Assembly: GCA_019695175.1 (NCBI GenBank)
Contig: JAIBAM010000019.1
Location: forward strand, 1 to 48,831
DNA: 48,831 bases
From: Bdellovibrionales bacterium
GTDB taxonomy: Bacteria > Bdellovibrionota > Bdellovibrionia > Bdellovibrionales > UBA1609
Direction of reading: 5' to 3'
Below the pieces are notes generated by a model. It did not search any database. It saw only the letters and a list, made by a program, of their open reading frames with translations, and was not told the DNA's origin. Numbering within the stretch: the first letter of the stretch is position 1; the number at the start of each line of letters is the position of its first letter. Positions 1 through 48,831 of the stretch are shown here, one piece after another. The position numbers were made by a program, and so were the translations under genes.

Positions 1-1
1 A

Positions 2-70
2 CTTGACAGTTCTCAGAGGGAAGAGTTACAGGAGGGAGGTTTGAATGAATCTAAACAGCTAAACATTTGA
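2..70 (+). CDS. Possible 3' end of an upstream gene (partial)
   Basis: One + strand frame is open from the window edge to a TGA at 68-70, giving a 22-residue tail rich in E, Q and S. A second frame is also open, to a TGA at 42-44, so the true end of the upstream gene cannot be decided. No function can be inferred from so short a piece. Confidence 0.2.
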   Translation, partial: LDSSQREELQEGGLNESKQLNI

Positions 71-161
71 TCAAACAGACAACCCAAAATCGGGGTCTAG
101 TTGTCAGATCAAATACTGCGCACTACAGATTACGGCAAGGTCATTTTTTTATTCGGGACTT

Positions 162-1655
162 TTGATTGCCTTTTTAATGTCTTCTATCTCCAATGCTCAG
201 TTACTTTCACCCATGCTCAGGTTGCGCACGATCAAGATGCGACTTATTGCACAGGATCTTAATGCCTCTGACTATCGCTGGCTTGAAACATCGTTCTCCG
301 CTTGCCGAAATAAAAAGAGGAATGCTGAGAAGGACCTGTGCGAACAAGCAGCTCTGACGGGCAGAATTCGTCTGTATATGAAATCAGACTCCTTCTTAGG
401 ACGTGGGATGGAATTTGCCTACAATCTCTTGGCCGTTCAACCGGCCACTATTCCAGTTGAGTCTATTCAAGATGACTCCGACGAACACTCTAGCGGGCGA
501 AGTTCAGCATCATTTTCGATTGCACGCCTCTCTAAAGACGCACTGGCCAACTTAGTGAAAGGTATCTTCTCAACGAACCAGAGTTGGAATCGATTTTTTA
601 CGGCAGGTGAATTCACAACCTATGAGATTGAGTATTACACCAAGTTCATTCCAAGTCAGATCAAGCCGTTTTCCACTCAAAAATCGGTTCCCGTAAAAAT
701 AGAAAATCCGGACATTGCGGCGGGGTTTATGATCACGCCCAGATTTCTCGCCCGGTATTTCAATAATCCGGTCAACGAAGGGCGCAAACGTGCCGCTGGC
801 ATTATGCGGGTCGCCCTTTGTGATTCAATGTTTCCAGCCATCGAGCGCGGTGAAGAACATAAGGCAATCGAAGTTGAAATTGCGTTGGGTCGAAATCAGA
901 GCGCACAAGGCCCAATCGACGGTGCGAAATTACATGGAACCCGACGCGACTGTGCGCAATGCCACGTATATCGTGGCCTTGATCACATGGCGTGGACCTT
1001 TCGATCTACAGAAATTGCGCTCAGTGATCATCCAGCCATGGGCCGCTTCACGTATGTACGCAAGAATGGTGAGTTGGTTGATATTCCTGTGCGCGGGATT
1101 GGCCACTTAGCAAGAGTCATCACCAAACAGCCAGAATTTTTATCCTGCCAAGTTAGACACTTTTGGTCCCGTTATGTCGGCCCTGTCCGCTATCTCGATG
1201 AGTTTCCGGAAAAGGAAGCAGACCTTGTCGATACCTATAAAAACATTGGCGGTCGCGTTCAAGATTTTATCGCTTATCTAATGCTCAGGCCAGAGCTCGC
1301 AATGGTCGATCTACCGAAAGCTCAATTAGATCCCGTCTTTGCCTCTGCCGCCAGAGTTCTGACAAATTGCAATCAGTGCCACCAAGGTATCAATCCCTCT
1401 TTTACAATATTACCAATTATGAAAGATGGCACCAATGTTACGAACTATTTTGCGGGACGGATTATAGAGAGACTTGCCTTGAAGCCTTATGCGAAGGTCA
1501 AGCAACGGTCGATGCCTCCAGAGTCTAGTCCGTGGCAACCAAAGGATGAGGACTTAGCCGCAATTCTTACTTGGATTCAAGCTGGGATGCCTGACGCTCA
1601 GGGCGTAAAGCATCTCAACGACGCCGACATCAAAGGATTAGGAGGCGCACAGTGA
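162..1655 (+). CDS. Exported di-haem c-type cytochrome-like protein
   Basis: The 497-residue protein has two haem-binding CXXCH motifs, CAQCH at 264-268 and CNQCH at 403-407. A later MPPESSPW segment followed by a WIQAGMP segment resembles the methionine-ligand region of cytochrome c domains. The N-terminus is hydrophobic and ends in SNAQ, like a signal peptide. The start is a TTG at 162. The frame stays open further upstream and adds plausible signal-peptide residues (ARSFFYSG) but has no standard start codon before a TAA at 60-62. An ATG lies at 177. It overlaps the next gene by four bases (GTGA). Together with the Tat-exported DUF1501-like protein two genes downstream, the arrangement resembles the cytochrome plus DUF1501 pairs common in Planctomycetes and Bdellovibrionota. 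A periplasmic redox role is inferred; the substrate is unknown. Confidence 0.7.
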   Translation: MIAFLMSSISNAQLLSPMLRLRTIKMRLIAQDLNASDYRWLETSFSACRNKKRNAEKDLCEQAALTGRIRLYMKSDSFLGRGMEFAYNLLAVQPATIPVESIQDDSDEHSSGRSSASFSIARLSKDALANLVKGIFSTNQSWNRFFTAGEFTTYEIEYYTKFIPSQIKPFSTQKSVPVKIENPDIAAGFMITPRFLARYFNNPVNEGRKRAAGIMRVALCDSMFPAIERGEEHKAIEVEIALGRNQSAQGPIDGAKLHGTRRDCAQCHVYRGLDHMAWTFRSTEIALSDHPAMGRFTYVRKNGELVDIPVRGIGHLARVITKQPEFLSCQVRHFWSRYVGPVRYLDEFPEKEADLVDTYKNIGGRVQDFIAYLMLRPELAMVDLPKAQLDPVFASAARVLTNCNQCHQGINPSFTILPIMKDGTNVTNYFAGRIIERLALKPYAKVKQRSMPPESSPWQPKDEDLAAILTWIQAGMPDAQGVKHLNDADIKGLGGAQ

Positions 1656-2473
1656 AATCGATAATCGCCCTTTTGGTTTTAATTGGAACAGGATCGATGG
1701 CTCTTGCTCAAGGGGTCGCATTTCACGATTCTCAGCGCCGTGTTCTAGCCACAACGGATGTGCTGAGATTTTTGTTTGCCAAGCTAAATTTGGATCTGAA
1801 ATACTCCCACTCAGTTTGTGGCACTGATTCGACGGGCGTCTTGATTGTAACGGGAGCCTTTTCTCCTCTGGAAAAGAAACCTGTGATTGATAAACCAGAG
1901 GGTGACTACTTTACGTGGTACCGCGAGTGCGTTAAAGCCGTTTTGAATCAGAAAATTTCGGACCTCTCAATTATCAATGCGGCCTACAGCCGATATTCAG
2001 GGAAGAAAAGTCTCACGCTGACCGATGCTACGATGAATCGTCTGTTTGTCGCGATTGACGAGGAGGTAACTCGTGCTTTTGGGAAGTATCTCATTAGTTC
2101 TTTACCGATGCCCACAAAGTCTAGCTACAGCACCACATTTGAGATCGGAAGCAAGTCATTCAAAGTGACTGGTCGTAACGTTTCCGGTATGGTATTGGCG
2201 GCAAACTGGAATGATGTTAAGCCTGAAGTTCGAGCTGCGTTTGTTCGTCATCTCTTGTCTGACCTAGTAGGACCTGAGATAGCGTTAAGAGAACTCAGAT
2301 TTATCGGCCCCAAATCGGTTTATCCAGGTCGCCCAGCCACTGTGAAGCAATTGGTTCAGCAGTTGATTTCTATGCCTATAAAAACAAGTGGCGAATCAAC
2401 TATCAGCGTTAGCTCGGCCTATAAGTTCTACGCATTCGTTATCCTGACTAACCCGACCCTTTTGGAGTACTGA
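1652..2473 (+). CDS. Unknown exported protein, middle gene of cytochrome/DUF1501 operon
   Basis: This 273-residue protein begins at a GTG overlapping the stop of the previous gene. Its N-terminus is a clear signal peptide: Lys near the start, a hydrophobic stretch rich in L and I, then a SMALAQ cleavage site at about residue 20. I do not recognise a domain in the mature part, which has a few cysteines (GTD and REC contexts) but no CXXCH. Only one base separates it from the next gene, so it is translated with its neighbours and probably works with them in the periplasm or envelope. No specific activity can be assigned. Confidence 0.65.
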   Translation: MKSIIALLVLIGTGSMALAQGVAFHDSQRRVLATTDVLRFLFAKLNLDLKYSHSVCGTDSTGVLIVTGAFSPLEKKPVIDKPEGDYFTWYRECVKAVLNQKISDLSIINAAYSRYSGKKSLTLTDATMNRLFVAIDEEVTRAFGKYLISSLPMPTKSSYSTTFEIGSKSFKVTGRNVSGMVLAANWNDVKPEVRAAFVRHLLSDLVGPEIALRELRFIGPKSVYPGRPATVKQLVQQLISMPIKTSGESTISVSSAYKFYAFVILTNPTLLEY

Positions 2474-2474
2474 C

Positions 2475-3860
2475 ATGAATCGTCGTAATTTTTTATCAAG
2501 TTGTGGCCGTTTAATTATCGCACCCTATGCCCTCAATGGTTTGGCTGGATTATTTGGCCAAAGAGTACTCGCGGCAGAACTCGGGAACTTTGAAGATCAT
2601 CTTTTGTTGGTGATTCGAATATGGGGAGCAATGGATTGTACCCTTGGGCTGAATCCGTGGATCGATCCTAAAAGGCCAGACCCCAGGGATCTTTTCCTCG
2701 ACGAAAACTATTACTTCTTACGCGCCAAAAACGCTAATCTCTATTTTGGACCGTCAGCCGCACCTCTTGAGCCGTTTGCAAACAATTTGGCAGTGGTAAA
2801 TGGGATTTTTATGGGCGCCACTGATTTGGGACACCCCTTCGCGCAGAATTATATAACGACGTCCAAGGGGTCACCTGATACTCCGCATTTCATTGCTGAA
2901 TTAGCAGAGGATCAGCGAAGAGGCGCGCGAGCGTCGCAGGAAACTGTTCTTTTTAAGGGCCAAGTAAGAACATTTGATCTAGAGACCATTGGTAAACTTC
3001 CCCTTGAGATTCTGTCCGATCGAAACAATCAACTCAACAGTCAAAGCGGAAAAGACTTCGACTACCCCACGCTGAGTTTTACTGGCGATGACCCATTGAT
3101 GACGGCATATAGAGCGGCGGCAAAGGTTGAAGCAGATCGAAAAGGGTTTCTCCATTATCTCGAACTCCTTCAGAAAAAATCCAATTCGAATGCTCCCGCC
3201 ACAGCAAATCCCTTTGATGGCTCATCTTCCGAAAACGAAAAAGAGTTCTTTAAGGATTGCGTTCTCGTATCAGCATTGGCGGGCGGTGTGGCTCGCTTTG
3301 CCCAAGTTGATTGGGAATATAGCGATAAACTGGATACTCATACAGGTTTCAAGAAACGGCATCAAGATGGTCAACGTCATGCGTGGACGCGAGTGGCGTC
3401 AATTCTCAAAATGCTCTCCTCTCTTAACAATCCTAAGACTAATACAGCATTGTTTCCAAACCATGTGACTCTGGCTGTGATCACTGAATTTAGTCGTCCT
3501 CCATTTCTAAATGATAACGAAGGCAAGGATCACAACTACTTTGACAATTCGGCTCTTCTCGGTGGCCGTGGAATCCGAGGGGGGCAATCGATCGGTGCCC
3601 ATCATTTATTTGTTCGTGATGAACGTCGCCGCGAATCCCAGTTATCCGGGGGACACATCGATTTCAAAACGGGAGCGGTGGTCAAGAGCGCCGAATTTTC
3701 TACTGGAGACGTCAATCGCTTCCATGAACAGGGTAACGTGAGCCTGATCCGGCCTGAAAATATTCTTAAAACTCTAGGCGATGTTTTTAATGTTGATCAG
3801 AGAAATATGAGGCTCTTTAGTCCCAGCACACTGGCGCTACCAAATATTATTAACACCTAA
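2475..3860 (+). CDS. Tat-exported DUF1501-like protein
   Basis: The 461-residue protein starts with a twin-arginine signal (NRRNFLSS, then a hydrophobic stretch to about residue 33, cleavage near VLAAE). Later parts match the DUF1501 family, a sulfatase/alkaline-phosphatase-like fold: a HPFAQNY segment near 120; TEFSRPPFLNDNEGKDH near 337-353; and the GGRGIRGGQSIG segment just after, corresponding to the family's TEFGR...DH...GGGV.GG pattern. Family members are usually exported folded by Tat and encoded beside cytochrome-like partners, as here. The catalytic role is unknown even for well-studied members. It is the last gene of the three-gene operon and faces orn across a 190-bp gap. Confidence 0.75.
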   Translation: MNRRNFLSSCGRLIIAPYALNGLAGLFGQRVLAAELGNFEDHLLLVIRIWGAMDCTLGLNPWIDPKRPDPRDLFLDENYYFLRAKNANLYFGPSAAPLEPFANNLAVVNGIFMGATDLGHPFAQNYITTSKGSPDTPHFIAELAEDQRRGARASQETVLFKGQVRTFDLETIGKLPLEILSDRNNQLNSQSGKDFDYPTLSFTGDDPLMTAYRAAAKVEADRKGFLHYLELLQKKSNSNAPATANPFDGSSSENEKEFFKDCVLVSALAGGVARFAQVDWEYSDKLDTHTGFKKRHQDGQRHAWTRVASILKMLSSLNNPKTNTALFPNHVTLAVITEFSRPPFLNDNEGKDHNYFDNSALLGGRGIRGGQSIGAHHLFVRDERRRESQLSGGHIDFKTGAVVKSAEFSTGDVNRFHEQGNVSLIRPENILKTLGDVFNVDQRNMRLFSPSTLALPNIINT

Positions 3861-3952
3861 GAGACTTTCTTTTCTACCCTTTCTTTCTATATGGAAGATC
3901 GAACCAAATCTGTCCACATCATATAGGGGGTTGAAAAGCTTGTTTATCGGAC

Positions 3953-3977
3953 TTCGGTCGAGCATATTTCGGTCGAG
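3953..3977. repeat. Short direct repeat TTCGGTCGAG, two copies
   Basis: TTCGGTCGAG occurs at 3953-3962 and 3968-3977 in the gap between the convergent DUF1501-like gene and orn. There is no strong hairpin with a T-tract, so it is not a clear terminator. Role unknown. Confidence 0.35.
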
Positions 3978-4050
3978 GTCCTATCAGATCAAATCGTGAC
4001 TACTGCAAGTAAGACCTCCCTAGCCAAACACTCCTGTAGATTGTTACTCT

Positions 4051-4584
4051 CTACGATATAGAAAGCCTGGGCAAAGAAATGTGTTCCAAATAATACTGAA
4101 GCTCCTCAATAGACTCTAAAATATCATCCACGGCTCGATGCACGTTTTTCTTTTTGTGGACCTTACCAAACATATGGAGGAAGATCATTTTAAATGAGGA
4201 AACATCGATCATCCGATAATGTAATTTTTCTGCGAACTGAGGCAAATATTTATCAATAAACAGACGGTCTTGACCAATGGAATTCCCCGCCAAAACAACT
4301 TTTTCATCAACAAAATGTTTTCCAATAAGATCGAGCAAATCCCTTTGTACCTTCTCAAGAGATTTCCCCGAAGGAATAAGATCCAACAAACCTGACATCT
4401 GATGATGTTTTTGGTTCCACTCGTCCATAGCTTTTAGTTTCTCTTCGGGTTGTTTAACCACAGCGTGATAACGCTCTAACTCCTTAAGGGACAAGTCCGT
4501 CACAATGGCGGCTACTTCAATTATGACTTCATTCTGCACGTTCAAACCTGTCATTTCCATATCAATCCAAAACATTTTTTTCAT
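4051..4584 (-). CDS. orn: Oligoribonuclease (DEDDh 3'-5' exoribonuclease)
   Basis: Orn degrades 2-5 nt RNA and pGpG to mononucleotides, finishing mRNA decay and c-di-GMP turnover. The 177-residue length fits the family (about 180). The start MFWIDMEMTGL holds the first two acidic residues (D8, E10), NSIGQDRLFID the third (D106), and HRAVDDI the catalytic histidine and last aspartate (H149, D154), so the DEDDh set is complete. It follows the small Smr gene on the minus strand with a 38-bp gap, suggesting co-transcription. Cytoplasmic enzyme. Confidence 0.95.
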   Translation of the reverse strand: MKKMFWIDMEMTGLNVQNEVIIEVAAIVTDLSLKELERYHAVVKQPEEKLKAMDEWNQKHHQMSGLLDLIPSGKSLEKVQRDLLDLIGKHFVDEKVVLAGNSIGQDRLFIDKYLPQFAEKLHYRMIDVSSFKMIFLHMFGKVHKKKNVHRAVDDILESIEELQYYLEHISLPRLSIS

Positions 4585-4622
4585 AAGCTAATCCTTCATC
4601 TTTAGTTTCTTCAGTCATTTTT

Positions 4623-4880
4623 TCAGTCGAGAAAAACGATGAGAACACCTTCATTTTTAAGCCCGTTGGGTTGAACTTCATATTGCCAAGGGTAATGGGC
4701 CAACTTGAGATAATGTAAAACTTCTTTTTTGACCTTTCCCTCACCTTTTCCAGGCATTATTCTAACTCTAGAGGACTTTCTTCCATTCTCACGGTTTAAA
4801 AAAAGTTCCACAGCATCCTGAACTTGATCCGTTGTGTAACCATGCAAATCTAAAGTAGGTAGTTTTTCATTTTTCCTCAT
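4623..4880 (-). CDS. Small Smr-domain protein
   Basis: The domain shows the LDLHGYT motif at its start and GKGEGKVKKEV in the middle, the two signatures of the Smr (small MutS-related) domain, which binds or nicks nucleic acids. Stand-alone Smr proteins are linked to ribosome rescue and mRNA cleavage. With the ATG at 4880 the protein is 85 residues, essentially the bare domain. The frame continues upstream to an ATG at 5045 and would add 55 residues with a CLFC motif. That would leave only 15 bp before the divergent SDR start and no room for promoters, so I prefer the short form. The start remains uncertain. Confidence 0.75.
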   Translation of the reverse strand: MRKNEKLPTLDLHGYTTDQVQDAVELFLNRENGRKSSRVRIMPGKGEGKVKKEVLHYLKLAHYPWQYEVQPNGLKNEGVLIVFLD

Positions 4881-5060
4881 CCCTATAATTCTTTCTTTAT
4901 CTTGAAGAAAGTGCAATTGTTGTGCATCGCAAAACAAGCAGTTGTCTCCGTCAAAAGAATTTGCTTTGGTACATTTCCTAAACTTACTCGTGGCCAAGAA
5001 CTTTTGTTTCTCGTTTTGACAAAAATAGGGCGGATTGAACTTCAAGGAGGATTCTCTGAA

Positions 5061-5897
5061 ATGAACTCAGATCAAACATCAGATCAAACAACTGGTACTC
5101 AGATCCAAAATTCAAAATTTGCCAATCCCCCCGTTGCTTTGGTTTGTGGGGCTTCTAAGGGCATTGGTCGTGCTGTTGCGGAAAAGCTGGCGCGGCAAGG
5201 TGTGAATGTCATTGCTTTGGCTCGGGAACAAAAAGTATTAGCCCAACTCATAGACCAACTTCCCCGCTCGGAAAATCAAAAACATAAATTCCTTTGTCAA
5301 GATCTGGGGGATCTGAATGGCCTTACTGAAAAAATAAATCAAGTTTTGAACGATGGGGGTCCCATCAATATTCTCGTCAACAATTGTGGTGGACCTCAGG
5401 GAGGCCCTTTACTTGGAGCTAAAACCTTGGAGCTCAGTCAAGCCTTCCACAATCATATTTTGGCCGCCCATGTTCTGACTCAACTGGTTGCACCTGGGAT
5501 GAAACAATTCTCCTTTGGCAGAATTATTAATATTATTTCCACATCGGTTAAAGTCCCCATCCCAAATTTGGGAGTCTCGAATACCGTAAGAGCTGCCATG
5601 GCAAACTGGGCTAAAACTCTAGCCGAAGAATTGGGACAATGGAACATCACCGTGAACAATGTTCTGCCGGGTTACACTTCCACAGATCGACTGCAAACCC
5701 TGATACAAAATGTAGCCACACGAGAAAACAAAACCATAGAAGAAATAAAAAAGTCTTGGTTAAATAGCATTCCCGTTCGACGTTTTGCAAAGCCTGAGGA
5801 AATTGCCTCTGCTGTTGCCTTTTTAGCTTCAAAGGAAGCTAGTTATATAAATGGAATTAATTTACCCGTAGATGGTGGAAGAACAGGCTGTCTATGA
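5061..5897 (+). CDS. SDR-family oxidoreductase with altered active site
   Basis: First gene of the aminophenol-like operon, 278 residues. The ATG at 5061 is preceded by a good ribosome site (AAGGAGG at 5044-5050); earlier in-frame starts run over the divergent promoter region. The Rossmann motif GASKGIG lies at 30-36, LVNNCGGP at about 105-112 and a PG near the end, as in 3-oxoacyl-ACP-reductase-like SDRs. The usual catalytic YxxxK is replaced: the aligned segment reads SNTVRAA, so Tyr becomes Ser173 and Lys becomes Arg177. Some SDR subfamilies share this change, and their chemistry is poorly defined. It may reduce or dehydrogenate a pathway intermediate or have a non-standard role. It overlaps the next gene by ATGA. 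Confidence 0.85.
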   Translation: MNSDQTSDQTTGTQIQNSKFANPPVALVCGASKGIGRAVAEKLARQGVNVIALAREQKVLAQLIDQLPRSENQKHKFLCQDLGDLNGLTEKINQVLNDGGPINILVNNCGGPQGGPLLGAKTLELSQAFHNHILAAHVLTQLVAPGMKQFSFGRIINIISTSVKVPIPNLGVSNTVRAAMANWAKTLAEELGQWNITVNNVLPGYTSTDRLQTLIQNVATRENKTIEEIKKSWLNSIPVRRFAKPEEIASAVAFLASKEASYINGINLPVDGGRTGCL

Positions 5898-7138
5898 AGT
5901 GGGATATTTTTTTTTCTATCTGCCAAACTGAAGTGGATGGCTTTATGCCCACAGAGAAACAAATGTGGCAAAGTTTCTTTGATCAAGTCCAGTGGGCCGA
6001 TGAACTGCGATTTGGTGTGGCTTGGATCGCAGAAACTCATCTCTCCTGCGAAACACAAAAATCACTCCCCAACGCAGTTATTCCCCATTTCAAAGGTGAA
6101 ATTGGACTCAATACCGATATTTTACAGTTAGCACCTCGTCTTTTTGCCATGACTCAACATATAGAGATCGGTTCCGCCATTCGAAATATTATATGCAATG
6201 GTGGCCCCATCGCTCACGCTGAAGCTCTTCGAACTTTTTTAAACTTTCATCAATTGGAAGCTGAACGGAGCGGAACTGAAAAACCGCGCAAACTTCACCT
6301 GGGTTTTGCTGCGGGTCGATTTGATTTTTCCAACCGACCCTATGGAATTAACCCAAGAAGTCCCTTGGAAGAAAAAGCTTGGCCCGTTATTAAAGGGAAA
6401 ATTTTTTCCCAAGCCACGGAAGTTTTCCTTCGACTGTTAAGAGGAGATTCTTTTGCAAGCAAGGATATAAAACCTATTGAGCTTTCCCGAAACGACTTCC
6501 GTAGCTCAGAAAATTGGGAAGATATAAAACGCCTCTCCTTATCCTCTGCGCTCTCTTTAGAAAAGGATGTAGAAAAAATTGTTATTTCACCCTTTTGGAA
6601 TTTTGAAAAAATAGGAGTCATTCCTAAAGACGTATCCCTTGAAAATTTATCCCTTACCATTGGAACCCACGACCCTCAAACTCAGATCTTGGCCAATCAA
6701 TACCTTCCTGTTGGAGTGTTTAACCTTTCTATAACTCCAAAAGATGTCATTGAAAGTACGCATCTTAGAATGAAGCAGAACTATCACCCTTCGGGAGGGG
6801 CGTGGAGAAGAGAACTCATGCCACGAACCGTGATGGTTTTCATTGATTGCACCAAGGGAATTTCTCCAGAAGAAAGAAAAAATCGGGCCCAAATCAGAGC
6901 TAAAAAGGCTTGGGAAAATTACTGGCTCGCCATGGAGGGAACTTTAGATGATCGAAAGGTCCAACAAGCTGTTAATAACGCCTTGGTTGGCACAGCTGAG
7001 GATATTGTACAACAAATTCATGAAAGATATGAAACCAAGGATCGATTGATGTTATGGTTTGACTTTAACTGCCACGACAATGAGTGGATCAAGAAAAGTA
7101 TGAAATGGTTTATGGAAGAGGTAGCACCCAGAATATAA
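5894..7138 (+). CDS. Luciferase-like (LLM class) flavin-dependent oxidoreductase
   Basis: The 414-residue protein has the start typical of bacterial luciferase-like monooxygenases, a beta strand followed by an ADELRFGVAWIAETHLS helix segment. Further matching blocks are the IEIGSAIRNIICNGGP region near 94-109 and LHLGFAAGRFDF near 134-145. These enzymes form a TIM barrel and use reduced flavin and O2 to oxygenate organic substrates, usually with a separate flavin reductase. The start codon overlaps the SDR stop (ATGA), so the two are translationally coupled. In context it could hydroxylate an aromatic or amine precursor before ring cleavage, but the substrate is not visible. Confidence 0.85.
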   Translation: MKWDIFFSICQTEVDGFMPTEKQMWQSFFDQVQWADELRFGVAWIAETHLSCETQKSLPNAVIPHFKGEIGLNTDILQLAPRLFAMTQHIEIGSAIRNIICNGGPIAHAEALRTFLNFHQLEAERSGTEKPRKLHLGFAAGRFDFSNRPYGINPRSPLEEKAWPVIKGKIFSQATEVFLRLLRGDSFASKDIKPIELSRNDFRSSENWEDIKRLSLSSALSLEKDVEKIVISPFWNFEKIGVIPKDVSLENLSLTIGTHDPQTQILANQYLPVGVFNLSITPKDVIESTHLRMKQNYHPSGGAWRRELMPRTVMVFIDCTKGISPEERKNRAQIRAKKAWENYWLAMEGTLDDRKVQQAVNNALVGTAEDIVQQIHERYETKDRLMLWFDFNCHDNEWIKKSMKWFMEEVAPRI

Positions 7139-7176
7139 AAGCCGGTTCAAAGGCAAGAGAGATTTGCAGGAAAAAT

Positions 7177-8619
7177 ATGAAAAAAATTAATAATTTCATT
7201 AACGGTCAGTGGCAAAACCCAGTGAGCCTTTCTTACCTGGACAAGATCTCTCCACGCACTGGACAGCACTTACTTCAGGTCGCCGATTCAAATGAATTAG
7301 ATGTTATTCAAGCCATTGGGGCTGGAAAAAAAGCTTTTCCCGAATGGTCAACCACAGCCCCCACAAAAAGATCTCAATATCTTCGATTGATAGCCCAGCA
7401 AATTGAAAAACGCAGAGATGAATTTGCATGGGCTGAAAGCCAAGACACGGGAAAACCCTTGGCTTTGGCCAAAACCATGGATATCCCCAGATCCATTCAC
7501 AATTTACATTTTTTTGCGGAGCGAATTTTACATAAACAAGAATTATGTACAACCATGGAAGATGGATCCCTCAACTATGTGGTAAGAGAACCTCTCGGTG
7601 TTGTTGGTCTTATCACTCCGTGGAATCTTCCCCTTTATCTTTTAACTTGGAAGTTGGCACCCGCTCTTGTGACGGGAAATACCGTAGTTTGTAAACCCTC
7701 AGAGTTGACCCCCACCACCACCCATTTGCTCTCCGAAGTTTGTCACGAGGTGGGTTTGCCTCCAGGTGTTGTTAATATTGTTCATGGTCGAGGGGCCACA
7801 GCAGGGGCAACTCTCGCCAGCCATCCCGGGGTCTCGGCGATTTCATTTACTGGGGGCACAGAAACAGGGGAAAAAATTCAAGCTTTAGCTGGGTCTACTT
7901 TTAAAAAAGTGAGCTTAGAACTGGGAGGAAAAAATGCCGTCATTCTTCTTAAGGACGCCCCTCTAGATAAGATTATACCCGAGATCATTCGGTCCAGCTT
8001 TCTTAATCAGGGTGAAATTTGCTTGTGTGGCTCTAAAATTTTAGTGCAAGAAAGTATTTATCAAGAATTTCTTAAAAGGTTTGTCGAAGAAACGCAAAAA
8101 ATCGTCGTTGGAGACCCAATGCTGGACTCCACATTTATGGGAGCCCTTATCAGTCAACACCACTTCGAAAAGGTACAAAAAAATATTGCTCAAGCCCTCA
8201 AAGAAGGTGGCACACAACTCGCCGGTCATGAGCCCCTCCATTTACCAGAACCGATAGCTCAAGGGTACTTCCTACGACCAACAGTTATTACTGATCTTTC
8301 CAATTGCTCGCCACTTCATCAAACTGAAATCTTCGGTCCCGTAGTCACTGTGAATTCTTTTAAATATCCCCACGAAGCCATCAAGTGGGCCAATAACTCG
8401 CCTTACGGACTCTCGGCTTCACTGTGGACTCAAGACATTTCTAAAGCTCATAAACTGGCCCGCGACCTACAAGTAGGAACCGTCTGGATTAATTGTTGGT
8501 TAAAAAGAGATTTACGAGTTCCCTTTGGTGGAGTTAAACACTCAGGTGTCGGACGCGAAGGTGGCGACTACTCTTTAGATTTCTTTACAGAACCTAAAAC
8601 CATTTGCATTCAACTTTAA
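7177..8619 (+). CDS. 2-aminomuconic/2-hydroxymuconic semialdehyde dehydrogenase (ALDH8-type)
   Basis: The 480-residue NAD(P)-dependent aldehyde dehydrogenase has all key residues: Asn150 in TPWNLP, Glu248 in LELGGKN and nucleophile Cys282 in NQGEICLCGSK. NQGEICLC closely resembles the active-site loop of ALDH8A1-type 2-aminomuconate semialdehyde dehydrogenases. The ATG at 7177 follows GCAGGA at a good distance; longer in-frame forms overlap the previous gene. The expected reaction oxidises the semialdehyde from extradiol cleavage of a 2-aminophenol-type ring to 2-aminomuconate. Its place just before the dioxygenase subunits supports this. Equivalent to AmnC/NbaE in known routes, though the exact substrate is inferred. 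Confidence 0.88.
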   Translation: MKKINNFINGQWQNPVSLSYLDKISPRTGQHLLQVADSNELDVIQAIGAGKKAFPEWSTTAPTKRSQYLRLIAQQIEKRRDEFAWAESQDTGKPLALAKTMDIPRSIHNLHFFAERILHKQELCTTMEDGSLNYVVREPLGVVGLITPWNLPLYLLTWKLAPALVTGNTVVCKPSELTPTTTHLLSEVCHEVGLPPGVVNIVHGRGATAGATLASHPGVSAISFTGGTETGEKIQALAGSTFKKVSLELGGKNAVILLKDAPLDKIIPEIIRSSFLNQGEICLCGSKILVQESIYQEFLKRFVEETQKIVVGDPMLDSTFMGALISQHHFEKVQKNIAQALKEGGTQLAGHEPLHLPEPIAQGYFLRPTVITDLSNCSPLHQTEIFGPVVTVNSFKYPHEAIKWANNSPYGLSASLWTQDISKAHKLARDLQVGTVWINCWLKRDLRVPFGGVKHSGVGREGGDYSLDFFTEPKTICIQL

Positions 8620-8645
8620 AGGGGCCTTTCGGCAAGGGAGAAAAT

Positions 8646-9533
8646 ATGCCAAACAAGGGAAAAATTGTGGCGGGTGTTCTGGCCCCCCACCCTCCACATT
8701 TGGTCTACGCAGAAAATCCACCCCAGAATGAACCCCGTGCGGAATGCGGCTGGGAAAACTTGCGGTGGGCTTATGAAAGATTGCGAAAAAGTTTAAGTCA
8801 CTTGGATTACGATGTCCTTGTCGTTCACTCTCCCCATTGGAGAACCCAAGTCGGAACACACTTTTTAGGTGTGGAGAAATTTTCTTCCCTTTCGGTTGAT
8901 CCGGTTTTCCCGAATCTTTTTCGCTATCATTATGACTTAGCAGTAGATGTAAGTTTGGCCCAACAAATTCATGATCAGGCTGAGAAAGAAGGCTTGACTG
9001 TAAAAATGATGAAAAATCCTCATTTTAGAATTGATTATGGCACTATTATATCTTGCCATATGACTAACCCGACCTGGGACAAACCTATTGTGGGAATCAG
9101 TTCCAATGGAGCCGCCCGCTATTTCAATATGGAGGTTCTTCAGGCTGAAATGCTTCGCCTCGGGGAGGCCACAAGAAAAGCCATCGAGGATTCAGGAAAA
9201 AAAGCGGTTTTACTTGCCAGCAATTCGCTTTCTCACCGCCATTTTACTGTGGAGGGGGAGGTTCCAGAGGATATGAGCCGAGAACACATCAGCAATCACA
9301 ACCAATATCTTTGGGATATGAAAATAATTGATCTGATGAAAAAAGGAAAAACCGAGGAAATTTTATCTATAATGAGTGACTTTACTGAGACCGCTACGGC
9401 AGAAACGGATGGTGGCAGTTTATCTTGGCTGCTCTCCGCTTTAAAAATCCCCAAATACCCAGCTGAAATTCATGGTTATGGATCCGTCATTGGCACTGGG
9501 AATGCAGTGGTTGAATGGAGAACCCCGTTATGA
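8646..9533 (+). CDS. LigB-type extradiol dioxygenase, catalytic (beta) subunit, AmnB-like
   Basis: The 295-residue class III extradiol dioxygenase keeps the metal and catalytic residues expected of AmnB-like proteins: histidines in LAPHPPH (15 and 18) and VVHSPHW (61 and 64), His197/His199 in SLSHRHF, and Glu253 in TAETDGGS. AmnB with AmnA cleaves 2-aminophenol at the 1,6 bond using Fe(II) and O2. The ATG at 8646 has a good ribosome site (AAGGGAG). The segment around GENPPQNEP-like residues 23-30 also resembles aminophenol dioxygenases. It overlaps the alpha subunit gene by ATGA, consistent with a fixed subunit ratio. The real ring substrate may be 2-aminophenol, an amino-hydroxybenzoate or a related compound. 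Confidence 0.85.
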   Translation: MPNKGKIVAGVLAPHPPHLVYAENPPQNEPRAECGWENLRWAYERLRKSLSHLDYDVLVVHSPHWRTQVGTHFLGVEKFSSLSVDPVFPNLFRYHYDLAVDVSLAQQIHDQAEKEGLTVKMMKNPHFRIDYGTIISCHMTNPTWDKPIVGISSNGAARYFNMEVLQAEMLRLGEATRKAIEDSGKKAVLLASNSLSHRHFTVEGEVPEDMSREHISNHNQYLWDMKIIDLMKKGKTEEILSIMSDFTETATAETDGGSLSWLLSALKIPKYPAEIHGYGSVIGTGNAVVEWRTPL

Positions 9534-10444
9534 GCTCCACAGGAAAATCACCCTTTGGTCTGGTACTTCCAGGTTTGCCACAAATTCTTTTATGCCCAGA
9601 AAAAAATCCGGGTTGGGAAAAATTATTTTTGGCTTTTCAACAGTTGAGAAGTGAAATGGAGACCCAATCCATTGATGGTCTAATACTTTATTCCACTTAT
9701 TGGCCAAGCGTTATTGGACATCAAATTCAGTCCTACCCTGAACCTCAGTGGACCCATGTGGATGATGAATTTCATGATTTAGGATCCATTCCCTATCATT
9801 TCCGCGTTGATAGTGATTTAGCACAAACCATAAATGAACAAGCTAAAGCCCGGGGACTTCACTCCCGCACGGTGAGCTATAAAGGGTTTCCCATTGATAC
9901 CGGATGTGTGGTGGCACTCAAGCTACTAAACCCCGACAACCGTTGGCCCGTGGTGATTGTTTCTAGTAATGTCTATGCCGATCGCGCTGAAACCATCGTT
10001 TTTGGTAAAGCCGCAAAAGGCGCCATTGAAAGCTCCGGTAAAAATATCGTTCCAATTATAATCACATCCCTTTCCAATCGCCTTCATACCCATTGGATTC
10101 GTCCCGAAGAAGACCATATCCACTCTTTAAAAGATCAAGAGTGGAATCAAAAAATCCTAGAATTTTTAAGTGCTGGACGATTGGAGGATGTTTCTCAACT
10201 CTCGCGACAATTTCACCGCGAAGCCAGAGTCCCAAAAGTGGCCAATTTCAAACCCTTTTGGTGGTTGGCTTCAGTCTTAGGACAAAACAATTTTTATACA
10301 GGTCGTATTTATGAATATCAACCTGTCTTCGGGAGCGGAGCTGCTATTATCAGTCTCACACCATCGGATCGCGCGGCCCGCGATTTAGAATTTGACGAAA
10401 ATGATCCGGAAAAATTTTTAGGAGAACGACAAGTCATTAGCTAA
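9530..10444 (+). CDS. LigB-type dioxygenase non-catalytic (alpha) subunit, AmnA-like
   Basis: The 304-residue protein is colinear with the preceding beta subunit but has lost the iron ligands: the first His motif reads LPGLPQ, the HSPHW equivalent reads YSTYWPS, and the glutamate region reads VPKVANF. This is how the AmnA subunit of 2-aminophenol 1,6-dioxygenase differs from AmnB, so it is probably a structural partner in an alpha2beta2 enzyme. The ATG at 9530 overlaps the beta stop. The last 30 residues are rich in Asp and Glu. A 79-bp gap without a clear promoter separates it from the asparaginase-like gene. Confidence 0.8.
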   Translation: MSSTGKSPFGLVLPGLPQILLCPEKNPGWEKLFLAFQQLRSEMETQSIDGLILYSTYWPSVIGHQIQSYPEPQWTHVDDEFHDLGSIPYHFRVDSDLAQTINEQAKARGLHSRTVSYKGFPIDTGCVVALKLLNPDNRWPVVIVSSNVYADRAETIVFGKAAKGAIESSGKNIVPIIITSLSNRLHTHWIRPEEDHIHSLKDQEWNQKILEFLSAGRLEDVSQLSRQFHREARVPKVANFKPFWWLASVLGQNNFYTGRIYEYQPVFGSGAAIISLTPSDRAARDLEFDENDPEKFLGERQVIS

Positions 10445-10523
10445 TAAGCCGATTCGGAGATTCTGCATCCTCCACTATTGGCAGCATTTTTTTAAACTGG
10501 TTTTTATTTTTTTGGAGAGACCC

Positions 10524-11603
10524 ATGTCCCTTATTTTTGATAAAAAAAATCTTTACCCGGAGTCCACGTTTGGTGATTCGGATTCCCATATCCCCACGGG
10601 AAGAGATGTGGAATGGGAACCTCTTGTGGATTATCGCCGCAATGGAGTTTCTGAAAACACTATCCATGGCGCCATTTCTTGGGTGTCTGGGGAACAACTT
10701 ATTCATTCCTTCGGCGGAAATGTCTTATGTTACGGACGAAGCATGATGAAACCTTTTTACATCAAGGTTTTTTCCCAAGAGTTAGAAAACACGACCACTG
10801 GCCCACAGAAAGCCATTAGTGTTTCTAGTCACAATGGCTCGGCAGAACATGTAGAGGTTGCCCAATCCCTCCTCAGTGAGAGCGAGTGGAATTTAATGCA
10901 AACTCCGCTCGATTTACCATTGGTTCAGTTTGGTCGGCAAGTACGCCGCCCCCGAAGATGGTATAACAACTCCTCAGGGCACCATGCCGCCATTTTAAAA
11001 GGCTGCAAACTAAAAGGTTGGGATCGAGCGGGTTACACTTTACCCAATCATCCTATTTTTAATGAGCATCTCAAAGTTGTACAAAGTTATTTAGGAAAAC
11101 AATTTTCTCCTTTAAAAATAGCACGTGATGGAGATGGCTTGCCCACCATAGCCATGACAGTCAATCAATTAGCTCAATGCTATGCTGGATTTGCGAGAGA
11201 AAAAGACAAAGACTGGATTTGGGCTGCAATGACTGAACACCCAGATCTTGTGGGTGGATTTAATCGATTAGACACCACCATCATAAAATCTTGTTTTGGT
11301 GCTGTGGTCGCCAAAGAAGGCGCCGACGGATTGTTAGGTCTAGCCATCAAGCATGATAACTTTCCTCAAGGTCTTGGAATCGTCATTAAAATCGCGCATG
11401 GTTGGAATCCACAGGCCACTTGGTATGTAGCTCGTGGAATTTTAGGCGTCTTGGGATTCACCCTACGAAACCCCTACCCTCTCCGTCGACAAAAGGCTTT
11501 TTTAGTTCCTGGAATTGTTCCTGAAACTCTACAAAATAAATTGGCAGGAATTCCTACTTGGGATGAGTGGGACCCTGACCATGATCGGTGGTACAATGTC
11601 TAA
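10524..11603 (+). CDS. Asparaginase II family (PF06089-like) protein with altered metal site
   Basis: The 359-residue protein matches the Rhizobium-type asparaginase II family: the nucleophile pair Ser73-Lys76 in GRSMMKPF, SSHNGSAEHVE at 101-111, EHPDLVGGF near 239-246, and Lys289 in GLGIVIKI. The three zinc ligands of the family are all changed. The NNCSGKH motif reads NNSSGHH (Cys to Ser150, Lys to His153), and DGCG reads DGDG (Cys to Asp204). It therefore probably binds another metal or none and may act on a different amide or imine. ATG 10524 follows GGAGAG. The last bases overlap the RidA gene by eight. In context it may hydrolyse an amide of a ring-cleavage product; this is inference. 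Confidence 0.82.
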   Translation: MSLIFDKKNLYPESTFGDSDSHIPTGRDVEWEPLVDYRRNGVSENTIHGAISWVSGEQLIHSFGGNVLCYGRSMMKPFYIKVFSQELENTTTGPQKAISVSSHNGSAEHVEVAQSLLSESEWNLMQTPLDLPLVQFGRQVRRPRRWYNNSSGHHAAILKGCKLKGWDRAGYTLPNHPIFNEHLKVVQSYLGKQFSPLKIARDGDGLPTIAMTVNQLAQCYAGFAREKDKDWIWAAMTEHPDLVGGFNRLDTTIIKSCFGAVVAKEGADGLLGLAIKHDNFPQGLGIVIKIAHGWNPQATWYVARGILGVLGFTLRNPYPLRRQKAFLVPGIVPETLQNKLAGIPTWDEWDPDHDRWYNV

Positions 11604-12030
11604 CGACAAAGATGTAACTAAAGTTTTTACCAACAAAGCACCTCCCCCTGTTGGTCCTTACCCACATGCCATTGTAGTAGGTGATTTTATTTTTGTTTCT
11701 GGAATGGGTCCTAGAAAACAAGGTCAAAACGAAATTCCCGGAGTTACAAAAAATACTCAAGGAGAAGTCATCAGTCACGACATCGTGACTCAAACTCGAA
11801 GCACCATTGAAAATATTAGAATTGTTTTGGAGGAAGCCGGTTCTTCATTAACAAACATTGTTGATGTTACAGTGTTTCTGACTCATATGAAACAGGACTT
11901 TGCTTCCTTTAACCAAATTTATGGTGAATACTTTTCCCACATTTCCCCCACCCGAACGACCGTTGAAGTGAAGTCTCTACCCACTCCCATTGCCGTTGAG
12001 CTTAAGGTTATAGCTTATCAACCCAAATAA
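11596..12030 (+). CDS. RidA-family 2-aminomuconate deaminase (AmnD/NbaF-like)
   Basis: The 144-residue RidA/YjgF-fold protein has the APPPVGPYPHA start, FIFVSGMGP and the RTTVEVKSLPTPIAVELKVIA ending. The latter closely resembles 2-aminomuconate deaminases and includes the conserved arginine. Between them is an insert (NEIPGVTKNTQGEVISHDI) seen in the AmnD/NbaF subgroup. The enzyme would release ammonia from 2-aminomuconate to give 4-oxalocrotonate, the step after the ALDH. The ATG at 11596 lies inside the end of the previous gene. Last gene of the operon. Confidence 0.85.
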   Translation: MSNDKDVTKVFTNKAPPPVGPYPHAIVVGDFIFVSGMGPRKQGQNEIPGVTKNTQGEVISHDIVTQTRSTIENIRIVLEEAGSSLTNIVDVTVFLTHMKQDFASFNQIYGEYFSHISPTRTTVEVKSLPTPIAVELKVIAYQPK

Positions 12031-12111
12031 ATTCCGCACTGTTAAAAATAATCCTTTTTAATTTCTCTTTATATTCCTGGCTAGGTCTTGGATTTACCCA
12101 TGTCTTCCTCT

Positions 12112-12133
12112 CATAAAACGTTATAGTTTTATG
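12112..12133. terminator. Perfect 8-bp hairpin after the aminophenol-like operon
   Basis: CATAAAAC (12112-12119) and GTTTTATG (12126-12133) form a stem with a 6-nt loop, 82 bp after the last stop codon. There is no T-tract directly after it, so it is a weak terminator candidate. The rest of 12031-12406 holds no gene I can support. Confidence 0.3.
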
Positions 12134-12339
12134 AACGAAATGTCTCAATAGAGTTTATGGGGGCCAAAAAGGAATCTACCAATTCTCTGATTTATCACTA
12201 GCAGATTGCCTTTGTGGCAATTCAGCCTGCTGGCCGTTGGTATATAGAGCTTCCAGCTTTAAACTTTCACGCTCATCAAACCAACGACTGATTCCATGGA
12301 GAATTCCATTTTTGTAGGATAGCTCTTGGTCGAGACAAC

Positions 12340-12422
12340 GTAAGAAAGCAAGTTGTTGAACTGCCGGCACCCCACAAATGGGGCAATGGAGATGTGTATC
12401 CAAATTCAACTTGCTTTCTTAC
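12340..12422. repeat. 16-bp perfect inverted repeat around a 51-bp loop
   Basis: GTAAGAAAGCAAGTTG at 12340-12355 is the exact reverse complement of 12407-12422. The right arm forms the left edge of the recognisable transposase fragment. The loop contains a second small hairpin (CCCCA...TGGGG). A 16-bp match this close is unlikely by chance and suggests an inverted duplication made during IS decay. Confidence 0.6.
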
Positions 12423-12823
12423 AGAAGAAGAAAAACTGCAAAGTCATCGTCATGGACCTTTGCAATCCATTTCAAAATTTGGCGCGCACACACTTTCCTA
12501 ATGCAGTAGTGGTGGCCGACAGGTTTCACGTGTTGAAGTTAATCAATCATCATTTTCTAAAAACGTGGGGACAGCTGAATATCGAAGGGAGTAAGAGCCG
12601 CGGTCTTTTATCACTTATGCATAGACATGAGTGGAGTCAGATGAAGGATAGCTCACGGGCAAATCTGAAACGCTATTTGGAAGACAATCCGGCCATTGCC
12701 TCCAATTATAACTTTAAACAAGAGTTGATGAAATTGATCTTGTCGAGAGTGTCTTCAAAATCCCAGGCAAGACCGTTGGTAGTAGATCTTCTAGACAAGA
12801 TTCAAGGGGCTCTACATCAATAA
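12407..12823 (+). pseudogene. ISL3-family transposase fragment, both ends missing
   Basis: The frame gives KVIVMDLCNPFQNLA followed by FPNAVVVADRFHVLKLINHHFL, the middle of an ISL3-type DDE transposase: the MDL Asp and the ADRFHV Asp are the first two catalytic acids. The N-terminal zinc-finger part and the C-terminal third, with the last acidic residue, are missing; the frame stops at 12823 after GALHQ. About 139 residues remain of roughly 400, so it is inactive. It lies 150 bp left of the broken tRNA-Val and outside the integrative element. Confidence 0.75.
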
Positions 12824-12972
12824 CAGGGGCATCAGGAACTCCTTTTAGTTAGATTAGTTTTAATCAACCAATGCTAACAAAAGTTCGACTGTCCCTGTCT
12901 TTGGCGTAGAGCCCCGCGACTTAGCTTTTGTTTTCATTTTTGAATTTCGATTTTATTTTTCAGACTAGAAAA

Positions 12973-13038
12973 TGGTAGGGAATGCCGGGCTCGAACCGAC
13001 GACATCCACCTTGTAAGGGTGGCGCTCTACCAACTGAG
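12973..13038 (-). pseudogene. Displaced 3' part of tRNA-Val(TAC) at the element's left end
   Basis: Reading the minus strand, the D-arm remainder, anticodon stem-loop (CTTACAA, anticodon TAC), T-arm (GTCGG TTCGAGC CCGGC), 3' acceptor ATTCCCT, discriminator A and encoded CCA are intact. The 5' acceptor and start of the D stem are replaced by unrelated sequence (AAAAAGA). The acceptor ATTCCCT pairs perfectly with AGGGAAT at the far fragment (31884-31890). Confidence 0.88.
13006..13038. repeat. Left attachment core (33-bp direct repeat)
   Basis: The 33-bp sequence running from CCACC (13006) to CTGAG (13038) is identical to 31848-31880, and also to 31653-31685 inside the intact tRNA-Val. It covers the anticodon stem-loop and most of the D-arm. 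Sequence identity between the two end copies stops exactly at both core edges, as expected for integrase-made att sites. Confidence 0.85.
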
Positions 13039-13305
13039 TCTTTTTCCGTGAAATGACGCTATTACGCCAAAAATTGATGGGATTGGGTTGTCTTGAGTGA
13101 TTTTAGGATTGGAAATGACGGAGAACTCAGAACCTAGAGATGTTTACCACTCCAAGTATATTACCATAAAAAAACCATGAGCTGATCGGCTGAAATACAT
13201 GTGGTCTTTTTGAAAATGGGAACTTCATTAGCCCAGCGCCTTAAATGATGCGTATGCTTCTAAGCACTGATAGCGTCTTATTTTCATTTAACAAACGAGA
13301 ACATT

Positions 13306-14244
13306 TTGATTTCATCATTGAACGCCAAGAACATTATCAAAACCTTTGGTAGCGGTGACAAAGCCTTTAACGCAGTTAATGACCTATCATTTGAATTGTT
13401 TCCTGGGGAGTCCGTTGCTTTTCTAGGTCCCAATGGCGCAGGTAAAAGCACCACCATTAAAATCTTATGTGGAATTCTTTCTCCAACCTATGGAAATGCA
13501 GAAATAAACGGTTTTAAGGTTGGTTCACTGGAGGCGAATAAACAGCTTGGGTTGGTCTTTGGTACTCGCAGCCAGCTTTTCATGCACATGACGGTTTTTC
13601 AGTGCCTTGATTTGATAGCCGAAATTTATTTTTTAACCGGTACTGAAAAGAAAGTTCGAATTTTTGAACTGGCCGAACTTTTCGAGATCAACAGTCTTTT
13701 GGAAAAACGAGTAAGAACGCTTTCTTTAGGCCAAAGAATGAGATGCGAAGTCGTGGCCGCACTCGTTCATAAGCCCAAAATTCTTTTAGCCGACGAACCT
13801 ACCATTGGTTTGGATATTATTGCTAAAAATAGTCTGAGAGAATTAATTCAGAGATGGCGAATTGAAGAAAAAAGCACTCTGCTTCTGACCAGCCACGATC
13901 TTTCCGATGTGGAAGTTCTCTGTGATCGATGCATTTTGATTGATCACGGAATTAAAAAGTATGATGGAAAGCTTTCTGCCTTAAAAGGCAATTTGGCAGA
14001 ACTACGCAGAATTCAAATCACAGTAGCAGATGGGTCCATCCCTACATTTTCAAAAGAAAATTTAATTCACTCTTTGGATAAAGAAGAATTTATCCATCGA
14101 TATGAAGTTAAGACAAGCAAGTTTGCCATTTCAGAAGCCCTGTCCCAGCTTTCAAAACACTATGGTGACAATCTTCAGGATATCAAAATTTCTGAAGTCA
14201 GCCTGGAAGAGGTCTTGGCCCAAAGATATCAGGACAGGTCATGA
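13306..14244 (+). CDS. ABC transporter ATP-binding protein (ABC-2 exporter)
   Basis: The 312-residue ATPase has Walker A GPNGAGKST (about 45-53), signature LSLGQRM (about 139-145), Walker B ILLADEPTIGLD and a switch histidine in LLTSHDLSDVE. The C-terminal 80 residues are the extension typical of NatA/DrrA-like exporter ATPases. The start is TTG at 13306; a second TTG at 13318 is possible. It overlaps the first permease by ATGA. Together with the two permeases it forms a heterodimeric exporter; the substrate is unknown. First gene inside the element. Confidence 0.88.
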   Translation: MISSLNAKNIIKTFGSGDKAFNAVNDLSFELFPGESVAFLGPNGAGKSTTIKILCGILSPTYGNAEINGFKVGSLEANKQLGLVFGTRSQLFMHMTVFQCLDLIAEIYFLTGTEKKVRIFELAELFEINSLLEKRVRTLSLGQRMRCEVVAALVHKPKILLADEPTIGLDIIAKNSLRELIQRWRIEEKSTLLLTSHDLSDVEVLCDRCILIDHGIKKYDGKLSALKGNLAELRRIQITVADGSIPTFSKENLIHSLDKEEFIHRYEVKTSKFAISEALSQLSKHYGDNLQDIKISEVSLEEVLAQRYQDRS

Positions 14245-15038
14245 CCTACGCGAATGTTTTAGAATCTGGACGATTCCACTTCCGACATGCTTGGTTTAAT
14301 CTACGTGAACAATTTTCTGACATTCCAACTGCATTAGCCGCTAATGCTTTGATTCCGTTCTTTGTTTGGATTTTATCCAATGTTTGGCAGCGGTTTAATT
14401 CCCATCAGGGCAATTTCACCTTTGAACAGGTGATTGTCTACATTGGCATCACTGAACTGCTTTTTATGACCTTTGTTCGCGCGCCTTCAGTCAGCAGAGC
14501 CAGTGGCGATTTTTCTATTTCTCTGGCAAGACCACGATCTTGGTTGGTCATTAGTTTTTCAGGATTAGTTGGACGCTCTATTGGTGGACGAATCTTCATG
14601 TTATGCCTCCTGATTTGTGTTTTCCCTATACTAGGTACAGATCTCGCAGAAATATCTAAAGCGGTTTTAAGACTCCTAATTTTGCTTCCCTGGCTTGGTA
14701 TTATTCAGGGATTGTTCGCTTTGTTTTTTTCCGTTGCTCAAGTGCTTTGGCACCAGACCAATTATTTTCTATTACCTTTTGGAAAGATTTTTTTAGTGCT
14801 GGGTGGAGTTTGGGGACCAATTGCAGATTTCAGTGAACCCTGGAGAAAATGGCTTCTCATTTTACCTCCCTCGGATATCTTTTTTCAGCCAGCTTATTTC
14901 TGCGTAAAAGGAAATTTCTATGGAATTTCCGTCTTTGAATGGTTCTTAAGAACTAGTTTTCTCATCTTGGTATTAACCGTCATCAATATTTATTTTTTCA
15001 AAATGGCAAAAACACGACACCAAAGTTACGGTGGATAG
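14241..15038 (+). CDS. ABC-2 type permease, subunit 1
   Basis: The 265-residue protein has about six hydrophobic segments and resembles the DUF990 (ABC2_membrane_6) permeases that come in pairs beside a NatA-like ATPase. The soluble start (SGRFHFRHAWFNLREQF) is typical of the amphipathic N-terminus of such permeases. It is coupled to the ATPase gene by an ATGA overlap and is followed after four bases by the second permease. Inner-membrane exporter; substrate unknown. Confidence 0.8.
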   Translation: MTYANVLESGRFHFRHAWFNLREQFSDIPTALAANALIPFFVWILSNVWQRFNSHQGNFTFEQVIVYIGITELLFMTFVRAPSVSRASGDFSISLARPRSWLVISFSGLVGRSIGGRIFMLCLLICVFPILGTDLAEISKAVLRLLILLPWLGIIQGLFALFFSVAQVLWHQTNYFLLPFGKIFLVLGGVWGPIADFSEPWRKWLLILPPSDIFFQPAYFCVKGNFYGISVFEWFLRTSFLILVLTVINIYFFKMAKTRHQSYGG

Positions 15039-15042
15039 CTTT

Positions 15043-15828
15043 ATGAAAACATTAAGGCTTATTCAACTTGCACTGAAATATCACTGGGATGCTCATAAAT
15101 CTAACCCTGCTAATCTAATCGCTGGTGTGCTTGGAATGGTGGTGAATAACATCATAGTTCTTTGGGGCCTATGGGCCATGCTTTTCGATGGAAAACCTGA
15201 TGGCCAAGCCCTGACGATTTATTTTCTTTCACTCAATGCCATGATCACGATTGCTTGGGGTTCGATTTGTTATTTTATAGGCGGAGTCAGATCACTCGGT
15301 GAATACATAGAAGAAGGAACTCTAGAGCCAATGCTGGCTACCCCAAGAAATCCTCTTGTTCTTGTCGGAATTTCCCAAAGCATTACTCCTGCTCTTGGTG
15401 ATATTCTTCAAGGGCTTTGCAATTTAGTAGCTCTTTTCTTTTTGGCACCGGCTGACATGGTTTTTCGGTGCATTCTCTTTACATTTTCATCCGGAGTAGC
15501 GTTCTTAGGACTTTTTATTTTGACTGGATCGATCCCCTTTTTTGTACGACGAGGAAATGCCCTGGCACAATTGCTATTGGAATGTAATTTAAGCCTCTCT
15601 TTTTATCCCACTGGCAAGATCTTCACCGATAAGGGACGCTTTCTCTTATTCTTGACTCCGGCAGCCGTGACCGGCGTATTACCAATGCAGGCAATTGAAA
15701 ATGGCCATTGGTCTACGGCCTTTATAGCGGTAGTAGGAGCAATGTGCTTCTTTGGATTTTCCATTTTAATATTTAACCTTGGACTCAAAAAATACCAAAC
15801 ATCGAGCTACGTCAGCGCACGCGCATGA
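15043..15828 (+). CDS. ABC-2 type permease, subunit 2
   Basis: The 261-residue protein is of the same permease type, with an amphipathic start (RLIQLALKYHWDAHK) and about six membrane segments. The segment RSLGEYIEEGTLEPMLATPRNPL resembles the family's conserved loop. ATG 15043 is preceded by GGTGG; an upstream GTG at 15031 would overlap the previous stop by eight bases. It ends the exporter operon. Confidence 0.8.
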   Translation: MKTLRLIQLALKYHWDAHKSNPANLIAGVLGMVVNNIIVLWGLWAMLFDGKPDGQALTIYFLSLNAMITIAWGSICYFIGGVRSLGEYIEEGTLEPMLATPRNPLVLVGISQSITPALGDILQGLCNLVALFFLAPADMVFRCILFTFSSGVAFLGLFILTGSIPFFVRRGNALAQLLLECNLSLSFYPTGKIFTDKGRFLLFLTPAAVTGVLPMQAIENGHWSTAFIAVVGAMCFFGFSILIFNLGLKKYQTSSYVSARA

Positions 15829-15911
15829 ATCTGATTTAAATCAAAATGGTCTCCGACCGGGGACCCAATAAATTCAATAAAATCACAATCTTTAGTATCA
15901 GGAGAATTGTG

Positions 15912-16208
15912 ATGGAAACAGAATTTAAAAATATGTGGGACGATGTCTGGAACGAGACTGAACAGGCAGCTTTGCTAGAAAAACTAAAGCAAGAGGTTCG
16001 GTTTGCAAATACAGCTAAATTAATTTTGACTGCTTTGTCTGGCAATCCCGAAGGTGCGACAAAGAAGGAGCTAGCTGCTAAGGCCCGATGTCGATCTACT
16101 CGGTTTAGGGACACACTTTCTCAGCTACTTGAGCAGAAAAAGATCTATAAATCCAAAATCGGAAAAAAAGGCATGCCGTTCAAATACCGACTCCAACCTT
16201 GGATATAG
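15912..16208 (+). CDS. Small putative winged-helix protein
   Basis: A 98-residue protein begins at ATG 15912, eight bases after an AGGAG ribosome site. The middle (LILTALSGNPEGATKKELAAKARCRSTRFRDTLSQLLEQKKI) has the helix pattern and the basic GKKGMPFKY wing-like end of winged-helix DNA-binding domains. The N-terminus is acidic and helical (FKNMWDDVW). It stands alone between the exporter operon and the Pro-rich gene. A regulator of nearby cargo is possible but not shown. Confidence 0.6.
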   Translation: METEFKNMWDDVWNETEQAALLEKLKQEVRFANTAKLILTALSGNPEGATKKELAAKARCRSTRFRDTLSQLLEQKKIYKSKIGKKGMPFKYRLQPWI

Positions 16209-16319
16209 ATATTTTAGTAACGGACACACAAAAGTATTTTTCAAGTGCGTGGACACACTTTTTTCAGTTTTTCCAAAAACCGTATAAAAACAGTCACGCA
16301 CAACATAGAAAGGACAGTA

Positions 16320-16616
16320 ATGAGCAAATTTGATTTTTTAAATAAAAGATTGCAGGAACATGTCGGCGCTTATCGCGATGGTCTGATAAAGACCCAGAAT
16401 GAAGGCCAAACCCGATTGTCAGCTGGTGCTTCTGCTACTCGACAGGCCCAACTAGAGGCGCGGTCCTATTCTTCACGCAACCAGTTCAACCAGGCCCACG
16501 ATAGGGTTCCCAGCAACGCCTTAAAACCGAAACCGCCAAAGCCACCAGCGCCACCAGTTAAACCGAAGCCCGTTGCACCATTGAAACCGCTGGCACCATT
16601 AAAGCCAAAATTTTAG
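16320..16616 (+). CDS. Small protein with Pro/Lys-rich C-terminus
   Basis: This 98-residue protein starts at ATG 16320 after GAAAGGA. The first 60 residues are helical and polar (FLNKRLQEHVGAYRDGLIK, then Gln- and Arg-rich). The last 30 are a low-complexity run of KP, PP and LKP units (PLKPLAPLKPKF). No signal peptide is seen. The 5' flank has GGACACAC twice (16221 and 16252) and a TATAAA at about 16284. Function unknown; the tail could be an extended linker or SH3-like ligand. Confidence 0.55.
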   Translation: MSKFDFLNKRLQEHVGAYRDGLIKTQNEGQTRLSAGASATRQAQLEARSYSSRNQFNQAHDRVPSNALKPKPPKPPAPPVKPKPVAPLKPLAPLKPKF

Positions 16617-16625
16617 CAGTTTCAC

Positions 16626-16943
16626 TTAGGCCGCAAGTTTTCCATTTTTCAACATGCTCAAGTGCTGCTCGTATCGTTCGCGTGCAGGTTTGGAAACTGC
16701 AATGCCGACAATCAGTCCAATACCTGGAAACAGGCCCAAGCAGAATCCAGCAACAACGAGAATCGCAGTTTGTATCGGATGCAGTTCTACCCATGTGTGA
16801 AACTTGAATCCCTGAAAATCAGAACGAAGTTTGGATTTAGAATAAGGCCATTTTCCATCATCAATTGCCGTCAACAGGGCGTTTACAGAAGCAACTCCTT
16901 GGCTTCTTTGCTGCGCTGTAATTTTGAAGTTACTTATCACCAT
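16626..16943 (-). CDS. Small membrane protein
   Basis: The 105-residue protein starts at an ATG at 16943 preceded by GAGAGGAA. A 48-bp longer in-frame form would overlap the lipoprotein gene. It has one or two membrane segments near residues 60-85 (ILVVAGFCLGLFPGIGLIVGIAV) and a basic helical end (KPARERYEQHLSML). It is the last gene of a minus-strand operon after the Xre regulator and a lipoprotein. Unknown function, probably inner-membrane. Confidence 0.6.
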   Translation of the reverse strand: MVISNFKITAQQRSQGVASVNALLTAIDDGKWPYSKSKLRSDFQGFKFHTWVELHPIQTAILVVAGFCLGLFPGIGLIVGIAVSKPARERYEQHLSMLKNGKLAA

Positions 16944-16951
16944 ATTTCCTC

Positions 16952-18055
16952 TCAATCCGATATGAAGCTGTAGGCACCATTGTTGTAGCAAGTAGTCCCA
17001 TATATTTTGCCCTTTGATCCATCTGCAAATGTTATTTCTTTAGAGGAACTATAGCAGATGTACGGAAATTGCATTGAACTTGCCCATGCTAGATCGGGCA
17101 TGAAGGGCTGCAGTGGATCTCGCCGCATATAATTTCTTACTGCGCGTCCAACGAAGAAAGGCTCATCCCAGATCGAATTCACCAAGAATTTCCACTTTCC
17201 GCCAGCGCTGAGATAACCTGATGTGCCGACTTCAACTCCAGAGTTAATTGAGGAATCCCAAATAGAATTGAATTCTTGCGTAGAAATTTTTGTCATATTT
17301 AGCTCGCTACGTATCAGTATCGCAGCAGATCGAAGCTGAGATTGAACTGCAGCACTTGGATCAGGCGGAAAATAGAATTCATTTCCGTTCCTCAAATAAT
17401 CGCAAAAGCCAATTGGTGTACCCGTTGGACAAAATGTCCAATCAATTTCTGAATTGTCGTCTAACTTGTGCAATAAAATATCATTTCCATTTACTTGATA
17501 ATTGTAAAGCTCCTGAGGTGAAAGCAAATCTGATGAAGCAGATAGTTCCAGATCGAGATGCAAAAGTTTGCCATAATCAAATGGGTTTGTCGGCTCGGTT
17601 TCTACGTCCGTTCGCAAATAATAACAGAATACCTGCCGATTAAATGAAAGTCTCCCATCTGGCATTTCTCCGATGATAAGGCGCTTAGCTTCGCCAGTCG
17701 AAGAATTAAGCTCCATGAATATTCTTGAGTTTCTATAGCTGTAGTAATTGCCACTGGCCTTTAAATGCATAGATGGCAGATCGGCCTGAGGTGTGCAGGA
17801 AATTTTTTTATCAAAGCGTTGGTTTGAAGACTTCTCCCATTGGGTTAACGGCACAGGATCAGTCAAGCAACCAAGGGAACTGTTATATTCATTGAAACGC
17901 TGTCGAACCAGCCCATTCGAGTCTTTGACTGTATATTCACCACGGCAAATTGAACCCGAAGCGGTTCCATTAGCATCCTGCTCTTGTTTGCATCCAAATA
18001 GCAAAAACATGAAAATAAAAAGAATGCCGACTTTGGCGTGCCATATTGAAAACAT
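16952..18055 (-). CDS. Putative lipoprotein
   Basis: Starting at the ATG at 18055 (AAGGATG site upstream) the 367-residue protein has a type II signal peptide ending in the lipobox LLFGC, so the mature protein should be lipid-anchored at Cys22. The mature part has several cysteines and no domain I recognise. It is seven bases downstream of the Xre gene and eight upstream of the membrane-protein gene, forming a three-gene operon. A longer in-frame start would run into the Xre gene. Envelope protein of unknown role. Confidence 0.7.
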   Translation of the reverse strand: MFSIWHAKVGILFIFMFLLFGCKQEQDANGTASGSICRGEYTVKDSNGLVRQRFNEYNSSLGCLTDPVPLTQWEKSSNQRFDKKISCTPQADLPSMHLKASGNYYSYRNSRIFMELNSSTGEAKRLIIGEMPDGRLSFNRQVFCYYLRTDVETEPTNPFDYGKLLHLDLELSASSDLLSPQELYNYQVNGNDILLHKLDDNSEIDWTFCPTGTPIGFCDYLRNGNEFYFPPDPSAAVQSQLRSAAILIRSELNMTKISTQEFNSIWDSSINSGVEVGTSGYLSAGGKWKFLVNSIWDEPFFVGRAVRNYMRRDPLQPFMPDLAWASSMQFPYICYSSSKEITFADGSKGKIYGTTCYNNGAYSFISD

Positions 18056-18062
18056 ACCGCAA

Positions 18063-18392
18063 TCATCCTTTTCTGCGAACGGTCGATTTTGAAGGGACAG
18101 CTCGCTCGATTCTAACTTTGAGCCAGCCCTCAAAAAGGCCTTCTGTTTTTAATGTGTTTAAAAGAGCAAAATCTGATTCTTGGCCCGACAACAAAAAATC
18201 AATCGTCACCTCAAAAAAACTTGATAGTGAAAGTAAGTGTTCGGGTGCGTAGGACGCTTTCTCGCCGGACAAGTAGCTTGAAATTGTTGATTTTGGAATG
18301 CCAGTTGCTTTGGATAAATTTGCAGAGTTGATCTGCTGCTGATCCATCAATTGCTTCAAATTTTTACATAAACTATTTGCGGCATCCATCAT
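18063..18392 (-). CDS. Xre-family transcriptional regulator
   Basis: The 109-residue protein carries a helix-turn-helix of the Xre/Cro type: LCKNLKQLMDQQQINSANLSKATGIPKSTISSYLSGEKA at about 8-46, followed by a dimerisation-like helix (LLSLSSFFEVTIDFLLSG). The C-terminus is basic. Two ATGs in a row start it at 18392. It heads the operon with the lipoprotein and membrane protein and probably regulates them or the element's own genes. Confidence 0.85.
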   Translation of the reverse strand: MMDAANSLCKNLKQLMDQQQINSANLSKATGIPKSTISSYLSGEKASYAPEHLLSLSSFFEVTIDFLLSGQESDFALLNTLKTEGLFEGWLKVRIERAVPSKSTVRRKG

Positions 18393-18514
18393 ATAAAATT
18401 TCGACAGAAATCATTGAAAAGTTAAGCAAAGGTTACGCTCATGAATTTCTCGAATAGGCGCAGATATGGGCGATCCATTATAGTGAACTTTGATTCATGA
18501 TCATAAACTTAACC

Positions 18515-19630
18515 TCAGTATGACTTCCCTACCTCCATATTCAGATTTTTTCCGTTAAAATTTTTCATCACATCAGCTTTGTTGAGACTCAAAATCTTAT
18601 ACAGCAAAATTACATCTCGATTCCAATCTTGTGGTGTAGTTATTCTGAGGAAACATTTCTTTCGACCGTCTGGGTGTTGACGGTACATGCGTGCAACGTA
18701 TTGAAGAACCACTTCAATGTTGGTGCTTCGTTTCAGGTCTATCATGAGGTCAGCTTGAGGAATATTCAGACCTACTAGTCCACGGCCCACAAGTATCAAT
18801 GCCGTCTTATTCCCAGCTTTGAAATTCTCTATCTCTTGATTTTGTGGATCATGCTTTGATGTGGCTAAAGCTACACGGTAGCCGCAAGACTCAAGATATT
18901 GTTTGGCTTGCACAGCCTGATTGCAATTTGTGCAAACTACTACTGGGCGATCCATAGAGTCACTATTGGCTTTAGCCTTATTAAATGCGGCTCTAAGATT
19001 GCTGAATATATCATTTAGATTTGTAACTCTGACCAGATCCAAATCTAATGCACTATATAGTCCAAGCTGCTGAACGTCTTCACCTGCAATCGTTGTAATG
19101 GCGAATTTTTTGCCTGAAGTCTCTTGATTACTTTTCACGAAATTTGAGATCGTTCCTGATGCAAGAATCAGCTTCTTTATCTGAAATCGCTGAATGATAT
19201 TTCTGGCGACCGAATTTGAGTTTAACCATTGATGGCATTCATCAACCACGGCGTATTCGAAATGAAGACTAGACCTGATACCGTAGAATTCTTGTGGAAT
19301 AGCGACAGTGACCTGCTTGTCCACCTCTCCCAATGTTCCATATGTAAAGCATGGTTTGATTGGACCGTTTATAAATGTATCGCGAGTCTGCTGCTTAAGA
19401 CTATTTTGGGCATGAGTTAGAAATAGAATTCTGGCATCTGGATTTTTTGAAGTGATGATGTTCAGACAATGAATCAGCACAATGGTTTTGCCACTCCCCA
19501 CTGCTCCATTAAGAAGAGCACCCATGTACACAGTGTTCTCCACATCACCGCAGATCTTTTTGGCCGCCTGAAGTTGATATTCATATTTGCCTGGAATAGT
19601 TCCGTTTTCTTTTTCTGTATTGGCTTTCAT
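18515..19630 (-). CDS. SF2 helicase-like ATPase
   Basis: The 371-residue protein has motif I GAVGSGKT at 42-49, motif II DECH at 130-133, motif III ASGT at 157-160, and motif VI QYVARMYRQ at 310-318 with both arginines. It has two RecA lobes and little else, so it is a compact SF2 DNA/RNA translocase of the DEAD/H type. The expected Q-motif region is the YEYQLQAAKKI segment at 16-26. It is the last gene of a minus-strand operon with a tyrosine recombinase six bases upstream. A role in recombination or defence is suggested by context only. Confidence 0.82.
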   Translation of the reverse strand: MKANTEKENGTIPGKYEYQLQAAKKICGDVENTVYMGALLNGAVGSGKTIVLIHCLNIITSKNPDARILFLTHAQNSLKQQTRDTFINGPIKPCFTYGTLGEVDKQVTVAIPQEFYGIRSSLHFEYAVVDECHQWLNSNSVARNIIQRFQIKKLILASGTISNFVKSNQETSGKKFAITTIAGEDVQQLGLYSALDLDLVRVTNLNDIFSNLRAAFNKAKANSDSMDRPVVVCTNCNQAVQAKQYLESCGYRVALATSKHDPQNQEIENFKAGNKTALILVGRGLVGLNIPQADLMIDLKRSTNIEVVLQYVARMYRQHPDGRKKCFLRITTPQDWNRDVILLYKILSLNKADVMKNFNGKNLNMEVGKSY

Positions 19631-19636
19631 TTTGTT

Positions 19637-20293
19637 TTAAGCCTTTCTTTTCTTAAAATTGTTCCGAGATCCGTTGAAAGAGGAACTGTCGTAGATTTCG
19701 ACGCCGTCCAAGTCAGTTTTAAGGGTGTGTCCATAGAGTGAGGTCGTATTGAGGCTTGAGTGACCAGCGTTTGTTCGAACTGTCTGGATATCTACGCCCT
19801 GGTCCAATAAGTGACTAATATAGGTATGCCTGCAGCTATGAACTGAGAGATGATTTTCAACCTCACAACGATGAAACCAGTATTTTACTCGCTTGCGAAT
19901 GCCTCTAGTGGTGTATGGTTTTTTGCGTTCTGAAGTGAACAAGAAATCATTTTCCGTCGCTGCTTCATCAAGTGTTTCGATTTTGATCTTGATAAATTCC
20001 TTAAGCATCCGCTGCGTGGATGGCATCAATAGAATTTCACGCTTCTTGTTGCCTTTACCTTTTTGAATAATCAGTGACTTGCCTTTAAAATCACGAATTC
20101 TAATTGCAACCAGTTCGAAAACTCTGGCACCAGTTTCAAGCAGCGTTTTCAAAATATAATGGTCTCGAACATGAGAATAGAATCGACCTCGCTGCAAAGC
20201 CAAATCTTTTGCATCCTTAAGATCAGCATAAAGGCGCTGAACTGCGGTGGTGGATAAGAATGAGTCCCTTGTGACAATCCAGTTTCTAGCCAT
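19637..20293 (-). CDS. Tyrosine recombinase, catalytic domain only
   Basis: The 218-residue protein has Arg57 in GARVFELV, Lys78/80, His152 and Arg155 in VHSCRHTY, His178 in AGHSS and Tyr187 in SLYGH, a complete tyrosine-recombinase set. The N-terminal core-binding SAM-like domain of XerC/D or phage integrases is nearly absent. The size is like FimB-type invertases and the compact recombinases of integrative elements. Its start overlaps the end of the resolvase-like gene by eight bases. It is a second recombinase, distinct from the large integrase at 28304. Confidence 0.85.
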   Translation of the reverse strand: MARNWIVTRDSFLSTTAVQRLYADLKDAKDLALQRGRFYSHVRDHYILKTLLETGARVFELVAIRIRDFKGKSLIIQKGKGNKKREILLMPSTQRMLKEFIKIKIETLDEAATENDFLFTSERKKPYTTRGIRKRVKYWFHRCEVENHLSVHSCRHTYISHLLDQGVDIQTVRTNAGHSSLNTTSLYGHTLKTDLDGVEIYDSSSFNGSRNNFKKRKA

Positions 20294-20873
20294 TGCTTTT
20301 TGCCTCCTTCAAAATCCTGGAGACGCTCGAAGCCGAAATGTCGTGACCCTTAGCTTTAAGATTTCGTGCAGTTTTTCTGACAGCACCACATTTTTCATGC
20401 TCTTCGATTACAATTCTTTTCAATTCCGCTGATATCCCAGAATCATGGATGCGGCCCTGAAGCTGAGACTTTATCCACAGCGCATGCTTAATTCGTTTTG
20501 ACTTTAACTCAGCTCGAACGCTGCTAAATTCACTTATCAGGAGTGCCACTCCGTTCAACGATGGATTTGAATCCCTAAGATCTACCTGTTTAGGGATGTA
20601 TATTTCGATGTCCCTTTGAATCCGAAGGTTGAATATAAGCTGGCAAGCCTGCTCGATGCTTCCAAACCGAGAAATCGAATCAGTGACTAACATTGAACCA
20701 GTGCCAAGCAACTTTAGGTCAGAAATCTTGGTGCTCGTTGAGTACTGAAAATCTCCGCCATGTTCACATCTAACCTGAGTGATGAGCACGTTCAGAATCT
20801 GGCCCTGATCCTCGTAACCGAATGTTGGTAAGAAATAGACGACCTTCTTCACGTTAGGCTGCCTTTTTAACAA
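20286..20873 (-). CDS. Resolvase-like protein lacking the catalytic serine, with C-terminal HTH
   Basis: In the 195-residue protein, residues 10-95 pattern-match the serine resolvase fold: YFLPTFGYEDQGQ at the position of the Y.RVS.DQ motif, then LLGTGSMLVTDSISRFGSIEQA matching the resolvase GD.L.V..LDRL.R strand-helix. The nucleophile position carries no serine in the usual RVS context. The C-terminus (VRKTARNLKAKGHDISASSVSRILKEA) is a helix-turn-helix of the resolvase/Hin kind. It may bind DNA without cutting. It sits between the small first gene and the tyrosine recombinase, both overlapping. Confidence 0.65.
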   Translation of the reverse strand: MLKRQPNVKKVVYFLPTFGYEDQGQILNVLITQVRCEHGGDFQYSTSTKISDLKLLGTGSMLVTDSISRFGSIEQACQLIFNLRIQRDIEIYIPKQVDLRDSNPSLNGVALLISEFSSVRAELKSKRIKHALWIKSQLQGRIHDSGISAELKRIVIEEHEKCGAVRKTARNLKAKGHDISASSVSRILKEAKSNG

Positions 20874-21186
20874 TCAGTGACTTTTGAATTGTGGGTGGAG
20901 TTGCATCAATGACTTTTTGGACATGATCAACACCAGCTACTTCAGCCAATGCGGCCTTGTAATGTGGATAACGACGCTCTGAAATTTTAATTTTGAGATC
21001 AAAAGACGGATCTATGGCAACACCAGCCTCTATCTTTGCAATTAGGGTGGACTCCATTTGCTTGAGTTGGACCTCTAAGTCTTCATAGCGCTTTTTGAAT
21101 GCATAATATGACTGCCAAGTGACCTCAAATGCCTCAATTTCCTGGCTAGTTATGAATTCTACTTTAAGGGCTAATGATTTTCTCAT
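20854..21186 (-). CDS. Small unknown helical protein, first gene of the recombinase/helicase operon
   Basis: The 110-residue protein starts at ATG 21186, behind a GGAGG. An upstream in-frame ATG at 21198 overlaps that ribosome site and is less likely. The middle (YYAFKKRYEDLEVQLKQMESTLIAKIE) is strongly helical with a coiled-coil look. I do not recognise a family. It ends 20 bases inside the resolvase-like gene. It faces the 64-residue putative DNA-binding gene across a shared promoter region. Confidence 0.65.
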   Translation of the reverse strand: MRKSLALKVEFITSQEIEAFEVTWQSYYAFKKRYEDLEVQLKQMESTLIAKIEAGVAIDPSFDLKIKISERRYPHYKAALAEVAGVDHVQKVIDATPPTIQKSLIVKKAA

Positions 21187-21218
21187 ACCGTCCTCCATCT
21201 CGCAATCAGTATGACATA

Positions 21219-21262
21219 TTGCATTATCATATGCAAGACTATTTGCAAATGCACTTTATAAT
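21219..21262. promoter_or_regulatory. Palindromic operator overlapping a promoter for the small DNA-binding gene
   Basis: TTGCATTATCATATGCAA (21219-21236) has 6-bp inverted arms, and a second TGCA-rich site (TGCAAATGCA, 21244-21253) follows. A TATAAT -10 box lies at 21257-21262, 26 bases before the ATG of the small + strand gene. The palindrome sits over the -35 region, so binding there would block this promoter and probably the divergent one. Confidence 0.55.
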
Positions 21263-21288
21263 GCTATCCTGATGTCTAAGGATGAGAA

Positions 21289-21483
21289 ATGGCTAAAATT
21301 GATTCAAAAGAGCTTGTAAAAAAAGTTCGTGAAAAAGAAAAACCTGACCGAACCAACTTCACGTTTCGTTTCAATGCGAAATTAATGGAATCTTTTAAAT
21401 CTGTCTGCACAAAGCAAAACATAACTCCTACTGCGGTTCTGGAAGAATTCATGGAGTCTTTTACCAAAGACATGAAGGGTTAA
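21289..21483 (+). CDS. Small ribbon-helix-helix-like protein
   Basis: The 64-residue protein starts at ATG 21289 behind AAGGATGAG. It has a basic start (KKVREKEKPDR), a short strand-like run (TNFTFRFNAK) and two helices (LMESFKSVCTKQNI, TPTAVLEEFMESF), the pattern of ribbon-helix-helix repressors. It lies directly downstream of the palindromic operator and divergent from the recombinase/helicase operon. It is a good candidate for the repressor of both. The next gene begins six bases after its stop. Confidence 0.7.
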   Translation: MAKIDSKELVKKVREKEKPDRTNFTFRFNAKLMESFKSVCTKQNITPTAVLEEFMESFTKDMKG

Positions 21484-21488
21484 TTGAA

Positions 21489-22925
21489 TTGAAAATCGTT
21501 GATAGGAACCAATTTCACCACGTTCAGCTTTCAAGGCAGTCTGATGGCAAACTGTACTCCCTATCCCAGGTGGTGTCGGACTTGCTAGAATCAAAGCAAC
21601 TTTTTATTCATCACGATATTCTTGAACCTTCGATTCAATCCTCTGGTCCCCACCGACATACAATCGTTGAGGAAGTTGTCTATATTCTTAAAGGAATGGC
21701 CACGGTTGTTTTTGGTGAAACAGAGAAGACTGCAAATGAAGGATCTTTTGTTTTCTTTTCTCCAAAAAATGCTCAGACTCATTTTCTTACCAATAATACA
21801 AGCGAAGTCGTCGAGACGATCACCTTTTCCCTGTCCTCGCAATTTGATGCAGTTGTTTTTGAAGGATCTGATTCGGAGCAAATAGTAAGACCGAGTTCTC
21901 ATTTTGACAAAGACCTTCGAGATATTCCGGATGATCCTAAAGTGTGGGAATCTTTTCTTACAGATTTAAAGGCTCAACTGAAGAACAAGACACATCCTGA
22001 AATGCGGCTTAAACTATTTGAAGATATTGGCATGGCGGCAAGGACGCTAATGAAGTTGGACGAAGCTGAATTGTACTTGATGAAAGCTGTCAGTCTTTCA
22101 TATTCATATCCTTCACACAGCCGTCTTGTTCAGAATCTCATTCGGCTGGCTCACGTCTATCAATGGAAAAAGGAATTTGAAAAATCTCACCTTCTTTTTG
22201 ATCAGGCGAAGGCCCTGATAAACGAACAAACAGTTTCTGAAAACTTGCTGGCTGCTTACCATCAACATTTGGGAAAATTGTATTTTGATCAAAACTACTT
22301 CGGTATGGCTCAAGCTGAATTTGGAACCGCCACAAGTATTCGACAAAGAACTTCAGCTCCAACAGATCAACTTGATAGCAGTCAAAACTCACTCGCAGAA
22401 GCGATCAAACAGTGGAATCGCAACATCCCAGCCAATGCTTTCATCCGAAGAGCCGTTCCTAAAGATGCCCAGGAAATACATCAAGCTCACATGAGGTCAA
22501 TTCAAGAGGTTTGCTCCAAACAACATACTGGTGAAGAAATTCAGGGTTGGGGAAATCGTCCTTTCAATGAAGAACAAAGAGTTGCGGCCATAAAAAATGA
22601 TTTTGTTTTAGTGGTGGAGTTCCAAAATTCAGTTGAAGGTTATGGACATTTAAGAATTCTAGAAAAGAATGGACTACGGCAAGCCCATATCTTTGGTCTC
22701 TATTTAACACCAAAGGTGATTGGCCAATCTTTCGGCAAAATGATTTTTGAAATTATGCTTGAAGAAGTAAAGCTATCCAAGATTAAAAAGGTAACACTTG
22801 AGTCCACATTGACCGCAAAATCTTTTTATCGAAAGCAGGGCTTTGTCGATGATGGGTCTCAAATAACTGCCGAAATCGGCGGCAGTAAGGTTCGCTGTTA
22901 CCCAATGAAAATGGAGATTAAATGA
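21489..22925 (+). CDS. Cupin-TPR-GNAT fusion protein
   Basis: The 478-residue protein has three parts. Residues about 30-130 form a cupin (GPHRHTIVEEVVYILKG, then a strand pattern ending in FFSPKNAQTHF). Residues about 150-310 are helical repeats of TPR type (AELYLMKAVSL, HLLFDQAKAL, AAYHQHLGKLYFDQ). Residues about 325-478 form a GNAT acetyltransferase (FIRRAVPKDAQEIHQ start, GQSFGKMIFE for CoA binding, SFYRKQGF near the end). It starts at TTG 21489. The stop overlaps the next gene by ATGA. Such a fusion is unusual and probably senses or modifies a small molecule; the target is unknown. Confidence 0.75.
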   Translation: MKIVDRNQFHHVQLSRQSDGKLYSLSQVVSDLLESKQLFIHHDILEPSIQSSGPHRHTIVEEVVYILKGMATVVFGETEKTANEGSFVFFSPKNAQTHFLTNNTSEVVETITFSLSSQFDAVVFEGSDSEQIVRPSSHFDKDLRDIPDDPKVWESFLTDLKAQLKNKTHPEMRLKLFEDIGMAARTLMKLDEAELYLMKAVSLSYSYPSHSRLVQNLIRLAHVYQWKKEFEKSHLLFDQAKALINEQTVSENLLAAYHQHLGKLYFDQNYFGMAQAEFGTATSIRQRTSAPTDQLDSSQNSLAEAIKQWNRNIPANAFIRRAVPKDAQEIHQAHMRSIQEVCSKQHTGEEIQGWGNRPFNEEQRVAAIKNDFVLVVEFQNSVEGYGHLRILEKNGLRQAHIFGLYLTPKVIGQSFGKMIFEIMLEEVKLSKIKKVTLESTLTAKSFYRKQGFVDDGSQITAEIGGSKVRCYPMKMEIK

Positions 22926-23482
22926 TTCAGATTAAGCCAAACCATGTGGCAATACTGGTTCCATCAGTTCGAAAAGCTGCTGATTATCTCGCACGATTCA
23001 ATTTTCATATAGAAAAAGAAGAGGAATGGGATGGAGAGGGCACCAAGGAAATTTATATCGAAAGAGATAAATCAAACTCGTTACTTCTCATGGAACCAAT
23101 TAAGCCTGGCGCTTACCAAAGAGCTTTGGCTAAACGTGGGCCAGGCCTTCACCATTTAGCTATAGACGTACTTGAACTTGAAAGCTTTATCGAATCTTTG
23201 TCTGGTTCAGGATGGCTATTACATCCAATGAGCATCAAATCCATCAAACAATCGCAGACAGCTTATCTTGCTCGCCCTGGATTCCCTGGTCTTATTGAAA
23301 TACAGGAGAGAAAGGAACTCAACGACCGGCCACTTTTTGTTGAGGAGATTAAATTGAAGATGGATTCGTCTTTTGCTGGTCTTTTAAAGCATATCGGCCT
23401 TGAGGCGATTGTAGAACCATCTACGTCTTTAAATGAATTGTCGATGGGTGATCAGGTTATACAAATGAAGGATCTGTTTTGA
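22922..23482 (+). CDS. VOC (glyoxalase-fold) family protein
   Basis: The 186-residue protein has the VOC start (NHVAILVPSVRKAADYL), a LLLMEPIKPGAYQRALAKRGPGLHHLAIDV centre and a GLIEIQ end of the fold. His8, His at about 77 and Glu at about 119 could form the metal site. The RGPGLHH segment resembles methylmalonyl-CoA epimerase-like members. It overlaps the cupin-TPR-GNAT gene, so the two are co-translated. A small-molecule resistance or modification role is possible. Confidence 0.78.
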   Translation: MIQIKPNHVAILVPSVRKAADYLARFNFHIEKEEEWDGEGTKEIYIERDKSNSLLLMEPIKPGAYQRALAKRGPGLHHLAIDVLELESFIESLSGSGWLLHPMSIKSIKQSQTAYLARPGFPGLIEIQERKELNDRPLFVEEIKLKMDSSFAGLLKHIGLEAIVEPSTSLNELSMGDQVIQMKDLF

Positions 23483-23488
23483 AAAGGG

Positions 23489-24145
23489 ATGGACGCCTTG
23501 AACGAAATTCAAAGACTTGAATTTGCCGATAGTATCTTATGGACCTCCAGCCGAAATGCCCTTACGGCATTGGCAACACAGCACTTTCTGAATCGCCAAT
23601 TTTATGGCTTACCAGAGGACGAGCGTCGCAAATTGTTCAAAACTAATGTAGCAAACAATTACCTGTATCAGGCAAATGAAGCTGTTATCGGCAGGTCAAT
23701 TGTCGATGCCGTCGAAAATCTTAGAGCGGAGAATAAGCGTCAAGCACTACCATTAGGCGCAGAGGACCTTGAAGAGCTGCGAAAACATCGAGTTGTGATC
23801 AGTCATCCTGCCAATATTAAATTTTCTAATCCAGATGTTCAAAAATTCTATGACAATGACGGCCACTATAAAGACCCAACGGCTGTTAGAATTTGGCGAA
23901 TTCGCCAATCTCTTTTAAATGAACTGACCAAGATAGGCTCACAACAAGAAAGTAAATTTCCAAACCAAGTTACCGTCCAACTCGGCACCTGTGAGCTGAT
24001 CTATGGCGCAATCGCCGTCAGTATAAACGACTGTGAACCGAAACCAAACTTTGTAGAACTTCAAAAGTCAGTTTTTGACTATTTCAAAAAGTTTGAAGAT
24101 GTGATCAAGAAATCTGCTTATACACCAACTTTATCACCAAAATAA
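23489..24145 (+). CDS. Unknown cytoplasmic protein
   Basis: The 218-residue protein follows the VOC gene by six bases and so is part of the same operon. No signal or membrane segment and no known motif is seen. It is helical and rich in charged residues (QFYGLPEDERRKLF, LPLGAEDLEELRKHR). It converges with the HEPN-like gene, whose stop lies one base away, so the two ends are packed tightly. Confidence 0.6.
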   Translation: MDALNEIQRLEFADSILWTSSRNALTALATQHFLNRQFYGLPEDERRKLFKTNVANNYLYQANEAVIGRSIVDAVENLRAENKRQALPLGAEDLEELRKHRVVISHPANIKFSNPDVQKFYDNDGHYKDPTAVRIWRIRQSLLNELTKIGSQQESKFPNQVTVQLGTCELIYGAIAVSINDCEPKPNFVELQKSVFDYFKKFEDVIKKSAYTPTLSPK

Positions 24146-24146
24146 A

Positions 24147-25151
24147 TTATGGTCCTGCCGGTTTGGGATTGATAAGACCGTTCAGAATTTCAAGGCCATC
24201 CACGATCAACAAACATCGAAGCGACGAATATGGTTCATCAGCATAACTCAATTCGCCGCCATGCAAAATTTGGTGACGATTGGGATAGGTACTTTTGTTA
24301 AGAGGATCTCCAGGAAACCAAGCTTGAAACATTTCATTGCAAACTACGTCTGAGATCACTGTCTCTCCCATTATTTCTTGATAGACAGGAAGCATTTTTG
24401 TGGAGTTGTCTAGATCTGGCTTTGTGGCAGCAATTTGTTTCTTTCGAGCGGCCATCGATTTGAGACCTGGATAAATATCAATAATGATACCATCCATTTG
24501 CATTAAAAATAACGGAATGGACACTAGGTAATCCTTTGCCAGGTGAGCATCCAAAGCCCTTTCAAGAACCTTCATCCTAGGCTTGTACAGCGGATTTTTA
24601 TTCCAGAAATCTTTCAACTGCACAATTGTTTCTGCCTGTGCAAATTGGTCATCAAAATATTTCCAAGCGTCGTTTCCATAGGATTTTATTTCTTGAATCA
24701 AAACGATGTCATATGTGTTTTCAGCTAAAAACGGGGTAAGAAAAATTTTATGCGCCTTCAGCGTATCTCTCAGTTCAGTAGTCCTTTGATCTGACTCTTC
24801 TTGGTGCTTCCTTATTTTCTCAATAAATGCTGGATCAAATATTGGTTTGATTAATTTTTCAATGGCCTTGTGAACATTTGCAGTTGGCTCTATTGCCTTT
24901 TGAATAGCTCCAATCATTGCGGCGTTGGGAAGCATCGCTTTGGTCAACGCAGACATGTCTGGCATTGCTTTCTGAATGGCATTTGCCATCAGTTCCTGTT
25001 GTTTGAAAAATGGAGAGAGCGACTCCATCAATTTTTTGGATGGATCGAGCTGAGCACTGATGGCCTCCATTGCTTTCCTTTGCTCGGCTCCAATTTTGGC
25101 TACTGAATCTATGATGGACTTATCAATTTGAATCTTTGCATTCTTAGACAT
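24147..25151 (-). CDS. Putative HEPN-like abortive-infection protein
   Basis: The 334-residue protein starts at ATG 25151 behind GGGGGTGG; a longer frame upstream looks non-coding. The first 120 residues are amphipathic helical repeats with an MxKAI pattern (AIQKAM, ALTKAM, AIQKAI, HKAIEK). The C-terminal part ends in NRHQILHG at 291-298, where Arg292 and His297 fit the Rx4-6H motif of HEPN RNases and the NRHxxxHG motif of abortive-infection-like proteins. HEPN toxins are common in defence islands. Domain assignment rests on one motif, so it is tentative. Confidence 0.5.
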   Translation of the reverse strand: MSKNAKIQIDKSIIDSVAKIGAEQRKAMEAISAQLDPSKKLMESLSPFFKQQELMANAIQKAMPDMSALTKAMLPNAAMIGAIQKAIEPTANVHKAIEKLIKPIFDPAFIEKIRKHQEESDQRTTELRDTLKAHKIFLTPFLAENTYDIVLIQEIKSYGNDAWKYFDDQFAQAETIVQLKDFWNKNPLYKPRMKVLERALDAHLAKDYLVSIPLFLMQMDGIIIDIYPGLKSMAARKKQIAATKPDLDNSTKMLPVYQEIMGETVISDVVCNEMFQAWFPGDPLNKSTYPNRHQILHGGELSYADEPYSSLRCLLIVDGLEILNGLINPKPAGP

Positions 25152-25645
25152 CAGACCACCCCCAACTTTAATATGAAACGCTTTTGACCTGAAGTCGATG
25201 CCTGAGACGCCTCTGCTACAGGTCAACCAGGCTAGCCTATAGTCTAGGTAGAAATCACAAATTAAGTCGAAAATGGACTGGCTTAGGGTAATTCGCTGAA
25301 TCTGAATCAATATTGATCAGCATACTTCTGGGCACCAAAAAAATAATATGACCGTCATTACCACTTAATATCGTCCTGACAAGAAATTTGGCCCGTTTTT
25401 GAAAGAACCAAAAAATATTGCGGTACTATACATAAAACAGCAACACACGTGAGGTTCTTATGAAGAGATAATTATTAATTTGAGGAATTGAAGGAGCACT
25501 GATCTCGCAAAATCAGAATACTCCAATTCCTCAATCAATCAAACAGAAATTTTGAAGCAATACAAAATGTTGGTCATGAGCCGCAAATGGGTCGCTCTAC
25601 GCCAAAAATCTACCAAACCCATCCGTAACTATTGAGGAATAAAAA
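25152..25645. other. Gene-free region before the replication module, candidate origin
   Basis: This 494-bp stretch holds no gene. It contains TTGAGGAATTG at 25480-25490, its perfect inverted copy CAATTCCTCAA at 25524-25534, and TTGAGGAAT again at 25632-25640 directly before the initiator-like gene's start codon. The region around 25340-25480 is AT-rich. The repeats lie just before a Rep-like operon and could be binding sites of its first protein, used for replication or autoregulation. Confidence 0.45.
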
Positions 25646-26215
25646 ATGAGAAGAGAAAGAAATATGGATAAGTACATTAAATTTATCCTGCAACACAAGC
25701 TACTAACGCCAAATCAAAAGATTTGGCTAGTCTATTGGTTCTTGGACCAAAGAGGATACGCTAGGTGCTTTTCCGCAACGGAAAAAGAACTTGGCATTTC
25801 AAAGGGCACAACTCGCAAACGAATCGTACAAGATCTTTTGGATCTCAACATTCTGAAAATTATTAGTCATAAATCATTTGGTAAAAAACCAACGCCAATT
25901 TTTGATTTCACAGATGACTTTGAATTGCAGGTCTCAGAGTTCGTTAAAAATCCAAAAGATTATTGGCTTGAGGAAGAGTTTACGCTTCCTTTTGACGAGA
26001 ATCCTCTTCACGTCGTCTCAAATAATCTTCCACAAGACCTAAATAACAAAAGAACAAATAACCAAAATATACAAAACAACGAAGAACTTTCGCCCTCTGA
26101 CTATAGAGAAAGGTATCCTGATTTAGATTTTTCTACGTTGTCAGAAATTACGACAATTTTTAACAACCAATATTTCGATCCAACAATAGCCAAACTAATT
26201 ACGAGGACTGTATGA
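25646..26215 (+). CDS. Putative replication initiator with N-terminal winged helix
   Basis: The 189-residue protein begins at ATG 25646 behind GAGGAA. Residues about 15-75 (LLTPNQKIWLVYWFLDQR, SATEKELGISKGTTRKRIVQDLLDLNILKII) form a winged-helix pattern like plasmid or phage replication proteins. The second half is low complexity and Asn/Gln-rich. It precedes a DnaB/RepA-like helicase and a primase with 4- and 8-bp overlaps, an order like the RepC-RepA-RepB' modules of mobilisable plasmids. The C-terminal half is of unknown function. Confidence 0.6.
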   Translation: MRRERNMDKYIKFILQHKLLTPNQKIWLVYWFLDQRGYARCFSATEKELGISKGTTRKRIVQDLLDLNILKIISHKSFGKKPTPIFDFTDDFELQVSEFVKNPKDYWLEEEFTLPFDENPLHVVSNNLPQDLNNKRTNNQNIQNNEELSPSDYRERYPDLDFSTLSEITTIFNNQYFDPTIAKLITRTV

Positions 26216-27279
26216 GTAACATCAACAATAAAGATCAAGGGTTAAATAACAACAGCCAACAAAGAACCAATGAAAAAGAGGACCTTCGCCGTAAGGCCTA
26301 TGAAATTCAAAAGCATGAGACCGAAACAAGGCATGCAGAAATCGAACGTGGCAAAAAAGAACTTATTCGCCTAGATTCAGTATCCGTCAGCCCAATGGAT
26401 GACAAGCAGCTTGTTGAGATGAAAGCAGCAAACATCGAGTATTTCAACTCTGCCAAGACTGCACCCAAATTTCTGCTACCTGAACTTTCCCATGGCGTTT
26501 CCTTAACCAGAAAGTCTCTAACCATGATTGGTGCGCCCTCTGGTGAGGGCAAGAGCAATGTCAGCGCCAACGCTACTTACTCCATGGCCCTTCAAGGGAA
26601 AAGAGTGCTTGTCATTTCTAACGAAGAATTGGCATCAGACATTTACAATAGAGTTACTTGCCTTATGAAGGGTTGGACTTACAACGACCATGGAAAATTC
26701 ACTGAAGAGCAGATCAAGATCTTCAATGACTATTATGAGATCTTACGCACAAAAATTACTGTGATTGATCACACCATGGCACCAACTACCACGATTGAGG
26801 GAATAGACAAAATTTTTGAAGATCTTAAAAGCGATTCGACAAAATACGACCTCATCATCATTGATTATTACCAAAATGTTGATTCTTCATCACTCAATAA
26901 GAAAGTCGACATTTATGAAGCTCAAACTAGATTCGCAAATGCACTCGATAAATTCAAAAATATATACCCAGCACCGATCCTTTTGTTGGCACAAGTTGCA
27001 AAGGAAACAAAAAAAGATCAGCGTTCATTCAAAGAAAGAATCGAAGGACGAAAAATTATCTATAACAAGGCCACAGTAGCCATAGAACTGGTCACGGATC
27101 ATGCTGAATGCAGAACAGAGTGGATTTTTCACAAGAGCAGATTTGGAAGATCAGGAGTCAGAGTTTCAACAGGGTGGGATCGCGGCCTGTATGTTTCATA
27201 CACTGAAGAGTTTAAAACCGAAATTGCTAAGAAAAATCTTGATGAAGCCCTTTTAAAAATGCAGGTGAAAAATGACTAA
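26212..27279 (+). CDS. RecA-fold DnaB/RepA-like replicative helicase
   Basis: The 355-residue protein has Walker A GAPSGEGKS at 107-115, a Glu-containing strand at about 143-146 (VLVISNEE) and Walker B LIIIDYYQNV near 210-220, the order of the DnaB C-terminal and RSF1010 RepA domains. There is no DnaB N-terminal domain; instead the first 80 residues are helical and charged. It should unwind DNA at the fork for the element's replication. It overlaps both neighbours by four and eight bases. Confidence 0.78.
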   Translation: MSNINNKDQGLNNNSQQRTNEKEDLRRKAYEIQKHETETRHAEIERGKKELIRLDSVSVSPMDDKQLVEMKAANIEYFNSAKTAPKFLLPELSHGVSLTRKSLTMIGAPSGEGKSNVSANATYSMALQGKRVLVISNEELASDIYNRVTCLMKGWTYNDHGKFTEEQIKIFNDYYEILRTKITVIDHTMAPTTTIEGIDKIFEDLKSDSTKYDLIIIDYYQNVDSSSLNKKVDIYEAQTRFANALDKFKNIYPAPILLLAQVAKETKKDQRSFKERIEGRKIIYNKATVAIELVTDHAECRTEWIFHKSRFGRSGVRVSTGWDRGLYVSYTEEFKTEIAKKNLDEALLKMQVKND

Positions 27280-28147
27280 TGAGCAAAAAGAATTCATGAA
27301 TCTTCTTTTCAATCAAGCAGAAACGGTCTGTCCGTCTCACAACAAATACGCCTACCACAGTGTTGCCAAAGAGGACGTTGATACAAATAAAGTTTTCCTT
27401 GTTTCAGAGAACTCTGCAATTGATGTCAAAATCATTGACTGTTCTGACATCAACTTGATCTCAATCAATCCCATTAACGGATTCAGAAACGACGCCAATG
27501 TTACAGCCTTTAGATCATTCTTGATTGAGGTCGACAACCTTCCTCTTGATCAGCAAAGGGCCTACATCGAAGACCAGCTAAAAGTACCAGCAAGTTCATG
27601 CGTATTTTCAGGCGGAAAATCGTATCACTACTTGATCACTCTTAGCGAAGATCTTCCAAGCGTGGCTGCTTACAGATTTTATTCTGAATGGATTTTAAAC
27701 ATTTGCTCTCTGGCCGATCAAAACACAAAAAATCCATCACGGCAGACTCGCTTTCCAGGAAACATTCGATTTGATGGCCTGAAACAGGATCTAATCTTCT
27801 TAAAAAACAGAGTGGGTCAGGAAGAATTGTTCAGGTGGATGTGCCAGCACGAGGATAAAAGGCCAGTTAGTCAAATCAAACGACAAATTGTGCCTGTGGC
27901 CTTTGCAAAAAAAATTCCACCGTGGGTTCAGAACGATCTAAATCTCGGAATTGATACAGATAGAAATGTAACGTGGTTCAAGCATGCCTGCAGTTGTTTT
28001 AAGAACGGCTGGGAGTTGGGCGATCTCATCGAATACTTTGAACAGTATTTTGAACCTGAAGCTGATTTTTCCAAACAAGAATGGCTATCTACCATAAAGT
28101 CTGCGTTTAAAACAATTCGGCATGATGAACAGTATAACTCTAAATAG
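27272..28147 (+). CDS. Primase-like protein of archaeo-eukaryotic type
   Basis: The 291-residue protein has an acidic pair in SFLIEVDNL (Glu86 and Asp88), then SGGKSYHYL at 113-121, and PSRQTRFPGN at 155-164, the motif order of AEP primases like RepB'. The C-terminus has a helical part (FKNGWELGDLIEYFEQYF). It would prime replication of the element with the RepA-like helicase. The stop codon is inside a short hairpin. Confidence 0.68.
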   Translation: MTNEQKEFMNLLFNQAETVCPSHNKYAYHSVAKEDVDTNKVFLVSENSAIDVKIIDCSDINLISINPINGFRNDANVTAFRSFLIEVDNLPLDQQRAYIEDQLKVPASSCVFSGGKSYHYLITLSEDLPSVAAYRFYSEWILNICSLADQNTKNPSRQTRFPGNIRFDGLKQDLIFLKNRVGQEELFRWMCQHEDKRPVSQIKRQIVPVAFAKKIPPWVQNDLNLGIDTDRNVTWFKHACSCFKNGWELGDLIEYFEQYFEPEADFSKQEWLSTIKSAFKTIRHDEQYNSK

Positions 28148-28162
28148 ACGCTTAAAGCGTCT
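28146..28162. terminator. 7-bp hairpin at the end of the replication module
   Basis: AGACGCT (28146-28152) and AGCGTCT (28156-28162) form a stem with a 3-nt loop over the primase stop codon. No T-tract follows, so it may be a weak terminator or an RNA-stability element. Confidence 0.3.
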
Positions 28163-28303
28163 CGTAATCGTAAGGCATGATTTGAAACACGCAATCAGTA
28201 CCAATGCCCTGTATAACAAATGAATACTTGAAACAGTCGCACCTTTTGAAGCGTTGACTGTATGAAATGGCTCTGATTTTTACGAAGATTTTGGAACTAA
28301 TTT

Positions 28304-29593
28304 ATGGCAAAAGGAAGTTCAAAATTTGAAGGTTTATACTTTACTTGGAGGTTAGGTCAATCTTGTGATGCCTTCCGCGCTTTTATCTCTAAGAACAAAG
28401 AAAATCCTCTACCTATCTCTGCGAAGGTCCACCCAACACTGAGATCTATTAACAATTTACTCAAAGAAAAAAGTCTTCACAAGGCGCAAGCTGAACAGGA
28501 TTCTGATTTCAAAAAATTAAAGCATCGACTTGAACAAGAACTCAGCTCTGAACACGCACTTTCCTCATACAGGGCAATGGAAAAAGTCGAGCTGAAATCC
28601 AAGGACTTTGATTTCGAGCCAGTTCTTGAAGAGTTCAAGGCGTTTAAAGATGATACGGCCATCCCAGTTGATTATTTCAATTGCATGAAAAACTTTTGGC
28701 TTCCTTGGCTTTTTTCCAAGGGCTGCACACATCCGAAACAATTCAGACATTATAGAAACCAAGCCGAGCTTCATGTGAAGACTGCTAAAAAGAAAAGCGG
28801 CGAAAAATACTCTCACAACTCATACAATGTACTTTGCCGAACACTCAATCAGTTCATTTTTTTCTGTGAAAAGCATGACTATATCGGAAAGGAGGACACA
28901 TTCAAGATTTGGGTATCACTTACGCTTGAACAACAAAAACGCGACCATTCTGGAAATACTAGATCGGAAGACGTTTACTCCTTAAAGGACCTTGAGGATA
29001 TTAAAGTAAAAATCGACAGAACCTATCAAGAGAAGCCAGAAATGAAACTTTTGGCATATGGACTTTATTTTGGAGTTATTACTGGACTGAGACGCGGAAA
29101 TTTTGCAGGCATGAAAGCAGAAAATCTTTTTCCTGACGCTAAGATTCCTTATTTCTTAGTGCGAGATAATATCATCAGTGGACGCAGTCGGGGAAAACCT
29201 GGATACATCATTCAGAAGGATGCAACGAAAACATCTACCGGTAAGCCTATTGCCGTCCAAATGATTCAGCCCTCTATTGAAATCATAACAGCGGTCGCTC
29301 GGTATTTGAAAACACACCTTAACGCAAAAGACTTACTTTACCCAAACCAACCTGGGCAAATTTCTAAAACATGGAAACGAATTGCTAGAGAGTGTGGGTT
29401 CAAATTTCTGACACCTTTAGATTGGCGTCACAGCTACGCGACCATAGGTGCAATTCACCTTGAAAAGATGTACAAAGGGAATCCAGCATTCCTACAACGA
29501 TGCTGTCTGCATGAAGACTACAGAACCACACAAGGTTACATCAGAACTCACGCCCCAGAATTCTTGGACGTTTTCTCCCAATCCATGGGTTAA
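28304..29593 (+). CDS. Large tyrosine integrase of the element
   Basis: The 429-residue protein has an N-terminal helical part, a core-binding region at about 110-200 and a catalytic domain with Arg263 in TGLRRGNF, Arg375 in LDWRHSYAT, His403 in CLHEDY and Tyr412 in QGYIRT. The usual His of the HxxR box is Leu372, a known variation in some integrases. It is the best candidate for the enzyme that inserted the element in tRNA-Val, being about 2.3 kb from the right att core with only one exported-protein gene, a small gene and the tRNA between. Confidence 0.85.
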   Translation: MAKGSSKFEGLYFTWRLGQSCDAFRAFISKNKENPLPISAKVHPTLRSINNLLKEKSLHKAQAEQDSDFKKLKHRLEQELSSEHALSSYRAMEKVELKSKDFDFEPVLEEFKAFKDDTAIPVDYFNCMKNFWLPWLFSKGCTHPKQFRHYRNQAELHVKTAKKKSGEKYSHNSYNVLCRTLNQFIFFCEKHDYIGKEDTFKIWVSLTLEQQKRDHSGNTRSEDVYSLKDLEDIKVKIDRTYQEKPEMKLLAYGLYFGVITGLRRGNFAGMKAENLFPDAKIPYFLVRDNIISGRSRGKPGYIIQKDATKTSTGKPIAVQMIQPSIEIITAVARYLKTHLNAKDLLYPNQPGQISKTWKRIARECGFKFLTPLDWRHSYATIGAIHLEKMYKGNPAFLQRCCLHEDYRTTQGYIRTHAPEFLDVFSQSMG

Positions 29594-29677
29594 CCCTCCA
29601 GTATTATTGGAAGCGCAGCGCATGTTCACTATAATTTCTATCTACGGAACGACATAATAGAATTTCCGAGGTAACCT

Positions 29678-31291
29678 ATGCGCCACTACAAGTTTGTCCT
29701 GGTTTTTTTAGTTTTGATTAATAGCTTTCTTTTTGCCAATGCAGCTGATGAGAAAACTAAATTGTCACTCCCCAAGCCAGAAGCTCGTCGTCAAATGGTT
29801 CTAAAGCTTAAAGCAGAAATTGATCGAATAGATGGCGAAGGCTTAACGCCAAGATTCAACAGGCTTGAGGGTTGGGATGCGACCCTAGATCGATTGGCAA
29901 CAGAAGCCTATAATGCCAAAGACCTTTATGATCTGGGACGAGTATTTAAACGTATAGATGCTACTTACCCTAACCTCCATGCAAAAATTTACCTTATCTC
30001 TGGCCTTGATGAAAAGAAGGACTCTGGCAATGTAACTCTGCCTGTTAAATTTGCTCCAGAATTTATTGAATCGAATAAACCAATTAAAAGTTATCGCATT
30101 AAATTGGATAAAGACTTTGAAAATCTAAAAAACGGTGACGAGTTGATTTCCATTAACTCGATCCCTATCGATAAATGGGCAGCTGAAAACCTTACTTTCT
30201 GCAAATTTCCGTTAAAAGAGCAATGCGAAGTCGAATTCTTTGATAATTTTAGAAATGAGTTACTTGGCTGGAACAGACATCAACCGCTCACTATTGAAGT
30301 TAAGCACGGAAATAAAATTTTAACCGCTGCTATAAAGCCAGAAATCAAGCCATCCAAAGAGGAAGAGGAAAACTCCAATCTTCCTTGTGATGTAAAGCCT
30401 GAAAGGTATAGGACTTTTAAAGTCGTATATGAAGGTCAAAATCTTTGTGCATTTGAATCAAAAAAATATTCTGGTACGGTTGTTTTAAGAATAAAAAGCT
30501 TTCGCTATGACTATGCTCCTTTTGCTGTGCTTGATGGAGAAGTACAGATATTCTGGAATAACTATTGGTCTAAGAAAGCATCTTTAGCAAAAAAATTGAT
30601 TATTGATGTGATTGATAATTGGGGTGGTCAGGCTCCAATGCCTTACTATGGACTTTTCTATTCCAAGCCTTATCAAGAGCAATATGTGCAGTTTAAAAAA
30701 ATTAGTGAATTTGAAAGATCTGATATTCTTGAAAGCCTATTTTGGGGAGACAAAGGAAAAGAACTTTGGTTTGCGAATATTAAAAAAGATGGAACCTTTG
30801 CCAGCATAAAAGTTGGCGACTTCCTTCCCTCCATCCCACAGTTTTGTTCTAGCTCAAAGAAAGATTGCCGCGAAGGAATGTTTGAACCACGAAAGAACGG
30901 ATTTAAAGGCGAAATGAAAATACTATTGGACCACTGGTGCATTTCTTCATGCGTTGGTTTTGTATCTAATATGAAAGATCTTTTTAAAGACCGAGTAAAG
31001 TTCTTTGGCTTCCCTGATTCGGGAGACTCGGCATACTCAAGGCTCTCTATACTTGTTAGCCCAACAGGAAATTCAGCAGAAGCGAAAGTCGCCGCTATGA
31101 AAAAGGCCAGATCTCCAGATCAGCCAGAGGATTGGGTTCGTCAGGTCGTATCGGTCACACGATCAACGGATAAAGACGGCAATATCCTTTCAGGGAAGCC
31201 ACAAAAAGTTGACTTCTGGGTACCTCGAAAGTGGAACCAAAGTTCTGATGACTGGGCTTCTAAGACATTTGAGAGTGCATTAGCACATTGA
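29678..31291 (+). CDS. Exported S41-peptidase-like protein
   Basis: The 537-residue protein has a signal peptide ending in LFANA, a PDZ-like segment (LKNGDELISINSIPIDKW) and a C-terminal half resembling S41 tail-specific proteases: LIIDVIDNWGGQAP and MKILLDHWCISSCVGFVSNMKDL, where the Ser of CISSC could be the nucleophile. The lysine position is not clear and the loop has Cys residues, so activity is uncertain. It is 84 bp downstream of the integrase, probably cargo. The signal sequence and the PDZ indicate action in the periplasm. Confidence 0.65.
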   Translation: MRHYKFVLVFLVLINSFLFANAADEKTKLSLPKPEARRQMVLKLKAEIDRIDGEGLTPRFNRLEGWDATLDRLATEAYNAKDLYDLGRVFKRIDATYPNLHAKIYLISGLDEKKDSGNVTLPVKFAPEFIESNKPIKSYRIKLDKDFENLKNGDELISINSIPIDKWAAENLTFCKFPLKEQCEVEFFDNFRNELLGWNRHQPLTIEVKHGNKILTAAIKPEIKPSKEEEENSNLPCDVKPERYRTFKVVYEGQNLCAFESKKYSGTVVLRIKSFRYDYAPFAVLDGEVQIFWNNYWSKKASLAKKLIIDVIDNWGGQAPMPYYGLFYSKPYQEQYVQFKKISEFERSDILESLFWGDKGKELWFANIKKDGTFASIKVGDFLPSIPQFCSSSKKDCREGMFEPRKNGFKGEMKILLDHWCISSCVGFVSNMKDLFKDRVKFFGFPDSGDSAYSRLSILVSPTGNSAEAKVAAMKKARSPDQPEDWVRQVVSVTRSTDKDGNILSGKPQKVDFWVPRKWNQSSDDWASKTFESALAH

Positions 31292-31330
31292 TAGCAGACA
31301 GATTACTCGTCAGATTTTTAGTTTCGACGA

Positions 31331-31555
31331 TCAGGATTCAAGCGTCAGAATTTTTAGACGCTTTTTCGATGCTTCTCTCTGAAGATTAGAGAGTTCTTTT
31401 TCCACACGCTGCTCAGATTGAGCTTTGCGTTCATCAAACCATTTTTGCATTTTAGGGCTAGTCAGATGTTCATGAAGTGGAATCGCCCACTTCAACTCAT
31501 CAGGCACGTCTTCGTACTGATCATTGTTTTTGGTCAATCCTAAGACTTTACCCAT
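31331..31555 (-). CDS. Small hypothetical protein near the right end of the element
   Basis: The 74-residue frame starts at ATG 31555 without a clear ribosome site. It codes for a charged helical protein (KWAIPLHEHLTSPKMQKWFDERKAQSEQRVEKELSNLQ). No family is recognised. It lies between the S41-like gene and the intact tRNA-Val. Confidence 0.4.
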   Translation of the reverse strand: MGKVLGLTKNNDQYEDVPDELKWAIPLHEHLTSPKMQKWFDERKAQSEQRVEKELSNLQREASKKRLKILTLES

Positions 31556-31619
31556 TTACCAACCGTTTTTACCATTTTTGATTTTTTAAGATTTAAATTT
31601 GATAGTGATTTCAAGTACT

Positions 31620-31695
31620 TGGTAGGGAGTACAGGATTCGAACCTGCGACATCCACCTTGTAAGGGTGGCGCTCTACCAACTGAGCTAACTCCCT
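31620..31695 (-). tRNA. tRNA-Val(TAC), complete, inside the element
   Basis: The 76-nt cloverleaf reads AGGGAGT acceptor, GCTC D-stem, CCACC-CTTACAA-GGTGG anticodon arm (anticodon TAC), GCAGG T-stem, and ACTCCCT acceptor partner, discriminator A and encoded CCA. The acceptor arms pair perfectly with each other. Compared with the tRNA rebuilt from the two broken pieces it has one compensatory acceptor-pair change and a different T-stem, so it is a diverged copy, not a leftover. Probably restores valine tRNA function after integration. Confidence 0.95.
31653..31685. repeat. Third copy of the 33-bp core, inside the intact tRNA-Val
   Basis: Positions 31653-31685 are identical to both att cores. 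They lie within a complete tRNA, so this copy could serve as an alternative recombination site, giving an excision of about 18.6 kb with the left core. Confidence 0.7.
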
Positions 31696-31847
31696 ATGAT
31701 TTAATTTTCAATTCATAGCTGATAAAATGTATTTCTACCTTTTTACCAATTTCACAAACTCTTTTACCATTTACTTGATCGTTGTTTTTGATTTCAAAAT
31801 CATCTCAACAACTTATCACTATTCAATTTTCAAAGAACAAATTCTCA

Positions 31848-31890
31848 CCACCTTGTAAGGGTGGCGCTCTACCAACTGAGCTAATTCCCT
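31848..31890 (-). pseudogene. 5' part of the broken tRNA-Val at the element's right end
   Basis: On the minus strand AGGGAATTAG, D-arm and anticodon arm up to GGTGG are intact, then unrelated sequence (TGAGAAT) follows where the variable loop should be. Its acceptor AGGGAAT pairs perfectly with ATTCCCT of the fragment at 12973-13038, so the two are halves of one gene. The 33-bp core is 31848-31880. Confidence 0.88.
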
Positions 31891-32029
31891 ATTTAAAAAA
31901 GCTGATTTTTGGAAGGTTCCTTTTACTTGGAGACTATTCCTATCTTCACAAGATATAATCCTCAAAAGGATACTATTTCCAATACTTACGGACACAGATA
32001 AGTGTCATTAGTTTGTCTTGTAATCAAGT

Positions 32030-32047
32030 ATTTTTTTGCAAAAAAAT
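32030..32047. other. Perfect 18-bp palindrome of A and T runs
   Basis: ATTTTTTTGCAAAAAAAT at 32030-32047 lies in the gap between the broken tRNA and the rhomboid gene. It may act as a two-way transcription stop or simply be AT-rich chance; there is no GC stem. Confidence 0.3.
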
Positions 32048-32089
32048 CGACTTAAGCCTGATCGGAGATATTGTGTCAGCTGCCCCTAA

Positions 32090-33184
32090 TTACAAAGTCA
32101 GGCGGTCTTGTATCATCGCAGACAAAGGATAAGGTTTGCCAAGAGACGGATTCAAAATTTCCGAAGTGACTCCTGAGGTGGGTGGGAATGGGTAAGGAGC
32201 TTGAAACTTTTCCACAATTCGAACTTTATGAAATGCAGCGACATCAAACTTTCTAAGAAGGACATGAATTAAAAATGCCGAAGCTCCCATGATCATAGCA
32301 GCAAAATCGCCCCCGAGATGAGCGGCATAGGCAACCCCACCCAGATCTGTAACTGTACTTAAATAGCCCGATAGGTCTGAAATAAAGAAGATTGCAAATA
32401 GAACCCAGGCTGGCAGGAAAATAAAACCAACATAGCGCGTGGAAGGAAGAATAAAATACATAAAGCGAACAGGATGATGCCAATAGAATATAGTAAAAAA
32501 AGTCATCAATCCGCTAATAGCACCACTAGCACCTATGAGTGGAGCTGCCGTTGCACCTGAAATAAGAATAAAACACGCGGCTGCCATCATCCCAGTGGAC
32601 AAAAACAAAATCAGTAAAGCAAGTCCCCCAATCAGGGGTTCTAGAAAAGATCCGAAAACCAATAGGAAATACATGTTACCAAAAAAATGGTAGGGACCAG
32701 AGTGGACAAAAATATAAGAAACCCATTGCTGTAAATGAGACTGATCATTAGATGTAAGCCCCAAGATGTAACTAAAATGTAAGTCTTGCATATTTTTAAG
32801 CTGTGTTAAATTGCTACGCCAATGTTTAATTTGCACTTGATCCCCTGAAAACTCCAGATAGTGGGATCGATCCAAAAAATTTTGATCGCGTAATGAAAGA
32901 TTACCCAGCAAAGTGAATTTTCCTCGATCTCCTTTTTGAGCTCTTTGAGCTAGTGACTGCAGAGTGTTGGAATAACTATTATTAGGATCTAAAAGGTATT
33001 GGGAATAAATTTGCCCTTGAGTAAATATAAATTGTTCATCTTCTAAAATTTGATCCATTTTTCTTTGGAATTTTATTTCTGAAAAATAGCTCGAAATAAA
33101 AACTCCAGAATTGATAAAAATCAACAACCAAGTCATCGGAATTTTTGTAAAACTGAGCCAGCCATTTATTAATGGGATAATCAT
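32090..33184 (-). CDS. Rhomboid-family intramembrane serine protease
   Basis: The 364-residue protein has the rhomboid signatures: HFFGNMYFLLVFG (the HxxxN oxyanion region), GASGAISG with the nucleophile Ser, and AHLGGDFAAM with the catalytic His. At least six membrane segments are visible, with one extra N-terminal helix and a 100-residue soluble loop before the catalytic core. Rhomboids cleave single-pass membrane proteins. The gene overlaps the RDD/TPR gene by four bases, so the two are co-translated and may share a substrate or partner. Confidence 0.9.
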   Translation of the reverse strand: MIIPLINGWLSFTKIPMTWLLIFINSGVFISSYFSEIKFQRKMDQILEDEQFIFTQGQIYSQYLLDPNNSYSNTLQSLAQRAQKGDRGKFTLLGNLSLRDQNFLDRSHYLEFSGDQVQIKHWRSNLTQLKNMQDLHFSYILGLTSNDQSHLQQWVSYIFVHSGPYHFFGNMYFLLVFGSFLEPLIGGLALLILFLSTGMMAAACFILISGATAAPLIGASGAISGLMTFFTIFYWHHPVRFMYFILPSTRYVGFIFLPAWVLFAIFFISDLSGYLSTVTDLGGVAYAAHLGGDFAAMIMGASAFLIHVLLRKFDVAAFHKVRIVEKFQAPYPFPPTSGVTSEILNPSLGKPYPLSAMIQDRLTL

Positions 33185-35232
33185 AGATCCCCAAACTCTT
33201 TTTGAAGCGATTTGACAATTTTATGAAAGTTATTTTTTTGATTTGTCTTTTGTGTTTGAGCTGGGGTTCGATCGTAAACTTCCCCTGCTTGAAGATAATC
33301 CAAGTGCGATGAAATTTTAATTAAGTAAACCCAGGCTTTACTTTTCCAACCCTTTAGATAATAAGAAACAACAAGATCTCGACTCAAAAATAAATCTTTT
33401 TTATTGTATTTTATGAGCTCCTGAATCAAATCTATGGAATTATCAATTAAATTCCTATTCTGCAAAACTTGAACGACCGCAGGTGCTGTAGAAAGTTGAT
33501 AGATTGTTTTTTGTTGACGCCACTCTGCGAGAAATTTTTGTACTTCAAATGGGGTAGAAGACATCTGCATCAAACGCAATAAAATATCTGCCTTAAAAAT
33601 CTCAGTCGTATTTTCGTCCTTTAATATCTTCAATAATTTTCTTTTTGCATTTTGGAGGTTGCCCTGTGATCCTTCTGCGAGAGCCTCATAATAATGATTG
33701 TAAATTTTGCTATGAACGTTCTTTTTCAAACCCAAGTAATATTGTGGAGAAGCCATTTGATCACAAGATTCGTTTATTTTTGAAAGAGCTAAGATCGCAT
33801 ACGGATCTTCAAGGTTATACGGCTCATTTTCAAAACCTGAACTATCTTCGCTCCGAACAATTTGCTCTAACTGCTGGCAGCTCGGGGATAATTTTTTGTG
33901 CCCACAGGTGTGGGTCAATTCATCGTAACACATCCAACCCGCCAATTGAGTTTTTGTTTCTTGATTGAGCATCTCATAAGCTGATTGAGCCACCCACTGG
34001 GCTGATTCAATTTGACTGGATCTCCATAGAGCTCGAACCCTTTCAGGAATCAAAAAGTGAGCCAGCTCACCGACTCCACTAAGTGATGACATAGCGACTA
34101 GAGCTTCTTCAAACTGGGCCCGTTTCATATGAAGTCTCACTTTCCAAACCAAAGTGTAACGAGATAAAGGCCATTTTATTTGAGAAAAAATCTTTTCCAC
34201 TTCTGTCCACTCCTCATTGGACCAATGTTCAATAATTTCTGCCATTTGACAGGATTCGGAGTTTTCGTCTGTTTCACAAACTTTTTTCAAATATTCATTG
34301 GATGAATCAGGTTCTTCAGAAAGAGCAAAGGCTTTTGCTAAATATCCTAGAGCCGCTGTTTGGGAATTGATCTTTGGGTCCTCAATAAAGAGAGCTTCGG
34401 CCTCCTTAAGCAAACATTTTTGCTCCAGTTGACCGGCAGCAAAAATTTCCATAGCTAAAAGCAATCGTTCGGACTGATTTTTTAAATTTTTATCTTTTGC
34501 TATTTCCGAAATGTCTTCACAAAGAAGGGTATTTTTTTTTGCATCTGAAAAAATAAAAGAACGATCATTCATTACCATAAATCCGAGAGTATCCCCTACT
34601 AAAGAAAAAAATAAGATTCCTGTAATAGATATTATCGCCAAATAAAGCCCTCGAACCAAAGAAGATTCATTTCGATTCGGTGAAGAAATATTATTTGGTC
34701 TTTGAGACAAAACTAAAGTGTCAGAAATAAGATCATGAAGCGTTCTTCTTTCAGGATTTGAAAACAAGGCTATCCACGGTAATCCAAATAAAAAACACTC
34801 AAAAATTTGTACAAAGGCTCGTGTGCAAGCGGAGAAAAACTTTGGCGGTTTAAGAGTCCATAAATCGACGACACGTAAATTGAATAGCTTCATACCGGGA
34901 GTGGCGCCCCAAATATAAATAAAAAAAATATAATAAATGAATATAATGGAAAGTAAAATTAATAATGAAAATAATAAAGCTTGAGTCAACGAGCTCGGTA
35001 TTTCAAAAAGAATCGCCTGTGTCATATTTCTCTTAAGCGGGGCTATCATCAATAACGAAAGTGGAGATAAAATCAGCAAAGAATCTGTCACGCCTGCGGC
35101 AATCCGATCCAAGGGCGACGCTCGGTGGGTTTCAATAAGACTCCGACATCCAAGTTCTTGATCTGAAAAACAAGACATGGAGTGAGTTTTTTTATAGGAC
35201 CTACTTGAGAAGGACGGATTTTCAATAACCAT
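33181..35232 (-). CDS. RDD-domain membrane protein with long TPR-like C-terminus
   Basis: The 683-residue protein begins with an RDD domain (RASPLDRIAAGVTDSLLIL, later the GATPGMKLFNLRVVD and RRTLHDLISDTLV segments) with several membrane helices to about residue 220. The remaining 450 residues are soluble helical repeats of TPR/Sel1 type (LEQKCLLKEAEALF, EKIFSQIKWPL and others). RDD proteins are often transporters or membrane anchors. An alternative start at 35178 drops 18 residues. It overlaps the rhomboid gene. The function of the fusion is unknown. Confidence 0.8.
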   Translation of the reverse strand: MVIENPSFSSRSYKKTHSMSCFSDQELGCRSLIETHRASPLDRIAAGVTDSLLILSPLSLLMIAPLKRNMTQAILFEIPSSLTQALLFSLLILLSIIFIYYIFFIYIWGATPGMKLFNLRVVDLWTLKPPKFFSACTRAFVQIFECFLFGLPWIALFSNPERRTLHDLISDTLVLSQRPNNISSPNRNESSLVRGLYLAIISITGILFFSLVGDTLGFMVMNDRSFIFSDAKKNTLLCEDISEIAKDKNLKNQSERLLLAMEIFAAGQLEQKCLLKEAEALFIEDPKINSQTAALGYLAKAFALSEEPDSSNEYLKKVCETDENSESCQMAEIIEHWSNEEWTEVEKIFSQIKWPLSRYTLVWKVRLHMKRAQFEEALVAMSSLSGVGELAHFLIPERVRALWRSSQIESAQWVAQSAYEMLNQETKTQLAGWMCYDELTHTCGHKKLSPSCQQLEQIVRSEDSSGFENEPYNLEDPYAILALSKINESCDQMASPQYYLGLKKNVHSKIYNHYYEALAEGSQGNLQNAKRKLLKILKDENTTEIFKADILLRLMQMSSTPFEVQKFLAEWRQQKTIYQLSTAPAVVQVLQNRNLIDNSIDLIQELIKYNKKDLFLSRDLVVSYYLKGWKSKAWVYLIKISSHLDYLQAGEVYDRTPAQTQKTNQKNNFHKIVKSLQKEFGDL

Positions 35233-35306
35233 ACAAGGTTATCGGCAAAATAAAGACTCAACCCAAGACGAGTGAATCGCTTGTTGAGAACTAAAACTAA
35301 CAATAA

Positions 35307-36083
35307 CTATTTGATAATTTTAAGTGAAATCAATCGACCTTTATCATCATTAATGACTTCCACCTGACCCAGACTTAAGTCTTTAGGATCTAAAAGAGTG
35401 TAATAGGACAATTGATTTAATGTTGTACTTTGCGATGGCAAAAGTTTTAAATGATGAAACCCTCTAGGTAACATAGATTTATTCTTCATTAAAAACTGAT
35501 CTACATCACCCAATGTCACCAGTTCTTGGTCAAGTTCTTCTCCTCTTTTCATTGTAAGAGAACCTTTTGTATGATTAATTTCTTTTAGAAGACCTTGATC
35601 AACAATAACAGAATACATTCCATTCAATTGGGAAAAACGCAATTCATCTTCGGCATTTGGTTTTTGTCCTACACGAAGGCTTGCGCTCATAAGTTCATTT
35701 TTATCCCAAGAAGCCAAAGAGTGTGATACTTTGTTTTCCCATTGATTATTTCGTTCTTGCCAGTTGATCTGAGAGTCAGAAACACTTGCGAGATCTCGTT
35801 TTGATCCCATGGAAGAGAAACGATTTTTCTGAGATACCTTTTCTTGAAACCAAAAGTTTCCAAATCCCGTTACAAAAAGAATTGAGACTATGACACTTCC
35901 CTTTATTAAAACATTTTTTTTATTTACACTTACTGAACCCAAACTTTCGTCGGTAATAGTTATATCCGGGTTTGCTTCAGATTTTTTTATGTTATGTAAA
36001 GTGGGGGTCGGCGTTTTGATTTTTTGAGGAAAGTGGATGACATTATTCAATTCAGTCTCAATATTTTTTTTTTGTGCAGCCAT
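35307..36083 (-). CDS. Single-pass membrane protein of unknown function
   Basis: The 258-residue protein starts at ATG 36083 after GAGAGGGG. It has a short cytoplasmic part with basic residues, one membrane segment at about 59-75 (VLIKGSVIVSILFVTGFGNFW) and an outside domain of about 180 residues without cysteines. No family is recognised. It lies upstream of the RDD/TPR-rhomboid pair and may be part of that operon. Confidence 0.65.
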   Translation of the reverse strand: MAAQKKNIETELNNVIHFPQKIKTPTPTLHNIKKSEANPDITITDESLGSVSVNKKNVLIKGSVIVSILFVTGFGNFWFQEKVSQKNRFSSMGSKRDLASVSDSQINWQERNNQWENKVSHSLASWDKNELMSASLRVGQKPNAEDELRFSQLNGMYSVIVDQGLLKEINHTKGSLTMKRGEELDQELVTLGDVDQFLMKNKSMLPRGFHHLKLLPSQSTTLNQLSYYTLLDPKDLSLGQVEVINDDKGRLISLKIIK

Positions 36084-36449
36084 GTGTTTCCCCTCTCTGT
36101 ATACCCTAAGATTTATTTACCGACTTAAACCTACAAATAAGTCAACCAGGTGGTTTAAATGTTGTTTTATATTTTAAATCCTTCAAATTAATTATCTTGC
36201 CAAGATCGTGCCGAACCGTTCTGCTTCCTATTTTTTTAAACTGTAAACTCTTCTGACACGTGATTAACAAAAATTGCCACATGGTGATTTAATGTCTCAA
36301 TATGAGACTAAATTCCTTCGCCCTTAGAGTTTGTTCGCAAATGCTAACAGTTGCTAACGCAGCATCTCCAAACAGAATCTTAGATAGTGGCTTGCCCTTT
36401 TTCTTCTTTTAAAGAAAACTAAATAAATATAATCTCAAGAAAGAGCTGT
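36084..36449. promoter_or_regulatory. Divergent intergenic region with possible regulatory repeats
   Basis: The 366-bp gap holds GTCTCA-ATA-TGAGAC (inverted repeat, 36293-36307), a TGCTAAC direct repeat (36342 and 36353 area), and a TATAAT at 36428-36433 close to the + strand gene. These are plausible operator or promoter parts for the divergent genes, but none is strong enough to name. Confidence 0.35.
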
Positions 36450-36917
36450 ATGAAGTATCGGCAAGATTCGTTTATCTTTTTATCAAAACAGAATATTTTT
36501 ATGATGAGATCATATTTTTTTCTTAGTAGAAATTATACCTTAGTATTATTTCTACTGACTTTTTTAAAATTCCCCTTCTGTTTTGCCAACCCATTGTTAG
36601 AAAGGAATAAAACCGTTGAAGTAAATAAAAAAAACCAGACGTCAGAGTTAAGTTTTGAGGAACTTAAAGTACAATACTTACGCCAGTATGCTTGGCCCTC
36701 ACGTAATAAAGAAAGAAATGAAGTTTTTTTTATAAGTCGGGAAAAATCCACTTCATCCCCTGGGGCGTCGCCACCAACCTCAGTCCAGCCCAGCCAGAAT
36801 CTTGCACCTACCATGACTCATCCAGGAACCTCAACAGGAGGTTCCTCTCCGCCAGCTCCCATTCCATCACCTCCCCCTCAACAAATAAATCTTGATAATC
36901 AAGAGGAGGGAAACTAA
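36450..36917 (+). CDS. Exported protein with Pro/Ser-rich C-terminus
   Basis: The 155-residue protein has a signal sequence at about residues 18-47 ending in FCFANPLL. The first 17 residues are unusual for a signal peptide, so the ATG at 36501 (MMRSYFF) may be the true start, but AAGAAAGAG lies before 36450. The C-terminal 60 residues are low complexity (PPAPIPSPPPQQ). It ends three bases before the TPR gene. Function unknown. Confidence 0.6.
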   Translation: MKYRQDSFIFLSKQNIFMMRSYFFLSRNYTLVLFLLTFLKFPFCFANPLLERNKTVEVNKKNQTSELSFEELKVQYLRQYAWPSRNKERNEVFFISREKSTSSPGASPPTSVQPSQNLAPTMTHPGTSTGGSSPPAPIPSPPPQQINLDNQEEGN

Positions 36918-36920
36918 GTA

Positions 36921-38057
36921 ATGAGTACAATTAAAAAAGTTCTCTTGAATTTAAATTTTAAAAAATCCCCAATCTGTATATTATTTTTTTTAACTTTCCT
37001 ATTTCACCTTATCAACCCGCTCACTCAAGCTGAAGATGTCACTGATGATTTTTCCACAGAAAACCAGAATTGGAATGAAAAAAATCAAGAACCATCTCAT
37101 AAAAATCGACAAGAAAAATCTGTTTATGAAAAAAATATTCAAAATTGGAAAAGTGAAAAAAAATGGGATCTTATTATAAGCACCTTAAACCCAAGGACTG
37201 ATGAAATTTCATCCTCTGGGCTCCTAAATCTTACCATGTGCTATATGGAAAAAAAAGATTTTGTAAATGTGATTAGAATTTTAAATTTGCTGAGTGAGAA
37301 AAACCCTAATGACCCCATGGTGCTTTATATGTTAGGGGACGCAAAACTAAAACTCTCTTTGCAAACTAAAGATTTAAAACAAAAAAGAGAACTGGAAAAT
37401 GATGCTTTAGATAAATTTCGTAATTCAATTCGCATAAACAAAAAGTTTCCACTAGCACATCGAGCTTTATTTTATTTTTTACTACGAACCAAAATGAATT
37501 CGGAAGCCATAGAGCAAATACATGAAATGCAAAAGATTTTCGGAAAAAAAGCTGATTTGCAAAGTGATCTCTGTCGTTTATTAACGATTACTGGATTTTT
37601 AGATCAGGCCTTAATTCAATGCCCCACGGCGATTCACTACAATAAGAAAAATGCAGAAAATTATATTTATTTAGCTCAATCCTATTTTTACACCAAAGAA
37701 GTTCAAAAAAGCGAAAGGATACTTGTACAAACAGCTAAAAACTTTCCCAAATCAGAAATCGCTCAATTTAGTGCAGGTCAGTTTTTTTATGTCAAAAATA
37801 ATTTTCCTGTGGCACTTAAGTATTTAAAACAAGCCGTTGCTGTGGAACCCGAATCAGGTCGTTCCCAATTAATTTTTGCCAAAACTCTTTTTGAGACTGG
37901 CTCTTACACAGAGGCCATGGACCATTACTCTAAAGCCTGTCAATCCAATCCACAAAATCAATCTGAATTCTTGGCCGCCGCTGCACGTTTACGTTTAAAA
38001 AGTGAAAATACATTGGCGACCAAATACTCTCAAAGTGCGGTTTCTTTTTGTAAATAA
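36921..38057 (+). CDS. Exported TPR-repeat protein
   Basis: The 378-residue protein starts at ATG 36921 after AGGAGGG. A hydrophobic start ends near LTQAED. From about residue 70 onward there are at least six TPR-like units (LNLTMCYMEKKDFVNVIRIL, LAQSYFYTKEVQKSERIL, AGQFFYVKNNFPVALKYLKQAV, AKTLFETGSYTEAMDHYSKA). It is probably a periplasmic scaffold. It is in an operon with the preceding Pro-rich exported protein. Confidence 0.78.
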   Translation: MSTIKKVLLNLNFKKSPICILFFLTFLFHLINPLTQAEDVTDDFSTENQNWNEKNQEPSHKNRQEKSVYEKNIQNWKSEKKWDLIISTLNPRTDEISSSGLLNLTMCYMEKKDFVNVIRILNLLSEKNPNDPMVLYMLGDAKLKLSLQTKDLKQKRELENDALDKFRNSIRINKKFPLAHRALFYFLLRTKMNSEAIEQIHEMQKIFGKKADLQSDLCRLLTITGFLDQALIQCPTAIHYNKKNAENYIYLAQSYFYTKEVQKSERILVQTAKNFPKSEIAQFSAGQFFYVKNNFPVALKYLKQAVAVEPESGRSQLIFAKTLFETGSYTEAMDHYSKACQSNPQNQSEFLAAAARLRLKSENTLATKYSQSAVSFCK

Positions 38058-38338
38058 AAAAATAATTTTTTTAAAACTAAAAATACATAATTTGATTTTT
38101 TTACATCTAATTGATCAAGATAATTTAAGAATGGTGTCATCCCAGACCCATAAATTCTATAGGAACATTTTGTTCGTGGTTAAAATTTTAAGTGTCGACA
38201 ACCATCGAAGGTTTTGACCTTCAATCAAACTCCAAAAATTCCTGTTACGACAAACACTTCGCTCTTCTCTATAGGTACTAAATAAAATAACAGCTATAGG
38301 TACTAAATAAGATAAAAATTCCCGTAATGAACTCAAAT

Positions 38339-38764
38339 CTAAAAGGTAAAAAGCTGGGCTTGAATCCCAGCTCCCACAAGACTTCCCTTTTCCATATATG
38401 GAGCTAAGGCCCACCTCATAGGCTGAGGTTTCATTTTCCAGGTTTCTCTAGGACTATTGTAAAGCTCAGGCTCTTTAAGGTCCTCATTGGGAACACCGTA
38501 AACAACATACAAACCTAAAAGAATTCCTGTATACAATCCTAAAGATGCACCACGGGCCACCTTGCCAAGATTTTCACCCGGTTGATCTGTAAAAGCTAAT
38601 AAGGCAACTCCCACTAGAGTGCCTGCAAGCACTCCGTAAGTACAACTCATAATAAATTCCCTTGAGCTGGTATCCGTGGTGTTGACTGCGGAAGGTGCTG
38701 CTAGACTTAAGTTGGAAAATAAAAGTGAACCCATTAATGTGGATTTGAAAATGTATTTCATCAT
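38339..38764 (-). CDS. Small exported or membrane protein, Gly-rich
   Basis: The 141-residue protein has a signal-like start (KSTLMGSLLFSNLSLAAPS) and two short hydrophobic, Gly-rich helices (YGVLAGTLVGVALLAF and GASLGLYTGILLGLYVVYG), then a soluble tail. Such small proteins are seen in Bdellovibrio-like genomes but no function is known. The start codon is ATG 38764 or the next ATG. Confidence 0.6.
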   Translation of the reverse strand: MMKYIFKSTLMGSLLFSNLSLAAPSAVNTTDTSSREFIMSCTYGVLAGTLVGVALLAFTDQPGENLGKVARGASLGLYTGILLGLYVVYGVPNEDLKEPELYNSPRETWKMKPQPMRWALAPYMEKGSLVGAGIQAQLFTF

Positions 38765-38853
38765 GTTTATTTATTGACCCCAGATAAATTATATTCTGGC
38801 TTCTTAACCAAGATCAATGTGGTAAGGGACTTTTGGGAAGTCCTGCGTCAGTT

Positions 38854-38887
38854 TCTCTGAAACACAGCATTCTCTGAAACACAGCAT
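38854..38887. repeat. Tandem 17-bp repeat, two copies
   Basis: TCTCTGAAACACAGCAT is repeated head to tail at 38854-38870 and 38871-38887, between a small exported protein gene and yraN. Only two copies; probably a chance slippage product. Confidence 0.6.
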
Positions 38888-38901
38888 TTTTGAACAAGCA
38901 C

Positions 38902-39333
38902 TCAAACAACCTGGTCTGGTATAAATAAAATTTTACCCCCCTGCCTCGGCACGAATGCAAACCAAAGCTCAATATCATGAGCCTTTAAATTGGGAAAATC
39001 CCCTTCTATCAGTAAGTGAAGAGCAAATCGCAATCGATTTAATTGCGCAGGTGAAACACGATATTCAAGCCATACAGGGTTAGAATAGGATTTAACTTCC
39101 ACAACCAGTAAACTGGATTTTTTTTTAAATCGTTCAATAATTGTGGTTTTTTTTCTTAAAATCAAATCCAGTTCAACACCTCCCACGCGATGACGGTGTT
39201 TGATCAAACTCCAACCCTGCTTTTCCAAGTATTCAGCCACCAGCACTTCGCATTGCATCCCCCAATCTTTTTCGCTCGAAATTTTTAAGTTTGCTTTGTC
39301 TTTTGATTGGAGGATCTTATTTTTCTGCCTCAC
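38902..39333 (-). CDS. yraN: YraN/UPF0102 family nuclease-fold protein
   Basis: The protein resembles the UPF0102 family: [20 protein letters not shown] matches the G..GE..A..YL...G motif, [10 protein letters not shown] the GEIDLI strand and [10 protein letters not shown] the VEVK nuclease-like end. The GTG start at 39333 overlaps the rnhB stop by 17 bases and gives 143 residues, close to the family size of 120-130. Longer starts overlap rnhB by 180 bases, and the ATG at 39261 removes the conserved glycine. Usually found near rnhB, as here. Confidence 0.82.
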
Positions 39334-39958
39334 AAAACTCTCGGACTCCGGCAAAGGTTCGACGATGGATTGGACAGGGTCCAAACTGGGCAATAGCCGC
39401 CTTATGAGCTGCTGTGGAGTACCCTTTATGTCGGGAAAAACCATATTGTGGAAACTCCAACTCCAATTCTGTGAGAAGCTGATCTCGAGCCACTTTGGCA
39501 ACAATAGAGGCTGCAGCCACCGGCTCTGCCCGCAAGTCCCCCTTAATAAGGGTGGTTTGTGAAAACTGCCCTAATCCAGGAATTTTTTGATTCCCATCGA
39601 CAACAAGATGACCAAAATTTAATGACAAATTGAGAACGGCCCTTTTCATCGCCAACAAGGCTGCTTGTAAAATATTTATTTGTTCAATTTCTTCAACTGA
39701 AGCAAACCCAATACCAACCCTGTGCAGGGCTTTAATTTCCTCGGATAATTCCAACCTCCGAGAAGCGGATAAAAGTTTGGAATCAGTATAGTGAGATCTC
39801 GCAACGCTTTCATTCAAAATCACTGCGGCCGCATAAACGGGACCGGCCAAGCAGCCCCTCCCAACCTCATCAACTCCAATAACAGGCTGGGGGACTAATT
39901 CCTTCCAATTAAATTTTTTTTGCAAAGAATTAAAACTAAGCTTTTTCGGCAGGTTCAC
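39317..39958 (-). CDS. rnhB: Ribonuclease HII
   Basis: The 213-residue enzyme has [20 protein letters not shown] with the metal ligands Asp30 and Glu31, LVVDGNQ for the third acid and a [10 protein letters not shown] motif. It removes single ribonucleotides from DNA and primer RNA. It overlaps rplS by 23 bases and yraN by 17 in the operon. Confidence 0.95.
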
Positions 39959-40376
39959 TAGTTGGAGCCGTTTCAGTTACAGCCAACTCATCCGCAGCAC
40001 CTACGCTGTCTGGAGCTGCAACCACTGCAGCCGACAATCTTGCATCAAGACGAGCAGCACGACCTTTGAGGCCACGAAGATAGTAAAGGCGAGATCTTCG
40101 TACTTTTCCACTGGAGATCAACTCCACCCGATCCACCGCAGGAGAATAAAAAGGGAAAGTTCTTTCCACACCCACCCCACTGGCAATTTTTCTTACAGTA
40201 AATGTTCTTCCTGTACCTTGCCCTTGGGTTTTAATAACGACGCCAGAAAAAAGCTGAATCCGTTCTTTTTCACCCTCTTTAACTTTTACGTAAACGCCGA
40301 CAGTGTCACCCGTACGAAATTCTGGGAGATTTTTTTTAGTTTGTCTAGCCATAGTGATGCGACGTACGAGATCCAT
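39936..40376 (-). CDS. rplS: 50S ribosomal protein L19
   Basis: The 146-residue protein has the L19 core [28 protein letters not shown] and the [37 protein letters not shown] end. The N-terminal helix [15 protein letters not shown] supports the start at 40376 (GGAGCAG upstream). The C-terminus carries an extra 30-residue Ala/Pro/Glu tail, longer than in E. coli (about 115). Confidence 0.95.
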
Positions 40377-40427
40377 AACTGCTCCATTTCCAGGGAAATC
40401 AGGTTAAAAAAAATAAGACGTAGAGGG

Positions 40428-41033
40428 TTACCACGACCCTAGCAGTCGGTCAAGACAGATACTTACAGCAGATCGCACTGACAAATGTCGATAATCATCC
40501 TTGGAGGCTCCTTTGATCGGGTCTAAAATAGCGTGACACAAAGGAAAAACCTCCTCTCCCAAACCGAAACCCGTACCGAAAACTAACAGAATTGGTTGTT
40601 CATGGTGAAGGTGAATTTTTTCCCTAAGTTTTGGAAACGAAATGTTTTCCAAATCAGTTCTTGGACGAGCCGACGTAGCTACAACAAAGGGAGGTGCAGA
40701 CCATTTTGTTTTTAAAACGACATCTTCAAGAGTTTCTGCCAAATGAACCATGCTCAGAGCGGTTTGACGTTTGGGATTGTACTTGGAGCCAGAACCCACT
40801 CTCCAGTGATCCAGTACTCGGCCCACGAACATAAGCTGCTCTTTCATTTTGTTTACAATAAAGTACCTTTCCACTCCATAAACACGAGAGGCTCTGGCGA
40901 TATCATGTATGTCAAAGTTGGTAACATTGGTGCAAACTGTATTTTTGGCTCGATCCAGAACCGGCCAATGCAAGAGTGCCACATGGATAGGAGCTCGGTT
41001 AGATTCCACATTAAAATTTATAGGTTGTTGCAT
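40428..41033 (-). CDS. SPOUT-type RNA methyltransferase (Methyltrn_RNA_4-like)
   Basis: The 201-residue protein has the SPOUT knot end: LLVFGTGFGLGEEV and a YRHLSVRSAVSICLDRLLG segment, similar to the PF09936 RNA methyltransferase domain often placed between trmD and rplS in Deltaproteobacteria-like genomes. N-terminal residues (HVALLHWPVLDRAKNTV, then FDIHDIARASRVYGV) also fit that family. Uses S-adenosylmethionine; the RNA target is not known from sequence. Confidence 0.85.
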   Translation of the reverse strand: MQQPINFNVESNRAPIHVALLHWPVLDRAKNTVCTNVTNFDIHDIARASRVYGVERYFIVNKMKEQLMFVGRVLDHWRVGSGSKYNPKRQTALSMVHLAETLEDVVLKTKWSAPPFVVATSARPRTDLENISFPKLREKIHLHHEQPILLVFGTGFGLGEEVFPLCHAILDPIKGASKDDYRHLSVRSAVSICLDRLLGSW

Positions 41034-41061
41034 TCTGTGCCATATAGGACTTTTTAGGCTT

Positions 41062-41853
41062 TTATGGCAAGAAAGATTTTAACTTCAAAATCTGTTCCCT
41101 TTGCAACCCCAGAACTTCCAAATCTTGATTGGAAAGCCTCAACACCAACGCTCTATAATTTTCCAATTCGTCGAATCTCAGTCGAAGAAGATCTGGGCGC
41201 AGACAAAGAGTCCGAATGACTCCCACAGCTTTTCGCATTTGTTCGATGCGCAGATGATGCCCGCTCGTTAAAAACTCCGGAACAGTGCCCAAGGTATGTC
41301 CATTGGGTCTAGTAAACAGTGGTGCTTCCAGATAGCCTTGGGAAAAACTTTCCTGTTCGACAGAATTTAAATTACCTAAGACCCCCGGAATATACCTAGC
41401 CAGAGAATCAATCAGTACCATGGCAGCAAGTTCACCTCCACTGAGAACATAATTTCCAATGGAGATCTCTTCTGTGACAAAATGATTGATAAATCTTTGA
41501 TCAATTCCCCCATATCGTCCACAAACAAGAGTTATTGAATCTGAATTTTTAGCATAAGATTTAGCTTTGGCATCTGTCCAAAGTTGACCTTGAGGCGTTA
41601 AATAAATAACCGGTCCCCTTTGTCCTTCAGGAATGGATGAAAAGGCCTTGGTTAAAGGGTCTAAACTCATCACCATACCATCTCCACCTCCAAAGGGCTT
41701 ATCATCCACACTTTTGTGTTTATCCTCTGCAAAATCTCTGGGGTTGAGTGCCTGAATATTTAAAAGACCGCGCAGAAATGCTTGACCTACGACACCTTCT
41801 TGAAAGGAAGAGTTCAACATCTTGGGAAAAAGAGTTAATACATTAATATTCAT
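41062..41853 (-). CDS. trmD: tRNA (guanine-N1)-methyltransferase
   Basis: The 263-residue enzyme has the TrmD blocks VLTLFPKML, KPFGGGDGMVM, LVCGRYGGIDQRF and IGNYVLSGGELAAMVLIDSLAR, with the trefoil knot sequence complete. It methylates G37 of tRNAs, preventing +1 frameshifts. It is in the order rimM-trmD-SPOUT-rplS. Confidence 0.96.
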   Translation of the reverse strand: MNINVLTLFPKMLNSSFQEGVVGQAFLRGLLNIQALNPRDFAEDKHKSVDDKPFGGGDGMVMSLDPLTKAFSSIPEGQRGPVIYLTPQGQLWTDAKAKSYAKNSDSITLVCGRYGGIDQRFINHFVTEEISIGNYVLSGGELAAMVLIDSLARYIPGVLGNLNSVEQESFSQGYLEAPLFTRPNGHTLGTVPEFLTSGHHLRIEQMRKAVGVIRTLCLRPDLLRLRFDELENYRALVLRLSNQDLEVLGLQREQILKLKSFLP

Positions 41854-41890
41854 AAATAATTTGTGTTTGTTTTTCTTGTGTTATTTGTTT

Positions 41891-42415
41891 TTAAGGTACA
41901 AGTCCCGGAGGCAAATCCATATGGAGTGTTTTTTCAGACCAAGAAATTTCCTGGAGAAAATCATCCACCAGAGGTACTTCAAAGTTTTCTTTTGAACCTT
42001 GTATAACTAAGAGATCCTGTGCCCCATTACTCGCAAAATCAATTATTTTTCCCACTTCACCCAAGGTTTTATCTTTCACTGTAAATCCTAGAAGTTGACC
42101 GAGAAATAGCGTTTCGCCTGGTTTCGCAACCACATATTGGGAGGGTATCCAAACTTCATAGCCACGAAAAGCTTCAGATTGATTTCGGTCAGAAACACCT
42201 GCAATAAACACCAAAAGGCCCTCTTTATGGGGACGGTGTTTGGTGACCAAATATCGATGATTTTTTAGATTTTTAGGGAAATCTTCTTTAGGTTTAACAA
42301 AAACAACTTCTTCCAATTGATCCTGCCAATCTGCAGACTTGGCTTTGAGAGACAAAAAGAGCTCACCTTTTAATCCATGAGCTCCTTTAACATGACCTAC
42401 CCGAACCCATTCCAA
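41891..42415 (-). CDS. rimM: 16S rRNA processing protein RimM
   Basis: The 174-residue protein has the RimM start VRVGHVKGAHGLKGELFL and the PRC-barrel part (GQLLGFTVKDKTLGEVGKIIDFASNGAQDLLVI), ending VPLVDDFLQEI. It assists the 30S head with S19. Usual length and place before trmD. Confidence 0.95.
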   Translation of the reverse strand: MEWVRVGHVKGAHGLKGELFLSLKAKSADWQDQLEEVVFVKPKEDFPKNLKNHRYLVTKHRPHKEGLLVFIAGVSDRNQSEAFRGYEVWIPSQYVVAKPGETLFLGQLLGFTVKDKTLGEVGKIIDFASNGAQDLLVIQGSKENFEVPLVDDFLQEISWSEKTLHMDLPPGLVP

Positions 42416-42424
42416 AACGAGTGA

Positions 42425-42670
42425 TTACTCAACGATTTCTAAAACACTGCGCTTTCGTAACTTTGTACTGGCAGCATTCAATATGGTTCGCATGGATCGA
42501 GCTGTACGCCCCTGTTTGCCAATCACTTTGCCCAAGTCCTCCTTGGCCACTTTAAGCTCAACAACAGTTGTTTGCTCCCCAGCAACCTCGTTCACTTCAA
42601 CTTGGTCCGGTTGATCAACCAAAGATTTTGCCATGAACTCAACAAGATCCTTAAGATTAGAGTATTCCAT
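42425..42670 (-). CDS. khpA: KH-domain RNA-binding protein KhpA
   Basis: The protein is about 81 residues from ATG 42670 (GAGG upstream). It has the KH GxxG motif in [13 protein letters not shown] and the family [13 protein letters not shown] start. KhpA usually lies between rpsP and rimM, as here, and regulates translation in some bacteria with KhpB. The upstream in-frame extension to 42739 looks non-coding. Confidence 0.9.
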
Positions 42671-42821
42671 TCGTCTATACCTCACTTCGGTGTCCACTTG
42701 TGTTGGTCTACAATTTTGCGAGTTGCTACAAACTCGCAAGTCGGGCCTCTAAAAAACACCTTTTATGGCCTTCTAATTATTTTATCTGATTTTATAATCG
42801 CGACAAGGGCTTGAATAAAGA

Positions 42822-43073
42822 CTAGGCTTTCGCCAACTGAACACGTTTTAACAAAGACCTTACTGTGTCCGAGGGCTGTGCACCTTTTTTGATCCAATCA
42901 TTGGCTTTTTCCATGTCTATATGCAAACCCACCTCTTTACCACTAGGAGATGGATTAAAGTGCCCAATAACCTCTAAACATTTTCCTTTGACCCATCTTC
43001 TATGATCGGCCACCGTGATGCGATAGCGTGGAGAGTGTTTCGCACCAAATCGAGCTAATCGAATGACTACCAT
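42822..43073 (-). CDS. rpsP: 30S ribosomal protein S16
   Basis: The 83-residue protein has the S16 start VVIRLARFGAKHSPRYRITVADHRRWVKG and the WIKKGAQPSDTVRSLL end. ATG 43073 follows AAGGAG. First gene of the ribosome/tRNA-modification operon. Confidence 0.96.
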   Translation of the reverse strand: MVVIRLARFGAKHSPRYRITVADHRRWVKGKCLEVIGHFNPSPSGKEVGLHIDMEKANDWIKKGAQPSDTVRSLLKRVQLAKA

Positions 43074-43125
43074 AGACCTTTAACTCCTTAAATCAACTAG
43101 TTAGTGAAATCTTGTACTTAAAACT

Positions 43126-43155
43126 TTATAAGTACTTTATGAATCGTAAGTTCAA
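43126..43155 (-). promoter_or_regulatory. rpsP: Possible promoter of the rpsP operon
   Basis: On the minus strand TTGAAC (43150-43155) and TTATAA (43126-43131) are separated by 18 bp, about 55 bp before the rpsP start. Fits a sigma70-like promoter. Confidence 0.45.
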
Positions 43156-43388
43156 CTTAAATTTAACTTATAAATTAAACAACGACGAATTTAAATTAGA
43201 GGGTACATCTACATGGTTTAAGTTGTTTGATCAAGTACAATTCATCGATCAAAATACGGGACTTAGGGCCTAGACCAGGAAGTTATGTCCAAACAGGACT
43301 GGGCAAAACTCTTATTAGTCAAAGTATTAGTTAAAGTAGAAAGAGCGGCTTCAGCCAGCAATAGCAGTACCAACTGACAATGACAACA

Positions 43389-43450
43389 GGGGCGATTTGC
43401 AGTCAGGAATCGAACTCCTGTAACAAACCCAACTCGCTCAGTTTCGCCTC
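43389..43450 (-). ncRNA. Structured tRNA-like sequence, possibly a degraded tRNA
   Basis: GGGGCGA (43389-43395) and TCGCCTC (43444-43450) can pair as an acceptor-like stem of seven with one wobble. Inside, CAGGAATCGAACTCCTG (43404-43420) is, on the minus strand, a T-arm with the GTTCGAT loop. The rest does not form a proper D-arm or anticodon arm, so it is not a working tRNA. Could be a decayed tRNA or another small RNA. Confidence 0.3.
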
Positions 43451-43462
43451 GTTTTTTTAAAT

Positions 43463-44800
43463 TTAAAAAAATCCTCCGTTGCGAGGCATTTTTCCGGGAC
43501 GACCCATTTTCATCATTTGAGACATCATTTTTTGACTTTGCTCAAACTGTTGCACCAGTTTATTCACATCTTTCACTTCTGTACCACTTCCTTTGGCAAT
43601 TCTCAATCGACGAGATCCATCTAAAATTTTGTGATTACGTCTTTCCTGCGCCGTCATGGAACGAATAATAGCTTCAATTTTACGCATTTGATCCTCTGGA
43701 GGAGCCATGCCACTGAGCTGTTTGGAAATTTGACCCATTCCAGGGATTAATTTCAATAAAGAATCAATTCCCCCCATTTTTTTTAACATCTGCATTTGGG
43801 AAAGAAAGTCCTCCATGGTGAGCTCGTTTCTTGCCAACTTTCTGGCGGACTCTCGAGCTGATTTTTCATCAATGACTTCCTGGGCTTTTTCGACCAAGGA
43901 AACAATATCCCCCATATCCAAAATGCGACCGGCCAACCGATCTGGGTGGAAAACCTCGAGTGCACCCACCTTTTCCCCTGTGCCCAAAAATTTTATCGGC
44001 ACACCGATGGTTTCACGAATACTGAGGGCTGCACCTCCTCGAGCATCTCCATCAATTTTAGTTAAAACCAAACCGGTAAGACCCAATTGACGGTGAAAAC
44101 CCTCGGCCACATTGACAGACTGTTGTCCAAGCATGGCGTCTGCCACCAATAATATTTCATTAGGTTGAGCTAAATGTTTTAGTCGGCTCAATTCCTCCAT
44201 TAAAACAGAATCTATTTGTAGTCTTCCCGCTGTATCAACGATCAGAACCTCAACCATTTGTTCTTTGGCCCAAACCATAGCTTGGGATAATATTTGTTCT
44301 GCTGATTGTCCTAATTGCGAATTAAAAACAGGAAGATCATTTGTTTTAGCCAATTTTTGCAATTGATCAATCGCAGCAGGTCGATAGATATCTGCAGGAA
44401 CAAGGCCAGGTTTTTTATGAAAATGCTTACGAATATGAAGGGCGAGTTTAGCCGCCGTTGTGGTTTTTCCAGTTCCTTGCAAACCCACCAAAAAAAAGAC
44501 TGCCGGTTGACCTTTGAGCTGAACCTCTACAGTTTGCCCCCCAAGGGTTGTGACCAATTCATCGTGAACAATTTTGACCAACTGTTGTCCAGCACTCACT
44601 GAATTTAAAACTTCCTGGCCTAAAGCCTTTTGTTTTACTCGGTCCAGGAAATTTTTAACCACTTTAAAATTAACATCAGCCTCCAACAAGCTGAGGCGAA
44701 TCTCTTTTAATGTCAGCTCCACATTGCTTTCAGTAATGCGAGATTGACCGCGGACTTTTTTTAAAGTGGAGAGAAGTCGATCCGAAAGTGTTTCAAACAT
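43463..44800 (-). CDS. ffh: Signal recognition particle protein Ffh
   Basis: The 445-residue GTPase has GLQGTGKTTTAAKLA (G1), DTAGRLQID (G3), TKIDGDARGG (G4) and a Met-rich M domain (MLKKMGGIDSLLKLIPGMG, MMSQMMKMGRPG). It binds signal peptides with 4.5S RNA and targets the ribosome to FtsY. The start codon ATG at 44800 follows GGGAG. It is downstream of the ABC-2 pair by 66 bases. Confidence 0.96.
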   Translation of the reverse strand: MFETLSDRLLSTLKKVRGQSRITESNVELTLKEIRLSLLEADVNFKVVKNFLDRVKQKALGQEVLNSVSAGQQLVKIVHDELVTTLGGQTVEVQLKGQPAVFFLVGLQGTGKTTTAAKLALHIRKHFHKKPGLVPADIYRPAAIDQLQKLAKTNDLPVFNSQLGQSAEQILSQAMVWAKEQMVEVLIVDTAGRLQIDSVLMEELSRLKHLAQPNEILLVADAMLGQQSVNVAEGFHRQLGLTGLVLTKIDGDARGGAALSIRETIGVPIKFLGTGEKVGALEVFHPDRLAGRILDMGDIVSLVEKAQEVIDEKSARESARKLARNELTMEDFLSQMQMLKKMGGIDSLLKLIPGMGQISKQLSGMAPPEDQMRKIEAIIRSMTAQERRNHKILDGSRRLRIAKGSGTEVKDVNKLVQQFEQSQKMMSQMMKMGRPGKMPRNGGFF

Positions 44801-44866
44801 AGAGCTCCCTTTTTATAAAGTTGAAAAATTCCTAGAAAGGCTCTTATTAATTCTTCAATTAAAATT

Positions 44867-45658
44867 TTACCAACGTAAAAAAGATCCCGTTCGCAAAGAT
44901 CTTAATGCGAGCAAATGAAAAACAACTAAAGTAAATAAACTTATGCCACAAGCCATTGGCCAAGAAACATCGCTCACACCTATAAGTCCGTACCTGACTC
45001 CATTTATGAAATAGAGCAGAGGATTGAGTTTTGCCAATTGTTGCCACCAGGGATGGAGAGATTCAAGAGTGAAAAAAACTCCTCCCAAATAAATCAATGG
45101 AGTCAGTATAAACCCTGTCACGGCGCTTAGCTGATCAAAACTTTTCGACCAAAAGGCGACGGAAATTCCCAGTTTGGCAAAAGTAAGTCCTCCGATACTC
45201 AAAAACAAAATGAGTATGAAGGGATGGGCAATACCCAAAATTTGTCCCTCAGCAATAAAAACAAAGAGCAAGCCGGCCAAGTAAGTCATGACCCCCACAG
45301 TAAGACCACGAATAAGTCCCCCCAGACTCATAGCCCACACTATTTGGGACCGTGTGAGTGGTGCCACTCTAAAATCTTCCAAGTCACCGCCAAACTTAGC
45401 CGTGATAATAGAGCTTGAGGCATTTTGAAAAGCATTATTCAGGCAGCCCATCATAATCAATCCTGGAATGAGAAAAGATAAATACGAAATTCCATCATGT
45501 ATTTTTATGTGGGATCCTAAGCTCACCCCAAAAATTAATAAATATAAAACTGAATTCACCAACGGTGTAATGACCGTTTGAACTATCACTTTAATAAATC
45601 GACTGATCTCTCGATCCAAAACGGTTAAAAAAGGGCCCCACCTTAAGGAATTTTTCAT
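44867..45658 (-). CDS. ABC-2 type permease
   Basis: The 263-residue protein has six hydrophobic segments with the ABC-2 signature region (FGGDLEDFRVAPLTRSQIVWAM) and an amphipathic start (LDREISRFIKVIVQTVITPLVN). It overlaps the ATPase gene by four bases. Forms an exporter with it, of the NodJ/DrrB type; substrate unknown. Confidence 0.85.
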   Translation of the reverse strand: MKNSLRWGPFLTVLDREISRFIKVIVQTVITPLVNSVLYLLIFGVSLGSHIKIHDGISYLSFLIPGLIMMGCLNNAFQNASSSIITAKFGGDLEDFRVAPLTRSQIVWAMSLGGLIRGLTVGVMTYLAGLLFVFIAEGQILGIAHPFILILFLSIGGLTFAKLGISVAFWSKSFDQLSAVTGFILTPLIYLGGVFFTLESLHPWWQQLAKLNPLLYFINGVRYGLIGVSDVSWPMACGISLFTLVVFHLLALRSLRTGSFLRW

Positions 45659-46572
45659 TTTTGCTGCTCCAAAATAAAGCGAAAGGCATCTTCCAAATTA
45701 CCTTCAATAATCTGGATGTCATTCAACATCCTTAAATCCAACTGGAGATCATTCAATAACTCTCCAATTCCTGTGGCACTAGGTAGAGAAAATTCTGCCA
45801 TCATTTGGTTTTGTAAAGTCAGATAGGGGTGCTTTAGGGGTCGAATTTCTCTCTTAAAATGCAGTCGAATCATTCTTGAGGTTAATGATTGAACCAATTC
45901 TTGAGTAGGTCCAATTTTTTTTAATTCTCCATGGTGCAAAACCGCCACACGATCACAAATATTTTCAGCTTCTTCCAAGTAGTGGGTGGTCAGCAAAATA
46001 GAAACCCCCTCTTTTTTTAAATCTTCGACAAATTTCCATAAACTCAAGCGGAGCTCCAAATCCACACCTGCCGTTGGCTCATCTAACAAAAGAAGTTTAG
46101 GCTCATGAACCAGAGCTTTTCCAATCATAAGCCTTCGCTTCATTCCCCCGCTAAGTTCTTTGACCTTTTTATTTCGATGATTCCACAAAGAAAGTCGATG
46201 TAATAAATAGTCGATACGATCCTTGTTTTTTCTGCGGCCATGAAATCCAGAAATAAATTTTAAAATCTCCTCAACTGTGAAATAGCCGTGATTGATAATC
46301 TCTTGGGGAACCCATCCCACTTTCGTTTTAGCCAGGCGAGACTGCTGGGCCACATCCACACCAAAAATTTCCACACAACCAGAGGTCGCTGGTTCCAAAG
46401 TGACAATAATTGATATTATTGATGTTTTACCCGCTCCATTGGGTCCCAATAGGCCAAAGACCTCCCCCGGTTTCACAGAAAAGGTCACACCCTTAACGGC
46501 CTGATTTTTACCATAATCCTTTTTCAAATCGTTCACTCTGAGGGCAGCAACTGGTTGAAAAGCACTCTGCAT
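45655..46572 (-). CDS. ABC transporter ATP-binding protein
   Basis: The 305-residue ATPase has Walker A GPNGAGKTS, signature LSGGMKRRL, Walker B LLLLDEPTAGVD and the switch His in LTTHYLEEAE. The C-terminal 80 residues match the DrrA/CcmA-like extension. Partner of the overlapping permease. Confidence 0.9.
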   Translation of the reverse strand: MQSAFQPVAALRVNDLKKDYGKNQAVKGVTFSVKPGEVFGLLGPNGAGKTSIISIIVTLEPATSGCVEIFGVDVAQQSRLAKTKVGWVPQEIINHGYFTVEEILKFISGFHGRRKNKDRIDYLLHRLSLWNHRNKKVKELSGGMKRRLMIGKALVHEPKLLLLDEPTAGVDLELRLSLWKFVEDLKKEGVSILLTTHYLEEAENICDRVAVLHHGELKKIGPTQELVQSLTSRMIRLHFKREIRPLKHPYLTLQNQMMAEFSLPSATGIGELLNDLQLDLRMLNDIQIIEGNLEDAFRFILEQQK

Positions 46573-46724
46573 GTAAAATCCGATCCCATGTTGTTTTAGT
46601 GATTGTTTGAAGATGCGAGGTCAGCTGTTCCTATTCTTTATTCTTTATTCTTAGCGCTTTTGTATTCTTAGTGCAGCCTGTGACGCAATTTAAAACTGCA
46701 ATTGGGAACTTCTTTTCTTAAGTT

Positions 46725-46742
46725 CTTGACCTTGACCTTGAC
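46725..46742. repeat. Three tandem CTTGAC hexamers upstream of trhO
   Basis: CTTGAC occurs at 46725-46730, 46731-46736 and 46737-46742. Each contains a TTGAC -35-like core, so they could give several -35 options or be a slippage tract. No strong -10 box is seen. Confidence 0.45.
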
Positions 46743-46803
46743 TTTAACCTGCCGTACCAAGAAAGCAAAAAACAAGGACACTAAAATTGCAAACGAGGTC
46801 TTA

Positions 46804-47874
46804 GTGAAAAATCAATATTTACAGGGCGAAAATCATGACGACTCTTTACTGGAATCTCAACAAAAAAAATTCAATTCTGAGTTAGCATCAACCTCCGATC
46901 TAACTTATTTTGTACTTAACTTTTACCACTTTACCCCCATTGCAAACACAAGACATTTGCACAGTGAACTACAAAGTGTCGGCCTAGAAAATCACCTCAC
47001 CGGATTAATCATACTGGCTGAGGAGGGCATCAACGGGACTATCGCAGCTTTCACCTTTGATTCACGAAATGCCGTAGAAAATTGGCTTAAAAAAAATCTA
47101 CAAATTCCTGAGAGTTCCTTTAAATACTCTGAAAGCAAAAAAGCTCTGTTCCCCAATTACAAAGTTAAAATTCGTAAAGAGATCGTGACACTCAATACTC
47201 CAGAATTAATCCCAGCTCCTCAAGACCCCTCCTATCTCACTCCGGAACAATGGAAAGCATGGATTGAAGGTGAAAATAAATTTAATTTAGTTGATGCCCG
47301 TAATAGTTATGAATATAAAATTGGTGCTTTTAAAGGTGCACAGGACTGCGGAACTCGCCATTTTACGGAATTTCCTGAAGCCGTGGAGGAAAAACTTCAA
47401 ATCGAAAAAGAAACTCCTTTACTGATTTATTGCACCGGAGGGATTCGCTGCGAAAAAGCCACTCTGGAATTGCGCCGTCGTGGTTACAGAGAAGTTTATC
47501 AGTTACATGGGGGAATTCTTAAGTATTTGGAACAATATCCCAACGATCAATTTGAAGGCGAATGTTTTGTATTTGATGAACGTGTTTCCCTAAAACAAGA
47601 CTTAACTCCCAGTTCAAGATTTGGATTTTGTCCCCACTGCGGAGACCCAGCAGAAACGCTGATATCCTGTGAACGTTGTGAAACCCCCATGAGAATTTGT
47701 CACAATTGTCATGGTCTACCTGTGTTTTCGAAAACATGCTCTAAAAATTGCGCTCACCATTACAAATTAAGACCATGGAAAAAAGCCCCTTTAACTGAAA
47801 AAAATCACAAACATCGTCACAACACTCAAGTCAAAGCACTACAATCCTGTAAAGAGCCTATTATCCAGAGATGA
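46804..47874 (+). CDS. trhO: tRNA uridine(34) hydroxylase (rhodanese family)
   Basis: The 356-residue protein resembles TrhO/YceA: N-terminal acylphosphatase-like part (EEGINGTIA), central rhodanese domain (NLVDARNSYEYKIGAFKGA) with active-site loop CTGGIRCEKA (Cys at about 210) and a C-terminal zinc-binding part (FCPHCGDPAE, SCERCE, CHNCHG, CSKNC). It hydroxylates U34 of some tRNAs using O2. The GTG at 46804 after CGAGG is chosen. The longer frame includes a low-complexity LTLTLT start from the hexamer repeat. Confidence 0.9.
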   Translation: MKNQYLQGENHDDSLLESQQKKFNSELASTSDLTYFVLNFYHFTPIANTRHLHSELQSVGLENHLTGLIILAEEGINGTIAAFTFDSRNAVENWLKKNLQIPESSFKYSESKKALFPNYKVKIRKEIVTLNTPELIPAPQDPSYLTPEQWKAWIEGENKFNLVDARNSYEYKIGAFKGAQDCGTRHFTEFPEAVEEKLQIEKETPLLIYCTGGIRCEKATLELRRRGYREVYQLHGGILKYLEQYPNDQFEGECFVFDERVSLKQDLTPSSRFGFCPHCGDPAETLISCERCETPMRICHNCHGLPVFSKTCSKNCAHHYKLRPWKKAPLTEKNHKHRHNTQVKALQSCKEPIIQR

Positions 47875-48103
47875 TTTGTCTTAAGTGAAAGACTAGTGAA
47901 ACAATGGAAGAGGAAATAAAACTATCTGTATCATTTGAAGGAAAAGGAAACGGAAAAATAAGAAGCCTTCAGAAAGCTGCGACAGCCGGAGAAGCAAGTC
48001 CCAGGCCTCAATTTAGCTCGAAAAAAAATTGAGCAAGGAAATCAATGATTCTTAAAAGCTTGCTTTCTTACAGTTACAAAAGAAAGAAAGACAATCTTTA
48101 GGC

Positions 48104-48130
48104 TTGACCGTTATAAATTGAATCTATAAT
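48104..48130 (+). promoter_or_regulatory. Promoter of the tRNA-fMet gene
   Basis: TTGACC at 48104-48109 and TATAAT at 48125-48130 with a 15-16 bp spacer, ending 28 bases before the tRNA. Confidence 0.65.
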
Positions 48131-48158
48131 CTGCAGAACCTTTAAAGATAATACTTGC

Positions 48159-48235
<77 letters not shown>

Positions 48236-48241
48236 TTTTTG

Positions 48242-48287
48242 AACATCCGAGCGATAGCTAAATAGCTGATTTCTCGGATGTTTTAAT
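48242..48287 (+). terminator. Rho-independent terminator of the tRNA-fMet
   Basis: AACATCCGAG (48242-48251) and CTCGGATGTT (48273-48282) form a 10-bp stem, with an inner small stem (TAGCTA/TAGCT), followed by TTTTAATTTT. Confidence 0.85.
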
Positions 48288-48342
48288 TTTGGGGTTCTGA
48301 AAAATTCCCGTCCAAATGTTCAAATGTACGGAGGTCGCAAAA

Positions 48343-48666
48343 ATGAAATCAAACGACCTCAAAATTGAAATCAAACTTACTCCGTCACAACTTTCGTTTT
48401 TGCCCACAATTATTAATAAAATGAATTCTGAGCCAGAAATGCTGATGGATCGCTTAGTGATTCAAGGCACGTCTCTTCTCGTGAGTTGCCATGATGTTGT
48501 GGATCTCTCCGAAGAAATGAAATTGAATCTGGCGAGTGAAATTGAGTTTTCGCGTTTGATGAAACAAATCAAAATCGCTTTGAATGAAGCATTGCAGTCA
48601 GAAGAGTTGACCGCACATCAAAGAAAGAATTTTTTGATTTCTTCGCAAGCCTTGGAACTAGCTTAA
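48343..48666 (+). CDS. Small hypothetical protein
   Basis: The 107-residue protein starts at ATG 48343, seven or eight bases after GGAGG; a longer in-frame ATG at 48316 lies before the ribosome site. It is helical and acidic (LTPSQLSFLPTIINKM, MDRLVIQGTSLLVSCHDV). No family is recognised. It stands alone after the tRNA terminator. Confidence 0.6.
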   Translation: MKSNDLKIEIKLTPSQLSFLPTIINKMNSEPEMLMDRLVIQGTSLLVSCHDVVDLSEEMKLNLASEIEFSRLMKQIKIALNEALQSEELTAHQRKNFLISSQALELA

Positions 48667-48831
48667 GCTTCGTCGTTTTCTCGTCTTTGAATCAAAACAA
48701 CATCGGTTCTACTCAATCAGAGGGGGAATCGAGATTTCAAGTTAGTGAAGTTTTCTCTTTCTATTTATTATTCCATTCCATCCACATAGAGCAAGCACTC
48801 TTAATCTATAATTATTAAAATTCCTAAATCC

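Follow-up and report, generated by a model that had tools for sequence, protein, structure and literature searches.

The four-gene operon described here is, as read from its sequence, a composite resolvase-type module and neither a free-standing cassette nor an unknown four-part system, because pairs of its genes recur in one conserved slot of related genomic islands. It lies in the window, by which we mean the whole 48,831-nucleotide stretch of contig JAIBAM010000019.1 (Bdellovibrionales bacterium) that was analysed, and consists of four co-directional minus-strand open reading frames (21186–18515) encoding a small protein, a serine-resolvase homologue, a tyrosine recombinase and an SF2 helicase. 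We favour, with moderate confidence, a reading in which this operon would be the element's second, dedicated recombination module, resolving multimers or otherwise stabilising the element, with the tyrosine recombinase active and its partners assisting.

All four minus-strand frames of the row given in a preliminary description were present with the identities claimed for them. The small-protein gene has its longest reading frame at 21198–20854, the more likely start is however the ATG at 21186, since a GGAGG lies 5 nt upstream and its relatives start at about the same point in the alignment, giving a protein of 110 residues (20854–21186). The resolvase-like frame taken from a TTG runs from 20873 to 20286 (195 residues) and overlaps the small-protein gene by 20 bases, but the GTG at 20852 appears the better start, with AAGG 9 nt upstream, a product of 188 residues (20286–20852) and a junction that adjoins the stop of the small gene. 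Hence, of the overlaps of 8–20 bases reported earlier, the larger one disappears while the 8-base overlap between the resolvase-like gene and the tyrosine recombinase gene (19637–20293, ATG at 20293, 218 residues) stands. The 6-base gap reported between the recombinase and the helicase (18515–19630, ATG at 19630, 371 residues) was likewise borne out (19637 versus 19630). GC content by codon position in the resolvase-like frame (0.48/0.37/0.48) fits a coding frame. Judged by their spacing the four genes are likely to form one transcript; a consensus scan of the minus strand at the operon returned no promoter-like site.

The tyrosine recombinase matched the Pfam Phage_integrase family (E = 5e-28) and aligned with XerD across a complete R-K-H-R-H-Y catalytic set (R57, K80, H152, R155, H178 and Y187), which is also conserved with its 57–58% identical relative in genome G057. 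Only residues 17–191 align, to XerD 103–281, and the N-terminal core-binding domain is missing, in agreement with the earlier description of a recombinase made of the catalytic domain only. Matches to this protein among plasmids were uninformative (1577 records, every one below 60% identity).

Four catalytic resolvases from the equivalent slot in other islands were used to align the resolvase-like protein, and one of these linked the alignment to gamma-delta resolvase. The protein's match to the Pfam Resolvase family was marginal (E = 0.064). The YARVS motif has become YFLPT, so that the equivalents of R8 and S10 are replaced and the nucleophile is absent, as had been noted before. The equivalent of R45 is leucine and those of D67 and R71 are serine, leaving only the R68 equivalent of the catalytic set, assignments which beyond S10 rest on alignment at 15–25% identity. 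Two stretches of the catalytic domain are also deleted. On this alignment the protein is a dead enzyme. In the predicted model the first 75 residues, and most of the catalytic domain, fall below a pLDDT of 50; the last three helices reach about 90 and align with the helix-turn-helix (HTH) of the slot resolvases, making a retained DNA-binding C-terminus credible. No match to this protein was detected in viral contigs.

The small protein had no match in Pfam, nor in phage and plasmid records. Its AlphaFold2 model (pLDDT 82) has a long helix at residues 18–57 followed by a beta-alpha-alpha-beta unit, and a fold search with this model gave no PDB match, just weak matches to uncharacterised viral proteins. 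Homologues of this coiled-coil protein were found in genomes G057, G229, G246, G177 and G091, and stand upstream of serine resolvases and tyrosine recombinases alike. In a tree of six sequences the tyrosine-partnered copies, including that of the window, separate from the serine-partnered ones (support 82/86, which is modest, with long branches), a grouping which suggests that the small protein of the window now works with the tyrosine recombinase. A third arrangement was observed in G051 and G091 (loci L028 and L029), where small-protein homologues (two in tandem in G091) are followed by an ATPase-like gene of the viral replication type and then by a longer XerC-like recombinase.

Two RecA-like domains were recognised in the helicase (Pfam ResIII, 4e-14; Helicase_C, 6e-8), which carries a Q motif, GSGKT, DECH and QYVARMYR (QxxARxxR), hence SF2 motifs I, II and VI are all present. 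Its relative in G026 is 26% identical, colinear to the C-terminus and also adjoins a tyrosine recombinase gene, with a gap of 5 bases compared to 6 in the window. A profile scan of 84,980 species genomes recovered the G026 locus again and no other, and the helicase had no match in viral contigs (single-sequence and profile scans) or in plasmids (tblastn). A tree of the tyrosine recombinases did not separate a single gain of the helicase from two.

The operon is carried by an integrated element of 18,842 bp. Copies of a 33-bp core lie at 13006, 31653 and 31848, and the element splits a host tRNA-Val gene, since the outer flanks joined at the first and last core copies form a perfect tRNA-Val(TAC) gene. 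The attL core (13006–13038, plus strand) lies on the host gene's displaced 3′ half, and the attR core (31848–31880, plus strand) is followed by its 5′ half (to 31892). The host gene is not restored at the junction (13006–31892), the element instead bringing a complete copy of its own (31620–31695, minus strand). No other close copy of this tRNA-Val(TAC) gene was detected in the assembly (97% complete), hence the island may have made itself indispensable. A tyrosine integrase of 429 residues (28304–29593, plus strand; Phage_integrase, 4e-4, a weak match) lies near the right end beside the tRNA-Val gene, which bears out the earlier statement that the cassette and the element's integrase are separate. 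Replication-type genes occupy 25646–28147 on the plus strand; two encode a winged-helix-like protein and a DnaB-like helicase, and the third had no match in Pfam.

To place the operon among related islands, 369 genomes of the phylum were searched with the helicase, the adjacent lipoprotein, the small protein, the recombinase and the dead resolvase, and the neighbourhoods were then read. Co-occurrence of the four families, which the preliminary description had put forward as a check and whose rarity it had named as a refuting outcome, proved rare, with all four genes together in the window only, but pairs of them (small protein and tyrosine recombinase, small protein and serine resolvase, tyrosine recombinase and helicase) recur in one slot. 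The slot comparison covers nine Bdellovibrionota loci, several in draft assemblies and with divergent regulators, in which a divergent RHH repressor stands on one side, an Xre-type HTH gene on the other, and the recombinase gene or genes between them are exchangeable. This includes a catalytic serine resolvase alone (G080, G178), the small protein with a catalytic serine resolvase (G229, G246; in G177 a contig end cuts the locus), a tyrosine recombinase alone (G309, G351), the small protein with a tyrosine recombinase 58% identical to that of the window (G057), a tyrosine recombinase with the compact helicase (G026) and, in the window, the small protein, dead serine resolvase, tyrosine recombinase and helicase.

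In the window the RHH/Arc-like repressor (21289–21483, plus strand) has Arc-like PHROG matches and is 52% identical to its counterpart in G246 and 45% to that in G026, the three sharing 45–52%. The Xre-type regulator (18063–18392, minus strand; HTH_26, 1e-8) is homologous to the HTH proteins of other slots, most of which detect each other as homologues. The RHH genes of G057 and G309 and the HTH genes of G026 and G309 were recognised mainly from where they lie and what type they are, and less from strong sequence similarity. Gene order is altered in G026, with the HTH gene between the lipoprotein and RHH genes, and in G309; both G309 and G351 carry their HTH gene on the other strand. Two further loci, L003 and L012, had been drawn in by a weak match and a lipoprotein match respectively and were rejected as slot loci, and a DNA search of phage records returned no match. 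A separate integrase, either tyrosine or large serine, was located at a tRNA gene in all five islands examined (window, G026, G229, G246 and G057), hence the slot enzyme is a second recombinase and not the integrase. Near the G026 island, a large serine recombinase gene is cut by the locus edge (L006:3-1136), which suggests stacked islands there.

The divergent intergenic region between the RHH gene and the operon (21199–21288) contains an inverted GCATTAT...ATAATGC pair offset by 37 nt. Aligned with each other, the divergent regions of the window and G246 agree at 33 of 45 bases (maximum of 25 in shuffles), including the pair, which is 37 nt apart in both genomes and 36 nt apart in G057. We take the motif as a regulatory feature because its outward TATAAT-like hexamers are what two divergent promoters would give, and the region is likely to hold promoters or an operator. 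It is possibly also a recombination site, although the motif itself was set aside as evidence for recombination, as divergent −10 boxes or an RHH operator explain it equally. The upstream region is single copy in the genome, and one such site per genome suits recombination between copies in a multimer, not inversion.

Gene content, catalytic residues, slot conservation, separate integrases and element ends were read from the sequence, and the resolution function, the helper role of the dead resolvase, the role of the helicase and the regulation are what we infer. A resolution function is indicated by the slot equivalents being standard serine resolvases, by the separate integrases and by replication genes in islands such as those of the window and G026, the latter with a VapE-like replication gene. 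The module would break multimers of the excised and replicating circle down to monomers, or keep the element stable in some other way, with catalysis by the tyrosine recombinase. As this enzyme lacks the core-binding half, site recognition would probably come in part from the small coiled-coil protein and the HTH of the dead serine resolvase. The SF2 helicase would probably be a DNA motor, remodelling or branch-migrating the junction, although it could serve replication or repair instead, and the divergent RHH protein and the Xre protein would regulate expression. A more elaborate form, in which two chemistries are combined and the dead serine resolvase acts as a site-recognition and synapsis scaffold for the tyrosine recombinase lacking a core-binding domain, together with a shared coiled-coil adaptor and a dedicated SF2 motor, we consider rather unlikely.

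The dead serine resolvase, of which there is one example, may just be in decay. It could be a functionless relic of an ancestor with the small protein and a serine resolvase, which gained the tyrosine recombinase (and helicase) downstream, a possibility we hold tentatively and below our favoured reading. The loss of most catalytic residues and of two catalytic-domain stretches fits such a relic, as does its identity of only 15–25% to the catalytic slot resolvases, compared to 26–44% among those, and G057 has the small protein and tyrosine recombinase with no serine gene. Against decay, the frame is open over all 188 codons despite strong divergence, has a coding-like codon profile and a plausible ribosome site, and overlaps the next gene by 8 bases; the DNA-binding domain still models with high confidence. 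The short tyrosine recombinase and its small partner could also be a second integrase/excisionase system left by an element nested in the island, since tyrosine recombinases are often integrases, and G051 and G091 have the small protein, ATPase and longer XerC-like recombinase in a similar row. The absence of att-like repeats flanking the operon, and the conserved RHH and HTH neighbours which tie it to the island framework, make this improbable.

FimB/FimE-type invertases are tyrosine recombinases of about 200 residues that consist of the catalytic domain only. The window enzyme resembles them in build, gives a weak match to a tyrosine-type DNA invertase model (E = 4e-4) and has a predicted lipoprotein adjacent, whose expression it might control by flipping a promoter or gene segment. 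We give little credence to such inversion, suggested in the preliminary description: no invertible segment or inverted repeats of useful length were found in the operon region, the upstream site has no second copy in the genome, and the same slot is filled by serine resolvases in sister islands. The suggestion of anti-phage defence, with the helicase as effector or sensor, fared worse and is very improbable. Helicases and recombinases do occur in defence islands and the element has other accessory genes, but PADLOC gave no specific match, only generic similarities for the helicase (best E = 3e-6, to a DinG-type helicase model) and nothing meaningful for the other three proteins; furthermore the sister-island equivalents are plain resolvases and the genes are not carried together as a set.

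The operon is a variant of the swapping between serine and tyrosine resolvases already known in Tn3-family transposons, which use TnpR (serine), TnpI (tyrosine) or TnpS+TnpT, a tyrosine recombinase with a helper (PMC7157771). In both cases enzymes of the two classes fill the same role within one mobile-element family, and TnpS+TnpT likewise pair a tyrosine recombinase with a non-catalytic helper. The islands differ in being tRNA-targeted and integrative with no Tn3-type transposase seen, and in having a dead serine resolvase co-operonic with the tyrosine recombinase and an added helicase. TnpT is divergent from TnpS with the resolution site between them, whereas the divergent gene here is the RHH repressor and the intergenic region, though it contains a motif, is a candidate site. 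The second protein of the operon and its slot equivalents in G229, G246, G177, G080 and G178 are homologous to gamma-delta/Tn3 resolvases and keep the HTH, but the nucleophile and most of the remaining catalytic residues are gone from the window copy. Xer recombinases also couple a tyrosine recombinase to a DNA motor, the FtsK translocase, in XerCD/dif and single-recombinase forms (PMC9765430). The window enzyme aligns to XerD with all active-site residues, however it has no N-terminal core-binding domain, its motor would be SF2 and not FtsK, and it is element-borne; besides it, the host genome encodes tyrosine recombinases of XerC/D size. The Gamma-mobile-trio (GmtX/GmtY/GmtZ), also a multi-gene mobile unit with a tyrosine recombinase, was rejected, with the GmtY model scoring 17 bits against a cut-off of 340 and no Gmt partner models matching.

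In the open-access literature searched we found no description of islands of this family or of the small adaptor protein, nor of the pairing with a helicase or, above all, the operon of dead serine and live tyrosine recombinases. Serine and tyrosine recombinases have unrelated folds and chemistry. A slot that swaps them while retaining the same small partner and regulators would allow one to study how a mobile element switches from one recombination chemistry to another with maintenance kept, and one island appears to be caught with both recombinases, one dead and one apparently live. As an adaptor for both recombinase classes, the small protein family would be open to experimental test.

Other genes were observed around the operon. 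The predicted lipoprotein beside the slot (16952–18133, minus strand) is 55% identical to its relative in G026 and 43% to that in G229, and across the family (L006:6443-7732, L011:10574-11653, L012:8634-9779) identity to the window copy is 30–55%. Lipoproteins lie near the slot in three islands, and one is on a different, high-GC contig (G319) next to a SNF2-type helicase gene. Beyond the RHH gene, a single frame (21489–22925) combines a cupin domain with TPR repeats and a GNAT acetyltransferase, and is followed by a frame that is glyoxalase-like (VOC) by sequence appearance. Just left of attL (12176–12823) are pieces resembling a broken ISL3-type transposase, and the left end of the element (13306–15828) carries a three-gene cargo that by sequence appearance is an ABC transporter, with an ATPase and two permeases.
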